A stretch of 64,000 nucleotides of DNA from Deroplatys truncata (Eukaryota > Arthropoda > Insecta > Mantodea > Mantidae). Below are positions 1 to 64,000 of this stretch, in pieces. How positions within the stretch are numbered: position 1 is the first letter of the stretch; each line of letters starts with the position of its first letter. The stretch is from the NCBI GenBank assembly GCA_030765065.1, contig CM060988.1:178973065-179037064 (forward strand), in the 5' to 3' direction. Position numbers and translations under genes: made by a program. The notes below the pieces were generated by a model. The model was not told where the DNA came from. It did no database searches and saw only the letters and a program-made list of their open reading frames with translations.

Positions 1-245
1 TGGGTTCACTGAATGCAATGGAAGAGCGGCACAACTGAGCTGTTTCCGCACATCACAGTACCTTTGCATCTGCACAAACATCACCAAAGAAAATCTTCGA
101 CGGATTTTGTATCGTTTTCTGGGGTCTTTTGAGGTGTGGCCTTCACCTTACCTATCGCAGAGCATGGTGGCTTCATAACACAACAATAGCTTTTGTTTTT
201 CTGGTGTTATTGAAGCCAAAACACGTTATTCTCTCAGAACCAGTC
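1..245. other. unassigned sequence
   Basis: No protein, RNA gene or repeat was recognised before the Tc1-like relic. The stretch may be that element's degraded 5' part, but no terminal inverted repeat is visible. Confidence 0.4.
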
Positions 246-435
246 ATGCCGTATACTAGCGAAATAATTACTCGTGGACGTATCGTGGGTATGTGGGAGG
301 CTGGTCACACTGTTACAGCAATTGCAACTGCAGTGCATAAAAGTGGGGAAGACGGTCTACATACTCGTGGGCACTCCCCGTAAAGCATCCCCAGATGATG
401 ATATTCGTTTACTAAATGCAAATTGCTCTGTTGTT
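246..435 (+). pseudogene. Tc1-like transposase N-terminal relic
   Basis: An ATG at 246 opens a reading frame whose first residues (TRGRIVGMWEAGHTVTAIA) match the first helix-turn-helix of Tc1-type transposases, which binds the element's terminal repeats. The linker that normally carries a GRPR-like motif follows as a degraded HTRGHSPRKASPDDDIR stretch that runs past the stop at 381-383. Nothing of the second helix-turn-helix or the catalytic DDE domain follows, and no terminal inverted repeats were found, so this is a 5' fragment only. The family call rests on remembered consensus and is moderately sure. The clade within Tc1 cannot be told. Confidence 0.55.
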
Positions 436-734
436 ATAATTGACTGATCATGTTTAGAAACTAGAGGTAAATATGTATATGGTTTACCGAATATGACATA
501 CATATTATTGCAATAAAATTTGGTGATATTTTTGTCTATAATCCTGTTGTGTTCCTATGATCAGCAATATGTTAGTAAAGGCATATTAACCAATTATAGT
601 TTGAATTAGAGGAAAACGTGCTGCTTTATTTATTTATTATTTAGTTATGTTTATTTCTATGCAGCAATAAGCATTCATATCACTCTGAGAATACAGTTCT
701 GTTTATTTTTTGTTATAAAGTGCTGCTTGCTATG
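436..734. other. AT-rich spacer, nothing recognised
   Basis: AT-rich sequence with short A/T runs. No coding potential or recognised repeat. Confidence 0.5.
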
Positions 735-736
735 TA

Positions 737-1623
737 CGACGGCTGATCAATAAAGACAGAGATTGATTTTTTCCTGAAGCTTTCTTGAGACTTTCCTGTC
801 TCTACCATGAATATTTGAAAAGAGTGAGGTTTCATGTATAATGTCCATAGGCGGCAGCACTCTCGTATCGGTAGGTTGGTAGTAATGCTGTATATTGTTG
901 ACCCTAGTTGAATTTCGCATACCACAAAATGAAGGTGACACAAGAGGAGCAATAAATTTTGTTTTCGTTTAAATCATACAGCCTCTGAAACTTTGGAAAA
1001 GCTGAAGCAAGCATACGGTGAAGATCCACTACCTCATGCAACAGTGTTTAGGTGGTTCAAAGACTTCAAAGTAGAGCGAGTCCTTTGTGCTAAGCAAGGT
1101 GGGCCTGGTGCTTCGGCTTCTGCTATGACTGAAGTCATCAACACAGCTGCTGTGATTGCTGTTCCCACTCACACCACTGTTACAGCAGCGTACTACACGT
1201 CAGTATTGGCTACACCGAGGAAGCACATTGCAAGGAAACATCCAGAACTTATCACAACAACGTGCGGCCTCACGTTGCAAATCAAGTCCAGGAATTTTTG
1301 GCTAAATTCAACATTACCTGTGTGCCGCATCTGCCTTATAGCCCCAATCTTGTCCCCTGTGATTTCTTTTTATTCCCATCACTAAAGGCAAAACTCCGGG
1401 GCATTCGATTTGAGATCACTGAAGCAGCGCTGAAGAAAAGTGAGGCGATTCTCAAAGATCTGACAAAGAATAACCTGTACCATGTGTTCGAGGGCTGGCA
1501 GAGACGCTATAAAAAGTGCATTCAAGTAGGAGAGAACTACTTTGAAAAAGACCATGTCAACATTGAAATGTATTAATAAATATCTGTGAAAAAAATTAGT
1601 CTGTCTTTATTGATCAGCCCTCG
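737..1623 (+). mobile_element. mariner element, internally deleted, with TIRs and TA target duplication
   Basis: The ends are imperfect inverted repeats: the left starts CGACGGCTGATCAATAAAGA and the right, read inward, starts CGAGGGCTGATCAATAAAGA. Each is preceded by TA (735-736 and 1624-1625), the canonical mariner target duplication. At 887 bp the element is short compared with the usual 1.3 kb, so about a third has been lost, mostly between the N-terminal domain and the catalytic core. It carries the transposase pseudogene annotated separately and is non-autonomous. Confidence 0.85.
929..1576 (+). pseudogene. mariner transposase, frameshifted and deleted
   Basis: A probable start ATG at 929 is followed by stops. 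The helix-turn-helix region is readable from about 990 (TLEKLKQAYGEDPLPHATVF), typical of the mariner subgroup domesticated in SETMAR/GVQW proteins. The segment carrying the first catalytic aspartate is missing. After a frame change the C-terminal half is open at 1262-1576 and includes PYSPNLVPCDFFLFPSLK, the box around the third catalytic aspartate (D34D), then RRYKKCIQVGENYFEK, the usual mariner C-terminus. The residue expected to be the second aspartate, before RPHVANQ, reads N. With a deletion, at least two frame changes and a lost catalytic residue, the gene is dead. Confidence 0.8.
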
Positions 1624-1625
1624 TA

Positions 1626-2436
1626 TTTAATGAACATCATTCAAGCTTTAATTTGCACCCCTTGACAATCTTCTCAAACTACACATTCTACATTTCGCTA
1701 ACCTGGGCGCTCATCAAGTTTCCCCCTTAGCTTTTAACCCTTTCAAAGGCGTGTCCTGCACTAGCCGATAAGGTATGGGCTACCAATCACGATAAGAGGT
1801 CTGTATGACAAACTGAATGCACTCACTCTACCTCTTACTCTTTTAGTGAATGCAATAGAGGCGTGAATATATATTTCGTTTCTACGCTATTTTGTAACCT
1901 TTGTTGTGGTTACTTGTGTAACTATTTAGCAGAAGAAATGGCGCACCCTTGCACCGTGGCCTAAAGCAGTCAATGCAATGGCCATGGCTTCGCAAGGCAA
2001 CGTACGATAAATAATGTGACGTAGACGCAAGGTGCAGTTAGATTTTGTTTGAAGCTCTTTTAACATATGGGCCTACGAGAAACTGGATCCTTCCGTGTTA
2101 GAATAGAAGATACTGGGCGTGCGAGATATGCCAGAACATCCCTCGCGTAACACGAGCTCTGACACAAGACAATCAACTGTTTTGAGAACGTACATGAACA
2201 ACAATTGCAACCGTATCATCCACAGCAGGTGCATTCATTGCAACCAGTGGACTTCCCACTCCGATGATGTTTGCAAATTGGTTCCTACACAATGTGCAGA
2301 AAACCACAATCTCCCTGCTTTGGTGTTGTTTTAGATGAGGTCAACATGTTCAACAGTAGGAGTAGCTATGTATGGGATTACGAAAATCCAAAAGCACTGG
2401 TGTGTCAAAGGAGATGCTGAAACTGGCCAACGTCGT
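1626..2436. other. unassigned intergenic sequence
   Basis: I see no gene or repeat here. The short open frames (for example 2119-2334) have no recognisable motif. Confidence 0.45.
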
Positions 2437-2640
2437 ACATTTTTGGCACCTCTTTAGGAAACTATCCATCACTCGTCGTAGTTCATGTTGAGAATTTCTG
2501 GCAATTTCCTGGCGGATATTTTGTTTTAATTCTTCCAGGGTGTGTGGGTTTGTCTTGTACACTTTGTTTTAAGTTACCCCGGAGATAGAAAACGCAGGTT
2601 GGGGGACCGAGGGGGCCACAAATTTCTACTAATAATTCTG
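2437..2640 (-). pseudogene. DUF4817-type IS630/Tc1/mariner transposase, C-terminal relic
   Basis: Read on the minus strand, WPPRSPNL near 2630 is the motif just before the third catalytic residue. A frameshifted stretch leads to VYKTNPHTLEELKQNIRQEI and then RRVMDSFLKRCQKC, ending near 2437. This arrangement is characteristic of the insect transposase family that begins with a DUF4817 domain, the same family as the element at 13196-14525. Only about 65 codons survive and no terminal repeats were found. Confidence 0.65.
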
Positions 2641-2805
2641 TCCTCAAACACACTTTCATAAAGTTGTTATGTAAAGCCTTTAAAAGTAGTTTTAAAAATT
2701 TTGTATGGTTTCACTCGCGCCTTTCTATGATAGCGGCAGGCGGCAACGAGCGCCGAGGTCGCGGACAGGAAAAACACCGCGCAGCCGGTTCGTAGTCTTT
2801 TGGCT

Positions 2806-3480
2806 CTTCATATATATGTCAGTCTGTCAACTGTGGGTGTGTCTTGGGCAGCATAACTCAAAAACGAAAATGCGAATAAGTACCAAACTTGGTATTTAAG
2901 TCCAGTATTCTCCAAGGATACGTCACGAAGATTTTCAAGAAAATCCCTCAACTCCCAACTGCACTTTACATGGAAGATTTTTTGAAATTTTTTATTTTCT
3001 ATAAAATGGTTGCAACGATTTGAATTAAAATACAATATATTAAAGACATTCAGGTAGCAAATGTACATCTTGAATTTTCTGGGAATAGCTTGTGAAGTCC
3101 ACTTTAGTTGGAAGAAGTGTTGTGTAATCTCGTGCAAGTGTAAACCGTTAAGTGATAGACGAAAAGGTACTGGAAAAGAAACGTAGATCTCTTTAAAACA
3201 CACAGTTTATTTCAAATAAGTTTAATTATGGCATCAGTCATTTCTGAGATATCCGTTACTAATGGTTTCAATTGTTCATTTCTTAGTCATTCTTTTCAAG
3301 TCCTATCGATTTTCAGTTGTTTCTCGCGATGCCATGGAAACAGTATGGAATTTTAAGGCCAGCATATAGCGCCCAGTACTTAAACATTTGACTATCGCTG
3401 TTCTCTCTGTATCTATAACGAAATGTGTAACATAGCTATTTTTGCAAAGGTTTATTTGGATTAAATGTTGAGAAAGATAT
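2806..3480 (+). repeat. ACT dispersed repeat, divergent variant
   Basis: Sequence from the CAGCATAACTC block through ACCAAACTTGGTATTTAAGT, the CTTTACATGGAAGA block and a GACTATCGCT block follows the order seen in better copies such as 58796-59654. Both termini are too diverged to place. The internal TG microsatellite is reduced to a few bases. The open frame at 2808-3203 on the minus strand is a by-product of this repeat. Confidence 0.6.
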
Positions 3481-4979
3481 TGTCTTTACGTTGTTTGCAC
3501 CACGCTTTGGGCATCATTTTGAAGAAGATGGTAATTTATTATCTCCACGTATGGACGTCAATTTGAAGTAGGTTGTATTGAAAGAGTTGTATTATATTTC
3601 AACTGTTGGGGAGCCGAACTTGAAGCAGCTGCAGCCTCACGTATGGTACCCAGTAGCGTTTGCCCCAATTTTTAAAAATATTAACTTTGTAATTTGACTG
3701 TTTCTTAAAGTATTATATATTTATGTTTGCCTCGGCTACGTCAGTATTTTTTTTAGAGACACGTTTCTCTTAGCAGGGTTGTGATGCGACAAGAATGTAA
3801 GCTTACACAGATTATAATTTTACTTCACTCCCTTAATTCTTGGCACGATTTAAATAACACTTCACTGATATAGAGAGCTGTGAGATTCTTTTTTTAATTG
3901 CATGCACTTTTTAACACGTAAACAATTTTCGTCTGACACTAATACATATTATATTTCTTGAGGACACTTTTTGCGTCTGGTTAGTAACGCTGTCTGCAGG
4001 AAACTGCAGTTTCTGATTGGCTAATCCTACTCCAATGGAATACGTTCATTTAACTAAAGCTTTTTGTGGTTGTTGATTGGCTATTTTATAAACTGTCACT
4101 AAAATTACATTATTATTACTCCAAGAATCACAAGTAGTACTGTTAAACTTTCTTACTCATTATTGACTCAAGGTTACCTCATTGTTACCTCATTGTTAGC
4201 AACTTTTAACTTTTTATTCTCACAGCTCCTACTTATTAAATTACGTAATATATTCACATAACATTATTACACATGTTTACAATAATATAAGCATATGTAA
4301 TGACTGTTAAACACATTTTACAAATTATTACATACACATATTGCTTTAAGGCAGGTTGTTATTCAATTTACATATTATATAATTAGACTGAAATTATTTA
4401 AGTGTTAAAAATACTGCCTCAACGTAGTAGATAGAAAAATAAGCTTTAGTAAGAATAGCTTCGATAGTCACTAACAGCGGGTAGAAAAGTCATGTGAATT
4501 TAACACATCAGATTTTTCTGTCATATTTAACACGCGTTACAACAGAAGTGAAATATTATAACGTTTGGTGCACAGTAAAGCCCGTTATTTCACGCATTTT
4601 ATCATACTTGTTTGCCTAAAAGGTGACAAAAGGTTTTGTTTGTAAACAGAATGAAATTTTACGAGGATATGGTGTGCAAAAATACAGCGATACAGAGTTA
4701 TAGGTGGCCATGTTTATGTCCAGCATAAACCTCAGGCAGGTCATGCACGATCTGTGGGTCTTGTACAGCACTCTGCGTTTCTAGTAGGTCATGAATTATG
4801 AAGGAAAGTTACATCTACTTCTGTAACAAAAGCAAGGATTATGTCTCTAACCTAGTTCCAAGATATACTCTCCTATATCGTAAAATCTTTATAACTTCAA
4901 TGAACATAACAAAAAAGATATGCAATTCTATAGCTGGAGGAAATTGCATAAAATCGGAATTGCCGGATTTAATAGTTAT
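3481..4979. other. unassigned AT-rich sequence
   Basis: About 1.5 kb, very AT-rich between 4200 and 4400, without a recognisable gene. Two GATTGGCTA motifs (about 4016 and 4075) are CCAAT boxes on the minus strand, but no promoter or coding sequence can be tied to them. Confidence 0.4.
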
Positions 4980-5004
4980 GAGAGTCAATCCAAAAGTAAT
5001 GCCT

Positions 5005-5010
<6 letters not shown>

Positions 5011-5038
<28 letters not shown>
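5011..5038. repeat. (TG)n microsatellite
   Basis: About 14 uninterrupted TG units directly inside the left terminal repeat of mariner A. Reading frames crossing it (4798-5076 and 4920-5150) contain poly-VC tracts and are not genes. Confidence 0.9.
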
Positions 5039-5041
<3 letters not shown>

Positions 5042-5146
5042 TGTCTTTGAGTGTTCGAGACAGATTATGTTGCTGAACCTTCCCGCTAGTGTCTTATTAG
5101 TTTCGTTGTCCTGCGACAGAGAGCAGCAGCAGGGGAGCGTTCCAAA

Positions 5147-5464
5147 ATGATTACTGACAACGAGGTGCATACAAAACAGAGATGTATGAATGAATTCCTT
5201 ACTGCTGAATAAATTGCGCCAGTTTAAATCCATCGACGCTTACTAAAGGTATATGAAGACGATACAGTAGATGTGAGTAATGTGAGGCGATGAGTACAGC
5301 GTTTCAAAAGTGGTGAAAAGGATGTACAGGACAAGCCACGCCCTGGTCCACCCTGCTCGACTGTCACAGCAAATAATGAGCACCTCTCGATCAACTCATC
5401 CGTAATGATCGGCGAGTTACGACCAAGGAATTGTGTATAGAGCTGAATGTCGGCTGTAGTGCCC
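5147..5464 (+). pseudogene. mariner A transposase, N-terminal part
   Basis: The ATG at 5147 begins a frame matching insect mariner transposases: TKQRCMNEFLTAE, then stops inside an otherwise recognisable helix-turn-helix, then RFKSGEKDVQDKPRPGPP corresponding to the usual FKSG..D..D.PRSGRP linker. Two in-frame stops (after LTAE and after IAPV) and at least one frameshift are visible. The frame breaks at 5464, where mariner B is inserted, and resumes at 6744. The product would bind the terminal repeats of element A but cannot be made. Confidence 0.75.
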
Positions 5465-5466
5465 TA

Positions 5467-6741
5467 AGAGGGGCACTATTTCTATTTTGAGCCTTGGTAA
5501 CCCTGAAAGTTGTAGGTGCCATCTGACGTTTCCAATGGAAAGTTTGACACTTTTATCATAATCTATTTCAAACACTTTGTCAATGGAGTGTCATATGTTT
5601 TATTTACACTAACTTGAAAATTGTGTGTCAACAAAAACATGGAATTAACTCCTGAAAATCTTCGTGCAATGATTTATTACGACTTTCAACGTGGATTATC
5701 AAGACAAGAGTGCTTCGACCAACTAACTTCCACATTTGGCGACGAGGTTCCATCCTTTGCCACTGCGAAACGCTGGAATAACGAATTTAATCGTGGTCGC
5801 CGTTCGCTCAATGATGAAGTTCGTGAAGGTCATCCAAAATCAGTTGTTGTACCAGAAAACATTGATGCTGTGCAAGAACTAATAATGAAAGATCGTCATG
5901 CGACATATTGTGAGATTGAGGCAACCCTAGGCATTAGTTCCACCAGCATATATAAAATATTGCATGATTTAGTCATGAAAAAGGTTTGCTCTCGTTGGAT
6001 CGCACATAATTTGACGCAATCTCAAAAAGATCCTCGTGTTGATTGGTGTACAAAAATGCTCAAGAAATACAATAGCGGTGCCTCAAAAGACGTATATAAG
6101 ATTGTAACAGGTGACGAATCATGGATCTATGCGTATGACCGGTACGTAAACAGCAGTCGACTGTATGGGTGTTTCAAGATGAAGCAAATCCAACAAAAGT
6201 TGTCGCACTCGAAGCAAATGGTCGCCTGCTTTATCAGCAAAACTGGCCATGTGGCAACAATGCCTTTAAAGGAACCTAAAACGGCCAATGCCAAACGGTA
6301 CACAACCATTTGTTTGCCGGAAGCTTTCGGTGAAGTAAGGAAAACCAACAAGAACCGTAGGATCGTTCTTCATCAAGACAATGCGAGCGCACACATATCT
6401 CGTCTAACAACAGAGTATTTGAAGGCTCAAAAAATGGAATTGATGGATCATCCACCATACAGTCCTGATTTGGCACCAATAACTTCTTTTTGTTCCCGAA
6501 CATCAAGAATAAATTGCGTGGACAACGATTTTCGTTGGCAGAAGAAGCCGTTGATACCTTCAAAAACCATGTTTAGGAGGTGTCTCAAGAAGACTGGAAT
6601 AAATACTTCGACAAATGGTTCAAACGAATGCAAAAGAGTATTGATCATAAACGAGAATGTTTTGAAAAACAATAAAGCAGTTTTCAATTAGAAATTACTG
6701 TGTTTTAATTATTAGGCTCAAAATATAAATAGTGCCCCTCG
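5467..6741 (+). mobile_element. mariner element B, full length, nested in mariner A
   Basis: Inverted termini: the left end reads GAGGGGCACTATTTCTATTT and the right end, read inward, GAGGGGCACTATTTATATTT. TA dinucleotides at 5465-5466 and 6742-6743 are the target duplication. At 1275 bp it is the normal size for mariner. Collapsing the insertion to one TA restores continuous mariner A coding frame across the junction, which proves nesting and gives relative ages: B is younger than A. Confidence 0.92.
5639..6691 (+). pseudogene. mariner B transposase (D34D family), frameshifted
   Basis: The ATG at 5639 starts MELTPENLRAMIYYDFQRGL, the N-terminus of a mariner transposase; a TTG 18 bases upstream is only an in-frame codon. 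The DNA-binding domain covers residues 1-110. VTGDESWIY holds the first catalytic aspartate, LHQDNASAH the second, and PPYSPDLAP leads to the third. At about 6478-6482 the expected codon for the third aspartate is altered and one base is missing, so the remaining codons read in the wrong frame. In the proper frame a TAG also occurs near 6575. A pair of compensating frame changes scrambles about 25 codons after GDESWIYAYD. The long open frame (about 350 codons) is therefore misleading: the enzyme would lack its third catalytic residue. Confidence 0.85.
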
Positions 6742-6743
6742 TA

Positions 6744-7130
6744 GACAAGATGTTACACAAACTTAATTAACGCAAAGTGTGCGTGAGATGGGTCCCGCGG
6801 ATGCTTTCACAAGAGCAAAAAGCTCATCGAATGGAAATTTGTCAGGACCTGCTGGACCAATACGATGCTAAAGGTGGCAATTTTGTGAACTACATCATCA
6901 CCGGAGATGGGACGTGCTGTCACTACTACGAGCCAGAATCTAAATGTCAGTTCATGGAGTGGCGACATCCGACTTCTCCAACAAATACGTTAAAGGCACA
7001 GTCATCCACAGCTGTAAGACAGTGGCTAGCCTCGGCTGATTCACAGTTTTACAAGCGTGGCATGTAGGTTCTTGTTCATGTTGGCAAAAGTGCGTAACGA
7101 ATCGTGGCGATTATGTGGAAAAATAAGTAT
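6744..7130 (+). pseudogene. mariner A transposase, C-terminal remainder
   Basis: Directly after the right TA of mariner B the frame resumes with DKMLHKLN, a stop, then KVCVRWVPRMLSQEQK, a hallmark mariner segment. TGDGTCCHYYEPESK follows: the first catalytic aspartate is present but the next residue, normally E, is G. After VRQWLASADSQFYKRGM the sequence jumps to a GDYVEK-like end (about 7105-7125), so the region with the second and third aspartates has been deleted. Confidence 0.75.
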
Positions 7131-7228
7131 GTAGCTGAAATATTGCTCTATATAACTGTGTTATTGTGCTTTCTGTATCTGTTGTAGTTTCCATGAAAAT
7201 AAATAGGAGGTATTACTTTCAGAATGAT

Positions 7229-7581
7229 ATAATAAAAAGAATTACTGAATTAATAAAAAGATCTGGCGTTACATACATGTGACTTCCCCTACCCAACGTC
7301 GTTTAATTTTATATCTCTACTAAAAACTACTCACACAAAGTTTATTTTTCTTTCAACTTTATTCTAATCGAGATAAACGTTTGTATAAACAGGTTCATCT
7401 TGTATCTCGTTGTACGTAAAAGATAGACACAGCAGCGTGAAGCAATAATCAAATGTTTAAAACGAAGCTGCTATATCTAGCTCTAAAAATCCATACTCAT
7501 TGTCTAAGAAAACATATTCTTATGCTATAAATTAGAATATATATTATTTAAACCTAGAAGATCATGGATTTGAAATACATA
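7229..7581. repeat. degraded ACT-repeat-like sequence
   Basis: Scattered similarity to the ACT repeat in minus orientation: ACATGTGACTTCCCCTA near 7275 and ATCGAGATAAACGTTTGT near 7367. Too decayed to bound. The remainder up to the Tc1 element is AT-rich and unassigned. Confidence 0.35.
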
Positions 7582-8798
7582 CACTATGTGATCAAAAGTA
7601 TCCGGACACGCCCACAAACATACGTTTTTCATCTTAGGTGCATTGTGCTGCCATCTACTGCCTGGTACTCATTATCCACGACCTCTGTAGTCATTAGACA
7701 TCGTGAAACAGCAGAACGAGACGCTCCGTGGAACTCACGGACTTCAAACGTGGTCAGGTTATTGGGTGTCACTTGTCTCAAAAGTCTGTACGCGAGATTT
7801 CCACACTCCTAAACATCCCTAGGTTGACTGTTTCTGATGTGATATTGAAGTGGAAACACGAAGGGACATGTACAGCACAAACGTGTACAGGCCGACCTCG
7901 TCTGTTCACTGACAGAGACCGCCGACATTTGAAGAGCGTCGTAAAGAGTAATAGGCAGACATCTATCCAGACCATCACACAGGAATTCCAAACTGCATCA
8001 GGATCCACTCCAAGTACTATGACAGTTAGGCGTGAGATGAGAAACCTTGGATTCCATGGTCGAGCGGCTGCTCATAAGCCACGCATCATGCAGGAAAATG
8101 CCAAACGACGCCTTGCTTGCTGTAAGGAGCGTCAACATTACACGATTGAACACTGGCAAAAAGTTGTGTGGAGTGACGAATCACGGTACACAATGTGGCG
8201 ATCCGATGGCAGGGTGTGGTTATGGCGAATACCCGGTGAACGTCATGCTGCCAGCGTGTGTAATGCCAACAGTGAAATTCGGAGGTGGTGATGTTATGGT
8301 GTGGTCGTGTTTTTCCTGGAGAAGGCTTGCACCCCTTGTTGTTTTGCGTGGCACGATCACAGCGCAGACGTACATTGATATTTTAAGCATCTTCTTGCTT
8401 CCCACTGTTGAGGAGCAATTCGGGGATGGCGATTGCATCTTTCAACACGATCGAGCACCTGTTCATACTGCACGGGCTGTGGCGGAGTGGTTACACGACA
8501 ATAACATCTCTGTAATGGACTGGCGTGCACAAAGTCCTGACTTGTATCCTATAGAACACCTTTGGGATGTTTTGGAACGCCGACTTCGTGCCAGGCCTCA
8601 CCATCGATACCTCTCTTCAGTTCCGCATTCCGTGAAGAATGGGCTGCCATTCCCCAAGTATGCCTGCGAGAGTGAACGCTGTCATCAAGGCTAAGGGTGG
8701 GCCAACACCATATTGACTTCCAGCATTGCCGATAGAGGGCGCCACGAACTTGTACGTCATTTTCAGCCAGGTGTCCGGATACTTTTGATCACGTAGTA
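7582..8798 (+). mobile_element. Tc1 element, copy 1
   Basis: Terminal inverted repeats with core TGATCAAAAGTATCCGGACA at the left and the same core inverted at the right (about 8770-8790). TA flanks at 7580-7581 and 8799-8800. The length of 1217 bp fits Tc1 without an intron. A second copy of the same family lies at 61272-62493, so the family has been active in this genome. Confidence 0.92.
7716..8716 (+). pseudogene. Tc1 transposase (DD34E), copy 1, inactive
   Basis: Comparison with copy 2 places the start codon at 7716, where ATG has become ACG; the open frame now begins internally with VELTDFKRGQVIG. Helix-turn-helix domains cover roughly the first 110 residues and include GRPRLFTDRDRRHLK. 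Catalytic boxes: VWSDESRYTMW (first D), FQHDRAPVHTA (second D) and SPDLYPIEHLWDVLERRL (E; normally SPDLNPIEH). A frameshift near 8241-8250 moves the second half to another frame. Near the 3' end about 25 bp present in copy 2 are missing and the frame runs to an early stop. Confidence 0.85.
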
Positions 8799-8800
8799 TA

Positions 8801-9200
8801 TGCTAGAAGCTATAAAAGGTATTTTTGAAGCTCCAGCAGGCCATGGACTATAGATTCTTTTGCTAGAAGTTAGGGACAGTATTTTTGTAACTCTGGCAAA
8901 TGATCGACTTCAGATTCTTATGCTAGACGTTAGAGAAGGTATTATTTGAAACTCTAGCAGTCCATGACTTCAGATTCTGATGCTAGAAGTTATAGAAGGT
9001 GTTTTTGAAACTAGAAGGTCATGGTCTTCACATTCTTGTGTGAAATGTTAGAGAAGCTATTTTTTAAACTAGAAGGCCATGGAATTCAGGTTCTTGTGTC
9101 AGAAGTTAGATAAGGTATTGTTTGAAGCTCTAGTAGGCCTTGAGTTCAGATTCTTGTGCTAGAATCTATACAATGTATTGTTTGAAACTAGGCGGCCATG
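8801..9200. repeat. 60-bp minisatellite, about 6.7 degenerate copies
   Basis: The motif TGCTAGAAGTTAGAGAAGGT recurs in diverged form at 8801, 8861, 8921, 8981, about 9039, 9097 and 9157. Each is followed by a GAAACTCTAGCAGGCCATG block and a CAGATTCTTGTGC block. The spacing is exactly 60 bp for the first four units and 58-60 after. The array begins at the base after the TA flanking the Tc1 element. No function is evident. Confidence 0.85.
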
Positions 9201-9849
9201 CCTTGCAGAACGTCGGTTCGAACGTGGTTTGAGGATTCATCACCAGTAATTTGAAACAATGAGGGAAGCTACGTGCTGACCCAAACTAATCTAACAAGAA
9301 AAGTTTGGTGCGCCAGCCAGCCATGTTGACTAACAGTTTGTTACTGTACTGCAAGTATTTCCATTACCAACAAAGCCTCTGTGTTTGTGTTTTTAAACGG
9401 GATACAATTTCAGAGTACCATTAACGTCGCAGTTTTCCTGGGGGCCCTCTGCGTGTTTTAGACATGTTTACCAATTTCGCCTTGTGTAGCCAAACAACGC
9501 TGAGTTCTCAAGCCGTGGGGCACGACCCCTTTGTTATTACTGGACACTCCTGGTCATTATACTTCAACATTGTTATATTCACTCCCAGCATGCTCTGTTC
9601 CTGGATAACAGAAGTGAACAAAGAGCTGACTGGTTGAAAAGGGAGAATTCCTCTCTCAAAATGGTACATTTATATATTATATACTAGCTGGCGCACCTGG
9701 CGGTACAGGGGTAGACTCTAAACCTGGAATGACGATTTGAGATTAACTTCCCATTCATTTCTTATGAATGTATTGTACAATGATCTAGAAGGTATTTATG
9801 ATTAATCCTAACCTTCACCACTCTAAAGTAATATTGTTAAGTTTTCGAA
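9201..9849. other. unassigned sequence
   Basis: No gene seen. TATACTAGCTGGCGCACCTG (about 9681) resembles a word common near ends of several transposon families, but no partner end was found. Confidence 0.4.
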
Positions 9850-10415
9850 CAACGCGGGATAGCTAAGGGGTAACGTCCATGGCCAGCATTCGGGAGGTCC
9901 CGGTTCGATACGCGCGGCCAAGCTTTCTGACATATTGATTTTCTCGGGGTTTTCCCGGAGCGCTAGGCGAATGCTGGAAAGTTTCGTTAAATCCCCAAAA
10001 TTACCTGGCCCTCCATTTCACCTCAATTCTCATTTCAGTTCAGCTTTCATTTGTTTGGTCTATTTCAGGGTTGAAAGTGTCGGCAGGAGTCTCGTTGTTG
10101 TATGGCAGGGGAAAAGGATGCTCTATGTAGCCTTCCGTCCCCAGGAATGGGGGCGGTTCCGGGCCCACCAATGGGACGTGCAAGTCTGCAGAGGCGGAGA
10201 AAAGAGCGCTTGCACCAGTTGGCATCCGGAGAGTTTCAATCTATAAAAGGTAGGGACCCTGCCTCTGCCTTGTGCCTCCTGGTCCGGCCGTCCTCTGTCT
10301 CCTACCTCCTCACCGCTCCCTCCCCGGTGCACTCCGAAAGGGCTTAGGCACAAAAGAACTTGTAAGTCGAGGTGCTAAGTCCCCTCCTCACCTGGTTCTT
10401 GAGATTTTTATAATA
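9850..10415 (+). repeat. SINE-B copy (tRNA-headed, GC-rich body)
   Basis: The head resembles a degenerate tRNA gene: a GCGGGATAGCTAAGGGGTAA A-box-like stretch and GGAGGTCCCGGTTCGATACG with a B-box near 9894. The body includes TTTTCCCGGAGCGCTAGGCG, a CCTCCATTTCACCTC block and a GC-rich 3' half with AGTTTCAATCTATAAAAGGT. The same order of blocks occurs at 15180-15675 and inverted at 17640-18185, which defines the family. The overlapping short ORFs (9935-10353) on both strands are shadows of the GC-rich body. Confidence 0.7.
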
Positions 10416-10954
10416 AACGAAAAATCCCGATATTCTCAGAAATATCTCTTGGTACTGTATTTCTGATCCCTTTAAGGATGCCCATCTGTGGGAAAAGGAG
10501 ACCAAAAATTTGCTAAAATTCATAATTATGGATTTTAGTGTTATTAAATACTAAAAACGTTATAACTTTAGTTCTATGTAACTTTTATAGCTGTACAAAC
10601 TTATAATACATGTCCTATAGCGATTTAAATGTCTGCCTATAAGCCTAGCTTCCTATACAATTGTGATAAAAAGAAGATGAGTTTTGCTTACATAAAGTTG
10701 AGCTGACCATTTAAGAGAGGCCTAAAGAATCTTAAAATACTAAATTAGCTGCAGAGGAGCAGAAAAAGAGAAGGGAGGAACTGAATAAGTAATACATGCG
10801 TTTTAAACAACATTAAGTAAGAAACAGTGTAACTTTAGCGTTATAATTTTTAAGCCCTCTTTTCTCGAGGTTTCACTTCCCGTCAAATTCTCATTTTCAA
10901 ATTTACGCATAAATCAATGAAATTTCGTGTACCTTCTTGTTAATAACAGATTAA
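10416..10954. other. unassigned AT-rich sequence
   Basis: Nothing recognised between the SINE-B copy and the next ACT-repeat block. Confidence 0.4.
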
Positions 10955-11300
10955 AAAAACATGATGTGTTACATTCACATGACTTTCCGTATCCTCTTTC
11001 GCTTATTGGTGGGTATACAAATTATTCTTACGAAAGTGTATTTTCCTAACTACTTCTTAATCAAGCTAAAACTATCCGGAAATAGACGCTATATACTGGG
11101 CTTAAAATGCTACGTTCTTTGCGTGATATCACGGGAAACAATTGGATATCGAAAGGACATGAAAAGTATGACAAAAGCATTGAATAATTCAAACTATTAA
11201 TAACGGATATCTGAGAAATAGTTGATACCACAAAAAGCTTATTTGAAATAAATTGTGTGTTTTAAAAGGTCTATAATTTTTGTGTCATGCATTTTAGTAT
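10955..11300 (-). repeat. ACT repeat, truncated variant
   Basis: Starts with GATGTGTTACATTCACATGA and a GACTTTCCGTATCCTC block, the minus-strand form of the family's distal end. It contains GGATATCTGAGAAATAGTTG and a TTTTAAAAGG block, but the proximal half with the microsatellite is absent. Confidence 0.6.
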
Positions 11301-11377
11301 ATCGCTTAACGTTTCTAGGGAATAGTTACCCCGAAAGGAGATCTAACCTACAAACTACAACTTGTTGGGAATATGAA

Positions 11378-12207
11378 AAATCTGATGTGTTATACTCACA
11401 TGACTTTCTCTACTCTTATACAAACTATTTTTACAAAAGCTTATTCTCCATATGCTTCATGCTAATCGAGATGTTAATCTTATTGCTGATCTTCTTGTAG
11501 ATGCAAGGGGAATTGGTAGGCTTTAAGCGATAGTCAAATATTTTAAGAGCTGGTTGCTATGTCGAGTATTCCATTCTCTTTGTATTACCAGGACAAAAAG
11601 AAAAAATGAATAACGAATTTGAGAAAAAGTATAAGTATTGGAAAATTTAATGGAATAACAAGCAATATCTCGAAAATGGTTCACCCAACAACAAAAAAGT
11701 ATTTGACATAAATTGTGTATTTTAAGGCGATCTACATTTATTCTGTAGTAAACGTTTGTCTATCTCTTATGGTTTACCACTTATGCAAAAGTCATTCACA
11801 ATGAAGAATACTTTTGGGGACCTTCGAGATATACATTTCATTTGTCATTAAAACATCAAAAACATATGATTTTTTAATCAAAATCGTTAGAACCATTTTT
11901 GAGAAAATTAAAATTTTCGAAAAATGTTGCATGTAAAGGGTAATCCGAGGTGGGGCGATTTTCTTTAAAACCTTAGTGTCGCATCTCTGGAAGATACTGA
12001 GCCTAAAACCAAGTTTGGTGTTTATCCGACTGTTCGTTTCTGAGTTATGCTGTTCACAGACACACACACTGACATGTTTCCAAACATTGCTTTTTTTGGA
12101 TTCAGGGGGTCTCAAAACATTTATTTCCGGTGAAATATCGGTATAGAATTTTTGGGTGGAATAAAATACTTTACCTACTTACTATACGTAGTAGAGAAAG
12201 TAAAAAT
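11378..12207 (-). repeat. ACT repeat, near-complete copy
   Basis: Runs from GATGTGTTATACTCACATGA to ACGTAGTAGAGAAAGTAAAA in the reverse of the plus-strand consensus. Includes the GTATAAGTATTGGAAAATTT block, the CAAGTTTGGTGTTTATCCGA block and a short CA microsatellite near 12060. The predicted ORFs inside it are not conserved between copies. Confidence 0.75.
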
Positions 12208-12825
12208 GAATAACGAATTTGAGAAAAAGTATAAGTATTGGAAAATTTAAGGGAATAACAAGCAATATCTCGAAAATGGTTCACCCAACAAAAAGAATGT
12301 ATATGACATAAATTGTGTATTTTAACGCGATCTACATTTTTGTGTAGTAAAATTTTGTCTATCTCTTATGGTTTACCAGTTATGCAAAAGTCTTTCACAA
12401 TGAAGAATACTTTTCGAGACATTGCCAGAAAACTCGAGAATATACATTTTATTTGTCATGAAAATATCTTAAACATATATTTTATTCAAAATCGTTGGGC
12501 CATTTTTGAGAAAAATAAAATTTTCGAAAAATGTTCCATGTAAATGGTAGTCTGGGGTGGGAGTATTTTCTTGAAAACCTTCGTGTCGCATCTCCGGAAG
12601 ATATTGAACCTAAATACCAAGTTTGGTGTTTATCCGACTGTTCGTTTCTGAGTTATGCTGTTCACAGACAGACACACACACACACACACACACGGACATG
12701 TTTCCAAAAAAAATTTGATTCAGGGGGTCTCAAAACATATATTTCCGGTGAAATCTCGGTATCGAATTTTTGGGTGGAATACAATACTTCCCCTACTTAC
12801 TATACGTAGTAGAGAAAGTAAAAAT
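12208..12825 (-). repeat. ACT repeat, tandem partial copy (about 600-bp duplication)
   Basis: The bases from 12206 repeat those from 11606 at an offset of exactly 600 (TGAATAACGAATTTGAGAAA at both), and both halves end in ACGTAGTAGAGAAAGTAAAA. This indicates a segmental tandem duplication of most of the preceding repeat rather than an independent insertion. The CA microsatellite is longer here (about 12668-12694). Confidence 0.8.
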
Positions 12826-13193
12826 CTTTGAACCAGATTAGTAAAGGATTGCATCGTGTGGGAGTATTTTGAGTGTATAAAAGTGCTTAAACAAAGTTTG
12901 CGAGAATACAAGGCTTAAAGTTTGGGAGTGCTTATTAATAAACATGCGCGCGTCCATTTTAGCTTCAATTAATAGATATTTTAAATGCGTTAAGTGAAAA
13001 AGTTTACTGTTTTCTTAAAACTTAGAATTTAGCCTATTTTATTATGAAACAATTTAATGTTTTTCATTTCTAATATTTTTAGCACTACATTTCGTCAACA
13101 TTGAACTGTAATTAAAGCTAAAATTAATATTCCTAAAAATACTAATATTAAATTATATTCATATGAAAATTTAATGAATCCTAATGTTGCAAC
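12826..13193. other. AT-rich spacer
   Basis: No gene or recognised repeat. Confidence 0.45.
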
Positions 13194-13195
13194 TA

Positions 13196-14525
13196 CAGGG
13201 TGATTTATGAAGAACTGACACATGTATTTCTTTAATTACTCTGTTCGAAATGCACTCAATGCCCCAATTTTAGCATCAAATTAAGCACGATGTTCTGGAG
13301 TTTCGATTGTTTGACACTAGAGCGCAGATGTTCATGTTTTATTCGTAATTGTTACTTTTATTGTCAGCAACTGTTTTCAAGACTTTGTTCTGGTCAACGT
13401 GAGAATGGAGCACACATAAAATGAATGGATCTTCCTTGTAAAGCATTACTCAATTACGAATTCAATTATAGCTACTCAAAGGGCATACCAGAGGGAATTT
13501 GGTGTTCGGAATCCAACCGCAAAGAAACACAGTACTGGGACTGACAAACAAATTGGAAACAACCGGATCTCTGGTGAGTGAAAAAGGAAAAAGTCGTTCA
13601 TTTAGGCTTCCCACGGTTGTTGTTGACGCAAGAGCACGACTGGATCAGTCACCCAAAAATCATTAAGATGTTTGTCGCAAGAGACAGGGTACAGCTACTC
13701 GATGTGTCAGAGAGCTGTGAAAAGTGCAGGCCTAAAGCCGTATAGGATTACGGTTGTCCATCAGTTACAGGAACCAGATTAGGATAGACGACTGAATTAT
13801 TGTCGTTGGTTTCAGGCGTTTATTGTGCATTACATGGTTCACAGATGAAGCATGTTTCCATTTATCCGGCTATGTGACCTCAAATAACTCACGCTATTGG
13901 GCCAGCGAAAATCCACATGTTATTCATGTAGCACCTATGCACCCGATTAAAATCGAAGTTTGGTGCGCAGTATACGCACAGAGAATATTGGGAACAAATG
14001 TTTTAAAACAAGTGAACACTGCAGAGTACTGACGGATTTTCATTGAGTTTGCTGAGCAACTAGACGATGTAGAGCTGAGTCAAGGATATTTTCAGCAGGA
14101 CGGCGCTACATGCCATACATCAAATGAATGCATGGCGTTAAATGCAAGTTTCTTTGACGACCGGACAATTTCCAAGAACCTGTGGCCACCGAGATCTCCG
14201 GATTTGACATCGCCGGAGTTCTTACTATAGGGTTACTTAAAAGACAGTGTTTATGCCACACATCCTCAGACATTGGACGATCTGAAGCACAACATTACAC
14301 AGAAGATTCAAGCTACTGACAATAGAGTCCTCCAACGAGTGGCCAATAACATGGAACGTGTTGAATTGTGCCTTATGCAGAACGGAGGACATTTTCAACG
14401 TTTGCTATAGAAGTAAATAATCTCTCAAAATTTCTCTGCATTTCAGGTATAATAATTTGAGGTAGTATAACTCGTTTTGAAACAATTAAAGAAATAAATG
14501 TGTCAATTCTTCATAAATCACCCTG
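13196..14525 (+). mobile_element. DUF4817-type IS630/Tc1/mariner element with TIRs and TA duplication
   Basis: The left end reads CAGGGTGATTTATGAAGAAC and the right end, read inward, CAGGGTGATTTATGAAGAAT. The similarity extends about 40 bp through GACACATGTATTTCTTTAAT. TA at 13194-13195 and 14526-14527 is the target duplication. At 1330 bp it is full length for such elements. Confidence 0.9.
13407..14410 (+). pseudogene. DUF4817-type transposase, multiple frameshifts and stops
   Basis: An N-terminal piece reads QREFGVRNPTAKKH, the DUF4817/helix-turn-helix hallmark. A middle piece gives KPYRITVVHQLQ and then, at 13823-14032, an open stretch with WFTDEACFHLSGYV (first catalytic D) and ENPHVIHVAPMHPIKIEVWC. 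After a stop, YFQQDGATCHTS (second D, about 14090-14125) and PPRSPDLTSPEFLL (third acidic position, here E, about 14190-14225) follow. The end is NGGHFQRLL and a stop at 14408. At least three stops or frameshifts break it. Confidence 0.85.
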
Positions 14526-14527
14526 TA

Positions 14528-15179
14528 GAATTCTAAAAGCTGCTTAAAATTTCACAGAAGCATTATCTTAATATGCAATTTGGAATGTTTACCTCAGTGA
14601 CGCAATGTAGTGAACTGGTATTGGTTGAGAATGTTGGAAATAATATTGCAATTGCCGAACCAGTTTTCAGAATTCCTACTACTGCGAGTCTCAACGTTTA
14701 CTGTAATTAGCAAGAAGAGAATCGATTTAACAGCCATTTCTGAAACAAAAGGCATGTGGACGAGTTTTAAAACAATCAGTAGGTTCAGAAAGACTGCCTC
14801 TCTCTCCCCCATCAAAGAGAATAAGGTTTACTTTCTAGTTGTGCTAAAAAGTTTGTCCAGCCACCGCTGGCTGTATTTGCTGATTGCAGCTCTTTGATGT
14901 TTGTTTGTTTGTTGCAAAACAATGCCATCAAATGGTTTTACACTTTGACACAGGGAATATCTAAACACTGCCATTTACGAGTCTGTTCCTTGTACGCTTT
15001 ACATAGCCAGTTGCCATAGCAACCACACAGACGGTTCTCCCGTCTCGTTTCCTGCTCTGTACTGGCTCAATTGCTCGGCTCGCTTGCATTAAGATGGGAA
15101 ACACTCACACGACTTTCTCTATCCATAGCAATTTCCCATATATCCGTAATACATTAAGACTATTTACATAAAAGTTGGA
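14528..15179. other. unassigned sequence
   Basis: No recognisable coding region or repeat. The small ORFs at 14594-14897 overlap on opposite strands and show no motif. Confidence 0.4.
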
Positions 15180-15675
15180 TCTTCAATCTCAGGCGGGAAC
15201 GTCCGTGACCCGCATTCGGGAGGTCGTGTATTCGATTTCCGCGGTCGAATGCTGGGGAGTTCCATTAAATCCCCCGAATTTCCTGTCCCTCCATTTCACC
15301 ACCATTCTCATTTCACTTCATCTTTCATCTGCATGGTCTGTTTCACGGTTGAAAGTGTCGAGAAAGTCTCCGGGGAAAAGGATGCTCTATGTAACCCTTC
15401 GTCCCTCGCGGCGGTCTCCGACTCCCGAACCCCCCAGTGGGATGTGCAAGCCTGCAGAGGGAAAGGGGAGACGGGTGCACCAGTTACCATCCGGGAGTTT
15501 CAATCTGTAAAAGGTAAGGACCCCGCCCTCTGCCCTGTCGTGCCTCCTGGTTCGGTCGCCCTCCGTATCCTCTCACCCCATCTTGCCGCGGGCGCACCGT
15601 CAGGGGCTTCAGGCACAACAGATCTTGTAGGTCGAGGTATTGAAACCCCCCGTACCTACACCTACTCCTACTAGC
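15180..15675 (+). repeat. SINE-B copy
   Basis: Head with GGGAACGTCCGTGACCCGCA and GGAGGTCGTGTATTCGATTT (B-box), then the family body (CCTCCATTTCACCACCATTC; GGGAAAAGGATGCTCTATGT; AGTTTCAATCTGTAAAAGGT). The A-box part of the head is truncated compared with the copy at 9850. It ends in CCTACACCTACTCCTACTAG. Confidence 0.7.
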
Positions 15676-15802
15676 TGTTAAACGTTAAGCAACAGATGAA
15701 AACCACTAACAAGAAATGTATATCTCTTTAAAACACACAGCAAACTTCAAATAAACGTTCTGTAACAACGCTATCTGCTGTTATTAGTTTAAATGTTTGT
15801 TA

Positions 15803-16718
15803 TCTTAACTTTCTCACTAAGTCGAGGGAGCATTGCACTCTACACAAAAATTCAATATAGAGAATTCACAGGAAGTACAACTTTTAAGATACTTAAATCC
15901 CAACCAAAAGGTATGCATGCCACTATGTCTGCCTCTGGACACCATAACTCGAAAACGAAATGCCGTTTAATTACCAAACTTGGTAGTTAAGTTCAGCAAT
16001 TTTCAAGAATACAGTACAAAGGTTTTCAAGAAAATCCCCCACCCCAGATTACCCTTTACTTGGAACATTTTTCGAAAATTTTAATTTTCTCAAAGATGGC
16101 TCTAACGATTTTGATTAAAATATCATATGTTTAAGATATTTTCATGACAAATGAAATTTATATCTTGAATTTTCTGGGAATGTCACCAAAAGTACTCTTC
16201 ATTGTGAACGGCTTTTGCGTAACTGGTAAACCATACGAGATAGACAAAACTTTACTACACAAAAATGTAGTTCGCTTTAAAATACACAATTTATATCATA
16301 TGCTTTATTTGTTGAGTGAACCATTTTCGAGATATTGCTTGTTATTCCCTTAAATTTTTCAATGCTTATTTTCTCAAATGGAATTCGTTATTCATTTTTT
16401 TGTCTTGGATATGCAAAGAGTATTAATCTGTGGCAAAGGGAATGGTGCTGCACCTAGCAACCAGCTATTAAGAGATATGTATATGCTTATATTGCCCTTG
16501 CAAATACAAAACAAGGGGAACATAGTATACCTTAAGCGATAGTCAAATATTTTTATAACTGTCGCTATGTGTAAAATGTAACTCTCTTTGCATGTCAAAA
16601 GATCGTTTCTGTAAATGTTTATCTCGATTAATATGAAATAGATGGAGAATAAGGGTTTGTAAAAATAGTTTGTACAAGAGTAGAGAAAGTCATGTGAGTG
16701 TAACACATCAGAATTTTA
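15803..16718 (+). repeat. ACT repeat, near-complete copy
   Basis: Starts ACTTTCTCACTAAGTCGAGG and ends GTGAGTGTAACACATCAGAA. Internal landmarks occur in order: ACCAAACTTGGTAGTTAAGT, GATAGACAAAACTTTACTAC and GATTAATATGAAATAGATGG. It lacks the TG microsatellite. The 80 bp before it resemble the divergent variant type. Confidence 0.75.
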
Positions 16719-16937
16719 ACGTAGTCCGCTTGCTTCTCAATACACATGGTCCATCGTTCACAAGCTTTCTGACGCCCTCAGAGAAAAAAAGGTTTTCAGT
16801 TGAACAGCAAATTATGTATGCGCCGCTTCCTTCAGTTCTTGGTCTGTGGTGAATCAAGGCCCCTTATGGCATTTTTAAGTGAACCAAAACAGATATGGTC
16901 TACCACTTCATCGACAGTCGATCTTCAGTTGTCTGAA

Positions 16938-17210
16938 TCAGGATATGGCCTTGCTCAATGTTGTGTTCACTAGTGGATATGGATGGTGTCCTGCTCTTTC
17001 CTCGTCTTTCACAGTTGTCCGACCATTTTTTAACTTTTTAATCCATTTCGTACACATTTCACCAGGGTAAACATTGCTCTCATATTGTACGAGAACTCTC
17101 CAATGGATTTCGTCTCCTGGTACACCTTCAGACGACGAAAAACGGATAACTGCACGCTGTTCTTCTTTGGTGTAAACGGTGAGGGGTGCAGCATCTTTAT
17201 GCGATAACAA
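16938..17210 (-). pseudogene. mariner-type transposase N-terminal fragment
   Basis: On the minus strand the frame reads YTKEEQRAVIRF, then EGVPGDEIHWRVLVQYESNV, MCTKWIKKLKNGRTTVKDEE and RAGH. This is the first helix-turn-helix and linker of the mariner subgroup found in SETMAR-like insect proteins, where the linker normally ends AGRPST. The frame degenerates after RAGHHPYP, and no catalytic domain or terminal repeats are visible. The 90 residues upstream in the same open frame have no match to the family. Confidence 0.7.
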
Positions 17211-17639
17211 TGCAACGATCATTGGAGAGATAACGGTGAAACATTCCACAAGCGGAGACAAAAGGAACATGTCGACGTGCTCGCACACAAACGGTACAGC
17301 CAAGCTACAAAAAATTAAAAATAGCGTGCAGATACTTATCGACTTACCCTCGCATAGAACTGATAAAACAGTAGAAATAGACAAAAAAGTACTACACAAA
17401 AAATATAAATATCTTGAAACCACACAATTTACAAGATATCCTTTGTTATTTGTTTGAACCCTTTATATTTTGAAGTGGTCGTCATTAAGATTTTTTCGCG
17501 ATATGTTAAAGGATGGTGAAATTTCATGGTCATATACAACGAAACGCATAACGCAATGTTTCTCTAAACGTGTTTTCTTCTTAAACAGTTATAGAAGAAA
17601 ACAATCAAACCTACAAACAATCCTCTTTGTAGAATTGGA
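17211..17639. other. unassigned, with a short ACT-repeat scrap
   Basis: GACAAAAAAGTACTACACAA (about 17380) and ACACAATTTACAAGATATCC (about 17423) echo the middle of the ACT repeat in plus orientation. The rest is unassigned. Confidence 0.4.
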
Positions 17640-18185
17640 TTAGATTGACTACGGAGAAGAGTCGGCACCGATTAAGAGTGGATATTGTACCGGCGTCCCG
17701 AATGAGGCGAGAGGAGACACCAGGAGGCCGGATCCAGCAGCGAAGACACAGCAATGATAGGATCGGTAATTTTCCAGATAGAGACACCCCGGCATACGGA
17801 CAGGCAAACACCGGATCCCACTCCACACACAGGGGGTCCAATGCCACTCAAAGCGGGTTCCAATACCTGACAGCCAGCCGAAAGCCGAGGGTAAGAGAAA
17901 ATCACAAAGAGAATCCTTCTCCCCCGCCACGCTGCACCGAAACACAATCACAGACACTTCCGACCCTGAAAGAGCCCAACGGAATAAAGGATGAATGAAA
18001 TGAAGAATGGAAGAAATGAAGGACAGGAAATTCTGAGGCTGAAAGAAAGCGCTCCAGCATTCACGTAACGACCCGGGAAAACCCCGAAAGACCCATGAGT
18101 TAGAGTACAAGGATCGGGGATCAAAGCCTGGACCTCCTGAATGCGGGCAACAGACGAGGTTGCGTGAGCCATCCCGCTCGGCCCT
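17640..18185 (-). repeat. SINE-B copy abutting the 76-bp satellite
   Basis: In minus orientation the head reads GAGCGGGATGGCTCACGCAA and GGAGGTCCAGGCTTTGATCC (B-box, about 18140), then TTTCGGGGTTTTCCCGGGTC and the GC-rich body down to about 17645. It is better preserved than the other SINE-B copies, and its body contains long but motif-free open frames on both strands. The satellite begins a few bases beyond its head, so the satellite arose in or invaded this SINE context. Confidence 0.7.
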
Positions 18186-18189
18186 CTTT

Positions 18190-21100
18190 GTAGGACTTAC
18201 AAGCGAATACCTTGGGTCAGTAGACTGTCGAGGAGCAAGCAAACTCTGGATCATAGCACATCCAGAATGGGTGACCACCTCAATGTCTTGGGTCAGTAGA
18301 CTGTCGAGGAGCAAACAAACCCTGGATCAGAGAACATCCAGGATGAGTGATCGCCCAATGTCTTGGGTGAGTAGACTGTCGAGGAGCAACAAAAACCCTG
18401 GATCATAGCACATCCAGAATGGGTGACCACCTCAATGTCTTGGATCAGTAGACTGTCGAGGAGCAAACAAACTCTGGATCATAGAACATCCAGGATGAGT
18501 GATCGCCCAATGTCTTGGGTGAGTAGACTGTCCAGGAGCAAACAAACCCTGGATCATAGAACATCCAGAATGGGTGACCACCTCAATGTCTTGGGTCAGT
18601 AGACTGTCGAGGAGCAAACAAACCCTGGATCATAGAACATCCAGGATGAGTGATCGCCCAATGCCATGGGTGAGTAGACTGTCGAGGAGCAACAAAAACC
18701 CTGGATCATAGCACATCCAGAATGGGTGACCACCTCAATGTCTTGGTTCAGTAGACTGTCGAGGAGCAAACAAACCCTGGATCATAGAACATCCAGGATG
18801 AGTGATCGCCCAATGTCTTGGGTGAGTAGACTGTCGAGGAGCAACAAAAACCCTGGATCACAGCACATCCAGAATGGGTGACCACCTCAATGTCTTGGAT
18901 CAGTAGACTGTCGAGGAGCAAACAAGCTCTGGATCATAGAACATCCAGGATGAGTGATCGCCCAATGTCTTGGGTGAGTAGACTGTCCAGGAGCAAACAA
19001 ACCCTGGATCATAGAACATCCAGAATGGGTGACCACCTCAATGTCTTGGGTCAGTAGACTGTCGAGGAGCAAACAAACCCTGGATCATAGAACATCCAGG
19101 ATGAGTGATCGCCCAATGTCTTGGGTGAGTAGACTGTCGAGGAGCAACAAAAACCCTGGATCATAGCACATCCAGAATGGGTGACCACCTCAATGTCTTG
19201 GGTCAGTAGACTGTCGAGGAGCAAACAAACCCTGGATCATAGAACATACAGGATGAGTGATCGCACCAAGTCTTGGGTGAGTAGCCCGTCGAGGAGCAAC
19301 AAAAACCCTGGATCATAGCACATCCAGGATAAGAGATCACCTCAATATCTTGGGTCAGTAGCCTGTCGAGGAACAAGCAAACTCTGGATCATAGCACATC
19401 CAGAATGGGTGATCACCTCAATGTCTTGGGTCAGTAGGCTGTCAAGGAGCAAGCAAACCCTGGATCATAGCACATCTAGAATGGGTGATCACCTCAATGT
19501 CTTCGGTCAATAGGCTGTCAAGGAGCAAGCAAACTCTGGATCATAGCACATCCAGGATGGGTGATCAGTCCAATGTCTTGGGTCAGTAGACTGTCGAGGT
19601 GCAAGCAAATCCTGGATCATAGCACATCCAGGATGAGTGATCACCTCAATGCCTTGGGTCAGTAGACTGTCGAGGAGCAAACAAACCCTGGCTCATAGCA
19701 CATCCAGGATGAGTGATCACCTCAATGTCTTGTGTCAGTAGACTGTCGAGGAGCAAGCAAACCCTGGATCATAGCACATCCAGAATGGGTGATCACCTCA
19801 ATGTCTTGGGTCAGTAGGCTGTCAAAGAGCAAGCAAACTCTGGATCATAGCACATCCAGGATGGGTGATCAGTCCAATGTCTTGGGTCAGTAGACTGTCG
19901 AGGAGCAAGGAAATCCTGGATCATAGCACATCCAGGATGAGTGATCACCTCAATGTCTTGGGTCAGTAGACTGTCGAGGAGCAAACAAACCCTGGATCAT
20001 AGAACATCCAGGATGAGTGATCACCTCAATGTCTTGTGTCAGTAGACTGTCGAGGAGCAAGCAAACCCTGGATCATAGCACATCCAGGATGAGTGATCAC
20101 CTCAATGTCTTTGGTCAGTAGCCTGTCGAGGAGCAAGCAAACTCTGGATCATAGCACATCCAGAATGGGTGATCACCTCAATGTCTTGGGTCAGTAGACT
20201 GTCGAGGAGCAAGCAAACTCTGGAACATAGCACATCCAGGATAGGTGATCAGTCCAAAGTCTTGGGTCAGTAGACTGTCGAGGAGCAAGCAAATTCTGGA
20301 TCATAGCACATCCAGGATGAGTGATCACCTCAATGTCTTGGGTCAGTAGACTGTCGAGGCGCAAGCAAACTCTGGATCATAGCACATCCAGGATGAGTGA
20401 TCACCTCAATGTCTTGGATCAGTAGCCTGTCGAGGAGCAAGCAAACACTAGATCATAGCACATCCAGGACGGGTGATCACCTCAAAGTCTTGGGTCAGTA
20501 GGCTATCGAGGAGCAAGCAAACCCTGGATCATAGCACATCCGGGATGAATGATCACCTCAATGTCTTGGGTCAGTAGACTGTCGAGGAGCAAGCAAACCC
20601 TGGATCATAGCACATCCAGGATGAGTGATCACCTCAATGTCTTGGGTCAGTAGACTGTGGAGTAGCAAGCAAACACTGGATCATAGCACATCCAGGATGG
20701 GTGATCACCACAATGTCTTGGGTCAGTAGAGTGTGGAGTAGCAAGCAAACTCTGGATCATAGCACATCCAGGATGGGTGATCACCTCAATGTCTTGCATC
20801 AGTAGACTGTTGAGTAGCAAGCAAACCCTCGATCATAGCACAACCAGAATGAGTGATCACCTCAATGTCTTGGGTCAGTAGACAGTCGTGTAGCAAGCAA
20901 ACCCTGGATCATAGCACATCCAGGATGAGTGATCACCTCAATGCCTTGTGTCAGTAGATTGTCGAGGAGCAAGCAAACTCTGGATCATATCACATCCAGG
21001 ATGACTGATCATCTCAATGTCTTGGGTCAGTAGACTGTCGAGGAGCAAGCAAACTCTGGATCATAGAACATCTAGGATGAGTGATCATCTCAATGTCTTG

Positions 21101-24100
21101 GGTCAGTAGACTGTCGAGGAGCAAACAAACTCTGGATCATATCACATCCAGTATGAGTGATCATCTCAATGTCTTGGGTCAGTAGACTCTCGAGGACCAA
21201 ACAATCCCTGGATCATAGAACATCTAGGATGAGTGATCACCTCAATGTCTTGGGTCAGTAGACTGTCGAGGAGCAAACAAACCCTGGATCATAGAACATC
21301 CAGGATGAGTGATCACCTCAATGTCTTGGGTCAGTAGACTGCCGAGGACCAAACAAACCCTGGATCATAGAACATCCAGGATGAGTGATCGCCTCAATGT
21401 CTTGGGTCAGTAGACTGTCGAGGAGTAAACAAACCTTGGATCATCCAGGATGAGTGATCACCTCAATGTCTTGGGTCAGTAGCCTGTCAAAGAGCAAGCA
21501 AACTCTCGATCATAGCACATCCAGGATGGGTAATCACCTCAATGTCTTGGGTCAGTAGACTGTCAAGGAGCAAGCAAACTCTAGATCATAGCACATCCAG
21601 GATGGGTGATCAGTCCAATGTCTTGGGTAAGTAGACTGTCGAGGAGCAAGCAAACTCTGGATCATAGCACATCCAGGATGGGTGATAGGTCCAATGACTT
21701 AGGTCAGTAGACTGTCGAGGAGCAAGCAAATTCTGGATCATAGCACATCCAGGATGAGTGATCACCTCAATGTCCTGGGTCAATAGACTGTCGAGGCGCA
21801 AGCAAACTCTGGATCATAGCATATCCAGGATGAGTGATCACCTCAATGTCTTGGATCAGTAGCCTGTCGAGGAGCAAGCAAACTCTAGATCATAGCACAT
21901 CCAGGACGGGTAATCACCTCAATGTCTTGGGTCAGTAGACTGTCGAGGCGCAAGCAAACTCTGGATCATAGCACATCCAGGATGAGTGATCACCTCAATG
22001 TCTTGGATCAGTAGCCTGTCGAGGAGCAAGCAAACTCTGAATCATAGCACACCCAGGACGGGTGATCACCTCAATGTCTTCCGTCAGTAGACTATCGAGG
22101 AGCAAGCAAACCCTGGATCATAGCACATCCAGGATGAGTGATCACCTCAATGTCTTGGGTCAGTAGACTGTCGAAGAGCAAGCAAACCGTGGATCATAGC
22201 ACATCCAGGATGGGTGATTACCTCAATGTCTTTCTGTCAGTAGACTGTGGAGTAGCAAGCAAACCCTGGATCATAGCACATCCAGGATGAGTGATCACCT
22301 CAATGTCTTGGGTCAATAGACAGTCGAGTAGCAAGCAAACCCTGGATCATATCACATCCAGGATGAGTGATCATCTCAATGTCTTGGGTCAGTAGACTGT
22401 CGAGGAGCAAACAAACCCTGGAACATAGCACATCCAGTATGAGTGATCACCTCAATGTCTTGGGTCAGTAGACTTTCAAGGATCAAACAAACCCTGGATC
22501 ATAGCACATCCAGGATGAGTGATCACCTCAATATCTTGGGTCAGTAGCCTGTCGAGGAGCAAGCAAACTCTGGGTCATAGCACATCCAGAATGGGTGATC
22601 ACCTCAATGTCTTGGGTCAGTAGACTTTTGAGGAGCAAGCAAACCCTGGATCATAGAACATCTAGGATGAGTGATCACCTCAATGTCTTGGGTCAGTAGC
22701 CTGTCGAGGAGCAAGCAAACTCTGGATCATAACACATCCAGGATGAGTGATCACCTCAACGTCTTGGGTCAGTAGACTTTCGAGGAGCAAGGAAACTGTG
22801 GATCATAGCACATCCAGGATGAGTGATCACCTCAACGTCTTGGGTCAGTAGACTGTCGAGGACCAAGTAAACCCTGGATCATAGAACATCTAGGATGAGT
22901 GATCACCTCAACGTCTTGGGTCAGTAGACTTTCGAGGAGCAAGGAAACTGTGGATCATAGCACATCCAGGATGAGTGATCACCTCACTATCTTGGGTCAG
23001 TAGACTGTCGAGGACCAAGCAAACCCTGGATCATAGAACATCTAGGATGAGTGATCACCTCAATGTCTTGGGTCAGTAGACTGTCGAGGAGCAAACAAAC
23101 CCTGGATCATAGAACATCCAGGATGAATGATCGCCTCAATGTCTTGGGTCAGTAGACTGTCCAGGAGCAAACAAACCCTGGATCATAGCACATCCGGGAT
23201 GAGTGATCACCACAATGTCTTGGGTCAGTAGCCTGTCGAGGAGCAAGCAAACTCTGGATCATAGCACATCCAGGATGGATGATCACCTCAATGTCTTGGG
23301 TCAGTAGACTGTCGATGAGCAAGCAAACTCTGGATCATAGCACATCCAGGATGGGTGATCAGTCCAATGTCTTGGGTCAGTAGACTGTCGAGGAGCAAGA
23401 AAATTCTGGATCATAGCACATCCAGAATGAGTGATCATCTCAATGTCTTGGGTCAGTAGACTGTCGAGTAGCAAGCAAACCCTGGATAATAACACATCCA
23501 GGATGAGTGATCACCTCAATGTCTTCGGTCAGTAGACTGTCGAGTAGCAAGCAAACCCTGGATCATAACACATCCAGGATGAGTGATCACCTCAATGTCT
23601 TGGGTCAGTAGACTGTCGAGGAACAAGCAAACTCTGGATCATAACACATCCAGGATGAGTGATCACCTCAATGTCTTGGGTCAGTAGACTGTCGAGGAGC
23701 AAGCAAACCCTGGATAATAACACATCCAGGATGAGTGATCACCTCAATGTCTTGGGTCAGTAGACTGTCGAGTAGCAAGCAAACCCTGGATCATAACACA
23801 TCCAGGATGAGTGATCACCTCAATGTCTTGGGTCAGTAGACTGTCGAGGAGCAAGCAAACTCTGGATCATAACACATCCAGGATGAGTGATCACCTCAAT
23901 GTCTTGGGTCAGTAGACTGTCTAGTAGCAAGCAAACCCTGGATCATAACACATCCAGGATGAGTGATCACCTCAATGTCTTGGGTCAGTAGACTGTTGAG
24001 GAGCAAGCAAACTCTGGATCATAACACATCCAGGATGACTGATCATCTCAATGTCTTGGGTCAGTAGACTGTCGAGGAGCAAGCAAACTCTGGATCATAG

Positions 24101-27100
24101 CACATCCAGGATGAGTGATCACCTCAATGTCTTGGGTCAGTAGACTGTCGAGGAGCAAGCAAACTCTGGATCATAGCACATCCAGGATGAGTGATCACCT
24201 CAATGTCTTGGGTCAGTAGACTGTCGAGGAGCAAGCAAACTCTGGATCATAGCACATCCAGGATGGGTGATCTGTCCAATGTCGTGGGTCAGTAGACTGT
24301 CGAGGAACAAGCAAACTCTGGATCATAGCACATCCAGGATGAGTGATCACCTCAATGTCTTGGGTCAGTAGACTGTCGAAGAGCAAGCAAACTGTGGATC
24401 ATAGCACATCCAGGATGGGTGATCACCTCAATGTCTTGGGTCAGTAGACTGTCGAGGAGCAAGCAAACTCTGGATCATAGAACATCTAGGATGAGTGATC
24501 ATCTCAATGTCTTGGGTCAGTAGACTGTCGAGGAGCAAACAAACTCTGGATCATATCACATCCAGTATGAGTGATCATCTCAATGTCTTGGGTCAGTAGA
24601 CTCTCGAGGACCAAACAATCCCTGGATCATAGAACATCTAGGATGAGTGATCACCTCAATGTCTTGGGTCAGTAGACTGTCGAGGAGCAAACAAACCCTG
24701 GATCATAGAACATCCAGGATGAGTAATCACCTCAATGTCTTGGGTCAGTAGACTGCCGAGGACCAAACAAAGCCTGGATCATAGAACATCCAGGATGAGC
24801 GATCGCCTCAATGTCTTGGGTCAGTAGACTGTCGAGGAGTAAACAAACCTTGGATCATCCAGGATGAGTGATCACCTCAATGTCTTGGGTCAGTAGCCTG
24901 TCGAGGAGCAAGCAAACTCTCGATCATAGCACATCCAGGATGGGTAATCACCTCAATGTCTTGGGTCAGTAGACTGTCAAGGAGCAAGCAAACTCTAGAT
25001 CATAGCACATCCAGGATGGGTGATCAGTCCAATGTCTTGGGTTAGTAGACTGTCGAGGAGCAAGCAAACTCTGGATCATAGCACATCCAGGATGGGTGAT
25101 AGGTCCAATGACTTAGGTCAGTAGACTGTCGAGGAGCAAACAAACCCTGGAACATAGCACATCCAGTATGAGTGATCACCTCAATGTCTTGGGTCAGTAG
25201 ACTTTCAAGGATCAAACAAACCCTGGATCATAGCACATCCAGGATGAGTGATCACCTCAATATCTTGGGTCAGTAGCCTGTCGAGGAGCAAGCAAACTCT
25301 GGGTCATAGCACATCCAGAATGGGTGATCACCTCAATGTCTTGGGTCAGTAGACTTTTGAGGAGCAAGCAAACTCTGGATCATAGCACATCCAGGATGAG
25401 TGATCACCTCAATGTCTTGGATCAGTAGCCTGTCGAGGAGCAAGCAAACTCTGAATCATAGCACACCCAGGACGGGTGATCACCTCAGTGTCTTCCGTCA
25501 GTAGACTATCGAGCAGCAAGCAAACCCTGGATCATAGCACATCCAGGATGAGTGATCACCTCAATGTCTTGGGTCAGTAGACTGTCGAAGAGCAAGCAAA
25601 CCGTGGATCATAGCACATCCAGGATGGGTGATTATCTCAATGTCTTTCTGTCAGTAGACTGTGGAGTAGCAAGCAAACCCTGGATCATATCACATCCAGG
25701 ATGAGTGATCATCTCAATGTCTTGGGTCAGTAGACTGTCGAGGAGCAAACAAACCCTGGAACATAGCACATCCAGTATGAGTGATCACCTCAATGTCTTG
25801 GGTCAGTAGACTTTCAAGGATCAAACAAACCCTGGATCATAGCACATCCAGGATGAGTGATCACCTCAATATCTTGGGTCAGTAGCCTGTCGAGGAGCAA
25901 GCAAACTCTGGGTCATAGCACATCCAGAATGGGTGATCACCTCAATGTCTTGGGTCAGTAGACTTTTGAGGAGCAAGCAAACCCTGGATCATAGAACATC
26001 TAGGATGAGTGATCACCTCAATGTCTTGGGTCAGTAGCCTGTCGAGGAGCAAGCAAACTCTGGATCATAACACATCCAGGATGAGTGATCACCTCAACGT
26101 CTTGGGTCAGTAGACTTTCGAGGAGCAAGGAAACTGTGGATCATAGCACATCCAGGATGAGTGATCACCTCAACGTCTTGGGTCAGTAGACTGTCGAGGA
26201 CCAAGTAAACCCTGGATCATAGAACATCTAGGATGAGTGATCACCTCAACGTCTTGGGTCAGTAGACTTTCGAGGAGCAAGGAAACTGTGGATCATAGCA
26301 CATCCAGGATGAGTGATCACCTCACTATCTTGGGTCAGTAGACTGTCGAGGACCAAGCAAACCCTGGATCATAGAACATCTAGGATGAGTGATCACCTCA
26401 ATGTCTTGGGTCAGTAGACTGTCGAGGAGCAAACAAACCCTGGATCATAGAACATCCAGGATGAATGATCGCCTCAATGTCTTGGGTCAGTAGACTGTCC
26501 AGGAGCAAACAAACCCTGGATCATAGCACATCCGGGATGAGTGATCACCTCAATGTCTTGGGTCAGTAGCCTGTCGAGGAGCAAGCAAACTCTGGATCAT
26601 AGCACATCCAGGATGGATGATCACCTCAATGTCTTGGGTCAGTAGACTGTCGATGAGCAAGCAAACTCTGGATCATAGCACATCCAGGATGGGTGATCAG
26701 TCCAATGTCTTGGGTCAGTAGACTGTCGAGGAGCAAGCAAATTCTGGATCATAGCACATCCAGAATGAGTGATCATCTCAATGTCTTGGGTCAGTAGACT
26801 GTCGAGGAACAAGCAAACTCTGGATCATAACACATCCAGGATGAGTGATCACCTCAATGTCTTGGGTCAGTAGACTGTCGAGGAGCAAGCAAACCCTGGA
26901 TAATAACACATCCAGGATGAGTGATCACCTCAATGTCTTGGGTCAGTAGACTGTCGAGTAGCAAGCAAACCCTGGATCATAACACATCCAGGATGAGTGA
27001 TCACCTCAATGTCTTGGGTCAGTAGACTGTCGAGGAGCAAGCAAACTCTGGATCATAACACATCCAGGATGAGTGATCACCTCAATGTCTTGGGTCAGTA

Positions 27101-28075
27101 GACTGTCGAGTAGCAAGCAAACCCTGGATCATAACACATCCAGGATGAGTGATCACCTCAATGTCTTGGGTCAGTAGACTGTTGAGGAGCAAGCAAACTC
27201 TGGATCATAACACATCCAGGATGACTGATCATCTCAATGTCTTGGGTCAGTAGACTGTCGAGGAGCAAGCAAACTCTGGATCATAGCACATCCAGGATGA
27301 GTGATCACCTCAATGTCTTGGGTCAGTAGACTGTCGAGGAGCAAGCAAACTCTGGATCATAGCACATCCAGGATGAGTGATCACCTCAATGTCTTGGGTC
27401 AGTAGACTGTCGAGGAGCAAGCAAACTCTGGATCATAGCACATCCAGGATGGGTGATCAGTCCAATGTCGTGGGTCAGTAGACTGTCGAGGAGCAAGCAA
27501 ATTCTGGATCATAGCACATCCAGGATGAGTGATCACCTCAATGTCTTGGGTCAGTAGACTGTCGAAGAGCAAGCAAACTGTGGATCATAGCACATCCAGG
27601 ATGGGTGATCACCTCAATGTCTTGGGTCAGTAGACTGTCGAGTAGCAAGCAAACCCTGGATCATAACACATCCAGGATGAGTGATCACCTCAATGTCTTG
27701 GGTCAGTAGACTGTCGAGGAGCAAGCAAACTCTGGATCATAACACATCCAGGATGAGTGATCACCTCAATGTCTTGGGTCAGTAGACTGTCGAGCAGCAA
27801 GCAAACTCTGGATCATAACACATCCAGGATGAGTGATCACCTCAATGTCTTGGGTCAGTAGACTGTCGAGGAGCAAGCAAACTCTGGATCATAACATATC
27901 TAGGATAGGTGATCACCTCAATGTCTTGGGTCAGTAGACTGTCGAGCAGCAAGCAAACTCTGGATCATAACACATCCAGGATGAGTGATCACCTCAATGT
28001 CTTGGGTCAGTAGACTGTCGAGGAGCAAGCAAATTCTGGATCATAACATATCTAGGATAGGTGATCAGCCCAATG
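18190..28075. repeat. 76-bp satellite array, about 130 monomers
   Basis: The monomer core is GGGTCAGTAGACTGTCGAGG, followed by an AGCAAGCAAACTCTGGATCA block, a CATAGCACATCCAGGATGAG block and TGATCACCTCAATGTCTT. Successive core copies are 75-77 bp apart (for example 18283, 18358, 18435; 23823, 23899). The first kilobase alternates two monomer types with a 455-bp (6-mer) higher-order period. Larger blocks of about 3.3-3.4 kb are duplicated later. Because 76 is not a multiple of three, no long reading frame exists; the few 60-65-residue ORFs are incidental. Confidence 0.97.
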
Positions 28076-28275
28076 CCTGGCATAGCGATGAAGAAGTAGG
28101 AAATGAAATGTAGTGATGAAAAGGGTGAAGGGAAAATGCGTGGATCAAATTATCCAACCCAGCATTCACTTAGCGACCGAAGAAAACCGCGATGTAAGAT
28201 TGGGTTAGATTGCTCGTTTCGGGGGTTAATAACCACGACCTCCCGAATGCGGTCCACAAACGCTACCTCCTGAGC
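28076..28275 (-). repeat. SINE-B head fragment flanking the satellite
   Basis: Contains CCAGCATTCACTTAGCGACC and ACCACGACCTCCCGAATGCG, the inverted equivalents of the SINE-B blocks GAATGCTGG and GCATTCGGGAGGTCGTGG. It has the same orientation as the SINE-B copy on the other side of the satellite. Confidence 0.6.
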
Positions 28276-29394
28276 ATCACTCTCAGTTAAGTAGGATATA
28301 TGATGTAATTACCGTGGAGAGACACTTCGCAATGTGGCTATACCCTCCGGGGGCAGAGATGTAGTGAAGGAGCCGCAGGAGGTCGCCGGTGCGCAGGCAG
28401 ACGAAATCACAGAGACGCATGGAAATCCCTATCAGTTCCAGTACGAAACACTCGCTCTCGCCAATACAGGCGAAGGGTCCCACGAGAGGGCGACGTCATT
28501 GGCGGTGAGACGTGTTTCCAAAGTGCAGCAACTATGTCATCTGTCCATCACCAGACGTACTGGAGACACTGCCTGAAAGATGAAATGACAGGAAATGAGG
28601 GAAAGGATAGGTGGTGGTAGAATGTATTGTCACGTGCTAAATTGTGACACTGGGGGAATGGCTAAATTAGGGATTACAGAGGCAGAGATAATTAAGACGC
28701 TTGGCTGGAGCAATGTTACTATATTTGGAAGAGTTATTCTTTAGCCATAGATAGTTAGGTTTACAAGATAAGGGATGATGGTGGTACTAGCTAAGATTAT
28801 TATTAACAATTTATTTTACAGCGCTTCCCTTGAGAAACGTCTCTTCGTGGATGAGGAGAGAGAGCTATTACTCAACACGACTTTATCGAGCCACTAGTGG
28901 TGCCAAGTGAAACCATCCGGTGAGCGGCCGTCCACCGGCGCGCCGACGTGTACCATAGTGGTCCCGGCCAGGTTACAACGTAAAGTCCCCGCTAGCAGAG
29001 CTTGAGTGCTTGTTTATATAGAGTCGAATACCCTCTAATATCATGGTAGTTATTACCAAATATGGTCTGCCAACGCTCTGAAAAATGCGTAGGCTTAGGA
29101 CTTTCCAAGGATCATATAGAACACAGGGTGCAGCTAAGAGCCTGCAGAAAGACACGTACTCCTAAGGAAATAATGGTATAGTAACATCCCTTTGAAATGT
29201 CAAAGGAAGTGGCAAACCACTGTTTCCTATCATATATACAATTTACTAAAACTTGAGCAATATTAAGAAAATAAAATATGATTCTACATGACTTCAGAAG
29301 GTTATGACAGACTAATAAAATAATGTTAATTAATATAAAATAATAATTACAATACGGATCTCCTCAGTCACGTTCGTGACAATATCACTCCAGG
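28276..29394. other. unassigned sequence, possibly degraded SINE-B body at its start
   Basis: The GC-rich part at 28340-28610 ends in a purine-rich GAAAGATGAAATGACAGGAA block resembling the SINE-B body. Beyond it (28640-29394) no gene or repeat was recognised; the small ORFs there have no motif. Confidence 0.35.
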
Positions 29395-29490
29395 ATTCGC
29401 CTAGGCTAACAGAGTAGGCGGCCACCGGTAACCAAACCCGGGACCTCCCGAATGCGAGCCAAAGACGTTGCCGCGCTCAGTTAAGTAGAT
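29395..29490 (-). repeat. SINE-B head fragment
   Basis: Minus-strand reading gives GAGCGCGGCAACGTCTTTGG and GCATTCGGGAGGTCCCGGGT with a B-box-like TTTGGTTACC, then the GGCGAATCCTGGA block. Only the tRNA-like head and first block remain. Confidence 0.6.
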
Positions 29491-30242
29491 ATATAGATAA
29501 GCTTTTATAAGTATACCTAGTTTGTAAATATGAAATATACGAAAATCAGTAGAGATGTTCGTTGGTGTTGGTTTGACTTTTTGAAACTTTATAGGCTTTT
29601 AAGTTCTTGAATCACCGTTCTTTTGATTCTCGTGATATCACGCAAAGTGTATGAACTTCAAAGCTACCACATAGCGATCTGGTTACTCCCTTGTATCCCT
29701 TTTGTATCTATAACGAAATGGATATTGGAACTATTTCTATGACCGTTTGTCTAGATAAACATGAAGTAGACAGAAAAATAAATTTTCAAGAGAATAGTTT
29801 TTAGAAGAGATACGTGGAGGAGGTGTACTATTACTGTACGATAATGCTTCACTTAGAAACATTTGAAAAACGAATGGCGCCAGGAATCGTTACTCTGTCT
29901 TGGAGAGCTTAGAGGGAGCTTTGAAGCGAACAACATTTCCAATCTCCAGCAATTATCGCCAGTCTGATGTTTAGCACGTAGTATATCAGGATGACATGTA
30001 CAGTAAGCCAACACTGGCACTACATCAATCTCCCAGCAAACTGTGTTCTGCCGCGCGGACAGATTTATCTTAATGCTGACCAGGCACGGAAATTCAGGGC
30101 CTACTTGATCCCTATGACCCGTACAGTCCGGAGAGCAAACGTGGACAACAGTCAGGGTGGAGCCGATTACTGCCACAAGAGCCTAACAGGATATACAGTG
30201 TGATAAGTATGTACTAAGTGCTGAATTCTCTGTGTTTGTTGA
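29491..30242. other. unassigned; ACT-like variant at about 29620-29790
   Basis: CCACATAGCGATCTGGTTAC, TGTATCTATAACGAAATGGA and AGATAAACATGAAGTAGAC follow the plus-strand order of the divergent ACT variant. The remaining bases, including overlapping ORFs at 29853-30203 on both strands, show no recognisable coding motif. Confidence 0.4.
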
Positions 30243-30545
30243 TAAATTAAATTGAGTTTTATTTATGGACGCTCTTTAATTGCTATGATCCTTAGCGTCC
30301 CATTCTATATTGGGCGTGAAAGACTGGTAATTTTGCTCAGAGGCCTCTTTATCAGACTTGAGGTTCTTTTACGTGCCGTAAATGTACGGCACAGGACCAC
30401 TCCCTTCCCTTAATGGTCCTGCTTCCCTTCGAAGGAAACCATCCTAACGATTTTTACGACCGAAAAAAATGCATCGCCCTCCGCTGGGTTTGAACCCGCG
30501 ACCTCGGGAACTAGAGACTAACATGATAACCACTACACCACGGAT
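30243..30545 (-). repeat. SINE-A copy (tRNA-headed)
   Basis: The minus strand begins TCCGTGGTGTAGTGGTTATC (A-box), then GGTCGCGGGTTCAAACCCAG (B-box, about 30485-30505). The body has GCACGTAAAAGAACCTC-type sequence and AAGAGGCCTCTGAGCAAAAT, and the tail has CACGCCCAATATAGAATGGG and the AATAAAACTCAATTTAATTT block. The 3' hairpin pair GGACGCTAAG / GAGCGTCC is present. It is a member of the family also found at 30790, 60883 and 63608. Confidence 0.85.
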
Positions 30546-30787
30546 AACAACTGTATGAGTTTGTTGATGGTGCACACAGAGGTGATGATAAAAATTACAC
30601 AGAATTATTTTGTCTGGCAGCTGCCGGATCGGACGAGTTGTGGTATTTTCTTGAACGACGTAACTCATGGCGTTGACAGTTTATTCTAATATTGTTTAGT
30701 ATTGCAGAATAACAATATATGCAGTTATGTGTTATCGTGGTGTATACTGAAAAAACTCACCCGCCAACTTGCTCGTTCACCGCTGAC
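30546..30787. other. spacer between two opposed SINE-A copies
   Basis: No feature recognised. The two flanking SINE-A copies are head-to-head about 240 bp apart. Confidence 0.4.
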
Positions 30788-30789
30788 CG

Positions 30790-31078
30790 TCTCCTCCGAG
30801 GTGTAATGGTTACCATGCTAGCCTCTGGTTCCCGAGGTCGCGGGTTCAAACCCGGCGGAGAGCGATGGCTTTTTTCGGGCACAAAATCCTTAAAATGGCT
30901 TCCTTCGGAAGACAGGAAAGCCGGTGGTCCCGTGTCCTAGATTTACGGCACGTAAAATAACCTCTAGCCTGACAAAAAGGACTCTGAGCAAAAACCTCGG
31001 TCTTTCACGCCCAATATAGAATGGGATGCTAAGGACCACAGGAGTTAAAGAGCGTCCATAAATAAAACTCAATTTCAT
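30790..31078 (+). repeat. SINE-A copy (tRNA-headed), possible target duplication
   Basis: The head TCCTCCGAGGTGTAATGGTT and GGTCGCGGGTTCAAACCCGG carries RNA polymerase III A and B boxes. Its anticodon-like stem CCTC/GAGG is still paired. The tail is TCCATAAATAAAACTCAATT. CTGACCG before the head (about 30781-30787) recurs just after the tail (about 31089-31095), a plausible 7-bp target duplication. Confidence 0.85.
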
Positions 31079-31807
31079 TTTTTGTCGACTGACCGACGCG
31101 ACTCACTCTTCTGTCGCCACTCGACTCGCTTTCAACTCGCGACTGCCCTCACTGCCTTTTTTGTTTTACAGTGGAGGAGAAAAACACTGTTACGTGCTAA
31201 CTTCAGCCTCGATGGGAAACCGGAGACTGAGAATGTGAGGCCCGCCAGTAGGTGCAAAAAGGAAGAAGGAAAAATAAGTAATTCAGTGAGGAAATGCAGC
31301 AGTACCGATATTGCACCTGCGCATTCGGCCAGCGGATATATTGGTCGGTCCAATGAACCTACGCCAGGTGAAATGAGAGCCAGTACGCAAGCATGCCAGA
31401 AGCCCTACTTACGCCTTTGGAAATTCGAGGCGAGGAATTGAAAGAAGTGATGTAATGTCCCTCCAGATGGAGACGTTCTCCAACTGGTCGCAAGATCATC
31501 GGTATTGGTAAGCTCGTCTGAAATATAAATGGACATAGTCATTAGTATTAATATATAAACCTTGAATCAATAGCTGTTTGGGCCTCAGGCGTTAGAATAA
31601 CATGTGAAGCTGTTCTCCACTAATAGGAGAGGGGGTGGTCGTTCTATCCTAGGCGTTGATGCCTTCAGGCCTTGCATCATCCTGAAACAATGAATTATTT
31701 AGGCATTATTATACCCTGTGTTGCTATGAGACGAGTCAATTGTAGTTATTGGTACTAAATATGATTATTACATAATATTCCGTGTATCACTTCCCGCGAG
31801 AGCGCTC
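31079..31807. other. unassigned; 31172-31280 shares a module with 34317-34440
   Basis: GTGGAGGAGAAAAACACTGT, then CTCGATGGGAAACCGGAGACT-like words and GAATGTGAGG, parallel GTGGAGGAGAAAATGATTTA and GATGGGAGTTGGGACTGAGA at 34317. Both then have an AAGGAAGAAG stretch. This looks like the same unclassified repeat. The rest, to the heat-shock region, is unassigned. Confidence 0.4.
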
Positions 31808-31808
31808 G

Positions 31809-31818
31809 CTTATATAGG
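31809..31818 (-). promoter_or_regulatory. TATA box of a leftward promoter facing the heat-shock elements
   Basis: On the minus strand the sequence reads GCCTATATAAGCGAG, a strong TATA box pointing away from the heat-shock elements to its right. With the rightward TATA at 32174 this forms a divergent arrangement about 360 bp wide, as in divergent insect hsp70 pairs. No coding sequence was found to its left, so the assignment is an inference. Confidence 0.4.
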
Positions 31819-31850
31819 CACTGGAATCTTCCAAAGAAGGTGCTCCAACA

Positions 31851-32150
31851 TTCTCGAACTATTTTGGTACACTTTCTGGAAGAAGGGGAAAATAAAGCTT
31901 CCAGAAAGTTCTAGTTATCTCCCGATAGCGCGCCCGGTGTTTACGCTGGAAAGCAACCGTTATAACTGTTTACTTGGACCGCTAGGCACCGACTTCCCGA
32001 TAGCTTTGTGCCGGGCGGGCGACCGACCGACCGGGTTGGAGTTAAGGACACGGATTAGCGGTATCACCCAATGTAAATTCCAGAAGCGTTATCGAGACAT
32101 GCCGAGATTGCTGTAGAACCTTCTTTCTCCCCGCCTTCCGAGCATTCTAG
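31851..32150. promoter_or_regulatory. cluster of heat-shock elements
   Basis: Heat-shock factor binds inverted nGAAn pentamers. A perfect three-unit element TTCCAGAAAGTTC lies at 31899-31911. Others: TTCTCGAACTATT (31851), TTCTGGAA (31874), TTCCAGAAGCGTT (32078-32090), GAACCTTC (32116-32123) and TTCTAGAGC (32145). Several three-unit or near three-unit sites within 300 bp, ending 25-30 bp before a TATA box, are far denser than in the rest of the window. The closest match in known biology is an hsp70-type promoter. Confidence 0.6.
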
Positions 32151-32173
32151 AGCTCCCTGGTAAACTCCAGCGG

Positions 32174-32416
32174 CTATATAAACAAGCGTGCTCGGCGTAC
32201 AGTACTGCTTATTCTCTGCTTTCTCCTAGTGTGGTTTTGACGACCGTTGTTACTTTCAATGAGTGAAGCTACTGCAAGAGATTAGAGACGTCCTGCGTTC
32301 GACTCCATAGCGAGTGAAGAGAACGGAACACGAGGCTGCTTGCCGCGGATTTCATTACGTCGAGAAAAAACATTGAAGTGATACTAAAAGTTGAGAACTG
32401 AACAAAGACACAATAT
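32174..32416 (+). promoter_or_regulatory. rightward heat-shock-type core promoter and orphan 5' leader
   Basis: TATA box CTATATAAAC at 32174-32183 with a plausible initiator near 32205. About 210 bp of A-rich leader follow (ending TTGAGAACTGAACAAAGACA), resembling long adenine-rich hsp leaders. A short upstream frame starts at 32260. The leader stops at 32416, where an ACT repeat begins. Beyond that repeat no heat-shock protein coding sequence appears, so the promoter is orphaned, either because the gene was lost or because this is a promoter fragment carried by a repeat. Confidence 0.5.
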
Positions 32417-32557
32417 TTTTACTTTCTCTACTGCGTATAGTAAGTAGGGGAAGTAATGCATTCCACCCAAAAATTCGATACCGAGATTTCACCGGTAATA
32501 TATGTTTTGAGATCCCCTGAATCCAAAAAAAGCCTTTTTAGAAACATGTCCGTGTGT

Positions 32558-32600
<43 letters not shown>

Positions 32601-33258
32601 CAGCATAACTCAGAAACGAACAGTCGGATAAACACCAAACTTGGTATTTAGGTTCAGTATCTTCCAGAGATGCGACATGAAGGTTTTCAAGGAAATCCTC
32701 CACCCCAGATTACCCTTTACATGGAACATTTTTCGAAATTTTTAATATTCTCAAAAATGCCTCTAACGATCTTGATTAAAATATCATATGTTTAAGATAT
32801 TTTCATGACAAATAAAATCTCGAATTTTCTGTGAATGTCTCCAAAAGTATTCTTCATTGTGAATGACTTTTGCGTAACTGATAAACCATAAGAGATAGAC
32901 AAAATTTTACCTCACAAAAAATGTAGATCGCGTTAAAATACACAATTTATGTCATATACATTTTTTTTCTTGAGTGAACCATTTTCGAGATATTGCTTGT
33001 TTTTCCCTTAAATTTTCCAATACTTATACTTTTTTCTCAAATGGTAATTCCTTATTAATTTTTTTTGGTCCACATAGCAACCAGCTCTTAAAATATTTGA
33101 CTATCGCTTAAAGCCTACCAATTCCCCTTGCATCTACAACAAAATTAGCAATAAGATTAACATCTCGATTAACATGAAGCATATGGAGAATAAGCGTTTG
33201 TAAAAATAGTTTGTACAAGAGTAGAGAAAGTCATGTGAGTGTAACACTTCAGATTTTT
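32417..33258 (+). repeat. ACT repeat, complete copy interrupting the orphan leader
   Basis: Starts ACTTTCTCTACTGCGTATAG and ends GTGAGTGTAACACTTCAGAT. Contains a long TG microsatellite (about 32551-32598) followed by GAACAGCATAACTCAGAAAC. It is one of the best-preserved copies, and its internal order matches those at 39292 and 58796. Confidence 0.85.
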
Positions 33259-33793
33259 TTATCGAGCAACCCATTTTTATTTGTTTGAATTTTTTAATAC
33301 TTATACTTTTTTCTCAAATGGGAATTCATTATTCTTCTTTTAGGAAACCTATACAGAATAAAAGGTACAGCTCGACAGATAGGCGCCATAACCCAGTAAG
33401 ATAATTGTGATATAGAATTCACGGCTAGTTGTGACAAGTGTCAATAATTTACAATTAAAGTGAACTTCAACTTTGCATTTCGTCTCCTGTTACCACTCCC
33501 TAAAATCAAAGTTAAGAACATAGGCCAACACAGAAGTGTTGTAGGGACATTCTCTTACAGCAAGTTAACACACAGCGGAAGGAAGACACGCAGCCGGAGA
33601 GGAGCTCCGTTACACCACAGTAGAGGTTTTCCTTTGGTCCACGGGATTAAATTGAGGCAATCCGGCCTCTTTCCATCCGTTCTACTGATGGGAACAGGCT
33701 GAAGATTGTCAGTAAACCTGCAGAAACCAAAGTTGGGTTTTTTTTGAGGATATAATTTATCATGGCATACCTAGAAAACTCTGCTGAATTCTT
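33259..33793. other. unassigned; ACT scrap at its start
   Basis: Bases 33275-33345 repeat the TTTGTTTGAA / TACTTATACTTTTTTCTCAA part of the ACT repeat. The following 450 bp (an open frame at 33460-33702) show no recognised motif. Confidence 0.35.
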
Positions 33794-34108
33794 TCAGCAA
33801 ATTATAGCATGCATCCCATAGCGATCCATTCTCATTGGGCATAAACAGTTATGAAAATGACATAATTTACAGCCAAGACGAAGTGCAAGAGCAATCCTGA
33901 AAGACATGTCGTCCATTAGAGTTCTGATATTAAATGAAGGTAAGGCTGTGAGACAAGAGCCTGCTTCTTTATCCTGTAAAGCGAGATGACGTGTCCGATG
34001 TACACGCACAGTGTGGCGGTTAGGTTTGGTTACGTTTGTCTTATCGTAAAATTTGGTCGCCTTCTGGTCTTTTATTATTTGTTTAATTAAAAATCTAATA
34101 TGATACAT
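33794..34108 (-). pseudogene. non-LTR retrotransposon, C-terminal fragment of the RT polyprotein
   Basis: The minus-strand frame contains GSCLTALPSFNIRTLMDD, then MSFRIALALRLGCKLCHF and HNCLCPMRMDRYGMHAIIC. This follows a pattern common at the C-terminus of arthropod and invertebrate LINE polyproteins: W..ALPS, DD..FRIA..LRLG..LC, then H.C.CG..VD..G.H.L.C, a cysteine-histidine cluster after the reverse transcriptase. The W is C here and one cysteine is lost (CP for CG). The reverse transcriptase proper is missing. The ORF1-like pseudogene upstream on the same strand (34616-35690) could belong to the same deleted element, but the join cannot be shown. Confidence 0.55.
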
Positions 34109-34199
34109 TCACGTGCCTCTCTTTACCCTCCATCGTGGTTTTACTCAGTTAATGATTACTGTATTTTTTACTGTTTTGGTTACCGCTTATTATGCAATA

Positions 34200-34316
34200 T
34201 AACTCACAGACACACACAAGCACCCATGCCCATGGCGGGACTCGAACCCGCGAGCCTCAGCTTGGCGGAGCGCTGGAGCTAAACACACCAGCGATCACGG
34301 CTACGAGTCGGCATCG
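34200..34316 (-). repeat. tRNA-like SINE fragment (third family)
   Basis: The minus strand reads GTAGCCGTGATCGCTGGTGT and CTCGCGGGTTCGAGTCCCGC, the latter a perfect T-arm/B-box (about 34232-34251), followed by GGGCATGGGTGCTTGTGTGT. I tested it as a true tRNA gene: the acceptor ends do not pair, so it is a SINE head rather than a tRNA. Confidence 0.5.
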
Positions 34317-34615
34317 AGTGGAGGAGAAAATGATTTAATCACTAACCCCAGCCCCGATGGGAGTTGGGACTGAGAGTGTGGGAGTCGCCAACAGTTGGCA
34401 TACCCTGAAAACTCCTCCACCGGATGGGAAAAGGAAGAAGAAAAAGTGGAATGGCGTGGCTTTGTGTGGTCCCGCATAGCACCCGCGTTAGTAAATGAAG
34501 GCTGTTGGCTGCCGCCCTATGGGCAAGGAGCGGGTAAAGGTAGTTACTAGGTTGCAGCCATGAAACCTGACTGCAACACTAGTGGGAATGTAGAGGGTTA
34601 GGAAGAGAATGGAAG
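34317..34615. other. unclassified repeat module between the SINE head and LINE ORF1
   Basis: The first 120 bp match the 31172-31280 module. The rest has no recognised content and could be untranslated LINE sequence. Confidence 0.35.
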
Positions 34616-35690
34616 TTAGGTTTGAGGATCGTACCGATGATATTGCTGCTGGTTGTATTCCTTGCATTCTTGCAGGAATTTGGTGAGTCTCTCCGGGTTC
34701 GTCTTAAACCTGGGTCCAAGAGATGATACCCGGATGGCTTCCGTGATGACTGTAAGTCTCGATGAGGTGCTGTCGAACTGCCCAGCCAGGAAAACCTTTT
34801 GGGCAGCTGATGAGGTTTGAAGGTCCTTGATGAGTTCCTCCAGGGCTGTCAGCTTCGTCATCATGTTCAGGAACTCCGCATGGAGATCCTGAACGGCGTC
34901 ACGTAGGCCCTGGACTTCCGTGATGATCGGCGTGAGTGATGGTGCTGGTGTCGGCGCTGGAGTCGGCGGCTGTGGAGCTGTCACTAGCTGCGGCGTAGGT
35001 GCTGGCGGCATCGGCGATGCCTTCCTGCGGGGATGTAGGGGGCAGAGCGCCTGGCCGGTGAAATGAGTTAACCCTCCACAGATCGCACAGTAGCGGCGTC
35101 GGCGGCGTAGGTCGTGCTGGGTGCACGAAGACGTGCTGCAGGCGGAACCACAGTAGTGGCAGCTGGGTTGTGCTGAGCAGATCGACTCCTCGTGCACAGC
35201 AGCACCTGCAGGGGGCCTTGCGTTCTAATCGGCTAACCTCGATTGTAAGCACCACTCTTACAAGGGCAGGCCCGTCCTCAAAGCACCTTCATAGTCGCCA
35301 GGGTCTGCGTACTCGATCCTGACGAGCGACGTGGGTCCCTGTGCTCCGAAAACCCGAGTGGCTTGTGAGCTGCGCTGACGAGGAACCTGACTGGCGGGTC
35401 CCTCGGGACCCCCCGGATGTCAGCACTGTACCTCCCATGAGGCACAGGCTGCATCGGCGCAGGCTGGGAGGCTCCCAGGATCGGTGGCGTGAACCTCGGT
35501 GGTGTTGGCGGCAACTGCGTAGGCAGTCGCGGCGAAGCTGCGCAGGATGGCGGCGAAGCGGCGGTCGAGGCATAGGTTGCCCCGGGCTGCGGCGGCTGCG
35601 AAGAGTTCTCCTCGGCGGGTGCTGGAGGAGAAGAAGAAGGTCCTGCCTTAGCAGGCTCGGCGACTCTACGTTGCTTCTTCTTCGCCATCT
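34616..35690 (-). pseudogene. non-LTR retrotransposon ORF1 (nucleic-acid-binding), frameshifted
   Basis: The start ATG at 35688 opens a basic, proline/serine-rich stretch (MAKKKQRRVAEPAKAGPSSS) with a stop at 35278. The frame resumes shifted and reads CHYCGSACSTSSC, then YCAICGGLTHFTGQALC, a zinc-knuckle cluster (CX2CX4HX6C) typical of jockey/I-type ORF1 proteins that coat the transposon RNA. A predicted helical segment follows (ITEVQGLRDAVQDLHAEFLN onward), probably a coiled coil, then a basic C-terminus ending YHRYDPQT. Two frame changes between 35278 and 35197 make it a pseudogene. The local GC content is much higher than in neighbouring DNA. Clade assignment is tentative. Confidence 0.6.
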
Positions 35691-35719
35691 CGGAGTTGCA
35701 TCGGTTATTAGTGAGTATG

Positions 35720-36375
35720 CAAGTTATTCTTACTAAAGCTTATTTTTATATCCACTAATAATCCAAATAAACCTTTACAGAAACAGCTACATTACAAATT
35801 TCGTTATAGATACAAAGGAAACAGCGATAGTCAAATGTTTAACAACTGGACGCTATATGCTGGTCTTAAAATTTCATACTGTTTCCATGACAACTGAATG
35901 TTGAAAGGACTTTAAGAGAATGAATAAGAAATTAACAATTTTAAGGATTAATAACGATATCTCAGAAACGGCTTATGCCACCAAGAAGGTTATTTAAAAT
36001 AAATTGCGTATTTTAAAGAGATCTACATTTTTGTGTGGTACGTTTCCTTCAATAGCTTAACATTTACCAGTTATACAAGATTATACAAAATTCCTTCTGT
36101 ATGAAGAGGACTTCTTAAGACTATCCCCAAAAAATTCAAAGTATACATTTTATTTGTCATGTAAATATATTTAATATATGGTATTTTAATCAAAGTCGTA
36201 GGAGCCATTTTTAGAAAATCAAAATTTCGAAATATCTTTCGTGTAAAGGGTAGTTTGGTGTGGGATATTTCGTTGGAACTGCGCGTGTCGCATCCTTGGA
36301 TGATGCTGAACTTAAATACCAGCTTTGGTATATATCCGACTTTTAGTTTTTGAGTTATGCTGTTCAAAAACATAC
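35720..36375 (-). repeat. ACT repeat, divergent variant, target site of the palindromic element
   Basis: Minus-orientation blocks in order: TTATTCTTACTAAAGCTTAT, GATATCTCAGAAACGGCTTA, GCGTATTTTAAAGAGATCTA, CTTAAATACCAGCTTTGGTA and GAGTTATGCTGTTCAAAAAC. It stops just before the ATGAAC duplication. Right of the palindromic element another ACT copy starts, so the insertion lies at or between ACT repeats. Confidence 0.65.
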
Positions 36376-36381
36376 ATGAAC
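36376..36381. other. target-site duplication, left copy (ATGAAC)
   Basis: ATGAAC directly precedes the first base of the left arm and recurs directly after the last base of the right arm (55279-55284). A 6-bp duplication is characteristic of Polinton/Maverick integration. Confidence 0.8.
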
Positions 36382-36446
36382 AGTAGAAAATAAATGAGAG
36401 AACGGAAACACATGGGATTTGCCGCCATCTGATAAGGTTCTTTGAT

Positions 36447-36870
36447 CTATGCCGCTAGCCCCGCCCCCTCCCTTTGTGTTCTCACACGCCGGCCTGGTCG
36501 CGTGGCGCTAGCCCCGCCCCCTTCCCTTTGTGTGCTGATCTAATGCCGACAGTGTCTGTGCCGGCAGGTCCTCCCCCCTCCCCCTGTGGTCTGGTCACGT
36601 GCCGGTATCCCCGCCCCCCTCCCTCCCCCATACGCGTGTCCTCCCTCCCCTTTGTGTTCTGGTTGGTTCCCTGTGGATAGGTGGGAGAGTGTGTATTGTT
36701 CCTATACGGTGACTACATTCCCGCCCCTCATTGTGACTTGTCTAAATCCCTGCCGTGTGATTGGCTTGGGGTAGGGGATGTGCCGCTCGGGGTGAGGGGT
36801 TATATGTGGGGGTTCTCGGTGCGTGACGTTGGCGATGTGGGAATGCGATTCTCGATGCCTGCCGCACATC
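36447..36870. repeat. GC-rich subterminal block, left
   Basis: Four imperfect units built on GCTAGCCCCGCCCCCTCCCT followed by TTTGTGTTCT and a GCCGGC-type word, at about 36453, 36508, 36563 and 36605. The C-rich G-box (CCCCGCCCCC) motifs contrast sharply with the AT-rich surroundings. Such blocks could be promoter-like or transposase-binding sites. The proline-rich ORFs over it are not genes. Confidence 0.7.
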
Positions 36871-36939
36871 GGCAAATCGTTTGAGTACATAATTGTGTCA
36901 ATCAATTAGGTAATGTGTGTTATTGAAAAACGAATCGCC

Positions 36940-39070
36940 ATCATATTACTACTAATGCAATTAAACGCTATTCTTCGAGCAATTAAGTATTTTTGATTGA
37001 ATCGCGCGCACCTGTCCCTAAACCGTTATTTATAACCTACTATTGTCAATAAATTACACGTCTAATGAAACAAGGCTAGTCTGTCGATGAAAACAATTAA
37101 GTATTTTTTGAATGATTAATTGACTCGCACGCAACTGTTCGTTATCGTATATGTGTGGTAGCATGTGTATAATTATTACGAGTAATAACATTTATTTAAT
37201 TCTACTTTTGAGGGAAAATATATTTTGGATTTATAAGAATATTACAACACTTAGATGAAAGGACAGACTTGACGTAACACTCGTTATCGCGTGATAATTG
37301 CGGTGGAACACCGAACGCAACCTTCCGCTGCGAGACGTTTCACTGGAATGACTAGCTCACGGTGCTTTCAAGCGACAAGTCGACTAGCGCACCCCCTCCA
37401 CTCACGCTTCAGTTCGCTACCTACACTAGCGCGCCAAGTGGTAATATGAGTGAAACTCCAGCGAGTGTTCCCACACAGCGCCCCTGGTGGTCATACCCGA
37501 AAGTTGTGAATTCACCATATTTAAACTCATTATGGGCGCAAGACGGCCATCTTAACTCTATATAACTCTGCGAAATATGATTCCGGAAAAAAATAAAGGT
37601 GAATTAACATGCAAGGGGCGTTCATGTTGGCTCCGGAGGAATTGATTACGAAATAAATAAAAAATAAATAAGACTCTCGCTGATCGATGAATACAATTAA
37701 ATATTTTTATTAATTAATGTAATTGACTCGCGCTCCTAGAGATATCTCACCCAATTATTCATCTACCATGAATATCTCACTTCTAATGAAACGACGCAGT
37801 CTATCGATTAAAAACAATTAAGTTTTTTTTGATTGATTAATGTAATTGACTCGCGCGCAACTGTTCGTTATCGTATATGCGCGATTATTACGAGTAATAA
37901 CGTTTGTTTAATTCTTCATTTGACTGGAGGGTTTATAAAAAATATTACATTGCTTAGATGAATTAAAAAGCAACTTAAAGCGAAATTGCAAATAGCTTGT
38001 ATGAGACGTTAACACGAGAACCGTTTACGAAAAAACAAGACGCAATGTGACAGCAATGCCCCGTCCATCATGAGAAGAGGTTAAACCAGGACGCTTGGGT
38101 TTTCCCTCAGTACCTGCACTTAATGGCTAGGGGTATCCAGCACATGGGAGTATGCTTCACCTGATGTTAAAAATAAAAGCCCTCTATGTCTCTTCTCATA
38201 CGAGAGAAGTAATAATTACAATTCAAAACAGGCGTACCTGTAAGTAACACGCACGAAGACTTCAAATATAAATTTTATATTCGTTTTAAATGTTCTTTCT
38301 AAAGACGTAGCGAACTTTGAGAAATTCAACGAATTATTTACTTGCGTACACTGCTTGAAAGAAATATGGTGTACACCCCTGAAGAATGCGTGTGTAGACA
38401 CATTAGCAGGCGACAGTCCCTTCCGCATCATTAATTTTCTTCAGACGAAGTTAAAACCAAGGTCTTGTATAGAGCTCTTAGTGAACAATGAAGGGTGTTT
38501 CCAGTTCATTAAGCAGGCTAAGTGCTCTGAAAAACCACAGACCCTCGGGGTAAATAACTATTAGCGACACAAAAGATTTTCTTAAGAGCTTCCCCTGTGC
38601 AGAAATTCCATCATAGACAGGGGAAAACCAAGTCTAGACATGTTTTAAGCTTACCACAAAAAATGTTTTCCCGATAATTAATATAATTCTACATGAAGAA
38701 TATTAATGATTAAGTTTTCAATTAAACGTATACTGTATAGATTCTGTACTTAAACATTCGATTGTATCTTTGTCATTATTTAAATACTCGCGTACAAGAA
38801 ATGCAAACATGATATCAAAAAATTAAACTGATTTTTTTTCGGAATGTTAAACAAAGAAATATGATTTGGCGAGAGTAATATGAAGAATAAAAAGTATTCA
38901 GAATGATAGATATTACATACGTTATTAAAATAAATAAGGCTCTCACTGATCGATGAAAACAATTAAATATTTTTTATTAATTAATTGTATATGAACTGAC
39001 TTGCGCATTTGCTTGCTGTCGTATGTGTATGATTATTACGGCTAATAGCATTTGTTTAATTCTAAATAAT
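36940..39070. repeat. AT-rich subterminal repeats, left
   Basis: A module with ACAATTAAGTATTTTTT, a TTAATTGACTCGCGCGCAAC block, CTGTTCGTTATCGTATATG and the palindrome ATTATTACGAGTAATAAC recurs in full or part at about 36980, 37090-37200, 37685-37750, 37800-37910 and 38945-39060. Multiple dispersed copies near a transposon end are typical of transposase binding sites, although none is proven here. Confidence 0.7.
38244..38564 (+). CDS. possible exon, 106 codons, cysteine-rich, left arm
   Basis: An open frame without an ATG runs from 38244 to a stop at 38562-38564. It contains FEKFNELFTCVHCLKEIWC and NACVDTLAGDSPFRIINFLQ; CX2C and later cysteines hint at a zinc-binding module. AACAG just upstream (about 38225-38230) could be a splice acceptor, so a downstream exon is possible. 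The same frame is open at 53096-53416 on the minus strand of the right arm, but the arms are so alike that this is weak evidence. I do not recognise the protein; chance is a real alternative. Confidence 0.25.
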   Translation, partial: VTRTKTSNINFIFVLNVLSKDVANFEKFNELFTCVHCLKEIWCTPLKNACVDTLAGDSPFRIINFLQTKLKPRSCIELLVNNEGCFQFIKQAKCSEKPQTLGVNNY

Positions 39071-39291
39071 GAAATATGGAGCCTTGCCTAAACAATCCTC
39101 GTTACTCTTAATTTATTCCATTTTAAAAAGATTGGGCTTAGTAAACATAGGACGAGTACGATTTTAAATACCCCGTCCATTCGAGAGATATTTTTCGAAT
39201 ATTCCAGCATGTTAATATAAACTTAATACACACACAAAAAAAATTCATTTCAAGTAATATTTGTGCGACATTAAGTATTTGCGACTGAGTT
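38565..39291. other. AT-rich arm sequence, with a short hairpin
   Basis: CCCCTGT and ACAGGGG at about 38591 and 38618 could form a small 7-bp stem. Otherwise there is only AT-rich subterminal repeat sequence. Confidence 0.35.
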
Positions 39292-40132
39292 TTTACTTTC
39301 TATACTACGTATAGTAAGTAGAGGAAGTGTTGTATTCCACCCGAAAAAATCGATACCGAGATTTCACCGGAAATACATGTTTTGAGACCCTCTGAATCCG
39401 AAAAAGCATGGTTGTCTGCGAGTGTGCCTGTGAAACATAACTCAGAAACGAAGAGGCGGATAAAACACCAAACTTGGTATTTAGGTTCAGTATCTTCCAG
39501 AGATGCGACACGAAGGTTTTAAAGAAAATGCCTCACACCAGACTACCCTTTACATGGAACATTTCTCGAAAATTTTAATTTTCTCAAAAATGACTCTAAC
39601 GATATTGAATAAAATATTATATGTTTAAGATATTGTAATGAGATGTATATCTCGAATTTTCAGGGAATGTCTCCAAAAGTATTCTTCATTCTGAACGACT
39701 TTTGCAAAAATTGATAAACCATAAGAGATAGACAAAATTTTACTACACACAAAAAAAATGGAGATCGCGTTAAAATACATAATTTATATCATATTCATTC
39801 TTGTTGTTGAGTAAATCATTTTCGGGATATTGCTTGTTATTCCCTTAAAATTTCCAATACTTATACTTTTTCTCAAATTCGTTATTCTTGTTTTTATGTT
39901 CTGGACATGCAAAGAGAATGGAATGCGGCACATAGCAATCAGCGTTAAAATAATTTGACTATGGCTTAAAACCTACCATATTCACCTTGTATCGTCATGA
40001 AAATTACCAATAACATCGACATCTCGATATCTCGATTAACATGAAGCATATAGGGAATAAGTGTTTGTAAAAATAGTTTGTACAAGAGTAGAGAAAGTCA
40101 TGTGAGTGTAACACATCAGAATTTTTGATATT
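39292..40132 (+). repeat. ACT repeat embedded in the left arm
   Basis: Starts ACTTTCTATACTACGTATAG and ends GTGAGTGTAACACATCAGAA. Its mirror copy occupies 51528-52368 in the right arm, so it entered before the arms were last homogenised. The TG microsatellite is reduced to TGCGAGTGTGCCTGTG. Confidence 0.85.
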
Positions 40133-40559
40133 GGTTTAAATTTTCAAATACTTTTAACTTTTCTCAAATGGTAACTTGCTATTCATTTTTCCAACGATAA
40201 TGCATAGAGAATAGAATTCTAAAGCCATCACATAGCATCAGACGTTTTTTAAACATCTGTAACGTATCTATTCACAATCGAAAGGTCGCTGGTTCGAGGA
40301 CAATTATATCTACAGAAACAATACATTATTTTCACTCAGTGATTAATTTGGTAATGTAACAATAATTAACAATGAATTTTAATGGTACATGTAAAAATAA
40401 AATATATTTTTATTTCTAGCGTCATACGCAGAAACATTCCCCTTAAGGAACGCTGGCGTGATCGAAGGATTTCCCCCATAACAGGTTTAGACGTACTTAC
40501 GAAATGTCCCTGTGCGAGGCTAGCATTTCCCTCTACTTCTCCTCGAATTTTTGGAGTAG

Positions 40560-40636
40560 CCAATCAAAATTACTGTATTATATACCGTCACATCTCTCAC
40601 CCCTTCAGATTTTTATCAGACGAATCGATATAAAAG
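40560..40636 (+). promoter_or_regulatory. CCAAT and TATA boxes of the spliced gene, left arm
   Basis: CCAAT at 40560-40564 and GATATAAAAG at 40627-40636, with a TCACTGT initiator-like word near 40657, about 75 bp before the start codon. The spacing fits an RNA polymerase II promoter. The mirror copy is at 51024-51099. Confidence 0.65.
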
Positions 40637-40733
40637 CAGTAGCTTCCCCAGCGATTTCACTGTATTGTGACAACACAGCAAGCTAAGATCTCTGCAAACT
40701 TTTCTCATTCAAAGTGAAATTTCAACGAACATC

Positions 40734-41732
40734 ATGTCTGGTAAGTTGTAACAAAACACTTCATTTACTTTAAAAGTTAAATTATTACTCTGTACATTTA
40801 ACTTATATTCGCGTTCTTGTTTTTAATGCATGGCATTTATATGCGAATAGCTGAGCATTCTAAAAGTTAATAGCTAGACAAGTGAATTTTCTGAAATGTG
40901 AACAGTTTAGTTAAGTATTCATTTTAGGCAAGCTTATTCTACATTTAATAGCTAACTGCGGGAATTCTCAAAATGGGGACAATTTAGTTAAGTATTCACC
41001 TTGTTGAGTAATTATTATTCCAGATATTTAAATACAGGATTTCACAGAGTGAATTATATTCCTTTTGGAGAAAATACAATTATTTGAAAACCTTATTAAC
41101 GTTTTTGCTTTAGAATATTACAAAAAGTCTGTTGCGCGAATCATTTGCTCTAACAAAGTAAATATCTACATTATATTAAAACATTTAAATCGAAAAATAC
41201 AGTACTTAATGAACTTCATTAGTGAATCAGAACCTCAATTATATTTACACATATTATCATTTTCAGAAAAAAGTTAATAAGTTTGTAACTTTCAAATAAA
41301 TGAAATTTTGTTATGCAACACATTCTCTAATAAAGAATATGTTTTTTTTCTCTTCCTAATGCAGAAAGTTTGACATCTCAACTTAACACATTGGCTGAGG
41401 GTAGCATTTACCCAGCCGTTCAAAGACTACAAGATCTTCAGCCCGAGGAGCCTTATAATATAAAATCCTTAAGAAAAATCGATACTCGATACGGTGCTAG
41501 AGTCGTTGCACTTTTAGAGAATAAGCAAGTGTTTCTTCCGACAAGATATTCAACCCTAACAACCCAACAGCTGGAGGAAATGCCAGGGAAGTTTCAAATG
41601 GTATATCATGGAGTAGTACCAGCCGGCAAGTTTAAGACATGTAAATTGTCTTTTCTTCCTATTAAGGTTTGTAGAAATAATTCAACTACCCTTTCAAAGC
41701 TTCATTTAGAGTTACATTCGTTGAGTTTATAA
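40734..41732 (+). CDS. two-exon gene for a 124-residue protein, left-arm copy
   Basis: Exon 1 is only ATGTCTG (40734-40740), followed by donor GTAAGT. The intron is 40741-41364, ending in a pyrimidine tract and CTTCCTAATGCAG. Exon 2 is 41365-41732. Splicing joins G to AA and continues the open frame, giving a start MSESLTSQLNTLAEGSIYPA and a core with KIDTRYGARVVALLENKQVF, LPTRYSTLT and LEEMPGKFQMVYHG. I recall a loose family of small multicopy arthropod proteins sharing TKYG..V...L...VFLP.RY, possibly OB-fold-like nucleic-acid binders, but cannot verify that. Intact frame, splice signals and promoter argue for a functional gene of the element. The 70-codon ORF at 41065-41277 lies in the intron and is dismissed. 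Confidence 0.7.
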
Positions 41733-41744
41733 ATTCACACTTCA

Positions 41745-42060
41745 GTAGGATAACATTTGTCTAAAGTATACATCAATATGTAAAAAAATAACGTCCAGGA
41801 TGTAGTCTGAGCGAGGATCTGCAGAAAGAAGTTTAATAGTCTATTCACTGATTCTTTACCTCAAAGCAGATACCTACAGCAAGTTTCAAATAATTTCCAG
41901 CACGATAGCAGTTGTCAAAAGCATGCATCACTGTATTAAAAAATATGTGTAAATAATGTCTAGATTGCACTCTGTGTGATTTCGTGCAGAAAGAACTTTA
42001 ATACCCCTTGCAGTGATTCTCCACATCGAAGTATATACCTACAAGAAGTTGCAAATAATG
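41745..42060. repeat. diverged tandem duplication of about 160 bp downstream of the spliced gene
   Basis: GATAACATTTGTCTAAAGTA, then CTGCAGAAAGAAGTTTAATA and GATACCTACAGCAAGTTTCA in unit 1 correspond to GATAGCAGTTGTCAAAAGCA, GTGCAGAAAGAACTTTAATA and TATACCTACAAGAAGTTGCA in unit 2 (from about 41906). Mirrored in the right arm at about 49599-49914. Confidence 0.7.
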
Positions 42061-42245
42061 TGAATGTGTGTTACAGGAATGCCCAGCTGAATGTAAATGA
42101 AGAGGAAGAACGAGATAGCTTAAAACATCATAAACAGAAATGTGATAGGAACATTCTCAACACCACCCAGTAACCTCAATCAATGAAGAATTGCACCAGC
42201 GCGGAACATACATGGAAAAAAAACACCCGCGTGTGTAGAATATAA

Positions 42246-42271
42246 CAATAATATATATATATATATATATA
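42246..42271. repeat. (AT)n microsatellite, longer than its mirror copy
   Basis: About 12 AT units; the right-arm equivalent at about 49392-49409 is several units shorter. This independent length change shows that the arms are distinct sequences and not an assembly reflection. Confidence 0.75.
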
Positions 42272-42791
42272 AATTATGTACTCATTATTACTGCTATACC
42301 AGCCTATACCATTGATTTCATAAATAATTTCATAATTGTTTAAGGAGAATGCCTATCTTAAAAAATTGATGCTACATGAAATCTAAACAAAAAGATTATT
42401 GAACTATTACTGAAAGAGACTTGAATAAATGGGAATCTAGAAGCCAGAACCATCTTAATATTGGGCTGTATGATATGAGGTGTATAAAAAGATTAATAAA
42501 AAAATGAGGTCTATGTAATATAAACAACATTTATTTTTTGTAAACATTTTCCTATTACATTCCTATACAAAAAACATACATATTTCCTAAAGACAATGGT
42601 GATAGTCTAGACATTCTAAAACACTCAGTTATATAATCATATACATCACACAGAAAGAGACCTACATTATCCATAAAAAACTAAACATCTCATGAATGTC
42701 TGGATGATGTATTTTGTAAGTACAAGGTTTTGATATTTCAAAGTTCCTGTTAACCATGACTGTAATTGATTAACACAATTTCTCGATCCTG

Positions 42792-43010
42792 TCATGCTAT
42801 AACTTTAGAAGCTTTCAGCTTACTTATAATCTCCTCAATCTCTCGTGTGTGACTATTATTACCAGCATTCCTCGATGCAATTAGTAACCTCAATATATTT
42901 ACTAGTCTATTTGGATTTTCAAGCGTAGATATCACTGAATCATCATCATATGAAGATTCCATATTCTCGCGACTCCCGCTGTATCCAGATTTTTCACCAT
43001 CAGTAGTCTC
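42792..43010 (-). pseudogene. truncated zinc-finger gene, left-arm remnant
   Basis: The last 70 or so codons of the right-arm zinc-finger gene are present (TTDGEKSGYSGSRENMESSY through EEIISKLKASKVIA). The frame is cut at the inner boundary of the arm and runs upstream into 71-bp repeats. The zinc finger and start codon are missing, so it cannot make the right-arm product. One substitution is visible (NMESS versus NMKSS). Confidence 0.8.
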
Positions 43011-43533
43011 TCTGCTCTCTGGAAACATTCGTGGAAAAAAGGATGCTCTCAACAGAACATGGCGACTGCGAGCATGGAAAAAGGATGCTCTCTGGAAACA
43101 TTCGTGGAAAAGGATGCTCTCAACAGAACATGGCGACTGCGAGCATGGAAAAAGGATGCTCTCTGGAAACATTCGTGGAAAAGGATGCTCTCAACAGAAC
43201 ATGGTGACTTCGAGCATGGAAAAAGGATGCTCTCTGGAAACATTCGTGGAAAAGGATGCTCTCAACAGAACATGGCGACTGCGAGCATGGAAAAAGGATG
43301 CTCTCTGGAAACATTCGTGGAAAAGGATGCTCTCAACAGAACATGGCGACTGCGAGCATGGAAAAAGGATGCTCTCTGGAAACATTCGTGGAAAAGGATG
43401 CTCTCAACAGAACATGGCGACTGCGAGCATGGAAAAAGGATGCTCTCTGTAAACATTCGTGGAAAAGGATGCTCTCAACAGAGCATGGCGACTGCGAGCA
43501 TGGAAAAAGGATGCTCTCTGGAAACATTCCTGC
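43011..43533 (+). repeat. 71-bp tandem repeats, left array (about 7 copies)
   Basis: Each unit has two parts beginning AAAAGGATGCTCTC: one continues TGGAAACATTCGTGG and the other AACAGAACATGGCGACTGCG then AGCATGG. Units are 71 bp, so each repeat shifts frame and all three frames stay open. ORFs here on both strands are repeat artefacts. The same repeat lies inverted at 47436-48262. Confidence 0.95.
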
Positions 43534-46500
43534 TGATCACGCTATGTAACAAAGGAATCACGCTATGTAACAAAGGAATCACGCTATGTAACAAAGGAAT
43601 CACGCTATGTAACAAAGGAATCACGCTATGTAACAAACTGATCACGCTATGTAACAAAGGAATCACGCTATGTAACAAAGGGATCACGCTATGTAACAAA
43701 GTGATCACGCTATGTAACAAGCTCATCACGCTATGTAACAAAAGAATCACGCTATGTAACAAAGGAATCACGGTATGTAACAACGGATTCACGCTATGTA
43801 ACAACCTGTTTGCGCTATGTAACAAAGGAATCACGCTATGTAACAAAGGAATCACGCTATGTAACAAACTGATCACGCTATGTAACAAACTGATCAGGCT
43901 ATGTAACAAAGGAATCACGCTATGTAACAAAGGAATCACGCTATGTAACAACCTGTTCGCCCTATGTAACAAAAGAATCACGCTATGTAACAAAGGAATC
44001 ACGCTATGTAACAAACAGATCACGCTATGTAACAAAGGTATCACGCTATGTAACAAAGGAATCACGCCATGTAACAAACTGATCACGCTATGTAACAAAG
44101 GAATCACGCTATGTAACAAACTGATCACGCTATGTAACAAAGGAATCAAACTATGTAACAAGCTCATCACGCTATGTAACAAACTGATCACGCTATGTAA
44201 CAAAGGAATCACGCTATGTAACAAAGGAATCACGCTATGTAACAATGGAATCACGCTATGTAACAACCTGTTCGCGCTATGTAACAAAGGAATCACGCTA
44301 TGTAACAAAGGAATCACGCTATGTAACAAACAGATCACGCTATGTAACAAACAGATCACGCTATGTAACAAGCTTTTCACGCTATGTAACAATCTGATCA
44401 CGCTATGTAACAAAGGAATCACGCTATGTAACAAAGGAATCACGCCATGTAACAAAGGAATCACGCTATGTAACAAACTGATCAGGCTACGTAACAAAGG
44501 AATCGCGCTATGTAACAAAGGAATCGCGCTATGTAACAAAGGAATCCCGCTATGTAACAAAGGAATAACGCTATGTAACAAAGGAATCACGCTATGTAAC
44601 AAAGGAATCACGTTATTTAACAAAGGAATCACGCTATGTAACAAAGGAATCACGCTATGTAGCAAAGGAATCACGCTATGTAACAAACTCATCACGCTAT
44701 GTAACAAAGGAATCACGCTATGTAACAAAGGGATCACGCTATGTAACAAAGTGATCACGCTATGTAACAAGCTCATCACGCTATGTAACAAAAGAATCAC
44801 GCTATGTAACAAAGGAATCACGCCATGTAACAAAGGAATCACGCTATGTAACAAACTGATCAGGCTATGTAACAAAGGAATCGCGCTATGTAACAAAGGA
44901 ATCGCGCTATGTAACAAAGGAATCCCGCTATGTAACAAAGGAATTACGCCATGTAACAAAGGAATCACGCTATGTAACAAACAGATCACGCTATGTAACA
45001 AGCTTTTCACGCTATGTAACAATCTGATCACGCTATGTAACAAAGGAATCACGCTATGTAACAAAGGATTCACGCTATGTAACAAAGGAATCACGCCATG
45101 TAACAAAGGAATCACGCTATGTAACAAACTGATCAGGCTATGTAACAAAGGAATCGCGCTATGTAACAAAGGAATCGCGCTATGTAACAAAGGAATCCCG
45201 CTATGTAACAAAGGAATCACGCAATGTAACAAAGGAATCACGCTATGTAACAAAGGATTCACGCTATGTAACAACCTGTTCGCGCTATGTAACAAAGGAA
45301 TCACGCTATGTAACAAAGGAATCACGCTATGTAACAAAGGAATCACGCTATGTAACAAAGGAATCACGCCATGTAAAAAACTGATCACGCTATGTAACAA
45401 AGGAATCACGCTATGTAACAAACTGATCACGCTGTGTAACAAAGGAATCAAGCTATGTAACAAGCTCATCACGCTATGTAACAAACTGATCACGCTATGT
45501 AACAAAGGAATCACGCTATGTAACAAAGGAATCACGCTATGTAACAATGGAATCACGCTATGTAACAACCTGTTCGCGCTATGTAACAAAGGAATCACGC
45601 TATGTAACAAAGGAATCACGCTATGTAACAAACAGATCACGCTATGTAACAAGCTTTTCACGCTATGTAACAATCTGATCACGCTATGTAACAAAGGAAT
45701 CACGCTATGTAACAAAGGATTCACGCTATGTAACAAAGGAATCACGCCATGTAACAAAGGAATCACGCTATGTAACAAACTGATCAGGCTATGTAACAAA
45801 GGATACGCGCTATGTAACAAAGGAATCGCGCTATGTAACAAAGGAATCCCGCTATGTAACAAAGGAATCACGCTATGTAACAAAGGAATCACGGTATGTA
45901 ACAAAGGAATCACGCTATGTAACAAAGGAATCACGCTATGTAACAAAGGAATCACGCCATGTAACAAAGGAATCACGCTATGTAACAAACAGATCACGCT
46001 ATGTAACAAGCTTTTCACGCTATGTAACAATCTGATCACGCTATGTAACAAAGGAATCACGCTATGTAACAAAGGATTCACGCTATGTAACAAAGGAATC
46101 ACGCCATGTAACAAAGGAATCACGCTATGTAACAAACTGATCAGGCTATGTAACAAAGGAATCGCGCTATGTAACAAAGGAATCCCGCTATGTAACAAAG
46201 GAATCACGCTATGTAACAAAGGAATCACGGTATGTAACAAAGGAATCACGCTATGTAACAAAGGAATCACGCTATGTAACAAAGGAATCACGCCATGTAA
46301 CAAAGGAATCACGCTATGTAACAAACTGATCAGGCTATGAAACAAAGGAATCGCGCTATGTAACAACCTCATCACGCTATGTAACAAAGGAATCACGCTA
46401 TGTAACAAAGGAATCGCGCTATGTAACAAAGGAATCGCGCTATGTAACAAAGGAATCACGCTATGTAACAAAGGAATCACGCTATGTAACAAACTGATCA

Positions 46501-47403
46501 GGCTATGTAACAAAGTGATCAGTCTATGTAACAAAGGAATCACGCTATGTAACAAACGAATCACGGTATGTAACAAAGGAATCACGCTATGTAACAAAGG
46601 AATCACGCTATGTAACAAAGGAATCACGCTACGTAACAAAGGAATCACGCTATGTAACAAAGGAATCACGCTATGTAACAAACTGATCAGGCTATGTAAC
46701 AAAGTGATCAGTCTATGTAACAAAGGAATCACGCTATGTAACAAAGGAATCACGCTCTGTAACAAAGGAAACACGCTATGTAACAAAGGAATCACGCTAT
46801 GTAACAAAGGAATCACGCCATGTAACAAAGGAATCACGCTATGTAACAAACTGATAAGGCTATGTAACAAAGGAATCGCGCTATGTAACAAAGGAATCAC
46901 GCTATGTAACAACGGAATCACGCCATGTAAAAAAGGAATCACGCTATGTAACAAAGGAATCACGCTATGTAACAAGCTCATCACGCTATGTAACAAACTG
47001 ATCAGGCTATGTAACAAAGGAATCGCGCTATGTAACAACCTCATCACGCTATGTAACAAACTGATCACGCTATGTAACAAAGGAATCACGCTATGTAACA
47101 AAGGGATCACGCTATGTAACAAAGGAATCACGCTATGTAACAAAGGAATCACGCTATGTAACAATGGAATCACGCTATGTAACAAACTGATCAGTCTATG
47201 TAACAAAGGAATCACGCTATGTAACAAAGGAATCACGCTATGTAACAAAGGAATCACGCCATGTAACAAAGGAATCACGCTATGGAACAAACTGATCAGG
47301 CTATGTAACAAAGGAATCGCGCTATGTAACAAAGGAATCGCTCTATGTAACAAAGGAATCACGCTATGTAACAAGCTCATCACGCTATGTAACAAACTGA
47401 TCA
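43534..47403 (+). repeat. 21-bp satellite, about 184 copies, open on both strands
   Basis: The unit has the invariant core ATCACGCTATGTAACAA followed by a variable 3-4-base slot (AGGA, ACTG, ACAG, GCTC and others). As 21 is divisible by three and the unit lacks stops in certain frames, it yields a 1093-codon plus-strand frame of GITLCNK-type heptads and a 1311-codon minus-strand frame of SVIPLLH heptads. Variant words such as AGCTTTTCACGCTATG recur at 44371, 45001, 45652 and 46009 (offsets 630, 651 and 357, all multiples of 21), so blocks have been duplicated. A genuine repetitive protein cannot be excluded but nothing else supports one. Confidence 0.95.
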
Positions 47404-47435
47404 GGTTCATAGCGCAATCAGGTTGTTACGCATCC
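47404..47435 (-). repeat. inverted 21-bp units at the palindrome axis
   Basis: After AACTGATCAGG the sequence reads TTCATAGCGCAATCAGGTTG and TTACGC, the reverse complement of one and a half 21-bp units. The orientation switch at about 47400 marks the actual axis of the palindrome. It shows that nearly all the 21-bp array sits on one side. Confidence 0.7.
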
Positions 47436-48262
47436 TATTCCACAAACGTTTCCAGAGAGCATCCTTTTTCCATGCTCGCAGTCGCCATGTTCTGTTGAGA
47501 GCATCCTTTTCCGCTAATGTTTCCAGAGAGCATCCTTTCTCCATGCTCGCAGTCGCCATGTTCTGTTGAGAGCATCCTTTTCCACGAATGTTTCCAGAGA
47601 GCATCCTTTTTCCATGCTCGCAGTCGCCATGTTCTGTTGAGAGCATCCTTTTCCACGAATTTTTCCAGAGAGCATCCTTTTTCCATGCTCGCAGTCGCCA
47701 TGTTCTGTTGAGAGCATCCTTTTCCACGAATGTTTCCACAGAGCATCCTTTTTCCATGCTCGCAGTCGCCATGTTCTGTTGAGAGCATCCTTTTCCACGA
47801 ATGTTTCCAGAGAGCATCCTTTTTCCATGCTCGCAGTCGCCATGTTCTGTTGAGAGCATCCTTTTCCACGAATGTTTCCAGAGAGCATCCTTTTTCCATG
47901 CTCGCAGTCGCGATGTTCTGTTGAGAGCATCCTTTTCCACGAATGTTTCCAGAGAGCATCCTTTTTCCATGCTCGCAGTCGCCATGTTCTGTTGAGAGCA
48001 TCCTTTTTTCCACGAATGTTTCCAGAGAGCATCCTTTTTCCATGCTCGCAGTCGCCATGTTCTGTTGAGAGCATCCTTTTTTCCACGAATGTTTCCAGAG
48101 AGCATCCTTTTTCCATGCTCGCAGTCGCCATGTTCTGTTGAGAGCATCCTTTTTTCCACGAATGTTTCCAGAGAGCATCCTTTTTCCATGTTCGCAGTCG
48201 CCATGTTCTGTTGAGAGCATCCTTTTTTCCACGAATGTTTCCAGAGAGCATCCTTTTCCCTC
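47436..48262 (-). repeat. 71-bp tandem repeats, right array (about 11.5 copies)
   Basis: The same repeat as the left array in the opposite orientation, with more copies. The three outermost junctions have two extra T (TTTTTTCCACG), giving 73-bp spacing; the corresponding longer A run appears once at the outer edge of the left array. Long ORFs at 47407-48340 are repeat artefacts. Confidence 0.95.
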
Positions 48263-48402
48263 TGCTATGCGTAGATCGCGATTCCCTCCGGCGTCCTTAC
48301 CCTGGATATATACATAGCTGCGTGTTATGAATTCATTCATTCGCTTTTAATTCTTTCGAGCGTTAGCATTCCCGTATTCATTTAATTTCTTTTAGTTTTA
48401 GC
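48263..48402 (+). promoter_or_regulatory. 5' region of the zinc-finger gene
   Basis: Single-copy sequence between the 71-bp array and the ATG. GGATATATACATAG at 48304-48317 is a possible TATA box about 90 bp upstream of the start. TTTAATTTCTTTTAG shortly before the ATG resembles a splice acceptor, so the upstream boundary of the transcript is uncertain. Confidence 0.4.
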
Positions 48403-48870
48403 ATGAGTTCCTGCCGGAGAAAATCTGTGCAACTAGCGAATGAGAAACTGAATTTTTCATACATTACACATGGAGGAAAACACGTCATTAGATGCTGTAT
48501 ATGCGAGCGGATTTTTAAGAATCGTTCTTTGTCAAGATTTAAGCTTCATAGAGCAACATGTTATACTGGATCGACTCTCTCTCCTACACTCGAAGATCCG
48601 AAGATGTATAGAGGGGGATGTTATACCGGATCAAGCCTCTGTCCTTCACTGGAGACTACTGATGGTGAAAAATCTGGATACAGCGGGAGTCGCGAGAATA
48701 TGAAATCTTCATATGATGATGATTCAGTGATATCTACGCTTGAAAATCCAAATAGACTAGTAAATATATTGAGGTTACTAATTGCATCGAGGAATGCTGG
48801 TAATAATAGTCACACACGAGAGATTGAGGAGATTATAAGTAAGCTGAAAGCTTCTAAAGTTATAGCATGA
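48403..48870 (+). CDS. small C2HC zinc-finger-like protein gene, right inner boundary
   Basis: An intact 155-codon frame from the ATG at 48403 to TGA at 48868. Residues 31-53 contain C31, C34, H49 and C53 (RCCICERIFKNRSLSRFK then LHRATC), a C2HC arrangement similar to compact DNA- or RNA-binding fingers. Next come two tandem copies of CYTGS.L.P.LE and a polar, acidic C-terminal half ending in a helical EIEEIISKLKASKV. A polyadenylation signal AATAAA lies at 49127-49132. The 3' half is within the right arm and the 5' half is unique, so this is the only complete copy. It is convergent with the spliced gene at 49927-50925. I do not recognise the family. Confidence 0.6.
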   Translation: MSSCRRKSVQLANEKLNFSYITHGGKHVIRCCICERIFKNRSLSRFKLHRATCYTGSTLSPTLEDPKMYRGGCYTGSSLCPSLETTDGEKSGYSGSRENMKSSYDDDSVISTLENPNRLVNILRLLIASRNAGNNSHTREIEEIISKLKASKVIA

Positions 48871-49126
48871 CAGGATCGAGAAATTGTGTTAATCAATTAC
48901 AGTCATGGTTAACAGGAACTTTGAAATATCAAAACCTTGTACTTATAAAATACATCATCCAGACATTCTTGAGATGTTTAGTTTTTTATGGATAATGTAG
49001 GTCTCTTTCTGTGTGATGTATATGATTATATAACTGAGTGTTTTAGAATGTCTAGACTATCACCTTTGTCTTTAGGAAATATGTATGTTTTTTGTATAGG
49101 AATGTAATAGGAAAATGTTTATAAAA

Positions 49127-49132
49127 AATAAA
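49127..49132 (+). terminator. polyadenylation signal AATAAA of the zinc-finger gene
   Basis: AATAAA about 257 bp after the stop codon, followed by a T/GT-rich stretch (ATGTTGTTTATATT). Confidence 0.5.
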
Positions 49133-49926
49133 TGTTGTTTATATTACATAGACCTCATTTTTTTTATTAATCTTTTTATACACCTCATATCATACAGCCC
49201 AATATTAAGATGGTTCTGGCTTCTAGATTCCCATTTATTCAAGTCTCTTTCAGTAATAGTTCAATAATCTTTTTGTTTAGATTTCATGTAGCATCAATGT
49301 TTTTAAGATAGGCATTCTCCTTAAACAATTATGAAATTATTTATGAAATCAATGGTATAGGCTGGTATAGCAGTAATAATGAGTACATAATTTATATATA
49401 TATATATTATTGTTATATTCTACACACGCGGGTGTTTTTTTTCCATGTATGTTCCGCGCTGGTGCAATTCTTCATTGATTGAGGTTACTGGGTGGTGTTG
49501 AGAATGTTCCTATCACATTTCTGTTTATGATGTTTTAAGCTATCTCGTTCTTCCTCTTCATTTACATTCAGCTGGGCATTCCTGTAACACACATTCACAT
49601 TATTTGCAACTTCTTGTAGGTATATACTTCGATGTGGAGAATCACTGCAAGGGGTATTAAAGTTCTTTCTGCACGAAATCACACAGAGTACAATCTAGAC
49701 ATTATTTACACATATTTTTTTAATACAGTGATGCATGCTTTTGACAACTGCTATCGTGCTGGAAATTATTTGAAACTTGCTGTAGGTATCTGCTTTGAGG
49801 TAAAGAATCAGTGAATAGACTATTAAACTTCTTTCTGCAGATCCTCGCTCAGACTACATCCTGGACGTTATTTTTTTACATATTGATGTATACTTTAGAC
49901 AAATGTTATCCTACTGAAGTGTGAAT

Positions 49927-50925
49927 TTATAAACTCAACGAATGTAACTCTAAATGAAGCTTTGAAAGGGTAGTTGAATTATTTCTACAAACCTTAATAG
50001 GAAGAAAAGACAATTTACATGTCTTAAACTTGCCGGCTGGTACTACTCCATGATATACCATTTGAAACTTCCCTGGCATTTCCTCCAACTGTTGGCTTGT
50101 TAGGGTTGAATATCTTGTAGGGAGAAACACTTGCTTATTCTCTAAAAGTGCAACGACTCTAGCACCGTATCGAGTATCAATTTTTCTTAAGGATTTTATA
50201 TTATAAGGCTCCTCGGGCTGAAGATCTTGTAGTCTTTGAACGGCTGGGTAAATGCTACCCTCAGCCAATGTGTTAAGTTGAGATGTCAAACTTTCTGCAT
50301 TAGGAAGAGAAAAAAAACATATTCTTTATTAGAGAATGTGTTGCATAACAAAATTTCATTTATTTGAAAGTTACAAAATTATTAACTTTTTTCTGAAAAT
50401 GATAATATGTGTAAATATAATTGAGGTTCTGATTCACTAATGAAGTTCATTAAGTACTGTATTTTTCGATTTAAATGTTTTAATATAATGTAGATATTTA
50501 CTTTGTTAGAGCAAATGATTCGCGCAACAGACTTTTTGTAATATTCTAAAGCAAAAACGTTAATAAGGTTTTCAAATAATTGTATTTTCTCCAAAAGGAA
50601 TGTAATTCACTCTGTGAAATCCTGTATTTAAATATCTGGAATAATAATTACTCAACAAGGTGAATACTTAACTAAATTGTCCCCATTTTGAGAATTCCCG
50701 CAGTTAGCTATTAAATGTAGAATAAGCTTGCCTAAAATGAATACTTAACTAAACTGTTCACATTTCAGAAAATTCACTTGTCTAGCTATTAACTTTTAGA
50801 ATGCTCAGCTATTCGCATATAAATGTCATGCATTAAAAACAAGAACGCGAATATAAGTTAAATGTACAGAGTAATAATTTAACTTTTAAAGTAAATGAAG
50901 TGTTTTGTTACAACTTACCAAACAT
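49927..50925 (-). CDS. two-exon gene for a 124-residue protein, right-arm copy
   Basis: Mirror copy of the gene at 40734-41732. Exon 1 is 50925-50919 (ATGTTTG), the intron runs 50918-50295 with GT/AG ends, and exon 2 is 50294-49927. Two amino-acid differences are visible from the left copy: residue 2 is F instead of S, and STLTSQQ replaces STLTTQQ. Frame, splice signals and the 124-residue length are preserved. Retention of an intact frame in both arms is expected either from purifying selection or from recent arm homogenisation, and the sequence alone cannot separate these. Confidence 0.7.
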
Positions 50926-51023
50926 GATGTTCGTTGAAATTTCACTTTGAATGAGAAAAGTTTGCAGAGATCTTAGCTCGCTGTGTTGTCACAATACAGT
51001 GAAATCGCTGGGGAAGCTACTGC

Positions 51024-51099
51024 TTTTATATCGATTCGTCTGATAAAAATCTGAAGGGGTGAGAGATGTGACGGTATATAATACAGTAATTTTGATTGG
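51024..51099 (-). promoter_or_regulatory. TATA and CCAAT boxes of the spliced gene, right arm
   Basis: GATATAAAAG read on the minus strand at 51033-51024 and CCAAT at 51099-51095, identical in spacing to the left-arm promoter. Confidence 0.65.
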
Positions 51100-51527
51100 C
51101 TACTCCAAAAATTCGAGGAGAAGTAGAGGGAAATGCTAGCCTCGCACAGGGACATTTCGTAAGCACGTCTAAACCTGTTATGGGGGAAATCCTTCGATCA
51201 CGCCAGCGTTCCTTAAGGGGAATGTTTCTGCGTATGACGCTAGAAATAAAAATATATTTTATTTTTTACATGTACCATTAAAATTCATTGTTAATTATTG
51301 TTACATTACCAAATTAATCACAGAGTGAAAATAATGTATTGTTTCTGTAGATATAATTGTCCTCGAACCAGCGACCTTTCGATTGTGAATAGATACGTTA
51401 CAGATGTTTAAAAAACGTCTGATGCTATGTGATGGCTTTAGAATTCTATTCTCTATGCATTACCGTTGGAAAAATGAATAGCAAGTTACCATTTGAGAAA
51501 AGTTAAAAGTATTTGAAAATTTAAACC

Positions 51528-52368
51528 AATATCAAAAATTCTGATGTGTTACACTCACATGACTTTCTCTACTCTTGTACAAACTATTTTTACAAACACT
51601 TATTCCCTATATGCTTCATGTTAATCGAGATATCGAGATGTCAATGTTATTGGTAATTTTCATGACGATACAAGGTGAATATGGTAGGTTTTAAGCCATA
51701 GTCAAATTATTTTAACGCTGATTGCTATGTGCCGCATTCCATTCTCTTTGCATGTCCAGAACATAAAAACAAGAATAACGAATTTGAGAAAAAGTATAAG
51801 TATTGGAAATTTTAAGGGAATAACAAGCAATATCCCGAAAATGATTTACTCAACAACAAGAATGAATATGATATAAATTATGTATTTTAACGCGATCTCC
51901 ATTTTTTTGTGTGTAGTAAAATTTTGTCTATCTCTTATGGTTTATCAATTTTTGCAAAAGTCGTTCAGAATGAAGAATACTTTTGGAGACATTCCCTGAA
52001 AATTCGAGATATACATCTCATTACAATATCTTAAACATATAATATTTTATTCAATATCGTTAGAGTCATTTTTGAGAAAATTAAAATTTTCGAGAAATGT
52101 TCCATGTAAAGGGTAGTCTGGTGTGAGGCATTTTCTTTAAAACCTTCGTGTCGCATCTCTGGAAGATACTGAACCTAAATACCAAGTTTGGTGTTTTATC
52201 CGCCTCTTCGTTTCTGAGTTATGTTTCACAGGCACACTCGCAGACAACCATGCTTTTTCGGATTCAGAGGGTCTCAAAACATGTATTTCCGGTGAAATCT
52301 CGGTATCGATTTTTTCGGGTGGAATACAACACTTCCTCTACTTACTATACGTAGTATAGAAAGTAAAA
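51528..52368 (-). repeat. ACT repeat embedded in the right arm
   Basis: Mirror of 39292-40132, with termini TCTGATGTGTTACACTCACA and CTATACGTAGTATAGAAAGT. Confidence 0.85.
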
Positions 52369-52579
52369 ACTCAGTCGCAAATACTTAATGTCGCACAAAT
52401 ATTACTTGAAATGAATTTTTTTTGTGTGTGTATTAAGTTTATATTAACATGCTGGAATATTCGAAAAATATCTCTCGAATGGACGGGGTATTTAAAATCG
52501 TACTCGTCCTATGTTTACTAAGCCCAATCTTTTTAAAATGGAATAAATTAAGAGTAACGAGGATTGTTTAGGCAAGGCT

Positions 52580-54720
52580 CCATATTTCATTATTTAGAAT
52601 TAAACAAATGCTATTAGCCGTAATAATCATACAAATACGACAGCAAGCAAATGCGCAAGTCAATTCATATACAATTAATTAATAAAAAAATATTTAATTG
52701 TTTTCATCGATCAGTGAGAGCCTTATTTATTTTAATAACGTATGTAATATCTATCATTCTGAATACTTTTTATTCTTCATATTACTCTCGCCAAATCATA
52801 TTTCTTTGTTTAACATTCCGAAAAAAAATCAGTTTAATTTTTTGATATCATGTTTGCATTTCTTGTACGCGAGTATTTAAATAATGACAAAGATACAATC
52901 GAATGTTTAAGTACAGAATCTATACAGTATACGTTTAATTGAAAACTTAATCATTAATATTCTTCATGTAGAATTATATTAATTATCGGGAAAACATTTT
53001 TTGTGGTAAGCTTAAAACATGTCTAGACTTGGTTTTCCCCTGTCTATGATGGAATTTCTGCACAGGGGAAGCTCTTAAGAAAATCTTTTGTGTCGCTAAT
53101 AGTTATTTACCCCGAGGGTCTGTGGTTTTTCAGAGCACTTAGCCTGCTTAATGAACTGGAAACACCCTTCATTGTTCACTAAGAGCTCTATACAAGACCT
53201 TGGTTTTAACTTCGTCTGAAGAAAATTAATGATGCGGAAGGGACTGTCGCCTGCTAATGTGTCTACACACGCATTCTTCAGGGGTGTACACCATATTTCT
53301 TTCAAGCAGTGTACGCAAGTAAATAATTCGTTGAATTTCTCAAAGTTCGCTACGTCTTTAGAAAGAACATTTAAAACGAATATAAAATTTATATTTGAAG
53401 TCTTCGTGCGTGTTACTTACAGGTACGCCTGTTTTGAATTGTAATTATTACTTCTCTCGTGTGAGAAGAGACATAGAGGGCTTTTATTTTTAACATCAGG
53501 TGAAGCATACTCCCATGTGCTGGATACCCCTAGCCATTAAGAGCAGGTACTGAGGGAAAACCCAAGCGTCCTGGTTTAACCTCTTCTCATGATGGACGGG
53601 GCATTGCTGTCACATTGCGTCTTGTTTTTTCGTAAAGGGTTCTCGTGTTAACGTCTCATACAAGCTATTTGCAATTTCGCTTTAAGTTGCTTTTTAATTC
53701 ATCTAAGCAATGTAATATTTTTATAAACCCTCCAGTCAAAAGAAGAATTAAACAAACGTTATTACTCGTAATAATCGCGCATATACGATAAGGAACAGTT
53801 GCGCGCGAGTCAATTACATTAATCAATCAAAAAAAACTTAATTATTTTTAATCGATAGACTGCGTCGTTTCATTAGAAGTGAGATATTCATGGTAGATGA
53901 ATAATTGGGTGAGATATCTCTAGGAGCGCGAGTCAATTACATTAATTAATAAAAATATTTAATTGTATTCATCGATCAGCGAGAGTCTTATTTATTTTTT
54001 ATTTATTTCATAATCAATTCCTCCGGAGCCAACATGAACGCCCCTTGCATGTTAATTCCCCTTTATTTTTTTTCCGGAATCATATTTCGCAGAATTATAT
54101 AGAGCTAAGATGGCCGTCTTGCGCCCATAATGAGTTTAAATATGGTGAATTCACAACTTTCGGGTATGACCACCAGGGGCGCTGTGTGGGAACACTCGCT
54201 GGAGTTTCACTCATATTACCACTTGGCGCGCTAGTGTAGGTAGCGAACTGAAGCGTGAGTGGAGGGGGTGCGCTAGTCGACTTGTCGCTTGAAAGCACCG
54301 TGAGCTAGTCATTCCAGTGAAACGTCTCGCAGCGGAAGGTTGCGTTCGGTGTTCCACCGCAATTATCACGCGATAACGAGTGTTACGTCAAGTCTGTCCT
54401 TTCATCTAAGTGTTGTAATATTCTTATAAATCCAAAATATATTTTCCCTCAAAAGTAGAATTAAATAAATGTTATTACTCGTAATAATTATACACATGCT
54501 ACCACACATATACGATAACGAACAGTTGCGCGCGAGTCAATTAATCATTCAAAAAATACTTAATTGTTTTCATCGACAGACTAGCCTTGTTTCATTAGAC
54601 GTGTAATTTATTGACAATAGTAGGTTATAAATAACGGTTTAGGGACAGGTGCGCGCGATTCAATCAAAAATACTTAATTGCTCGAAGAATAGCGTTTAAT
54701 TGCATTAGTAGTAATATGAT
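52580..54720. repeat. AT-rich subterminal repeats, right
   Basis: Inverted counterpart of 36940-39070, with the palindrome GTTATTACTCGTAATAAT at about 53757 and 54470 and GCGCGCGAGTCAATT words nearby. Confidence 0.7.
53096..53416 (-). CDS. possible cysteine-rich exon, right arm
   Basis: Mirror of 38244-38564. The overlapping plus-strand frame at 53229-53444 has an ATG but no recognised motif. Either or neither may be coding. Confidence 0.22.
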   Translation of the reverse strand, partial: VTRTKTSNINFIFVLNVLSKDVANFEKFNELFTCVHCLKEIWCTPLKNACVDTLAGDSPFRIINFLQTKLKPRSCIELLVNNEGCFQFIKQAKCSEKPQTLGVNNY

Positions 54721-54789
54721 GGCGATTCTTTTTTCAATAACACACATTACCTAATTGATTGACACAATTATGTACTCAAACGATTTGCC

Positions 54790-55213
54790 AATGTGCGGCA
54801 GGCATCGAGAATCGCATTCCCACATCGCCAACGTCACGCACCGAGAACCCCCACATATAACCCCTCACCCCGAGCGGCACATCCCCTACCCCAAGCCAAT
54901 CACACGGCAGGGATTTAGACAAGTCACAATGAGGGGCGGGAATGTAGTCACCGTATAGGAACAATACACACTCTCCCACCTATCCACAGGGAACCAACCA
55001 GAACACAAAGGGGAGGGAGGACACGCGTATGGGGGAGGGAGGGGGGCGGGGACACCGGCACGTGACCAGACCACAGGGGGAGGGGGGAGGACCTGCCGGC
55101 ACAGACACTGTCGGCATTAGATCAGCACACAAAGGGAAGGGGGCGGGGCTAGCGCCACGCGACCAGGCCGGCGTGTGAGAACACAAAGGGAGGGGGCGGG
55201 GCTAGCGGCATAT
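54790..55213. repeat. GC-rich subterminal block, right
   Basis: Mirror of 36447-36870, with GGGGCGGGGCTAGCG words near 55138 and 55193. Confidence 0.7.
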
Positions 55214-55278
55214 ATCAAAGAACCTTATCAGATGGCGGCAAATTCCATGTGTTTCCGTTCTCTCATTTATTTTCTACT

Positions 55279-55284
55279 ATGAAC
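55279..55284. other. target-site duplication, right copy (ATGAAC)
   Basis: Matches 36376-36381 exactly and directly follows the terminal CT. Confidence 0.8.
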
Positions 55285-55299
55285 CTTTTTCTAAAACTC

Positions 55300-55968
55300 T
55301 CATGCATTACACACACATGACTTTCTCTACTCTTGTACAAACTATTTTTACAAACGCTTATTCTCCATCTACTTCATGTTAATCGATATAAAAATTTGCA
55401 AAAACTATCGTATTGCTAATTTTCTTGTAGGTTAACAAAAATATCTCGGAAATGGTTCACTCAACAAAACAAATCCATATGACATAAATCGTGTGCTTTC
55501 ACGCCCAATATAGAATGGGACGCTAAGAACCATAGTAGTTAAAGAGCGTCCATAAATAAAACTCAATTTAAATTTAACGCGATCTACATTTTTTGTGTAG
55601 TAAAACTTTGTCTATCTCTTACGGTTTACCAGTTATGCCAAAGTCGTTCACAATGAAGAGGATTCTGGGGACATACCCAGAAAATTCATGATATACATTT
55701 CATCTGCCATAAAAGTATCTTAAACATGTGATATTTTAATCAAAATCGTTAGTTATTTTTGAGATAATCAAAATTTTCGAAAAATATCCGACTTTTCTGT
55801 TTTTTGTTATACTGTTCACAGACACAGAATTGTTTTTAAAAATTCTTGATTTTTATTCAGGGGGGCTCAAAACATGTATTTCTTGGTGAAATCTCGGTAT
55901 CGAAATTTTGGGTGGAATGCAATACCTTCTCTACGTACTATGTACGTTGTGGAGAAAGTAAAAATATA
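55300..55968 (-). repeat. ACT repeat, minus orientation, interrupted by a SINE-A tail
   Basis: From CATGACTTTCTCTACTCTTG to GTACGTTGTGGAGAAAGTAA. The usual stretch between ACATAAATTGTGT and AACGCGATCTACATT is broken by a SINE-A 3' fragment. Confidence 0.7.
55498..55572 (+). repeat. 5'-truncated SINE-A insertion
   Basis: TTCACGCCCAATATAGAATG through TCCATAAATAAAACTCAATT is the 3' end of SINE-A without its tRNA head. It sits inside an ACT repeat. 5' truncation points to LINE-type target-primed reverse transcription. Confidence 0.8.
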
Positions 55969-56461
55969 AACTGGAGAGTTCAGCTTTAAGACTTTATTTC
56001 CTATCTCAACGTAATCGCCAACTAAGTGTAACACCATTAACTTCTCAACTTTGCCTCGCTGAAACTGTCTACCTATATTATTTTACATAGCTGGTATGCC
56101 CGTAACTAAATACTGCAAATATGAACTTAGCAACTCCCTTCCTTATATTTTACGTTAACTAATACGACATACGCACCGTGGAGTAATCTGAGAAACTGGA
56201 GAATCGCTTTGTAAGCTCTAACAATATACACCCCCTCAAGAAAATATAGGTCTGCGCTTTAAGAAATTGTAGCATCCAAATTAATGGAGGGAAAAATCTA
56301 TTTTTTACATAAAGATTAAATGGTAACACAGTTTACGTGTTTTGACAGTTTTTCAGATCGTTCATTTTATCAATTGTATAATCTTTTTTTAAAAATATGC
56401 CAAAGTAACAACTTTTTTATACGTGGTGTTTTCAAAATTATGTTTCATACATTGGTTAGAG
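55969..56461. other. unassigned sequence
   Basis: No gene or repeat recognised. Confidence 0.4.
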
Positions 56462-57318
56462 CACTTTTACTTTCTCTACTACGTAAGTAAGTAGGGGAAG
56501 TATTGCATTCCACCCAAAAATTTGATACTGAGATTTCACAGGAAATATATGTTTTCAGGCCCTCTGAATTAAAAAAAAACATTTCTATAAAGAGTTCCCT
56601 GTGCGTGTCTGTATATCTGTGAACAGTATAACTAAAATACGAAAATTCGGATAAATACAAAACTTGGTATTTGCATTCAGTATCTTCCAGAGATGCGACA
56701 CGAAGATTTCAACACAATCCCCCATCAGAGACTAAACTTTACATGAAAGATTTTCGAAAATTTTGATTTTTTCAACAATGCCTCCAATGATTTTGATTAA
56801 AATATAATATATTTAAAATATTTTCTGACAAATGAAATGTATATCCTAAATTGTCTAGGAATATCCCCAAAAGTGCTTTCATCGTGAATGACTTTTGTAT
56901 AACTGGTAATCTGTAACAGATAAACAAAGTTTTTCTACCCAAAAATTGTATATCTGATTTAAACACACAATTTATGTCATACACAATTTTTTGTGGAGTT
57001 TCTTGTTATTTGTTTGAATTATCCAACATATACTTTCTCTCAAGTGGGAATTCATTATTCGTTTTATTCTGTTTTTTCCCCTGGATATGCAGAGAAGAGA
57101 ATGTAATACCCCACATAGCAACCAGCTCTTAAAAGATTTGACTATCGCTTAAAGCCTACCAATTCCCCTTGCACCTATAAGAAAATTAGCAATAAGATAG
57201 TTTCTGCAAATGTTTATCTCGATTATCATAAAGCATATGGAGAATATGCGTTTGTAAAAATAGTTTGTACAAGAGTATAGAAAGTCATGTGAGTGTAATG
57301 CATCAGATTTTTATAAAT
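56462..57318 (+). repeat. ACT repeat, near-complete, head-to-head pair (left member)
   Basis: Starts TTTTACTTTCTCTACTACGT and ends GTGAGTGTAATGCATCAGAT. A reversed copy begins only about 15 bp later, so the pair forms a long imperfect inverted repeat. Confidence 0.75.
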
Positions 57319-57331
57319 ATGTATAAAAAAT

Positions 57332-58078
57332 CTTATGTGTTACACTCACATGACTTTCTGTACTCTTGTACAAATTATTTTTACAAACGCCTATTCTACA
57401 TATGCTTCAAGTTAATCGAGATATCGAGATGTTAATCTTATTGCTAATTTTCTTGTCGATGCAAGGGGAATTGGTAGGCTTTAAGCGATAGTCAAATATT
57501 TTAAGAGCTGGTTGCTATGTGGAGTATTCCGCTTTCTTTGCATTACCAGGACAAAAAGAATTGAATAACGAATTTGAGAAAAAGTATAAGTATTGGAAAA
57601 TTTAAGGGAATAACAAGAAACATCTCGAAAATGATCCACTCAACAAACAAAATGTATATTACATAAATTGTGTATTTTAACGCGATCTACATTTTTTGTG
57701 TAGTACAAGTTTGTCTATCTCTTATGGTTTACCAGTTATGCAAAAGTCGTTCACAATGAAGAATACTTTTGGAGACATTCCCAGAAAATTCGAAATATAC
57801 ATTTCATTTGTCATGAAAATATCTTAAACACATGATATTTGAATCAATATCGTTAGAGGCATTTTTGAGAAATAAAATTTTCAAAAAATGTTCCATGTAA
57901 AGGGTAGTCTGGGGTGGGGGTTTTTCTTGAAAATCTTCGTGTCGCATCTCTGGAAGATACTGAACCTAAATACTAAGTTTGGTGTTTATCCGACTGTTCG
58001 TTTCTGAGTTATGCTGTTCACAGACACACACACGGACATGTTTCCAAAAATGCTTACTATACGTAGTAGAGAAAGTAA
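57332..58078 (-). repeat. ACT repeat, minus orientation (right member of the pair)
   Basis: Begins TCTTATGTGTTACACTCACA and ends TACGTAGTAGAGAAAGTAAA. It lacks about 100 bp between the CA microsatellite and the terminus (ACATGTTTCCAAAAATGCTT joins directly to ACTATACGTAG). Confidence 0.75.
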
Positions 58079-58725
58079 AAATAGTGGTATCGTCTCATCA
58101 CTATTAAAAATGTTTCTTTTTTGGCTGAGGATGGCACAAAACACTAGGTGAGTAGTAGAGAAGCTAAAACGTACTGAGTATGTAGTTAGAACCAGTTGCA
58201 CGTAACGGACCATTTTTCATGTCGGTTCCTCTGACATAACCAAGCAATATTTGCATGTGGCAAGTACAAACACCGCATTGTCCATTTAAATGTGGTTGGA
58301 AACAGGTGGTGGTGAGACCTCGAGCAGAGGTGAGCCTAAAGCCAGGCACTAGTTGATGTTTTACTGTAATGTATATGTGCGCAAGCGCAGAGATAAAACT
58401 CGGTTATAATGTGTACTTTACATCAATTGTGACCTGTTATCTGCTACATTTATTGTGTTTGCTTTGCATTGTGCGTCGTCGTTTCTGAAATGCAGGCACC
58501 CTACTCTCAATTTCACGCTCATAATTACATCTGCAACTCAAAAGTACCGCCCGCTCTCCGAGTGCAGTAATTGCAGTCCGACAAATGTTAGTTATTCACG
58601 GCTGCCGCGTTCACATGAACTTTTGACACTTGGATGGCGAGCGACGCAATCTGTTGGTGCCTACCTCCCTAAATGTCCTCTCGACTCCACGTTAAAATAT
58701 TTCATTGCGTACATTATCTTAGAAA
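58079..58725. other. unassigned sequence
   Basis: About 650 bp with an open frame at 58455-58790 lacking any recognised motif. Nothing assigned. Confidence 0.4.
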
Positions 58726-58795
58726 AACAAACTGATGTGTTACATTCACATACTTTTTTTGCCCTCTATCCTTACAAACTATCCGTATGAAAGCT
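58726..58795 (-). repeat. ACT repeat distal-end scrap
   Basis: CTGATGTGTTACATTCACAT through ACAAACTATCCGTATGAAAG is the minus-strand distal end, abutting the next, plus-strand copy. Confidence 0.55.
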
Positions 58796-59654
58796 TATTA
58801 CTTTCTCTACTACGTATAGTAAGTAGGGGAAGTATTGTATTCCACTCAAAAATTCGATACCGAGATTTCACCGAAAATACATGTTTTGAGACCCCCTGAA
58901 TCCAAAAAAAACATTTTTGTAAACATGTCCGTGTGTGTGTGTGTGTGTCTGTGTGTCTGTGAACAGCATAACTCAGAAACGAACAGTCGGATAAACACCA
59001 AACTTGGTATTTAGGTTCAGTATCTTCCAGAGATGCGACACGAAGGTTTTCAAGAAAATCTCCCCAACCCAGACTACCCTTTACATGGAACATTTTTCGA
59101 AAATGTTAATTTTCTCAAAAATGCCTCTAACGATATTGATTAAAATATCATGTGTTTAAGATATTTTCATGACAAATGAAATGTATATTTCGAATTTTCT
59201 GGGAATGTCTCCAAAAGTATTCTTCATTGTGAACGACTTTTGCATAAGTGGTAAACCATAAGAGATGGACAAAATTTTACTACACAAAAATGTAGATCGC
59301 GTTAAAATACACAATTTATGTCGTATTTATTTTTGTTGAGTGAAGCGTTTTCCAGATATTGCTTGTTATTCTCTTTAATTTTCCAATACTTATACTTTTT
59401 CTCAAACGGGCTATTCATTTTTTTATGTCCTGGACATACAAAGAGAATAGAATACTCCACATAGCAACCAGTTCTTAAAATATTTGACTATCGCTTAAAA
59501 CTTACCAATTCCCTTTGCATCTACAAGAAAATTATCAATAAGATTGACATCTTGATATCTCGATTAACATGAAGCATATGGAGAATAAGCCTTTGTAAAA
59601 ATAGTTTTACAAGAGTAGAGAAAGTCATGTGAATGTAACACATCATAATTTTTT
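58796..59654 (+). repeat. ACT repeat, best consensus-like copy
   Basis: Starts TTACTTTCTCTACTACGTAT and ends GTGAATGTAACACATCATAA. In order: GTATTCCACTCAAAAATTCG, the TG microsatellite (about 58931-58960), GAACAGTCGGATAAACACCA, GTCTCCAAAAGTATTCTTCA and ACATGAAGCATATGGAGAAT. Useful as a reference for the others. Confidence 0.85.
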
Positions 59655-59679
59655 TCTATGTAGTCCATTTTAATTGAGA

Positions 59680-60340
59680 TATGCTAGCCTTAAAATTCCA
59701 TATAATCGAGAGAAAGAACTGAAAATCGATAGGACTTGAATCAAGAATGACTAAGTATTGGACAATTCAAACCATTAATAACGTGTTTTAAATCCTTCTA
59801 CACTTTCTGATTGGTACGTTTTCTGTATAAAACGTTTATACAAAATTCCTTCTGAATGAAGAGGACTTTACAAGCTATTCCCACAAAATTGTTACGTAAA
59901 TATCTTTCATATAGGATATTTTAATCAAAACCGTTAAAGCAATTTTCGCTAAAATAAAAAATTTCGAAAAATGTTCCCTGTATAGGGGACTTTGGGTGAG
60001 GAATTTTCTTGAAGATCTTCATGTTGCATTTTTGCAAGAAACTGAACTTAAATACCAAGTTTAGTGTTTATCCAAAACAAATCATTTTCTACAAATATCG
60101 GTATCGAATTTTTTGGTGGAACGCAATACATTCTCTACCTACATGGTATTTAAGTTCAATGCCTTCCAAAGATGAGGCACGAAAAATTTCAAGAAAATCC
60201 TCCACCCTCAAAATACCATTTTTATGGAAACTTTTACGAAACTTTAAATTTTGTAAAAATAATGGCTCAAATGAATTTGATTAAAATCCCATATACGTAT
60301 GTAAGATATTTACATGAAAAATAAAATGTTTATCTTGAGT
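59680..60340. repeat. two divergent ACT variants in inverted arrangement
   Basis: 59680-60130 follows the minus-strand variant order (ACTGAAAATCGATAGGACTT, ACAAAATTCCTTCTGAATGA, GAACTTAAATACCAAGTTTA). 60140-60340 turns to plus orientation (GTATTTAAGTTCAATGCCTT, TCAAGAAAATCCTCCACCCT). Confidence 0.5.
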
Positions 60341-60644
60341 CTTATTTTTTGTTTTCTCTATTTTATTTTACGTCGCTCTAACTCCTTGTTCATATCGCGA
60401 CGGATCTGTTGGTGGATAATTCTTAGAACGATTTTTGATGGACAGTTAGTCTTCTAGGTCTCATCCCTGTAACCACCTGCTTCATGCCGTGCACACAGAG
60501 ACCTCCAGCGCATGGCAGCCGGATCTTTTGCTTCGTACCGTGCAGATGGCGTTAGGGTGCCGTCCAATCTAACTGCTTACATTGTCTGCGGATAGATGGC
60601 ATAGCATTCGCTATTACCATTTATTTTTCATTTTACTGTTGTTT
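60341..60644. other. unassigned sequence
   Basis: GC-richer stretch without gene or repeat signature. Confidence 0.35.
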
Positions 60645-60880
60645 TAGACTTCTGGGAATAGGCTGTGAAGTTCTCTTCGTTTCGAATCAGTTTTGCATAA
60701 ACCTACCACACAAAAGTGATACAGATCTTTAAAAAACACAGTTTATTTCAATTTTTTTATGTTCGGAGACATCCGTTATTATTGGTTTGAATTTTTCAAA
60801 ACTTTGGTTATTTTTAATGTACTGTCGTTATTTAGCTCTTTCTCGTGATATCATGGAAGGCGTATGGAATTTCAACTGAA
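60645..60880 (+). repeat. ACT divergent variant fragment
   Basis: GGGAATAGGCTGTGAAGTTC, then the CACAGTTTATTTCAA block and GAGACATCCGTTATTATTGG match the variant at 2806-3480 in the same orientation. Confidence 0.5.
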
Positions 60881-60882
60881 TA

Positions 60883-61140
60883 AATTGAGTTTTATTTATG
60901 GACGCTTTTTAACTGTTGTGGTCCTTAGCGTCCCATTCTATATTGGACGTGAAAGACCGGTAATCTTGCTCAAAGGCCTCTTTATCAGGCTTAAGGTTCT
61001 TTTACGTGCCATAAATCTACGATCACCGGCTTTATTTCTCTTCCGAAGGAAGCCATGCTAAGGATATTTACGCCCGAAAAAGTCAATCACCCTCCGTCAA
61101 CTAGAGTGTAGCTTGGTAACCACTACGCCATGGAGGACGA
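60883..61140 (-). repeat. SINE-A copy, older
   Basis: Starts at its tail (AATAAATTGAGTTTTATTTA on the plus strand) and ends at the head near GGTAACCACTACGCCATGGA (A-box inverted). The B-box region is degraded (CCGTCAACTAGAGTG) with a small deletion. Confidence 0.75.
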
Positions 61141-61271
61141 CAGGAATTTCGAGGGCAGCATAATATAGTGACATCTGAATAACGACTCATTTGTCTGTAT
61201 ATGTCTTATATCCACAAGTAAATGTTTAACGTAGCTATTTCTGAACTATTTCGATCAACATGAACCAGATA
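61141..61271 (+). repeat. ACT variant, left half of a copy split by Tc1 copy 2
   Basis: TCGATCAACATGAACCAGATA immediately before the Tc1 element and GAAAAATAATCTTTCGTAGG then AATAGTTTGTAG after it together follow the distal ACT-repeat sequence (GATTAACATGAAGCATATGG, GAGAATAAGCGTTTGTAAAA, ATAGTTTGTAC). Confidence 0.5.
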
Positions 61272-62493
61272 CACTATGTGATCAAAAATATCCGGACACC
61301 ACACAAACATACGTCTTTCATCTGCTGCCACCTACTGCCTGGTACTCATTATCCGCGACCTCGGTAGTCATTCGACATCGTGAAACAGCAGAATGGGACG
61401 CTCCGTGGAACTCACGGACTTCGAACGTGGTCAGGTGATTGGGTGTCACTTGTGTCAGAAGTCTGTCCACACTCCTAAACATCCCTAGGTCCACTGTTTC
61501 TGATGTGATATTGAAGTGGAAACACGAAGGAACATGTACAGTACAAAAGCGTACAGGCCGACCTCGTCTGTTGACTGACAGAGACCGCCGACTTTTGAAG
61601 AGGGTCGTAAAGAGTAATAGGCAGACATCTAACCAGACTATCACACAGGAATTACAAACTGCATCAGGATTCACTCCAAGTACTATGACAGTTAGGCGTG
61701 AGGTGAGAAACCTTGGATTCCATGGTCGAGCGGCTGCTCATAAGCCACACATCACGCTGGAAAATGCCAAACGAAGGCCTCGCTTGGTGTAAGGAGCGTC
61801 AACATTACACGACTGAACAGTGGCAAAACGTTGTGCGGAGTGACGAATCACGGCACACAATGTGGCGATCCGATGGCATGGTGTAAGTATGGCGAATGCC
61901 CGGTGAACGTCATCTGCCAGCGTGTGTAGTGCCAACAATGAAATTCGGAGGTGATGGTGTTATGGTGTGGTCGTGTTTTTTTCTGAAGGGGGCTTGCATC
62001 CCTTGTTTTGCGTTGCATGATCACAGCGCAGACCTACATTGATATTTTAAGCACCTTCTTGCTTCCCACTGTTGAAGAGCAATTCGGGGATGGCGATTGC
62101 ATTTTTCAACACGATCGAGCACTTGTTCATACTGCACGAGCTGTGGCGGGTGGTTATACGACAATAACATCCCTGTAATGGACTGGCTTGCACAGAGTCC
62201 TGACTTGAATCCTATAGAACACCTTTGGGATGTTTTGGAACGCCGACTTCGTGCCAGGCCTCACCGACCTACATCGATACCTCTCCTCAGTTCCGCACTC
62301 CGTGAAGAATGGGCTGCCATTCCCCAAGAAACCTTCCAGCACCTGATTGAAAGTATGCCTGCGAGAGTGAACGCTGTCGTCAAGGCTAAGGGTTGGCCAA
62401 CACCATATTGACTTCCAGCATTACCGATGGAGGGCGCCACGAACTTGTACGTCATTTTCAGCCAGGTGTCCGGATACTTTTGATCACGTAGTG
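61272..62493 (+). mobile_element. Tc1 element, copy 2
   Basis: Left core TGATCAAAAATATCCGGACA and right inverted core at 62467-62486, with TA at 61270-61271 and 62494-62495. At 1222 bp it is the same family as the 7582 copy and inserted into an ACT repeat. Confidence 0.92.
61393..62411 (+). pseudogene. Tc1 transposase (DD34E), copy 2, frameshifted
   Basis: This copy keeps the start codon at 61393 (MGRSVELTDFERGQVIGCHL). An 11-bp deletion near 61471, compared with copy 1, shifts the frame. The helix-turn-helix and linker resume as STLLNIPRSTVSDVILKWKH and GRPRLLTDRDRRLLKR. Further frame breaks follow near 61790 and within the DDE core. The region of the first catalytic aspartate is legible as RSDESRHTMW, the second aspartate box as FQHDRALVHTA, and the final E box as SPDLNPIEHLWDVLERRL, intact. 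The C-terminus (ARVNAVVKAKGWPTPY) is complete, unlike copy 1. The two copies carry different lesions, so they decayed independently. Confidence 0.85.
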
Positions 62494-62495
62494 TA

Positions 62496-63010
62496 GAAAA
62501 ATAATCTTTCGTAGGAATAGTTTGTAGTAACCATATAAAAATAAACAATAGTGAGTAGAAAAATCATGTGAATGTAACACATGGGATTTTTACCTTCTCT
62601 AATACTTATATATATTAAGGAGCGGAAACGTTGCTTTAGAAAAAGGTGTGTGTATTTTTGTGCGCGCGCATGTTTGTGTGTCGCATATATAACAAACTGT
62701 TATTTAAATTCAGTACCTTCAAAAGATGAGACACAAAGATTTTCCAAAGAAATCTTCTACCCTTAAAATAACGTTTACATAGAAAAATTGTCGTTATTTG
62801 TTATTTTCTGAAAAAATGGCCCTGATGATTTGATTATGATATTTGCATGGAGAATGAAATCACACCTTTATTTTCTCCAAGTGTCCTCTCTCGTAGATTT
62901 CGCAAAAATATACAATTTATATTAAATAAAAGTTCTTGTGGCGTTAAGCAATTCCTAGATATTCTTTTTTATGGGTTTGAATTTATAAATACTATACTTT
63001 ATTTTCTGTA
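62496..63010 (+). repeat. ACT repeats: right half of the split copy and a divergent variant
   Basis: ATCATGTGAATGTAACACAT at 62560 is the distal end of the copy that holds Tc1. From 62600 a divergent plus-strand variant follows (ATTTAAATTCAGTACCTTCA, AAAGATGAGACACAAAGATT, ACGTTTACATAGAAAAATTG). Confidence 0.5.
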
Positions 63011-63607
63011 CTACGGTGCGGACCATTTCAAAGATACTGGCGTTCTATCGGGCCGGACGGCACGCGTTTACTGGGGAGAACCGACCGCTCTCTTCGGGAA
63101 GAAAATATATCTCCACACACGCTGTGTCGGCCGGTTGGTTCCTGTGATACTGTCTTGTTGAAAACACGCGAGTTACTATAAATCCCTAGTTTACAATGGT
63201 GCTATTCAGTATAGAGCAACGAATGATGTAATTTTTATCCTGGAGAGGGGGGGTATTCAATCTGCCTAGTACTTCCACAGAGGCGCATGACTAAGGTGTC
63301 GGAGAAATGCCTAGCAAGCACAGCGTTCGATAACGAAGGACCCTGAAAGCTGTAAGCAGGATGCTTGTTATCATGGCTAGCGTAAGGCAATATACATTTA
63401 TCAACACAGTGTGTTGTAGCTTCCTTCCCGAATGTAAATAAAAAGACAATCTAGAATGAATGGACGTTAAATTTCAGCTATGAGGCACATGATTTGGTCT
63501 AAGTTCAGTGATTAATGCCGTTACCGCATTAGTACTCTTCGGAGTGAACGCCGAGCCTATTAGGCAACTTCTCCGCCATACGTGTATTGCTTACGTCGTT
63601 CCTTAGT
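63011..63607. other. unassigned sequence
   Basis: No gene or repeat recognised. The frame at 62847-63161 has no motif. Confidence 0.4.
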
Positions 63608-63893
63608 CGCCCTCCGTGGTGTAGTGGTTACCATGCTAGCGTCTAATTTCCAACGTCGCGGGTTCAAACCCGGCGGAGGGCGATGGATTTTTTTCGGGCG
63701 TAAAAATCCTTGCCTTCCTTCGGAAGGGAAGTAAAGCCGGCGGACCCGTGTCGTTGATTTACGGCACGTAAAACAACCTCGAGCCTAATAAAGAGGCCTC
63801 TGAGCAAAATTACCGGACTTTCACGCCCAATATAGAATGGGACGCTAAGGACCACAGCAGTTAAAGAGTGTCCATAAATAAAAACAATTTACT
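63608..63893 (+). repeat. SINE-A copy, most complete tRNA-like head
   Basis: The head CGCCCTCCGTGGTGTAGTGG pairs at its acceptor stem with GGCGGAGGGCG (7 bp perfect), and GTCGCGGGTTCAAACCCGGC forms a perfect T arm. Its A and B boxes are canonical. The anticodon stem is no longer paired, so it is a SINE head and not a functional tRNA. The tail has the conserved hairpin GGACGCT/AGCGTCC (here with AGTGTCC) and ends AAATAAAAACAATTT. Confidence 0.88.
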
Positions 63894-63954
63894 TACGCCC
63901 TTCGCTTAGAGCTGACATTTCCTTCAAAACATTTGCTCAAAATAAATGCCATGA

Positions 63955-64000
63955 ACACTAGTAGTAAGTAGAGATAGTATTGCATTGCACTCAAAATTTT
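63955..64000 (+). repeat. ACT repeat start, cut by the window end
   Basis: AGTAGTAAGTAGAGATAGTA and TTGCATTGCACTCAAAATTT match the proximal end of the family after the ACGTATAG motif. Confidence 0.5.

Follow-up and report, generated by a model that had tools for sequence, protein, structure and literature searches.

A palindromic element in the genome of the mantid Deroplatys truncata (GCA_030765065.1; 4.29 Gb) is probably a non-autonomous snapback, that is, self-complementary, derivative of a Polinton/Maverick family residing in the same genome, with one half of the parent mirrored. The window analysed is a 64,000-nt stretch of contig CM060988.1 (178,973,065-179,037,064, forward strand), and coordinates without a contig name are positions within it.

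Architecture of the palindromic element

The element spans 36382-55278 (18,897 bp), and both of its ends start AGTAGAAAATAAATGAGAG, giving the termini AGTAG...CTACT. It is flanked by a 6-bp target-site duplication (TSD), ATGAAC, at 36376-36381 on the left and 55279-55284 on the right. The left arm (36382-43012, plus strand, 6,631 bp), whose outer ~620 bp are the counterpart of the inverted repeat of the asymmetric elements described below, returns as its reverse complement in the right arm (48652-55278, minus strand, 6,627 bp). Together the arms make up 70% of the element, and they are 99.4% identical, with 40 substitutions in 6,623 aligned positions (6.0 per kb). An inner part of the right arm (48258-48651, ~395 bp) is unpaired, its left partner being absent in the window copy, and is found on both arms in the other fetched copies. 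Both arms contain a stretch of the interspersed repeat 'R', at 39290-40132 on the left and, as its mirror image, at 51534-52369 on the right.

Two 71-bp tandem arrays in inverted orientation adjoin the arms, at 43013-43529 (plus strand, 7.3 copies) and 47430-48257 (minus strand, 11.5 copies), and the unpaired centre holds a 21-bp tandem array (43536-47396, 184 copies). The 21-bp array varies strongly in length among copies, and none was detected in copy E6. The coordinates and the arm alignment bear out the original prediction of a palindromic ~18.9-kb element with an ATGAAC duplication, complementary ends and a tandem-repeat centre. A second, older palindrome around a 76-bp array (18-28 kb of the window) was considered and rejected, the inverted matches there being copies of one interspersed repeat.

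A mobile family in the mantid genome

End sequences matched the host genome at 1,280 places (636 on the plus and 644 on the minus strand), and the reversed-pattern control gave 0 matches. Among the 100 of these places that were listed, 78 make up 39 inverted (+,-) pairs and 22 are unpaired; the same 100 included no (-,+) pair and no same-strand neighbours within 40 kb. Perfect 6-bp TSDs, different in sequence from copy to copy, flank all 14 copies with both ends read, E2 among them. Over the first 24 nt the two ends are identical in 12 of these 14 pairs and agree at 23 of 24 nt in the other two. The terminal motif of the 14 pairs is AGTAG or AGTAT, and at least five end variants occur in the family. 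Paralogous empty sites were found for two copies: the flanks of the window copy are contiguous in a repeat copy (L037; 74.8%, 420 bp), and those of E2 are contiguous at 58828-59247 of the window (89%, 423 bp). Because there are other copies, 6-bp TSDs and empty sites, the element is mobile and belongs to a large family in the host genome. The original prediction had called for a search for other copies and empty sites and had staked itself on these and on shared termini; copies with 6-bp TSDs and paralogous empty sites exist, and the shared termini are described in the next section.

The arms are 6.6-8.1 kb long in the window copy and nine fetched palindromic copies. The mirror arrangement is not due to chance, since it was found again elsewhere in the genome amid different flanking sequence. 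Long palindromes pose difficulties for assembly, and a false mirror arm could be an artefact of it; this is exceedingly improbable, as private mutations separate the arms, the same arrangement stands at many loci with different flanks and the end counts are balanced (636 and 644). A single-locus origin, by recombination of two inverted full-length copies or by an inverted nested insertion rather than by replication of a palindromic molecule, would likewise leave one half mirrored around an axis. We consider it very improbable: every copy has one matching 6-bp TSD, each at a different site (14/14), 71-bp repeats sit at the axis of the copies examined, and the arm ORF exon A (see below) forms 65 pairs among 150 scored matches, in one orientation throughout, with 20 matches unpaired. 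Given the matching TSDs and the axial repeats, the palindromes seem to have been inserted as palindromes.

Asymmetric sisters and capsid-bearing relatives

The ends of the palindromes are found on asymmetric elements too; these are ~20 kb long, and their inverted repeats measure just ~620 bp. Two of these, E1 (C16:251640834-251661070) and C2b (C2:135808445-135828203), were read over 1.5-1.9 kb at each end. Their L end is palindrome-arm sequence (99% in E1, 92-93% in C2b) over all L-end sequence read, their R end is unrelated to the palindrome arm, and ~620 bp are common to them and the palindromes at both ends. From these 1.5-1.9 kb per end we infer that the L half of E1 and C2b is arm-like up to the palindrome axis. 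The palindrome arm matches one end of a larger, asymmetric parent and probably corresponds to a whole half of it.

The Polinton-type double-jelly-roll (DJR) capsid, PF21738, was detected in 7 of 39 end-bounded elements, versus 0.025 expected by chance, its gene lying 2.7-3.7 kb from one end and reading toward that end. Among the matches listed for these 39 elements, 7 have the capsid, 14 others have the arm genes, none has both and 18 are unclassified. An exact 35-nt subterminal match bounds both palindromic and capsid-bearing elements, an example of the latter being C1:301415447-301435781. PF21738 was present in 1 of 30 further bounded elements and in 0 of 15 more, most of these representing AGTAG ends of other subfamilies. 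Only two elements, C9:179990601-180007464 and C16:396249259-396266755, yielded an A32-type ATPase; their AGTAG ends are related to those of the palindromes and have just 23 nt exactly in common with some of them. DNA polymerase genes are abundant in the host genome (11,882 candidates), and none of the 76 of these that were scored lies inside the 84 end-bounded elements checked. At the sequence level, the palindromes are kin to Polinton-type elements of the same genome. The earlier designation as a non-autonomous Polinton-like element is supported by the copies with 6-bp TSDs, the empty sites and the termini common with DJR-capsid elements.

Two candidates for an autonomous form were rejected. 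The two ends of the 16.4-kb L043/L044 element agree at 99% across 1.5 kb; the 3 kb read from its interior contain a relative of the 155-aa ORF described below and a polymerase-fragment match no better than chance, and we keep it as a sister family, not a helper. Loci bearing PolB are treated as a separate observation, because the sole link found to the window family is that some have a ~98-bp AGTAG...CTACT hairpin in their centre.

In another palindromic set, a DNA polymerase gene, its frame often complete at 1,225 aa, flanks the axis head-to-head on either side, and in some copies the axis is a 98-bp hairpin. Palindromic replicons seem to have arisen more than once in the mantid genome, and these polymerase-bearing palindromes would, if true, be an element that is self-complementary and has a polymerase of its own.

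Similarity of the arms within copies

In six of the eight copies compared, each arm has its closest match in the opposite arm of its own copy, a likeness to the LTRs of retrotransposons. Divergence within copies is 1.1-2.3 substitutions per kb in 5 of the 8 and 6.0 in the window copy; between the eight copies it is 7.9-68.5. The extreme case is E6, a 16.2-kb palindrome that is almost perfect and has a loop of 30 nt; its arms differ by 7 mismatches and 4 gap positions over 8,099 columns, and its 520-nt centre folds at z = -53. The arms of E4 and E14 are no closer to each other than to those of other copies, and their differences are patchy (in E4, 69 of 78 fall within one 1-kb stretch). Among indels of at least 3 nt, 32 that vary from copy to copy are without exception shared by the two arms, 10 of them representing one replaced stretch, and 19 are confined to a single arm in one copy or more. 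Homogenisation was therefore incomplete in E4, E14 and the one-arm indels, or exchange took place later.

These patchy differences resemble exchange tracts, and palindromes have been described as substrates of gene conversion. The family could accordingly be an ordinary long-TIR DNA element with arms once duplicated and kept alike through conversion after insertion, as in sex-chromosome palindromes. We judge this unlikely. In the six other copies most of the changes that separate the left from the right arm are single and private (35/40, 8/8, 8/8, 13/13, 10/11 and 12/15), which is expected if the arms begin identical and then decay. Moreover, the end variants agree at both ends, and conversion does not explain why the arm resembles one end of the asymmetric elements.

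Open reading frames in the arms

Exon A (41365-41640, plus strand; ~92 aa) reads inward, has splice-like borders (TTCTCTTCCTAATGCAG before and GTAAAT after) and is mirrored on the right arm at 50019-50294 (minus strand). Its frame is intact in 20 of 20 arms compared and homologues are present genome-wide; no family match was found in Pfam or PHROGs. Its pN/pS of 0.15 (five control frames, 0.22-2.03) is based on few changes because the inner arms are ~99% alike across all copies, and is weak evidence that exon A may be coding. An ORF of 155 aa (48403-48870, plus strand) reads outward from the centre and has a CxxC...HxxxC zinc-finger-like motif; in the window copy it is complete on the right arm only, the left arm retaining the last 72 codons (42792-43010). 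Its pN/pS of 0.53 lies within the controls (0.44-0.76) and gives no evidence of coding.

Outside its tandem repeats the window element has no ORF of capsid, ATPase, polymerase or integrase size, and searches of Rfam, tRNA, Pfam, PHROGs, PDB and viral contigs gave no useful match. The idea that the arms themselves carry the genes holds for two conserved small ORFs per arm in the family, which may have a role in replication or regulation, and fails for replication and integration genes.

Comparison with known elements

The mantid family resembles the Polintons/Mavericks described in PMC8097293 in its 6-bp TSDs (14 of 14 end pairs), its AGT...ACT ends, its 12.7-24.6-kb size and the presence of a DJR capsid gene in some of the elements that have the palindromes' ends. 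The sisters E1 and C2b, with inverted repeats of ~620 bp, fall inside the 46-1,447 bp reported there for vertebrate Mavericks. The double AGT motif of vertebrate ends, strictly (AGT)2, is replaced by AGTAGA or AGTATA in the mantid family, in which AGTAG or AGTAT provides the AG...CT or AGT...ACT termini. Unlike those elements, which have inverted repeats of up to ~1.4 kb and a unique interior, the palindromes have arms of 6.6-8.1 kb, are mirror-symmetric except at the centre and have no polymerase, integrase, ATPase or capsid ORFs; the window element itself has neither a DJR capsid nor an A32-type ATPase. It does have what marks a non-autonomous Polinton derivative, termini common with capsid-bearing elements of the same genome.

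Like Galileo/Foldback of Drosophila as described in PMC3573991, the palindromes have long inverted repeats with internal tandem repeats, here adjoining the centre, and include copies without transposition genes, transposase-less copies being common in Galileo. A fold-back transposon of the P superfamily with very long, internally repetitive inverted repeats is nevertheless already disfavoured, and very unlikely. Galileo has 7-bp TSDs, in contrast to 6 bp in 14 of 14 here, and a P-type transposase; its TIRs reach 1.26 kb, the longest found there, and the mantid arms are 5-6 times as long; the ends are common with capsid-bearing elements. The label 'fold-back class' fits as a description of shape and fails as a class, because the 6-bp TSD differs from the 7 bp of Galileo. 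Teratorn differs as well: it is 41-182 kb long, has TIRs of 18 bp and is a fusion of a herpesvirus with piggyBac (PMC6431247).

Proposed origin and significance

Viruses that have terminal origins, AAV among them, are known to yield snapback genomes as by-products. For the mantid palindromes we infer a comparable mechanism, in which the parent would replicate by protein-primed strand displacement. A growing or displaced strand would fold back ~8 kb from the L end and copy itself, and the resulting hairpin would become a palindromic dimer with the L terminus at both ends, each of which would thereby, we propose, have an origin and an integrase site. Replication and integration of this dimer would fall to the parental polymerase and integrase, and the tandem array at the axis may act as a loop or spacer. 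In each cycle one arm would template or correct the other, so that the arms would evolve as a single 8-kb half-genome and be born nearly identical. The defective-interfering snapback genomes of AAV described in PMC8235507 are alike in joining a partial parental genome to its own complement, in retaining one type of terminal origin and in being replicated by parental functions. They differ in that AAV is a small parvovirus with rolling-hairpin replication, whereas the mantid parent is Polinton-like and its products are integrated, inherited and numerous.

More tentatively, and with rather more doubt than assurance, the palindromes may be snapback satellites that persist as a lineage of their own. 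They would be half-genomes in palindromic form that replicate through hairpins and parasitise capsid-bearing Polintons, and perhaps their particles, that maybe outgrew the parent and that have two small genes per arm under selection.

No report of palindromic Polintons was found in the literature searched, which was mainly open-access. The mode of Polinton replication is argued mainly from the type of polymerase. In the mantid, snapback genomes appear to make up a family of inherited elements in many copies, the apparent parent residing in the same genome, and the family would, if this is true, be a genomic record of Polinton replication. The difference between the arms could date each insertion in the manner of LTRs, and parasite-host dynamics among transposons can be tested through the palindrome-to-parent ratio.

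A palindromic element with many relatives in the host genome

The palindromic element of the original prediction was recovered as described, extending from 36382 to 55278 with ATGAAC on both sides and with AGTAGAAAATAAATGAGAG as the terminal reading at both ends. Its arms measure 6,631 and 6,627 bp, and its centre consists of a 21-bp array enclosed by two 71-bp arrays that are inverted relative to each other. About 395 bp adjoining the centre are missing from the left arm and present in the right; the other copies fetched have this inner stretch on both arms. Elsewhere in the window, at 18211-28075, lies a 9.9-kb array of 130 copies of a 76-bp unit, unlike the element's own arrays.

Other copies and empty sites, on which the reading as a transposon hinged, were both found. 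Using the first 425 bp of the element as a query in the 4.29-Gb host genome containing the window, we scored the best 40 of 2,565 candidates, 32 of which formed inverted pairs 16-32 kb apart (by eye, the window's own pair counted). A conserved 35-nt subterminal pattern occurred 636 times in forward and 644 times in reverse orientation with up to 3 mismatches, and its reversed control gave no match in the same genome. The pairing count rests on 100 listed places, namely exact 35-nt matches on contigs C1-C3: 39 (+,-) neighbour pairs and 22 unpaired ends, with no (-,+) and no same-strand neighbours within 40 kb. The spacing was 15.0-26.2 kb in 38 pairs and 6.3 kb in one. Because palindromic and asymmetric elements are both bounded by these ends, the upper-end estimate of about 640 pairs covers the two kinds together and does not count the palindromes alone.

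Nine other copies were fetched (E2, E3, E4, E6, E7, E9, E11, E12 and E14), and further copies were obtained by their ends. Perfect 6-bp duplications, all different, flanked all 14 end pairs examined: 11 palindromic (including the window element and C7b, which was so counted from its 1.5-kb ends and a 155-aa ORF on both sides), two asymmetric (E1 and C2b) and one of a sister family (L043/L044). Thirteen were located by script, and that of E2 (ACCTTC) was read directly. When joined over one duplication, the window element's flanks matched a repeat copy in the genome piece L037 contiguously (74.8%, 420 bp), and those of E2 were contiguous with a repeat copy at window 58828-59247 (89%, 423 bp). 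For four of the 14 insertions (those of the window element, E2, C7b and C2b), the joined flanks matched copies of an interspersed repeat, hinting at a target preference; the insertion sites of E7 and E14 are tandem arrays. The repeat, roughly 0.9-1.3 kb long, is present several times in the window (11376-12829, 15818-16423, 32412-33258, 39290-40132, 51534-52369, 56465-58055 and 58795-59653).

E6 (C16:670520020-670536243, 16,224 bp) is palindromic over almost its whole length, with a loop of 30 nt, and its 520-nt centre has a predicted fold of -328 kcal/mol, compared with -62 for shuffles. E14 reaches 32.1 kb because its centre is ~18 kb long.

The two arms of a copy behave like one sequence

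We compared arms in the eight copies with each arm in one piece. Left/right substitutions per aligned positions were 40/6,623 in the window element, 8/7,162 in E2, 8/7,147 in E3, 78/7,150 in E4, 13/7,086 in E7, 11/7,139 in E11, 15/6,577 in E12 and 92/6,583 in E14, and the rate between copies was 7.9-68.5 per kb. In six of the eight, an arm was nearest to its own partner rather than to any other copy's arm; E4 and E14, with patchy left/right differences, were the exceptions. E6 and E9, each with its right arm divided between two pieces, showed 7 mismatches in 8,099 and 12 in 7,677 aligned columns, respectively. When the outermost 1.5 kb was compared in 13 pairs, the within-copy distance was smaller than that to the nearest other arm in 9 (E2 being a tie at printed precision) and the two arms were sisters on the tree in 8, the exceptions including the non-palindromic E1 and C2b. 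In the six copies other than E4 and E14, 86 of the 95 differences between left and right were private to one arm. Among indels of at least 3 nt, 32 that varied between copies (10 of them within one replaced stretch) were always on both arms, and 19 were confined to one arm in at least one copy. Several variants of the terminal ~22 nt exist, and both ends agreed at 24/24 in 12 of 14 pairs and at 23/24 in two. The analysis establishes mobility, shared termini, mirror symmetry and, in most copies, near-identity of the arms.

Each arm carries two frames. Exon A, about 92 aa long, is conserved and exon-like, reads inward between splice-like borders and was intact in 20/20 arms; the other is the outward-reading 155-aa ORF with a CxxC...HxxxC motif. 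The latter was intact in 18 of 19 palindrome-family arms where it was found whole, with a 7-nt deletion in the L011 arm, and also in the sister element (L059). Genome-wide, 149 of the 150 exon A copies scored (best 150 of 6,928 candidates) lacked a stop, as did all 150 of the 155-aa ORF (best 150 of 7,149); selection on the arm ORFs is at most weakly indicated. Of the scored exon A copies, 20 stood alone and the others formed 65 (+,-) pairs; (-,+) pairs were absent. Neither frame matched a family in Pfam or PHROGs, and no relative of exon A was found among solved structures.

Asymmetric relatives and a candidate parent

At their ends the palindromes match elements of other types. In E1 (20,237 bp, duplication AGTATG) and C2b (19,759 bp, duplication GATGTA), the two ends of the element share only ~620 bp, beyond which identity is at most 45% per 150-bp bin. 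One E1 end is 99% identical to the palindrome arm of E2 over the 1.9 kb compared, and the corresponding C2b end is 92-93% identical to palindrome arms over 1.5 kb; the opposite end has another sequence, which recurs in L052 and L060 and includes a first-exon-like frame there. These results show that the palindrome arm corresponds to one end of an asymmetric element, and so probably to half of it.

The DJR capsid domain PF21738 (best 126 of 7,124 candidates scored in the genome, E 2e-109 to 3e-107) lay inside at least 7 of the 39 elements bounded by these ends on C1-C3, against a chance expectation of 0.025; each of the seven has it 2.7-3.7 kb from one element end and reading towards that end. 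Among the matches listed, arm genes lay inside 14 others of the 39, neither gene set in 18, and both together in none. Of 30 further bounded pairs, one had, among the matches listed, a capsid domain placed as in the seven (C7:54572761-54593072) and two an A32-type ATPase (C9:179990601-180007464 and C16:396249259-396266755); 15 more had no capsid match among those listed. It would follow from the shared ends that capsid genes and asymmetric elements belong to the same element kind. Divergent (-,+) pairs of capsid-domain matches 9-22 kb apart were also seen (C4:95173324/95185244, C10:54203865/54213293 and C16:687831100/687853440), and these three are possibly palindromes built from the parent's capsid half.

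A second, apparently palindromic element type carries a polymerase

The host genome is rich in Polinton-type family-B polymerases, and among the matches listed none of 76 scored genes lay within 84 bounded elements. With a 463-aa polymerase N-terminus as query, 62 of 92 scored places made up 31 head-to-head (-,+) pairs, with no (+,-) pairs, at C1:91485318-91490115 (partly in L040) and 30 further places such as C1:239829960-239836615. Twelve pairs were spaced 5,265-5,268 bp, and in many an open frame of 1,225 aa lay on either side. The pairs appear to represent another palindromic type of element, each of whose arms carries a DNA polymerase. A ~98-bp AGTAG...CTACT hairpin stands between mirrored flanks in L038, L040, L042, L045, L047, L048, L050 and L058. 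The bases flanking it vary on both sides together (GATTAAAC/GTTTAATC, GATTAACC/GGTTAATC, GATTAAAT/ATTTAATC), a pattern suggestive of fold-back copying that turned at the hairpin. Three same-direction polymerase matches at C5:170607977, 170614944 and 170621914, ~6.97 kb apart, form a tandem arrangement.

Classification and proposed origin

In the relevant passages of PMC8097293, intact vertebrate Mavericks are 12.7-24.6 kb long and have AGT- or AG-type ends and 6-bp duplications; their inverted repeats measure 46-1,447 bp. Set against that account, the asymmetric sisters agree in the features tested, whereas the palindromes are alike in ends, duplication and mostly size but unlike in repeat length and gene content; we therefore class the window element as a palindromic non-autonomous Polinton derivative, not as a Polinton. 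Galileo, in a section of PMC3573991, has 7-bp duplications and TIRs of up to 1.26 kb.

A snapback origin is the best explanation for the palindromes and, in our judgement, a probable one, made very slightly less so by the additional bounded elements that had no polymerase or capsid match among those listed. Protein-primed, strand-displacing replication is well established. Snapback genomes occur in AAV, according to a passage in PMC8235507. On these two grounds we infer a fold-back mechanism, in which a strand would fold back about 8 kb from the L end, the end of the asymmetric elements made of arm sequence, to give a hairpin. The hairpin would yield a palindromic dimer carrying two L ends, which could be replicated and integrated by the parent's enzymes. 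Repeated passage through the self-complementary form would keep the arms alike, and the axial tandem array, which is variable, would serve as a spacer.
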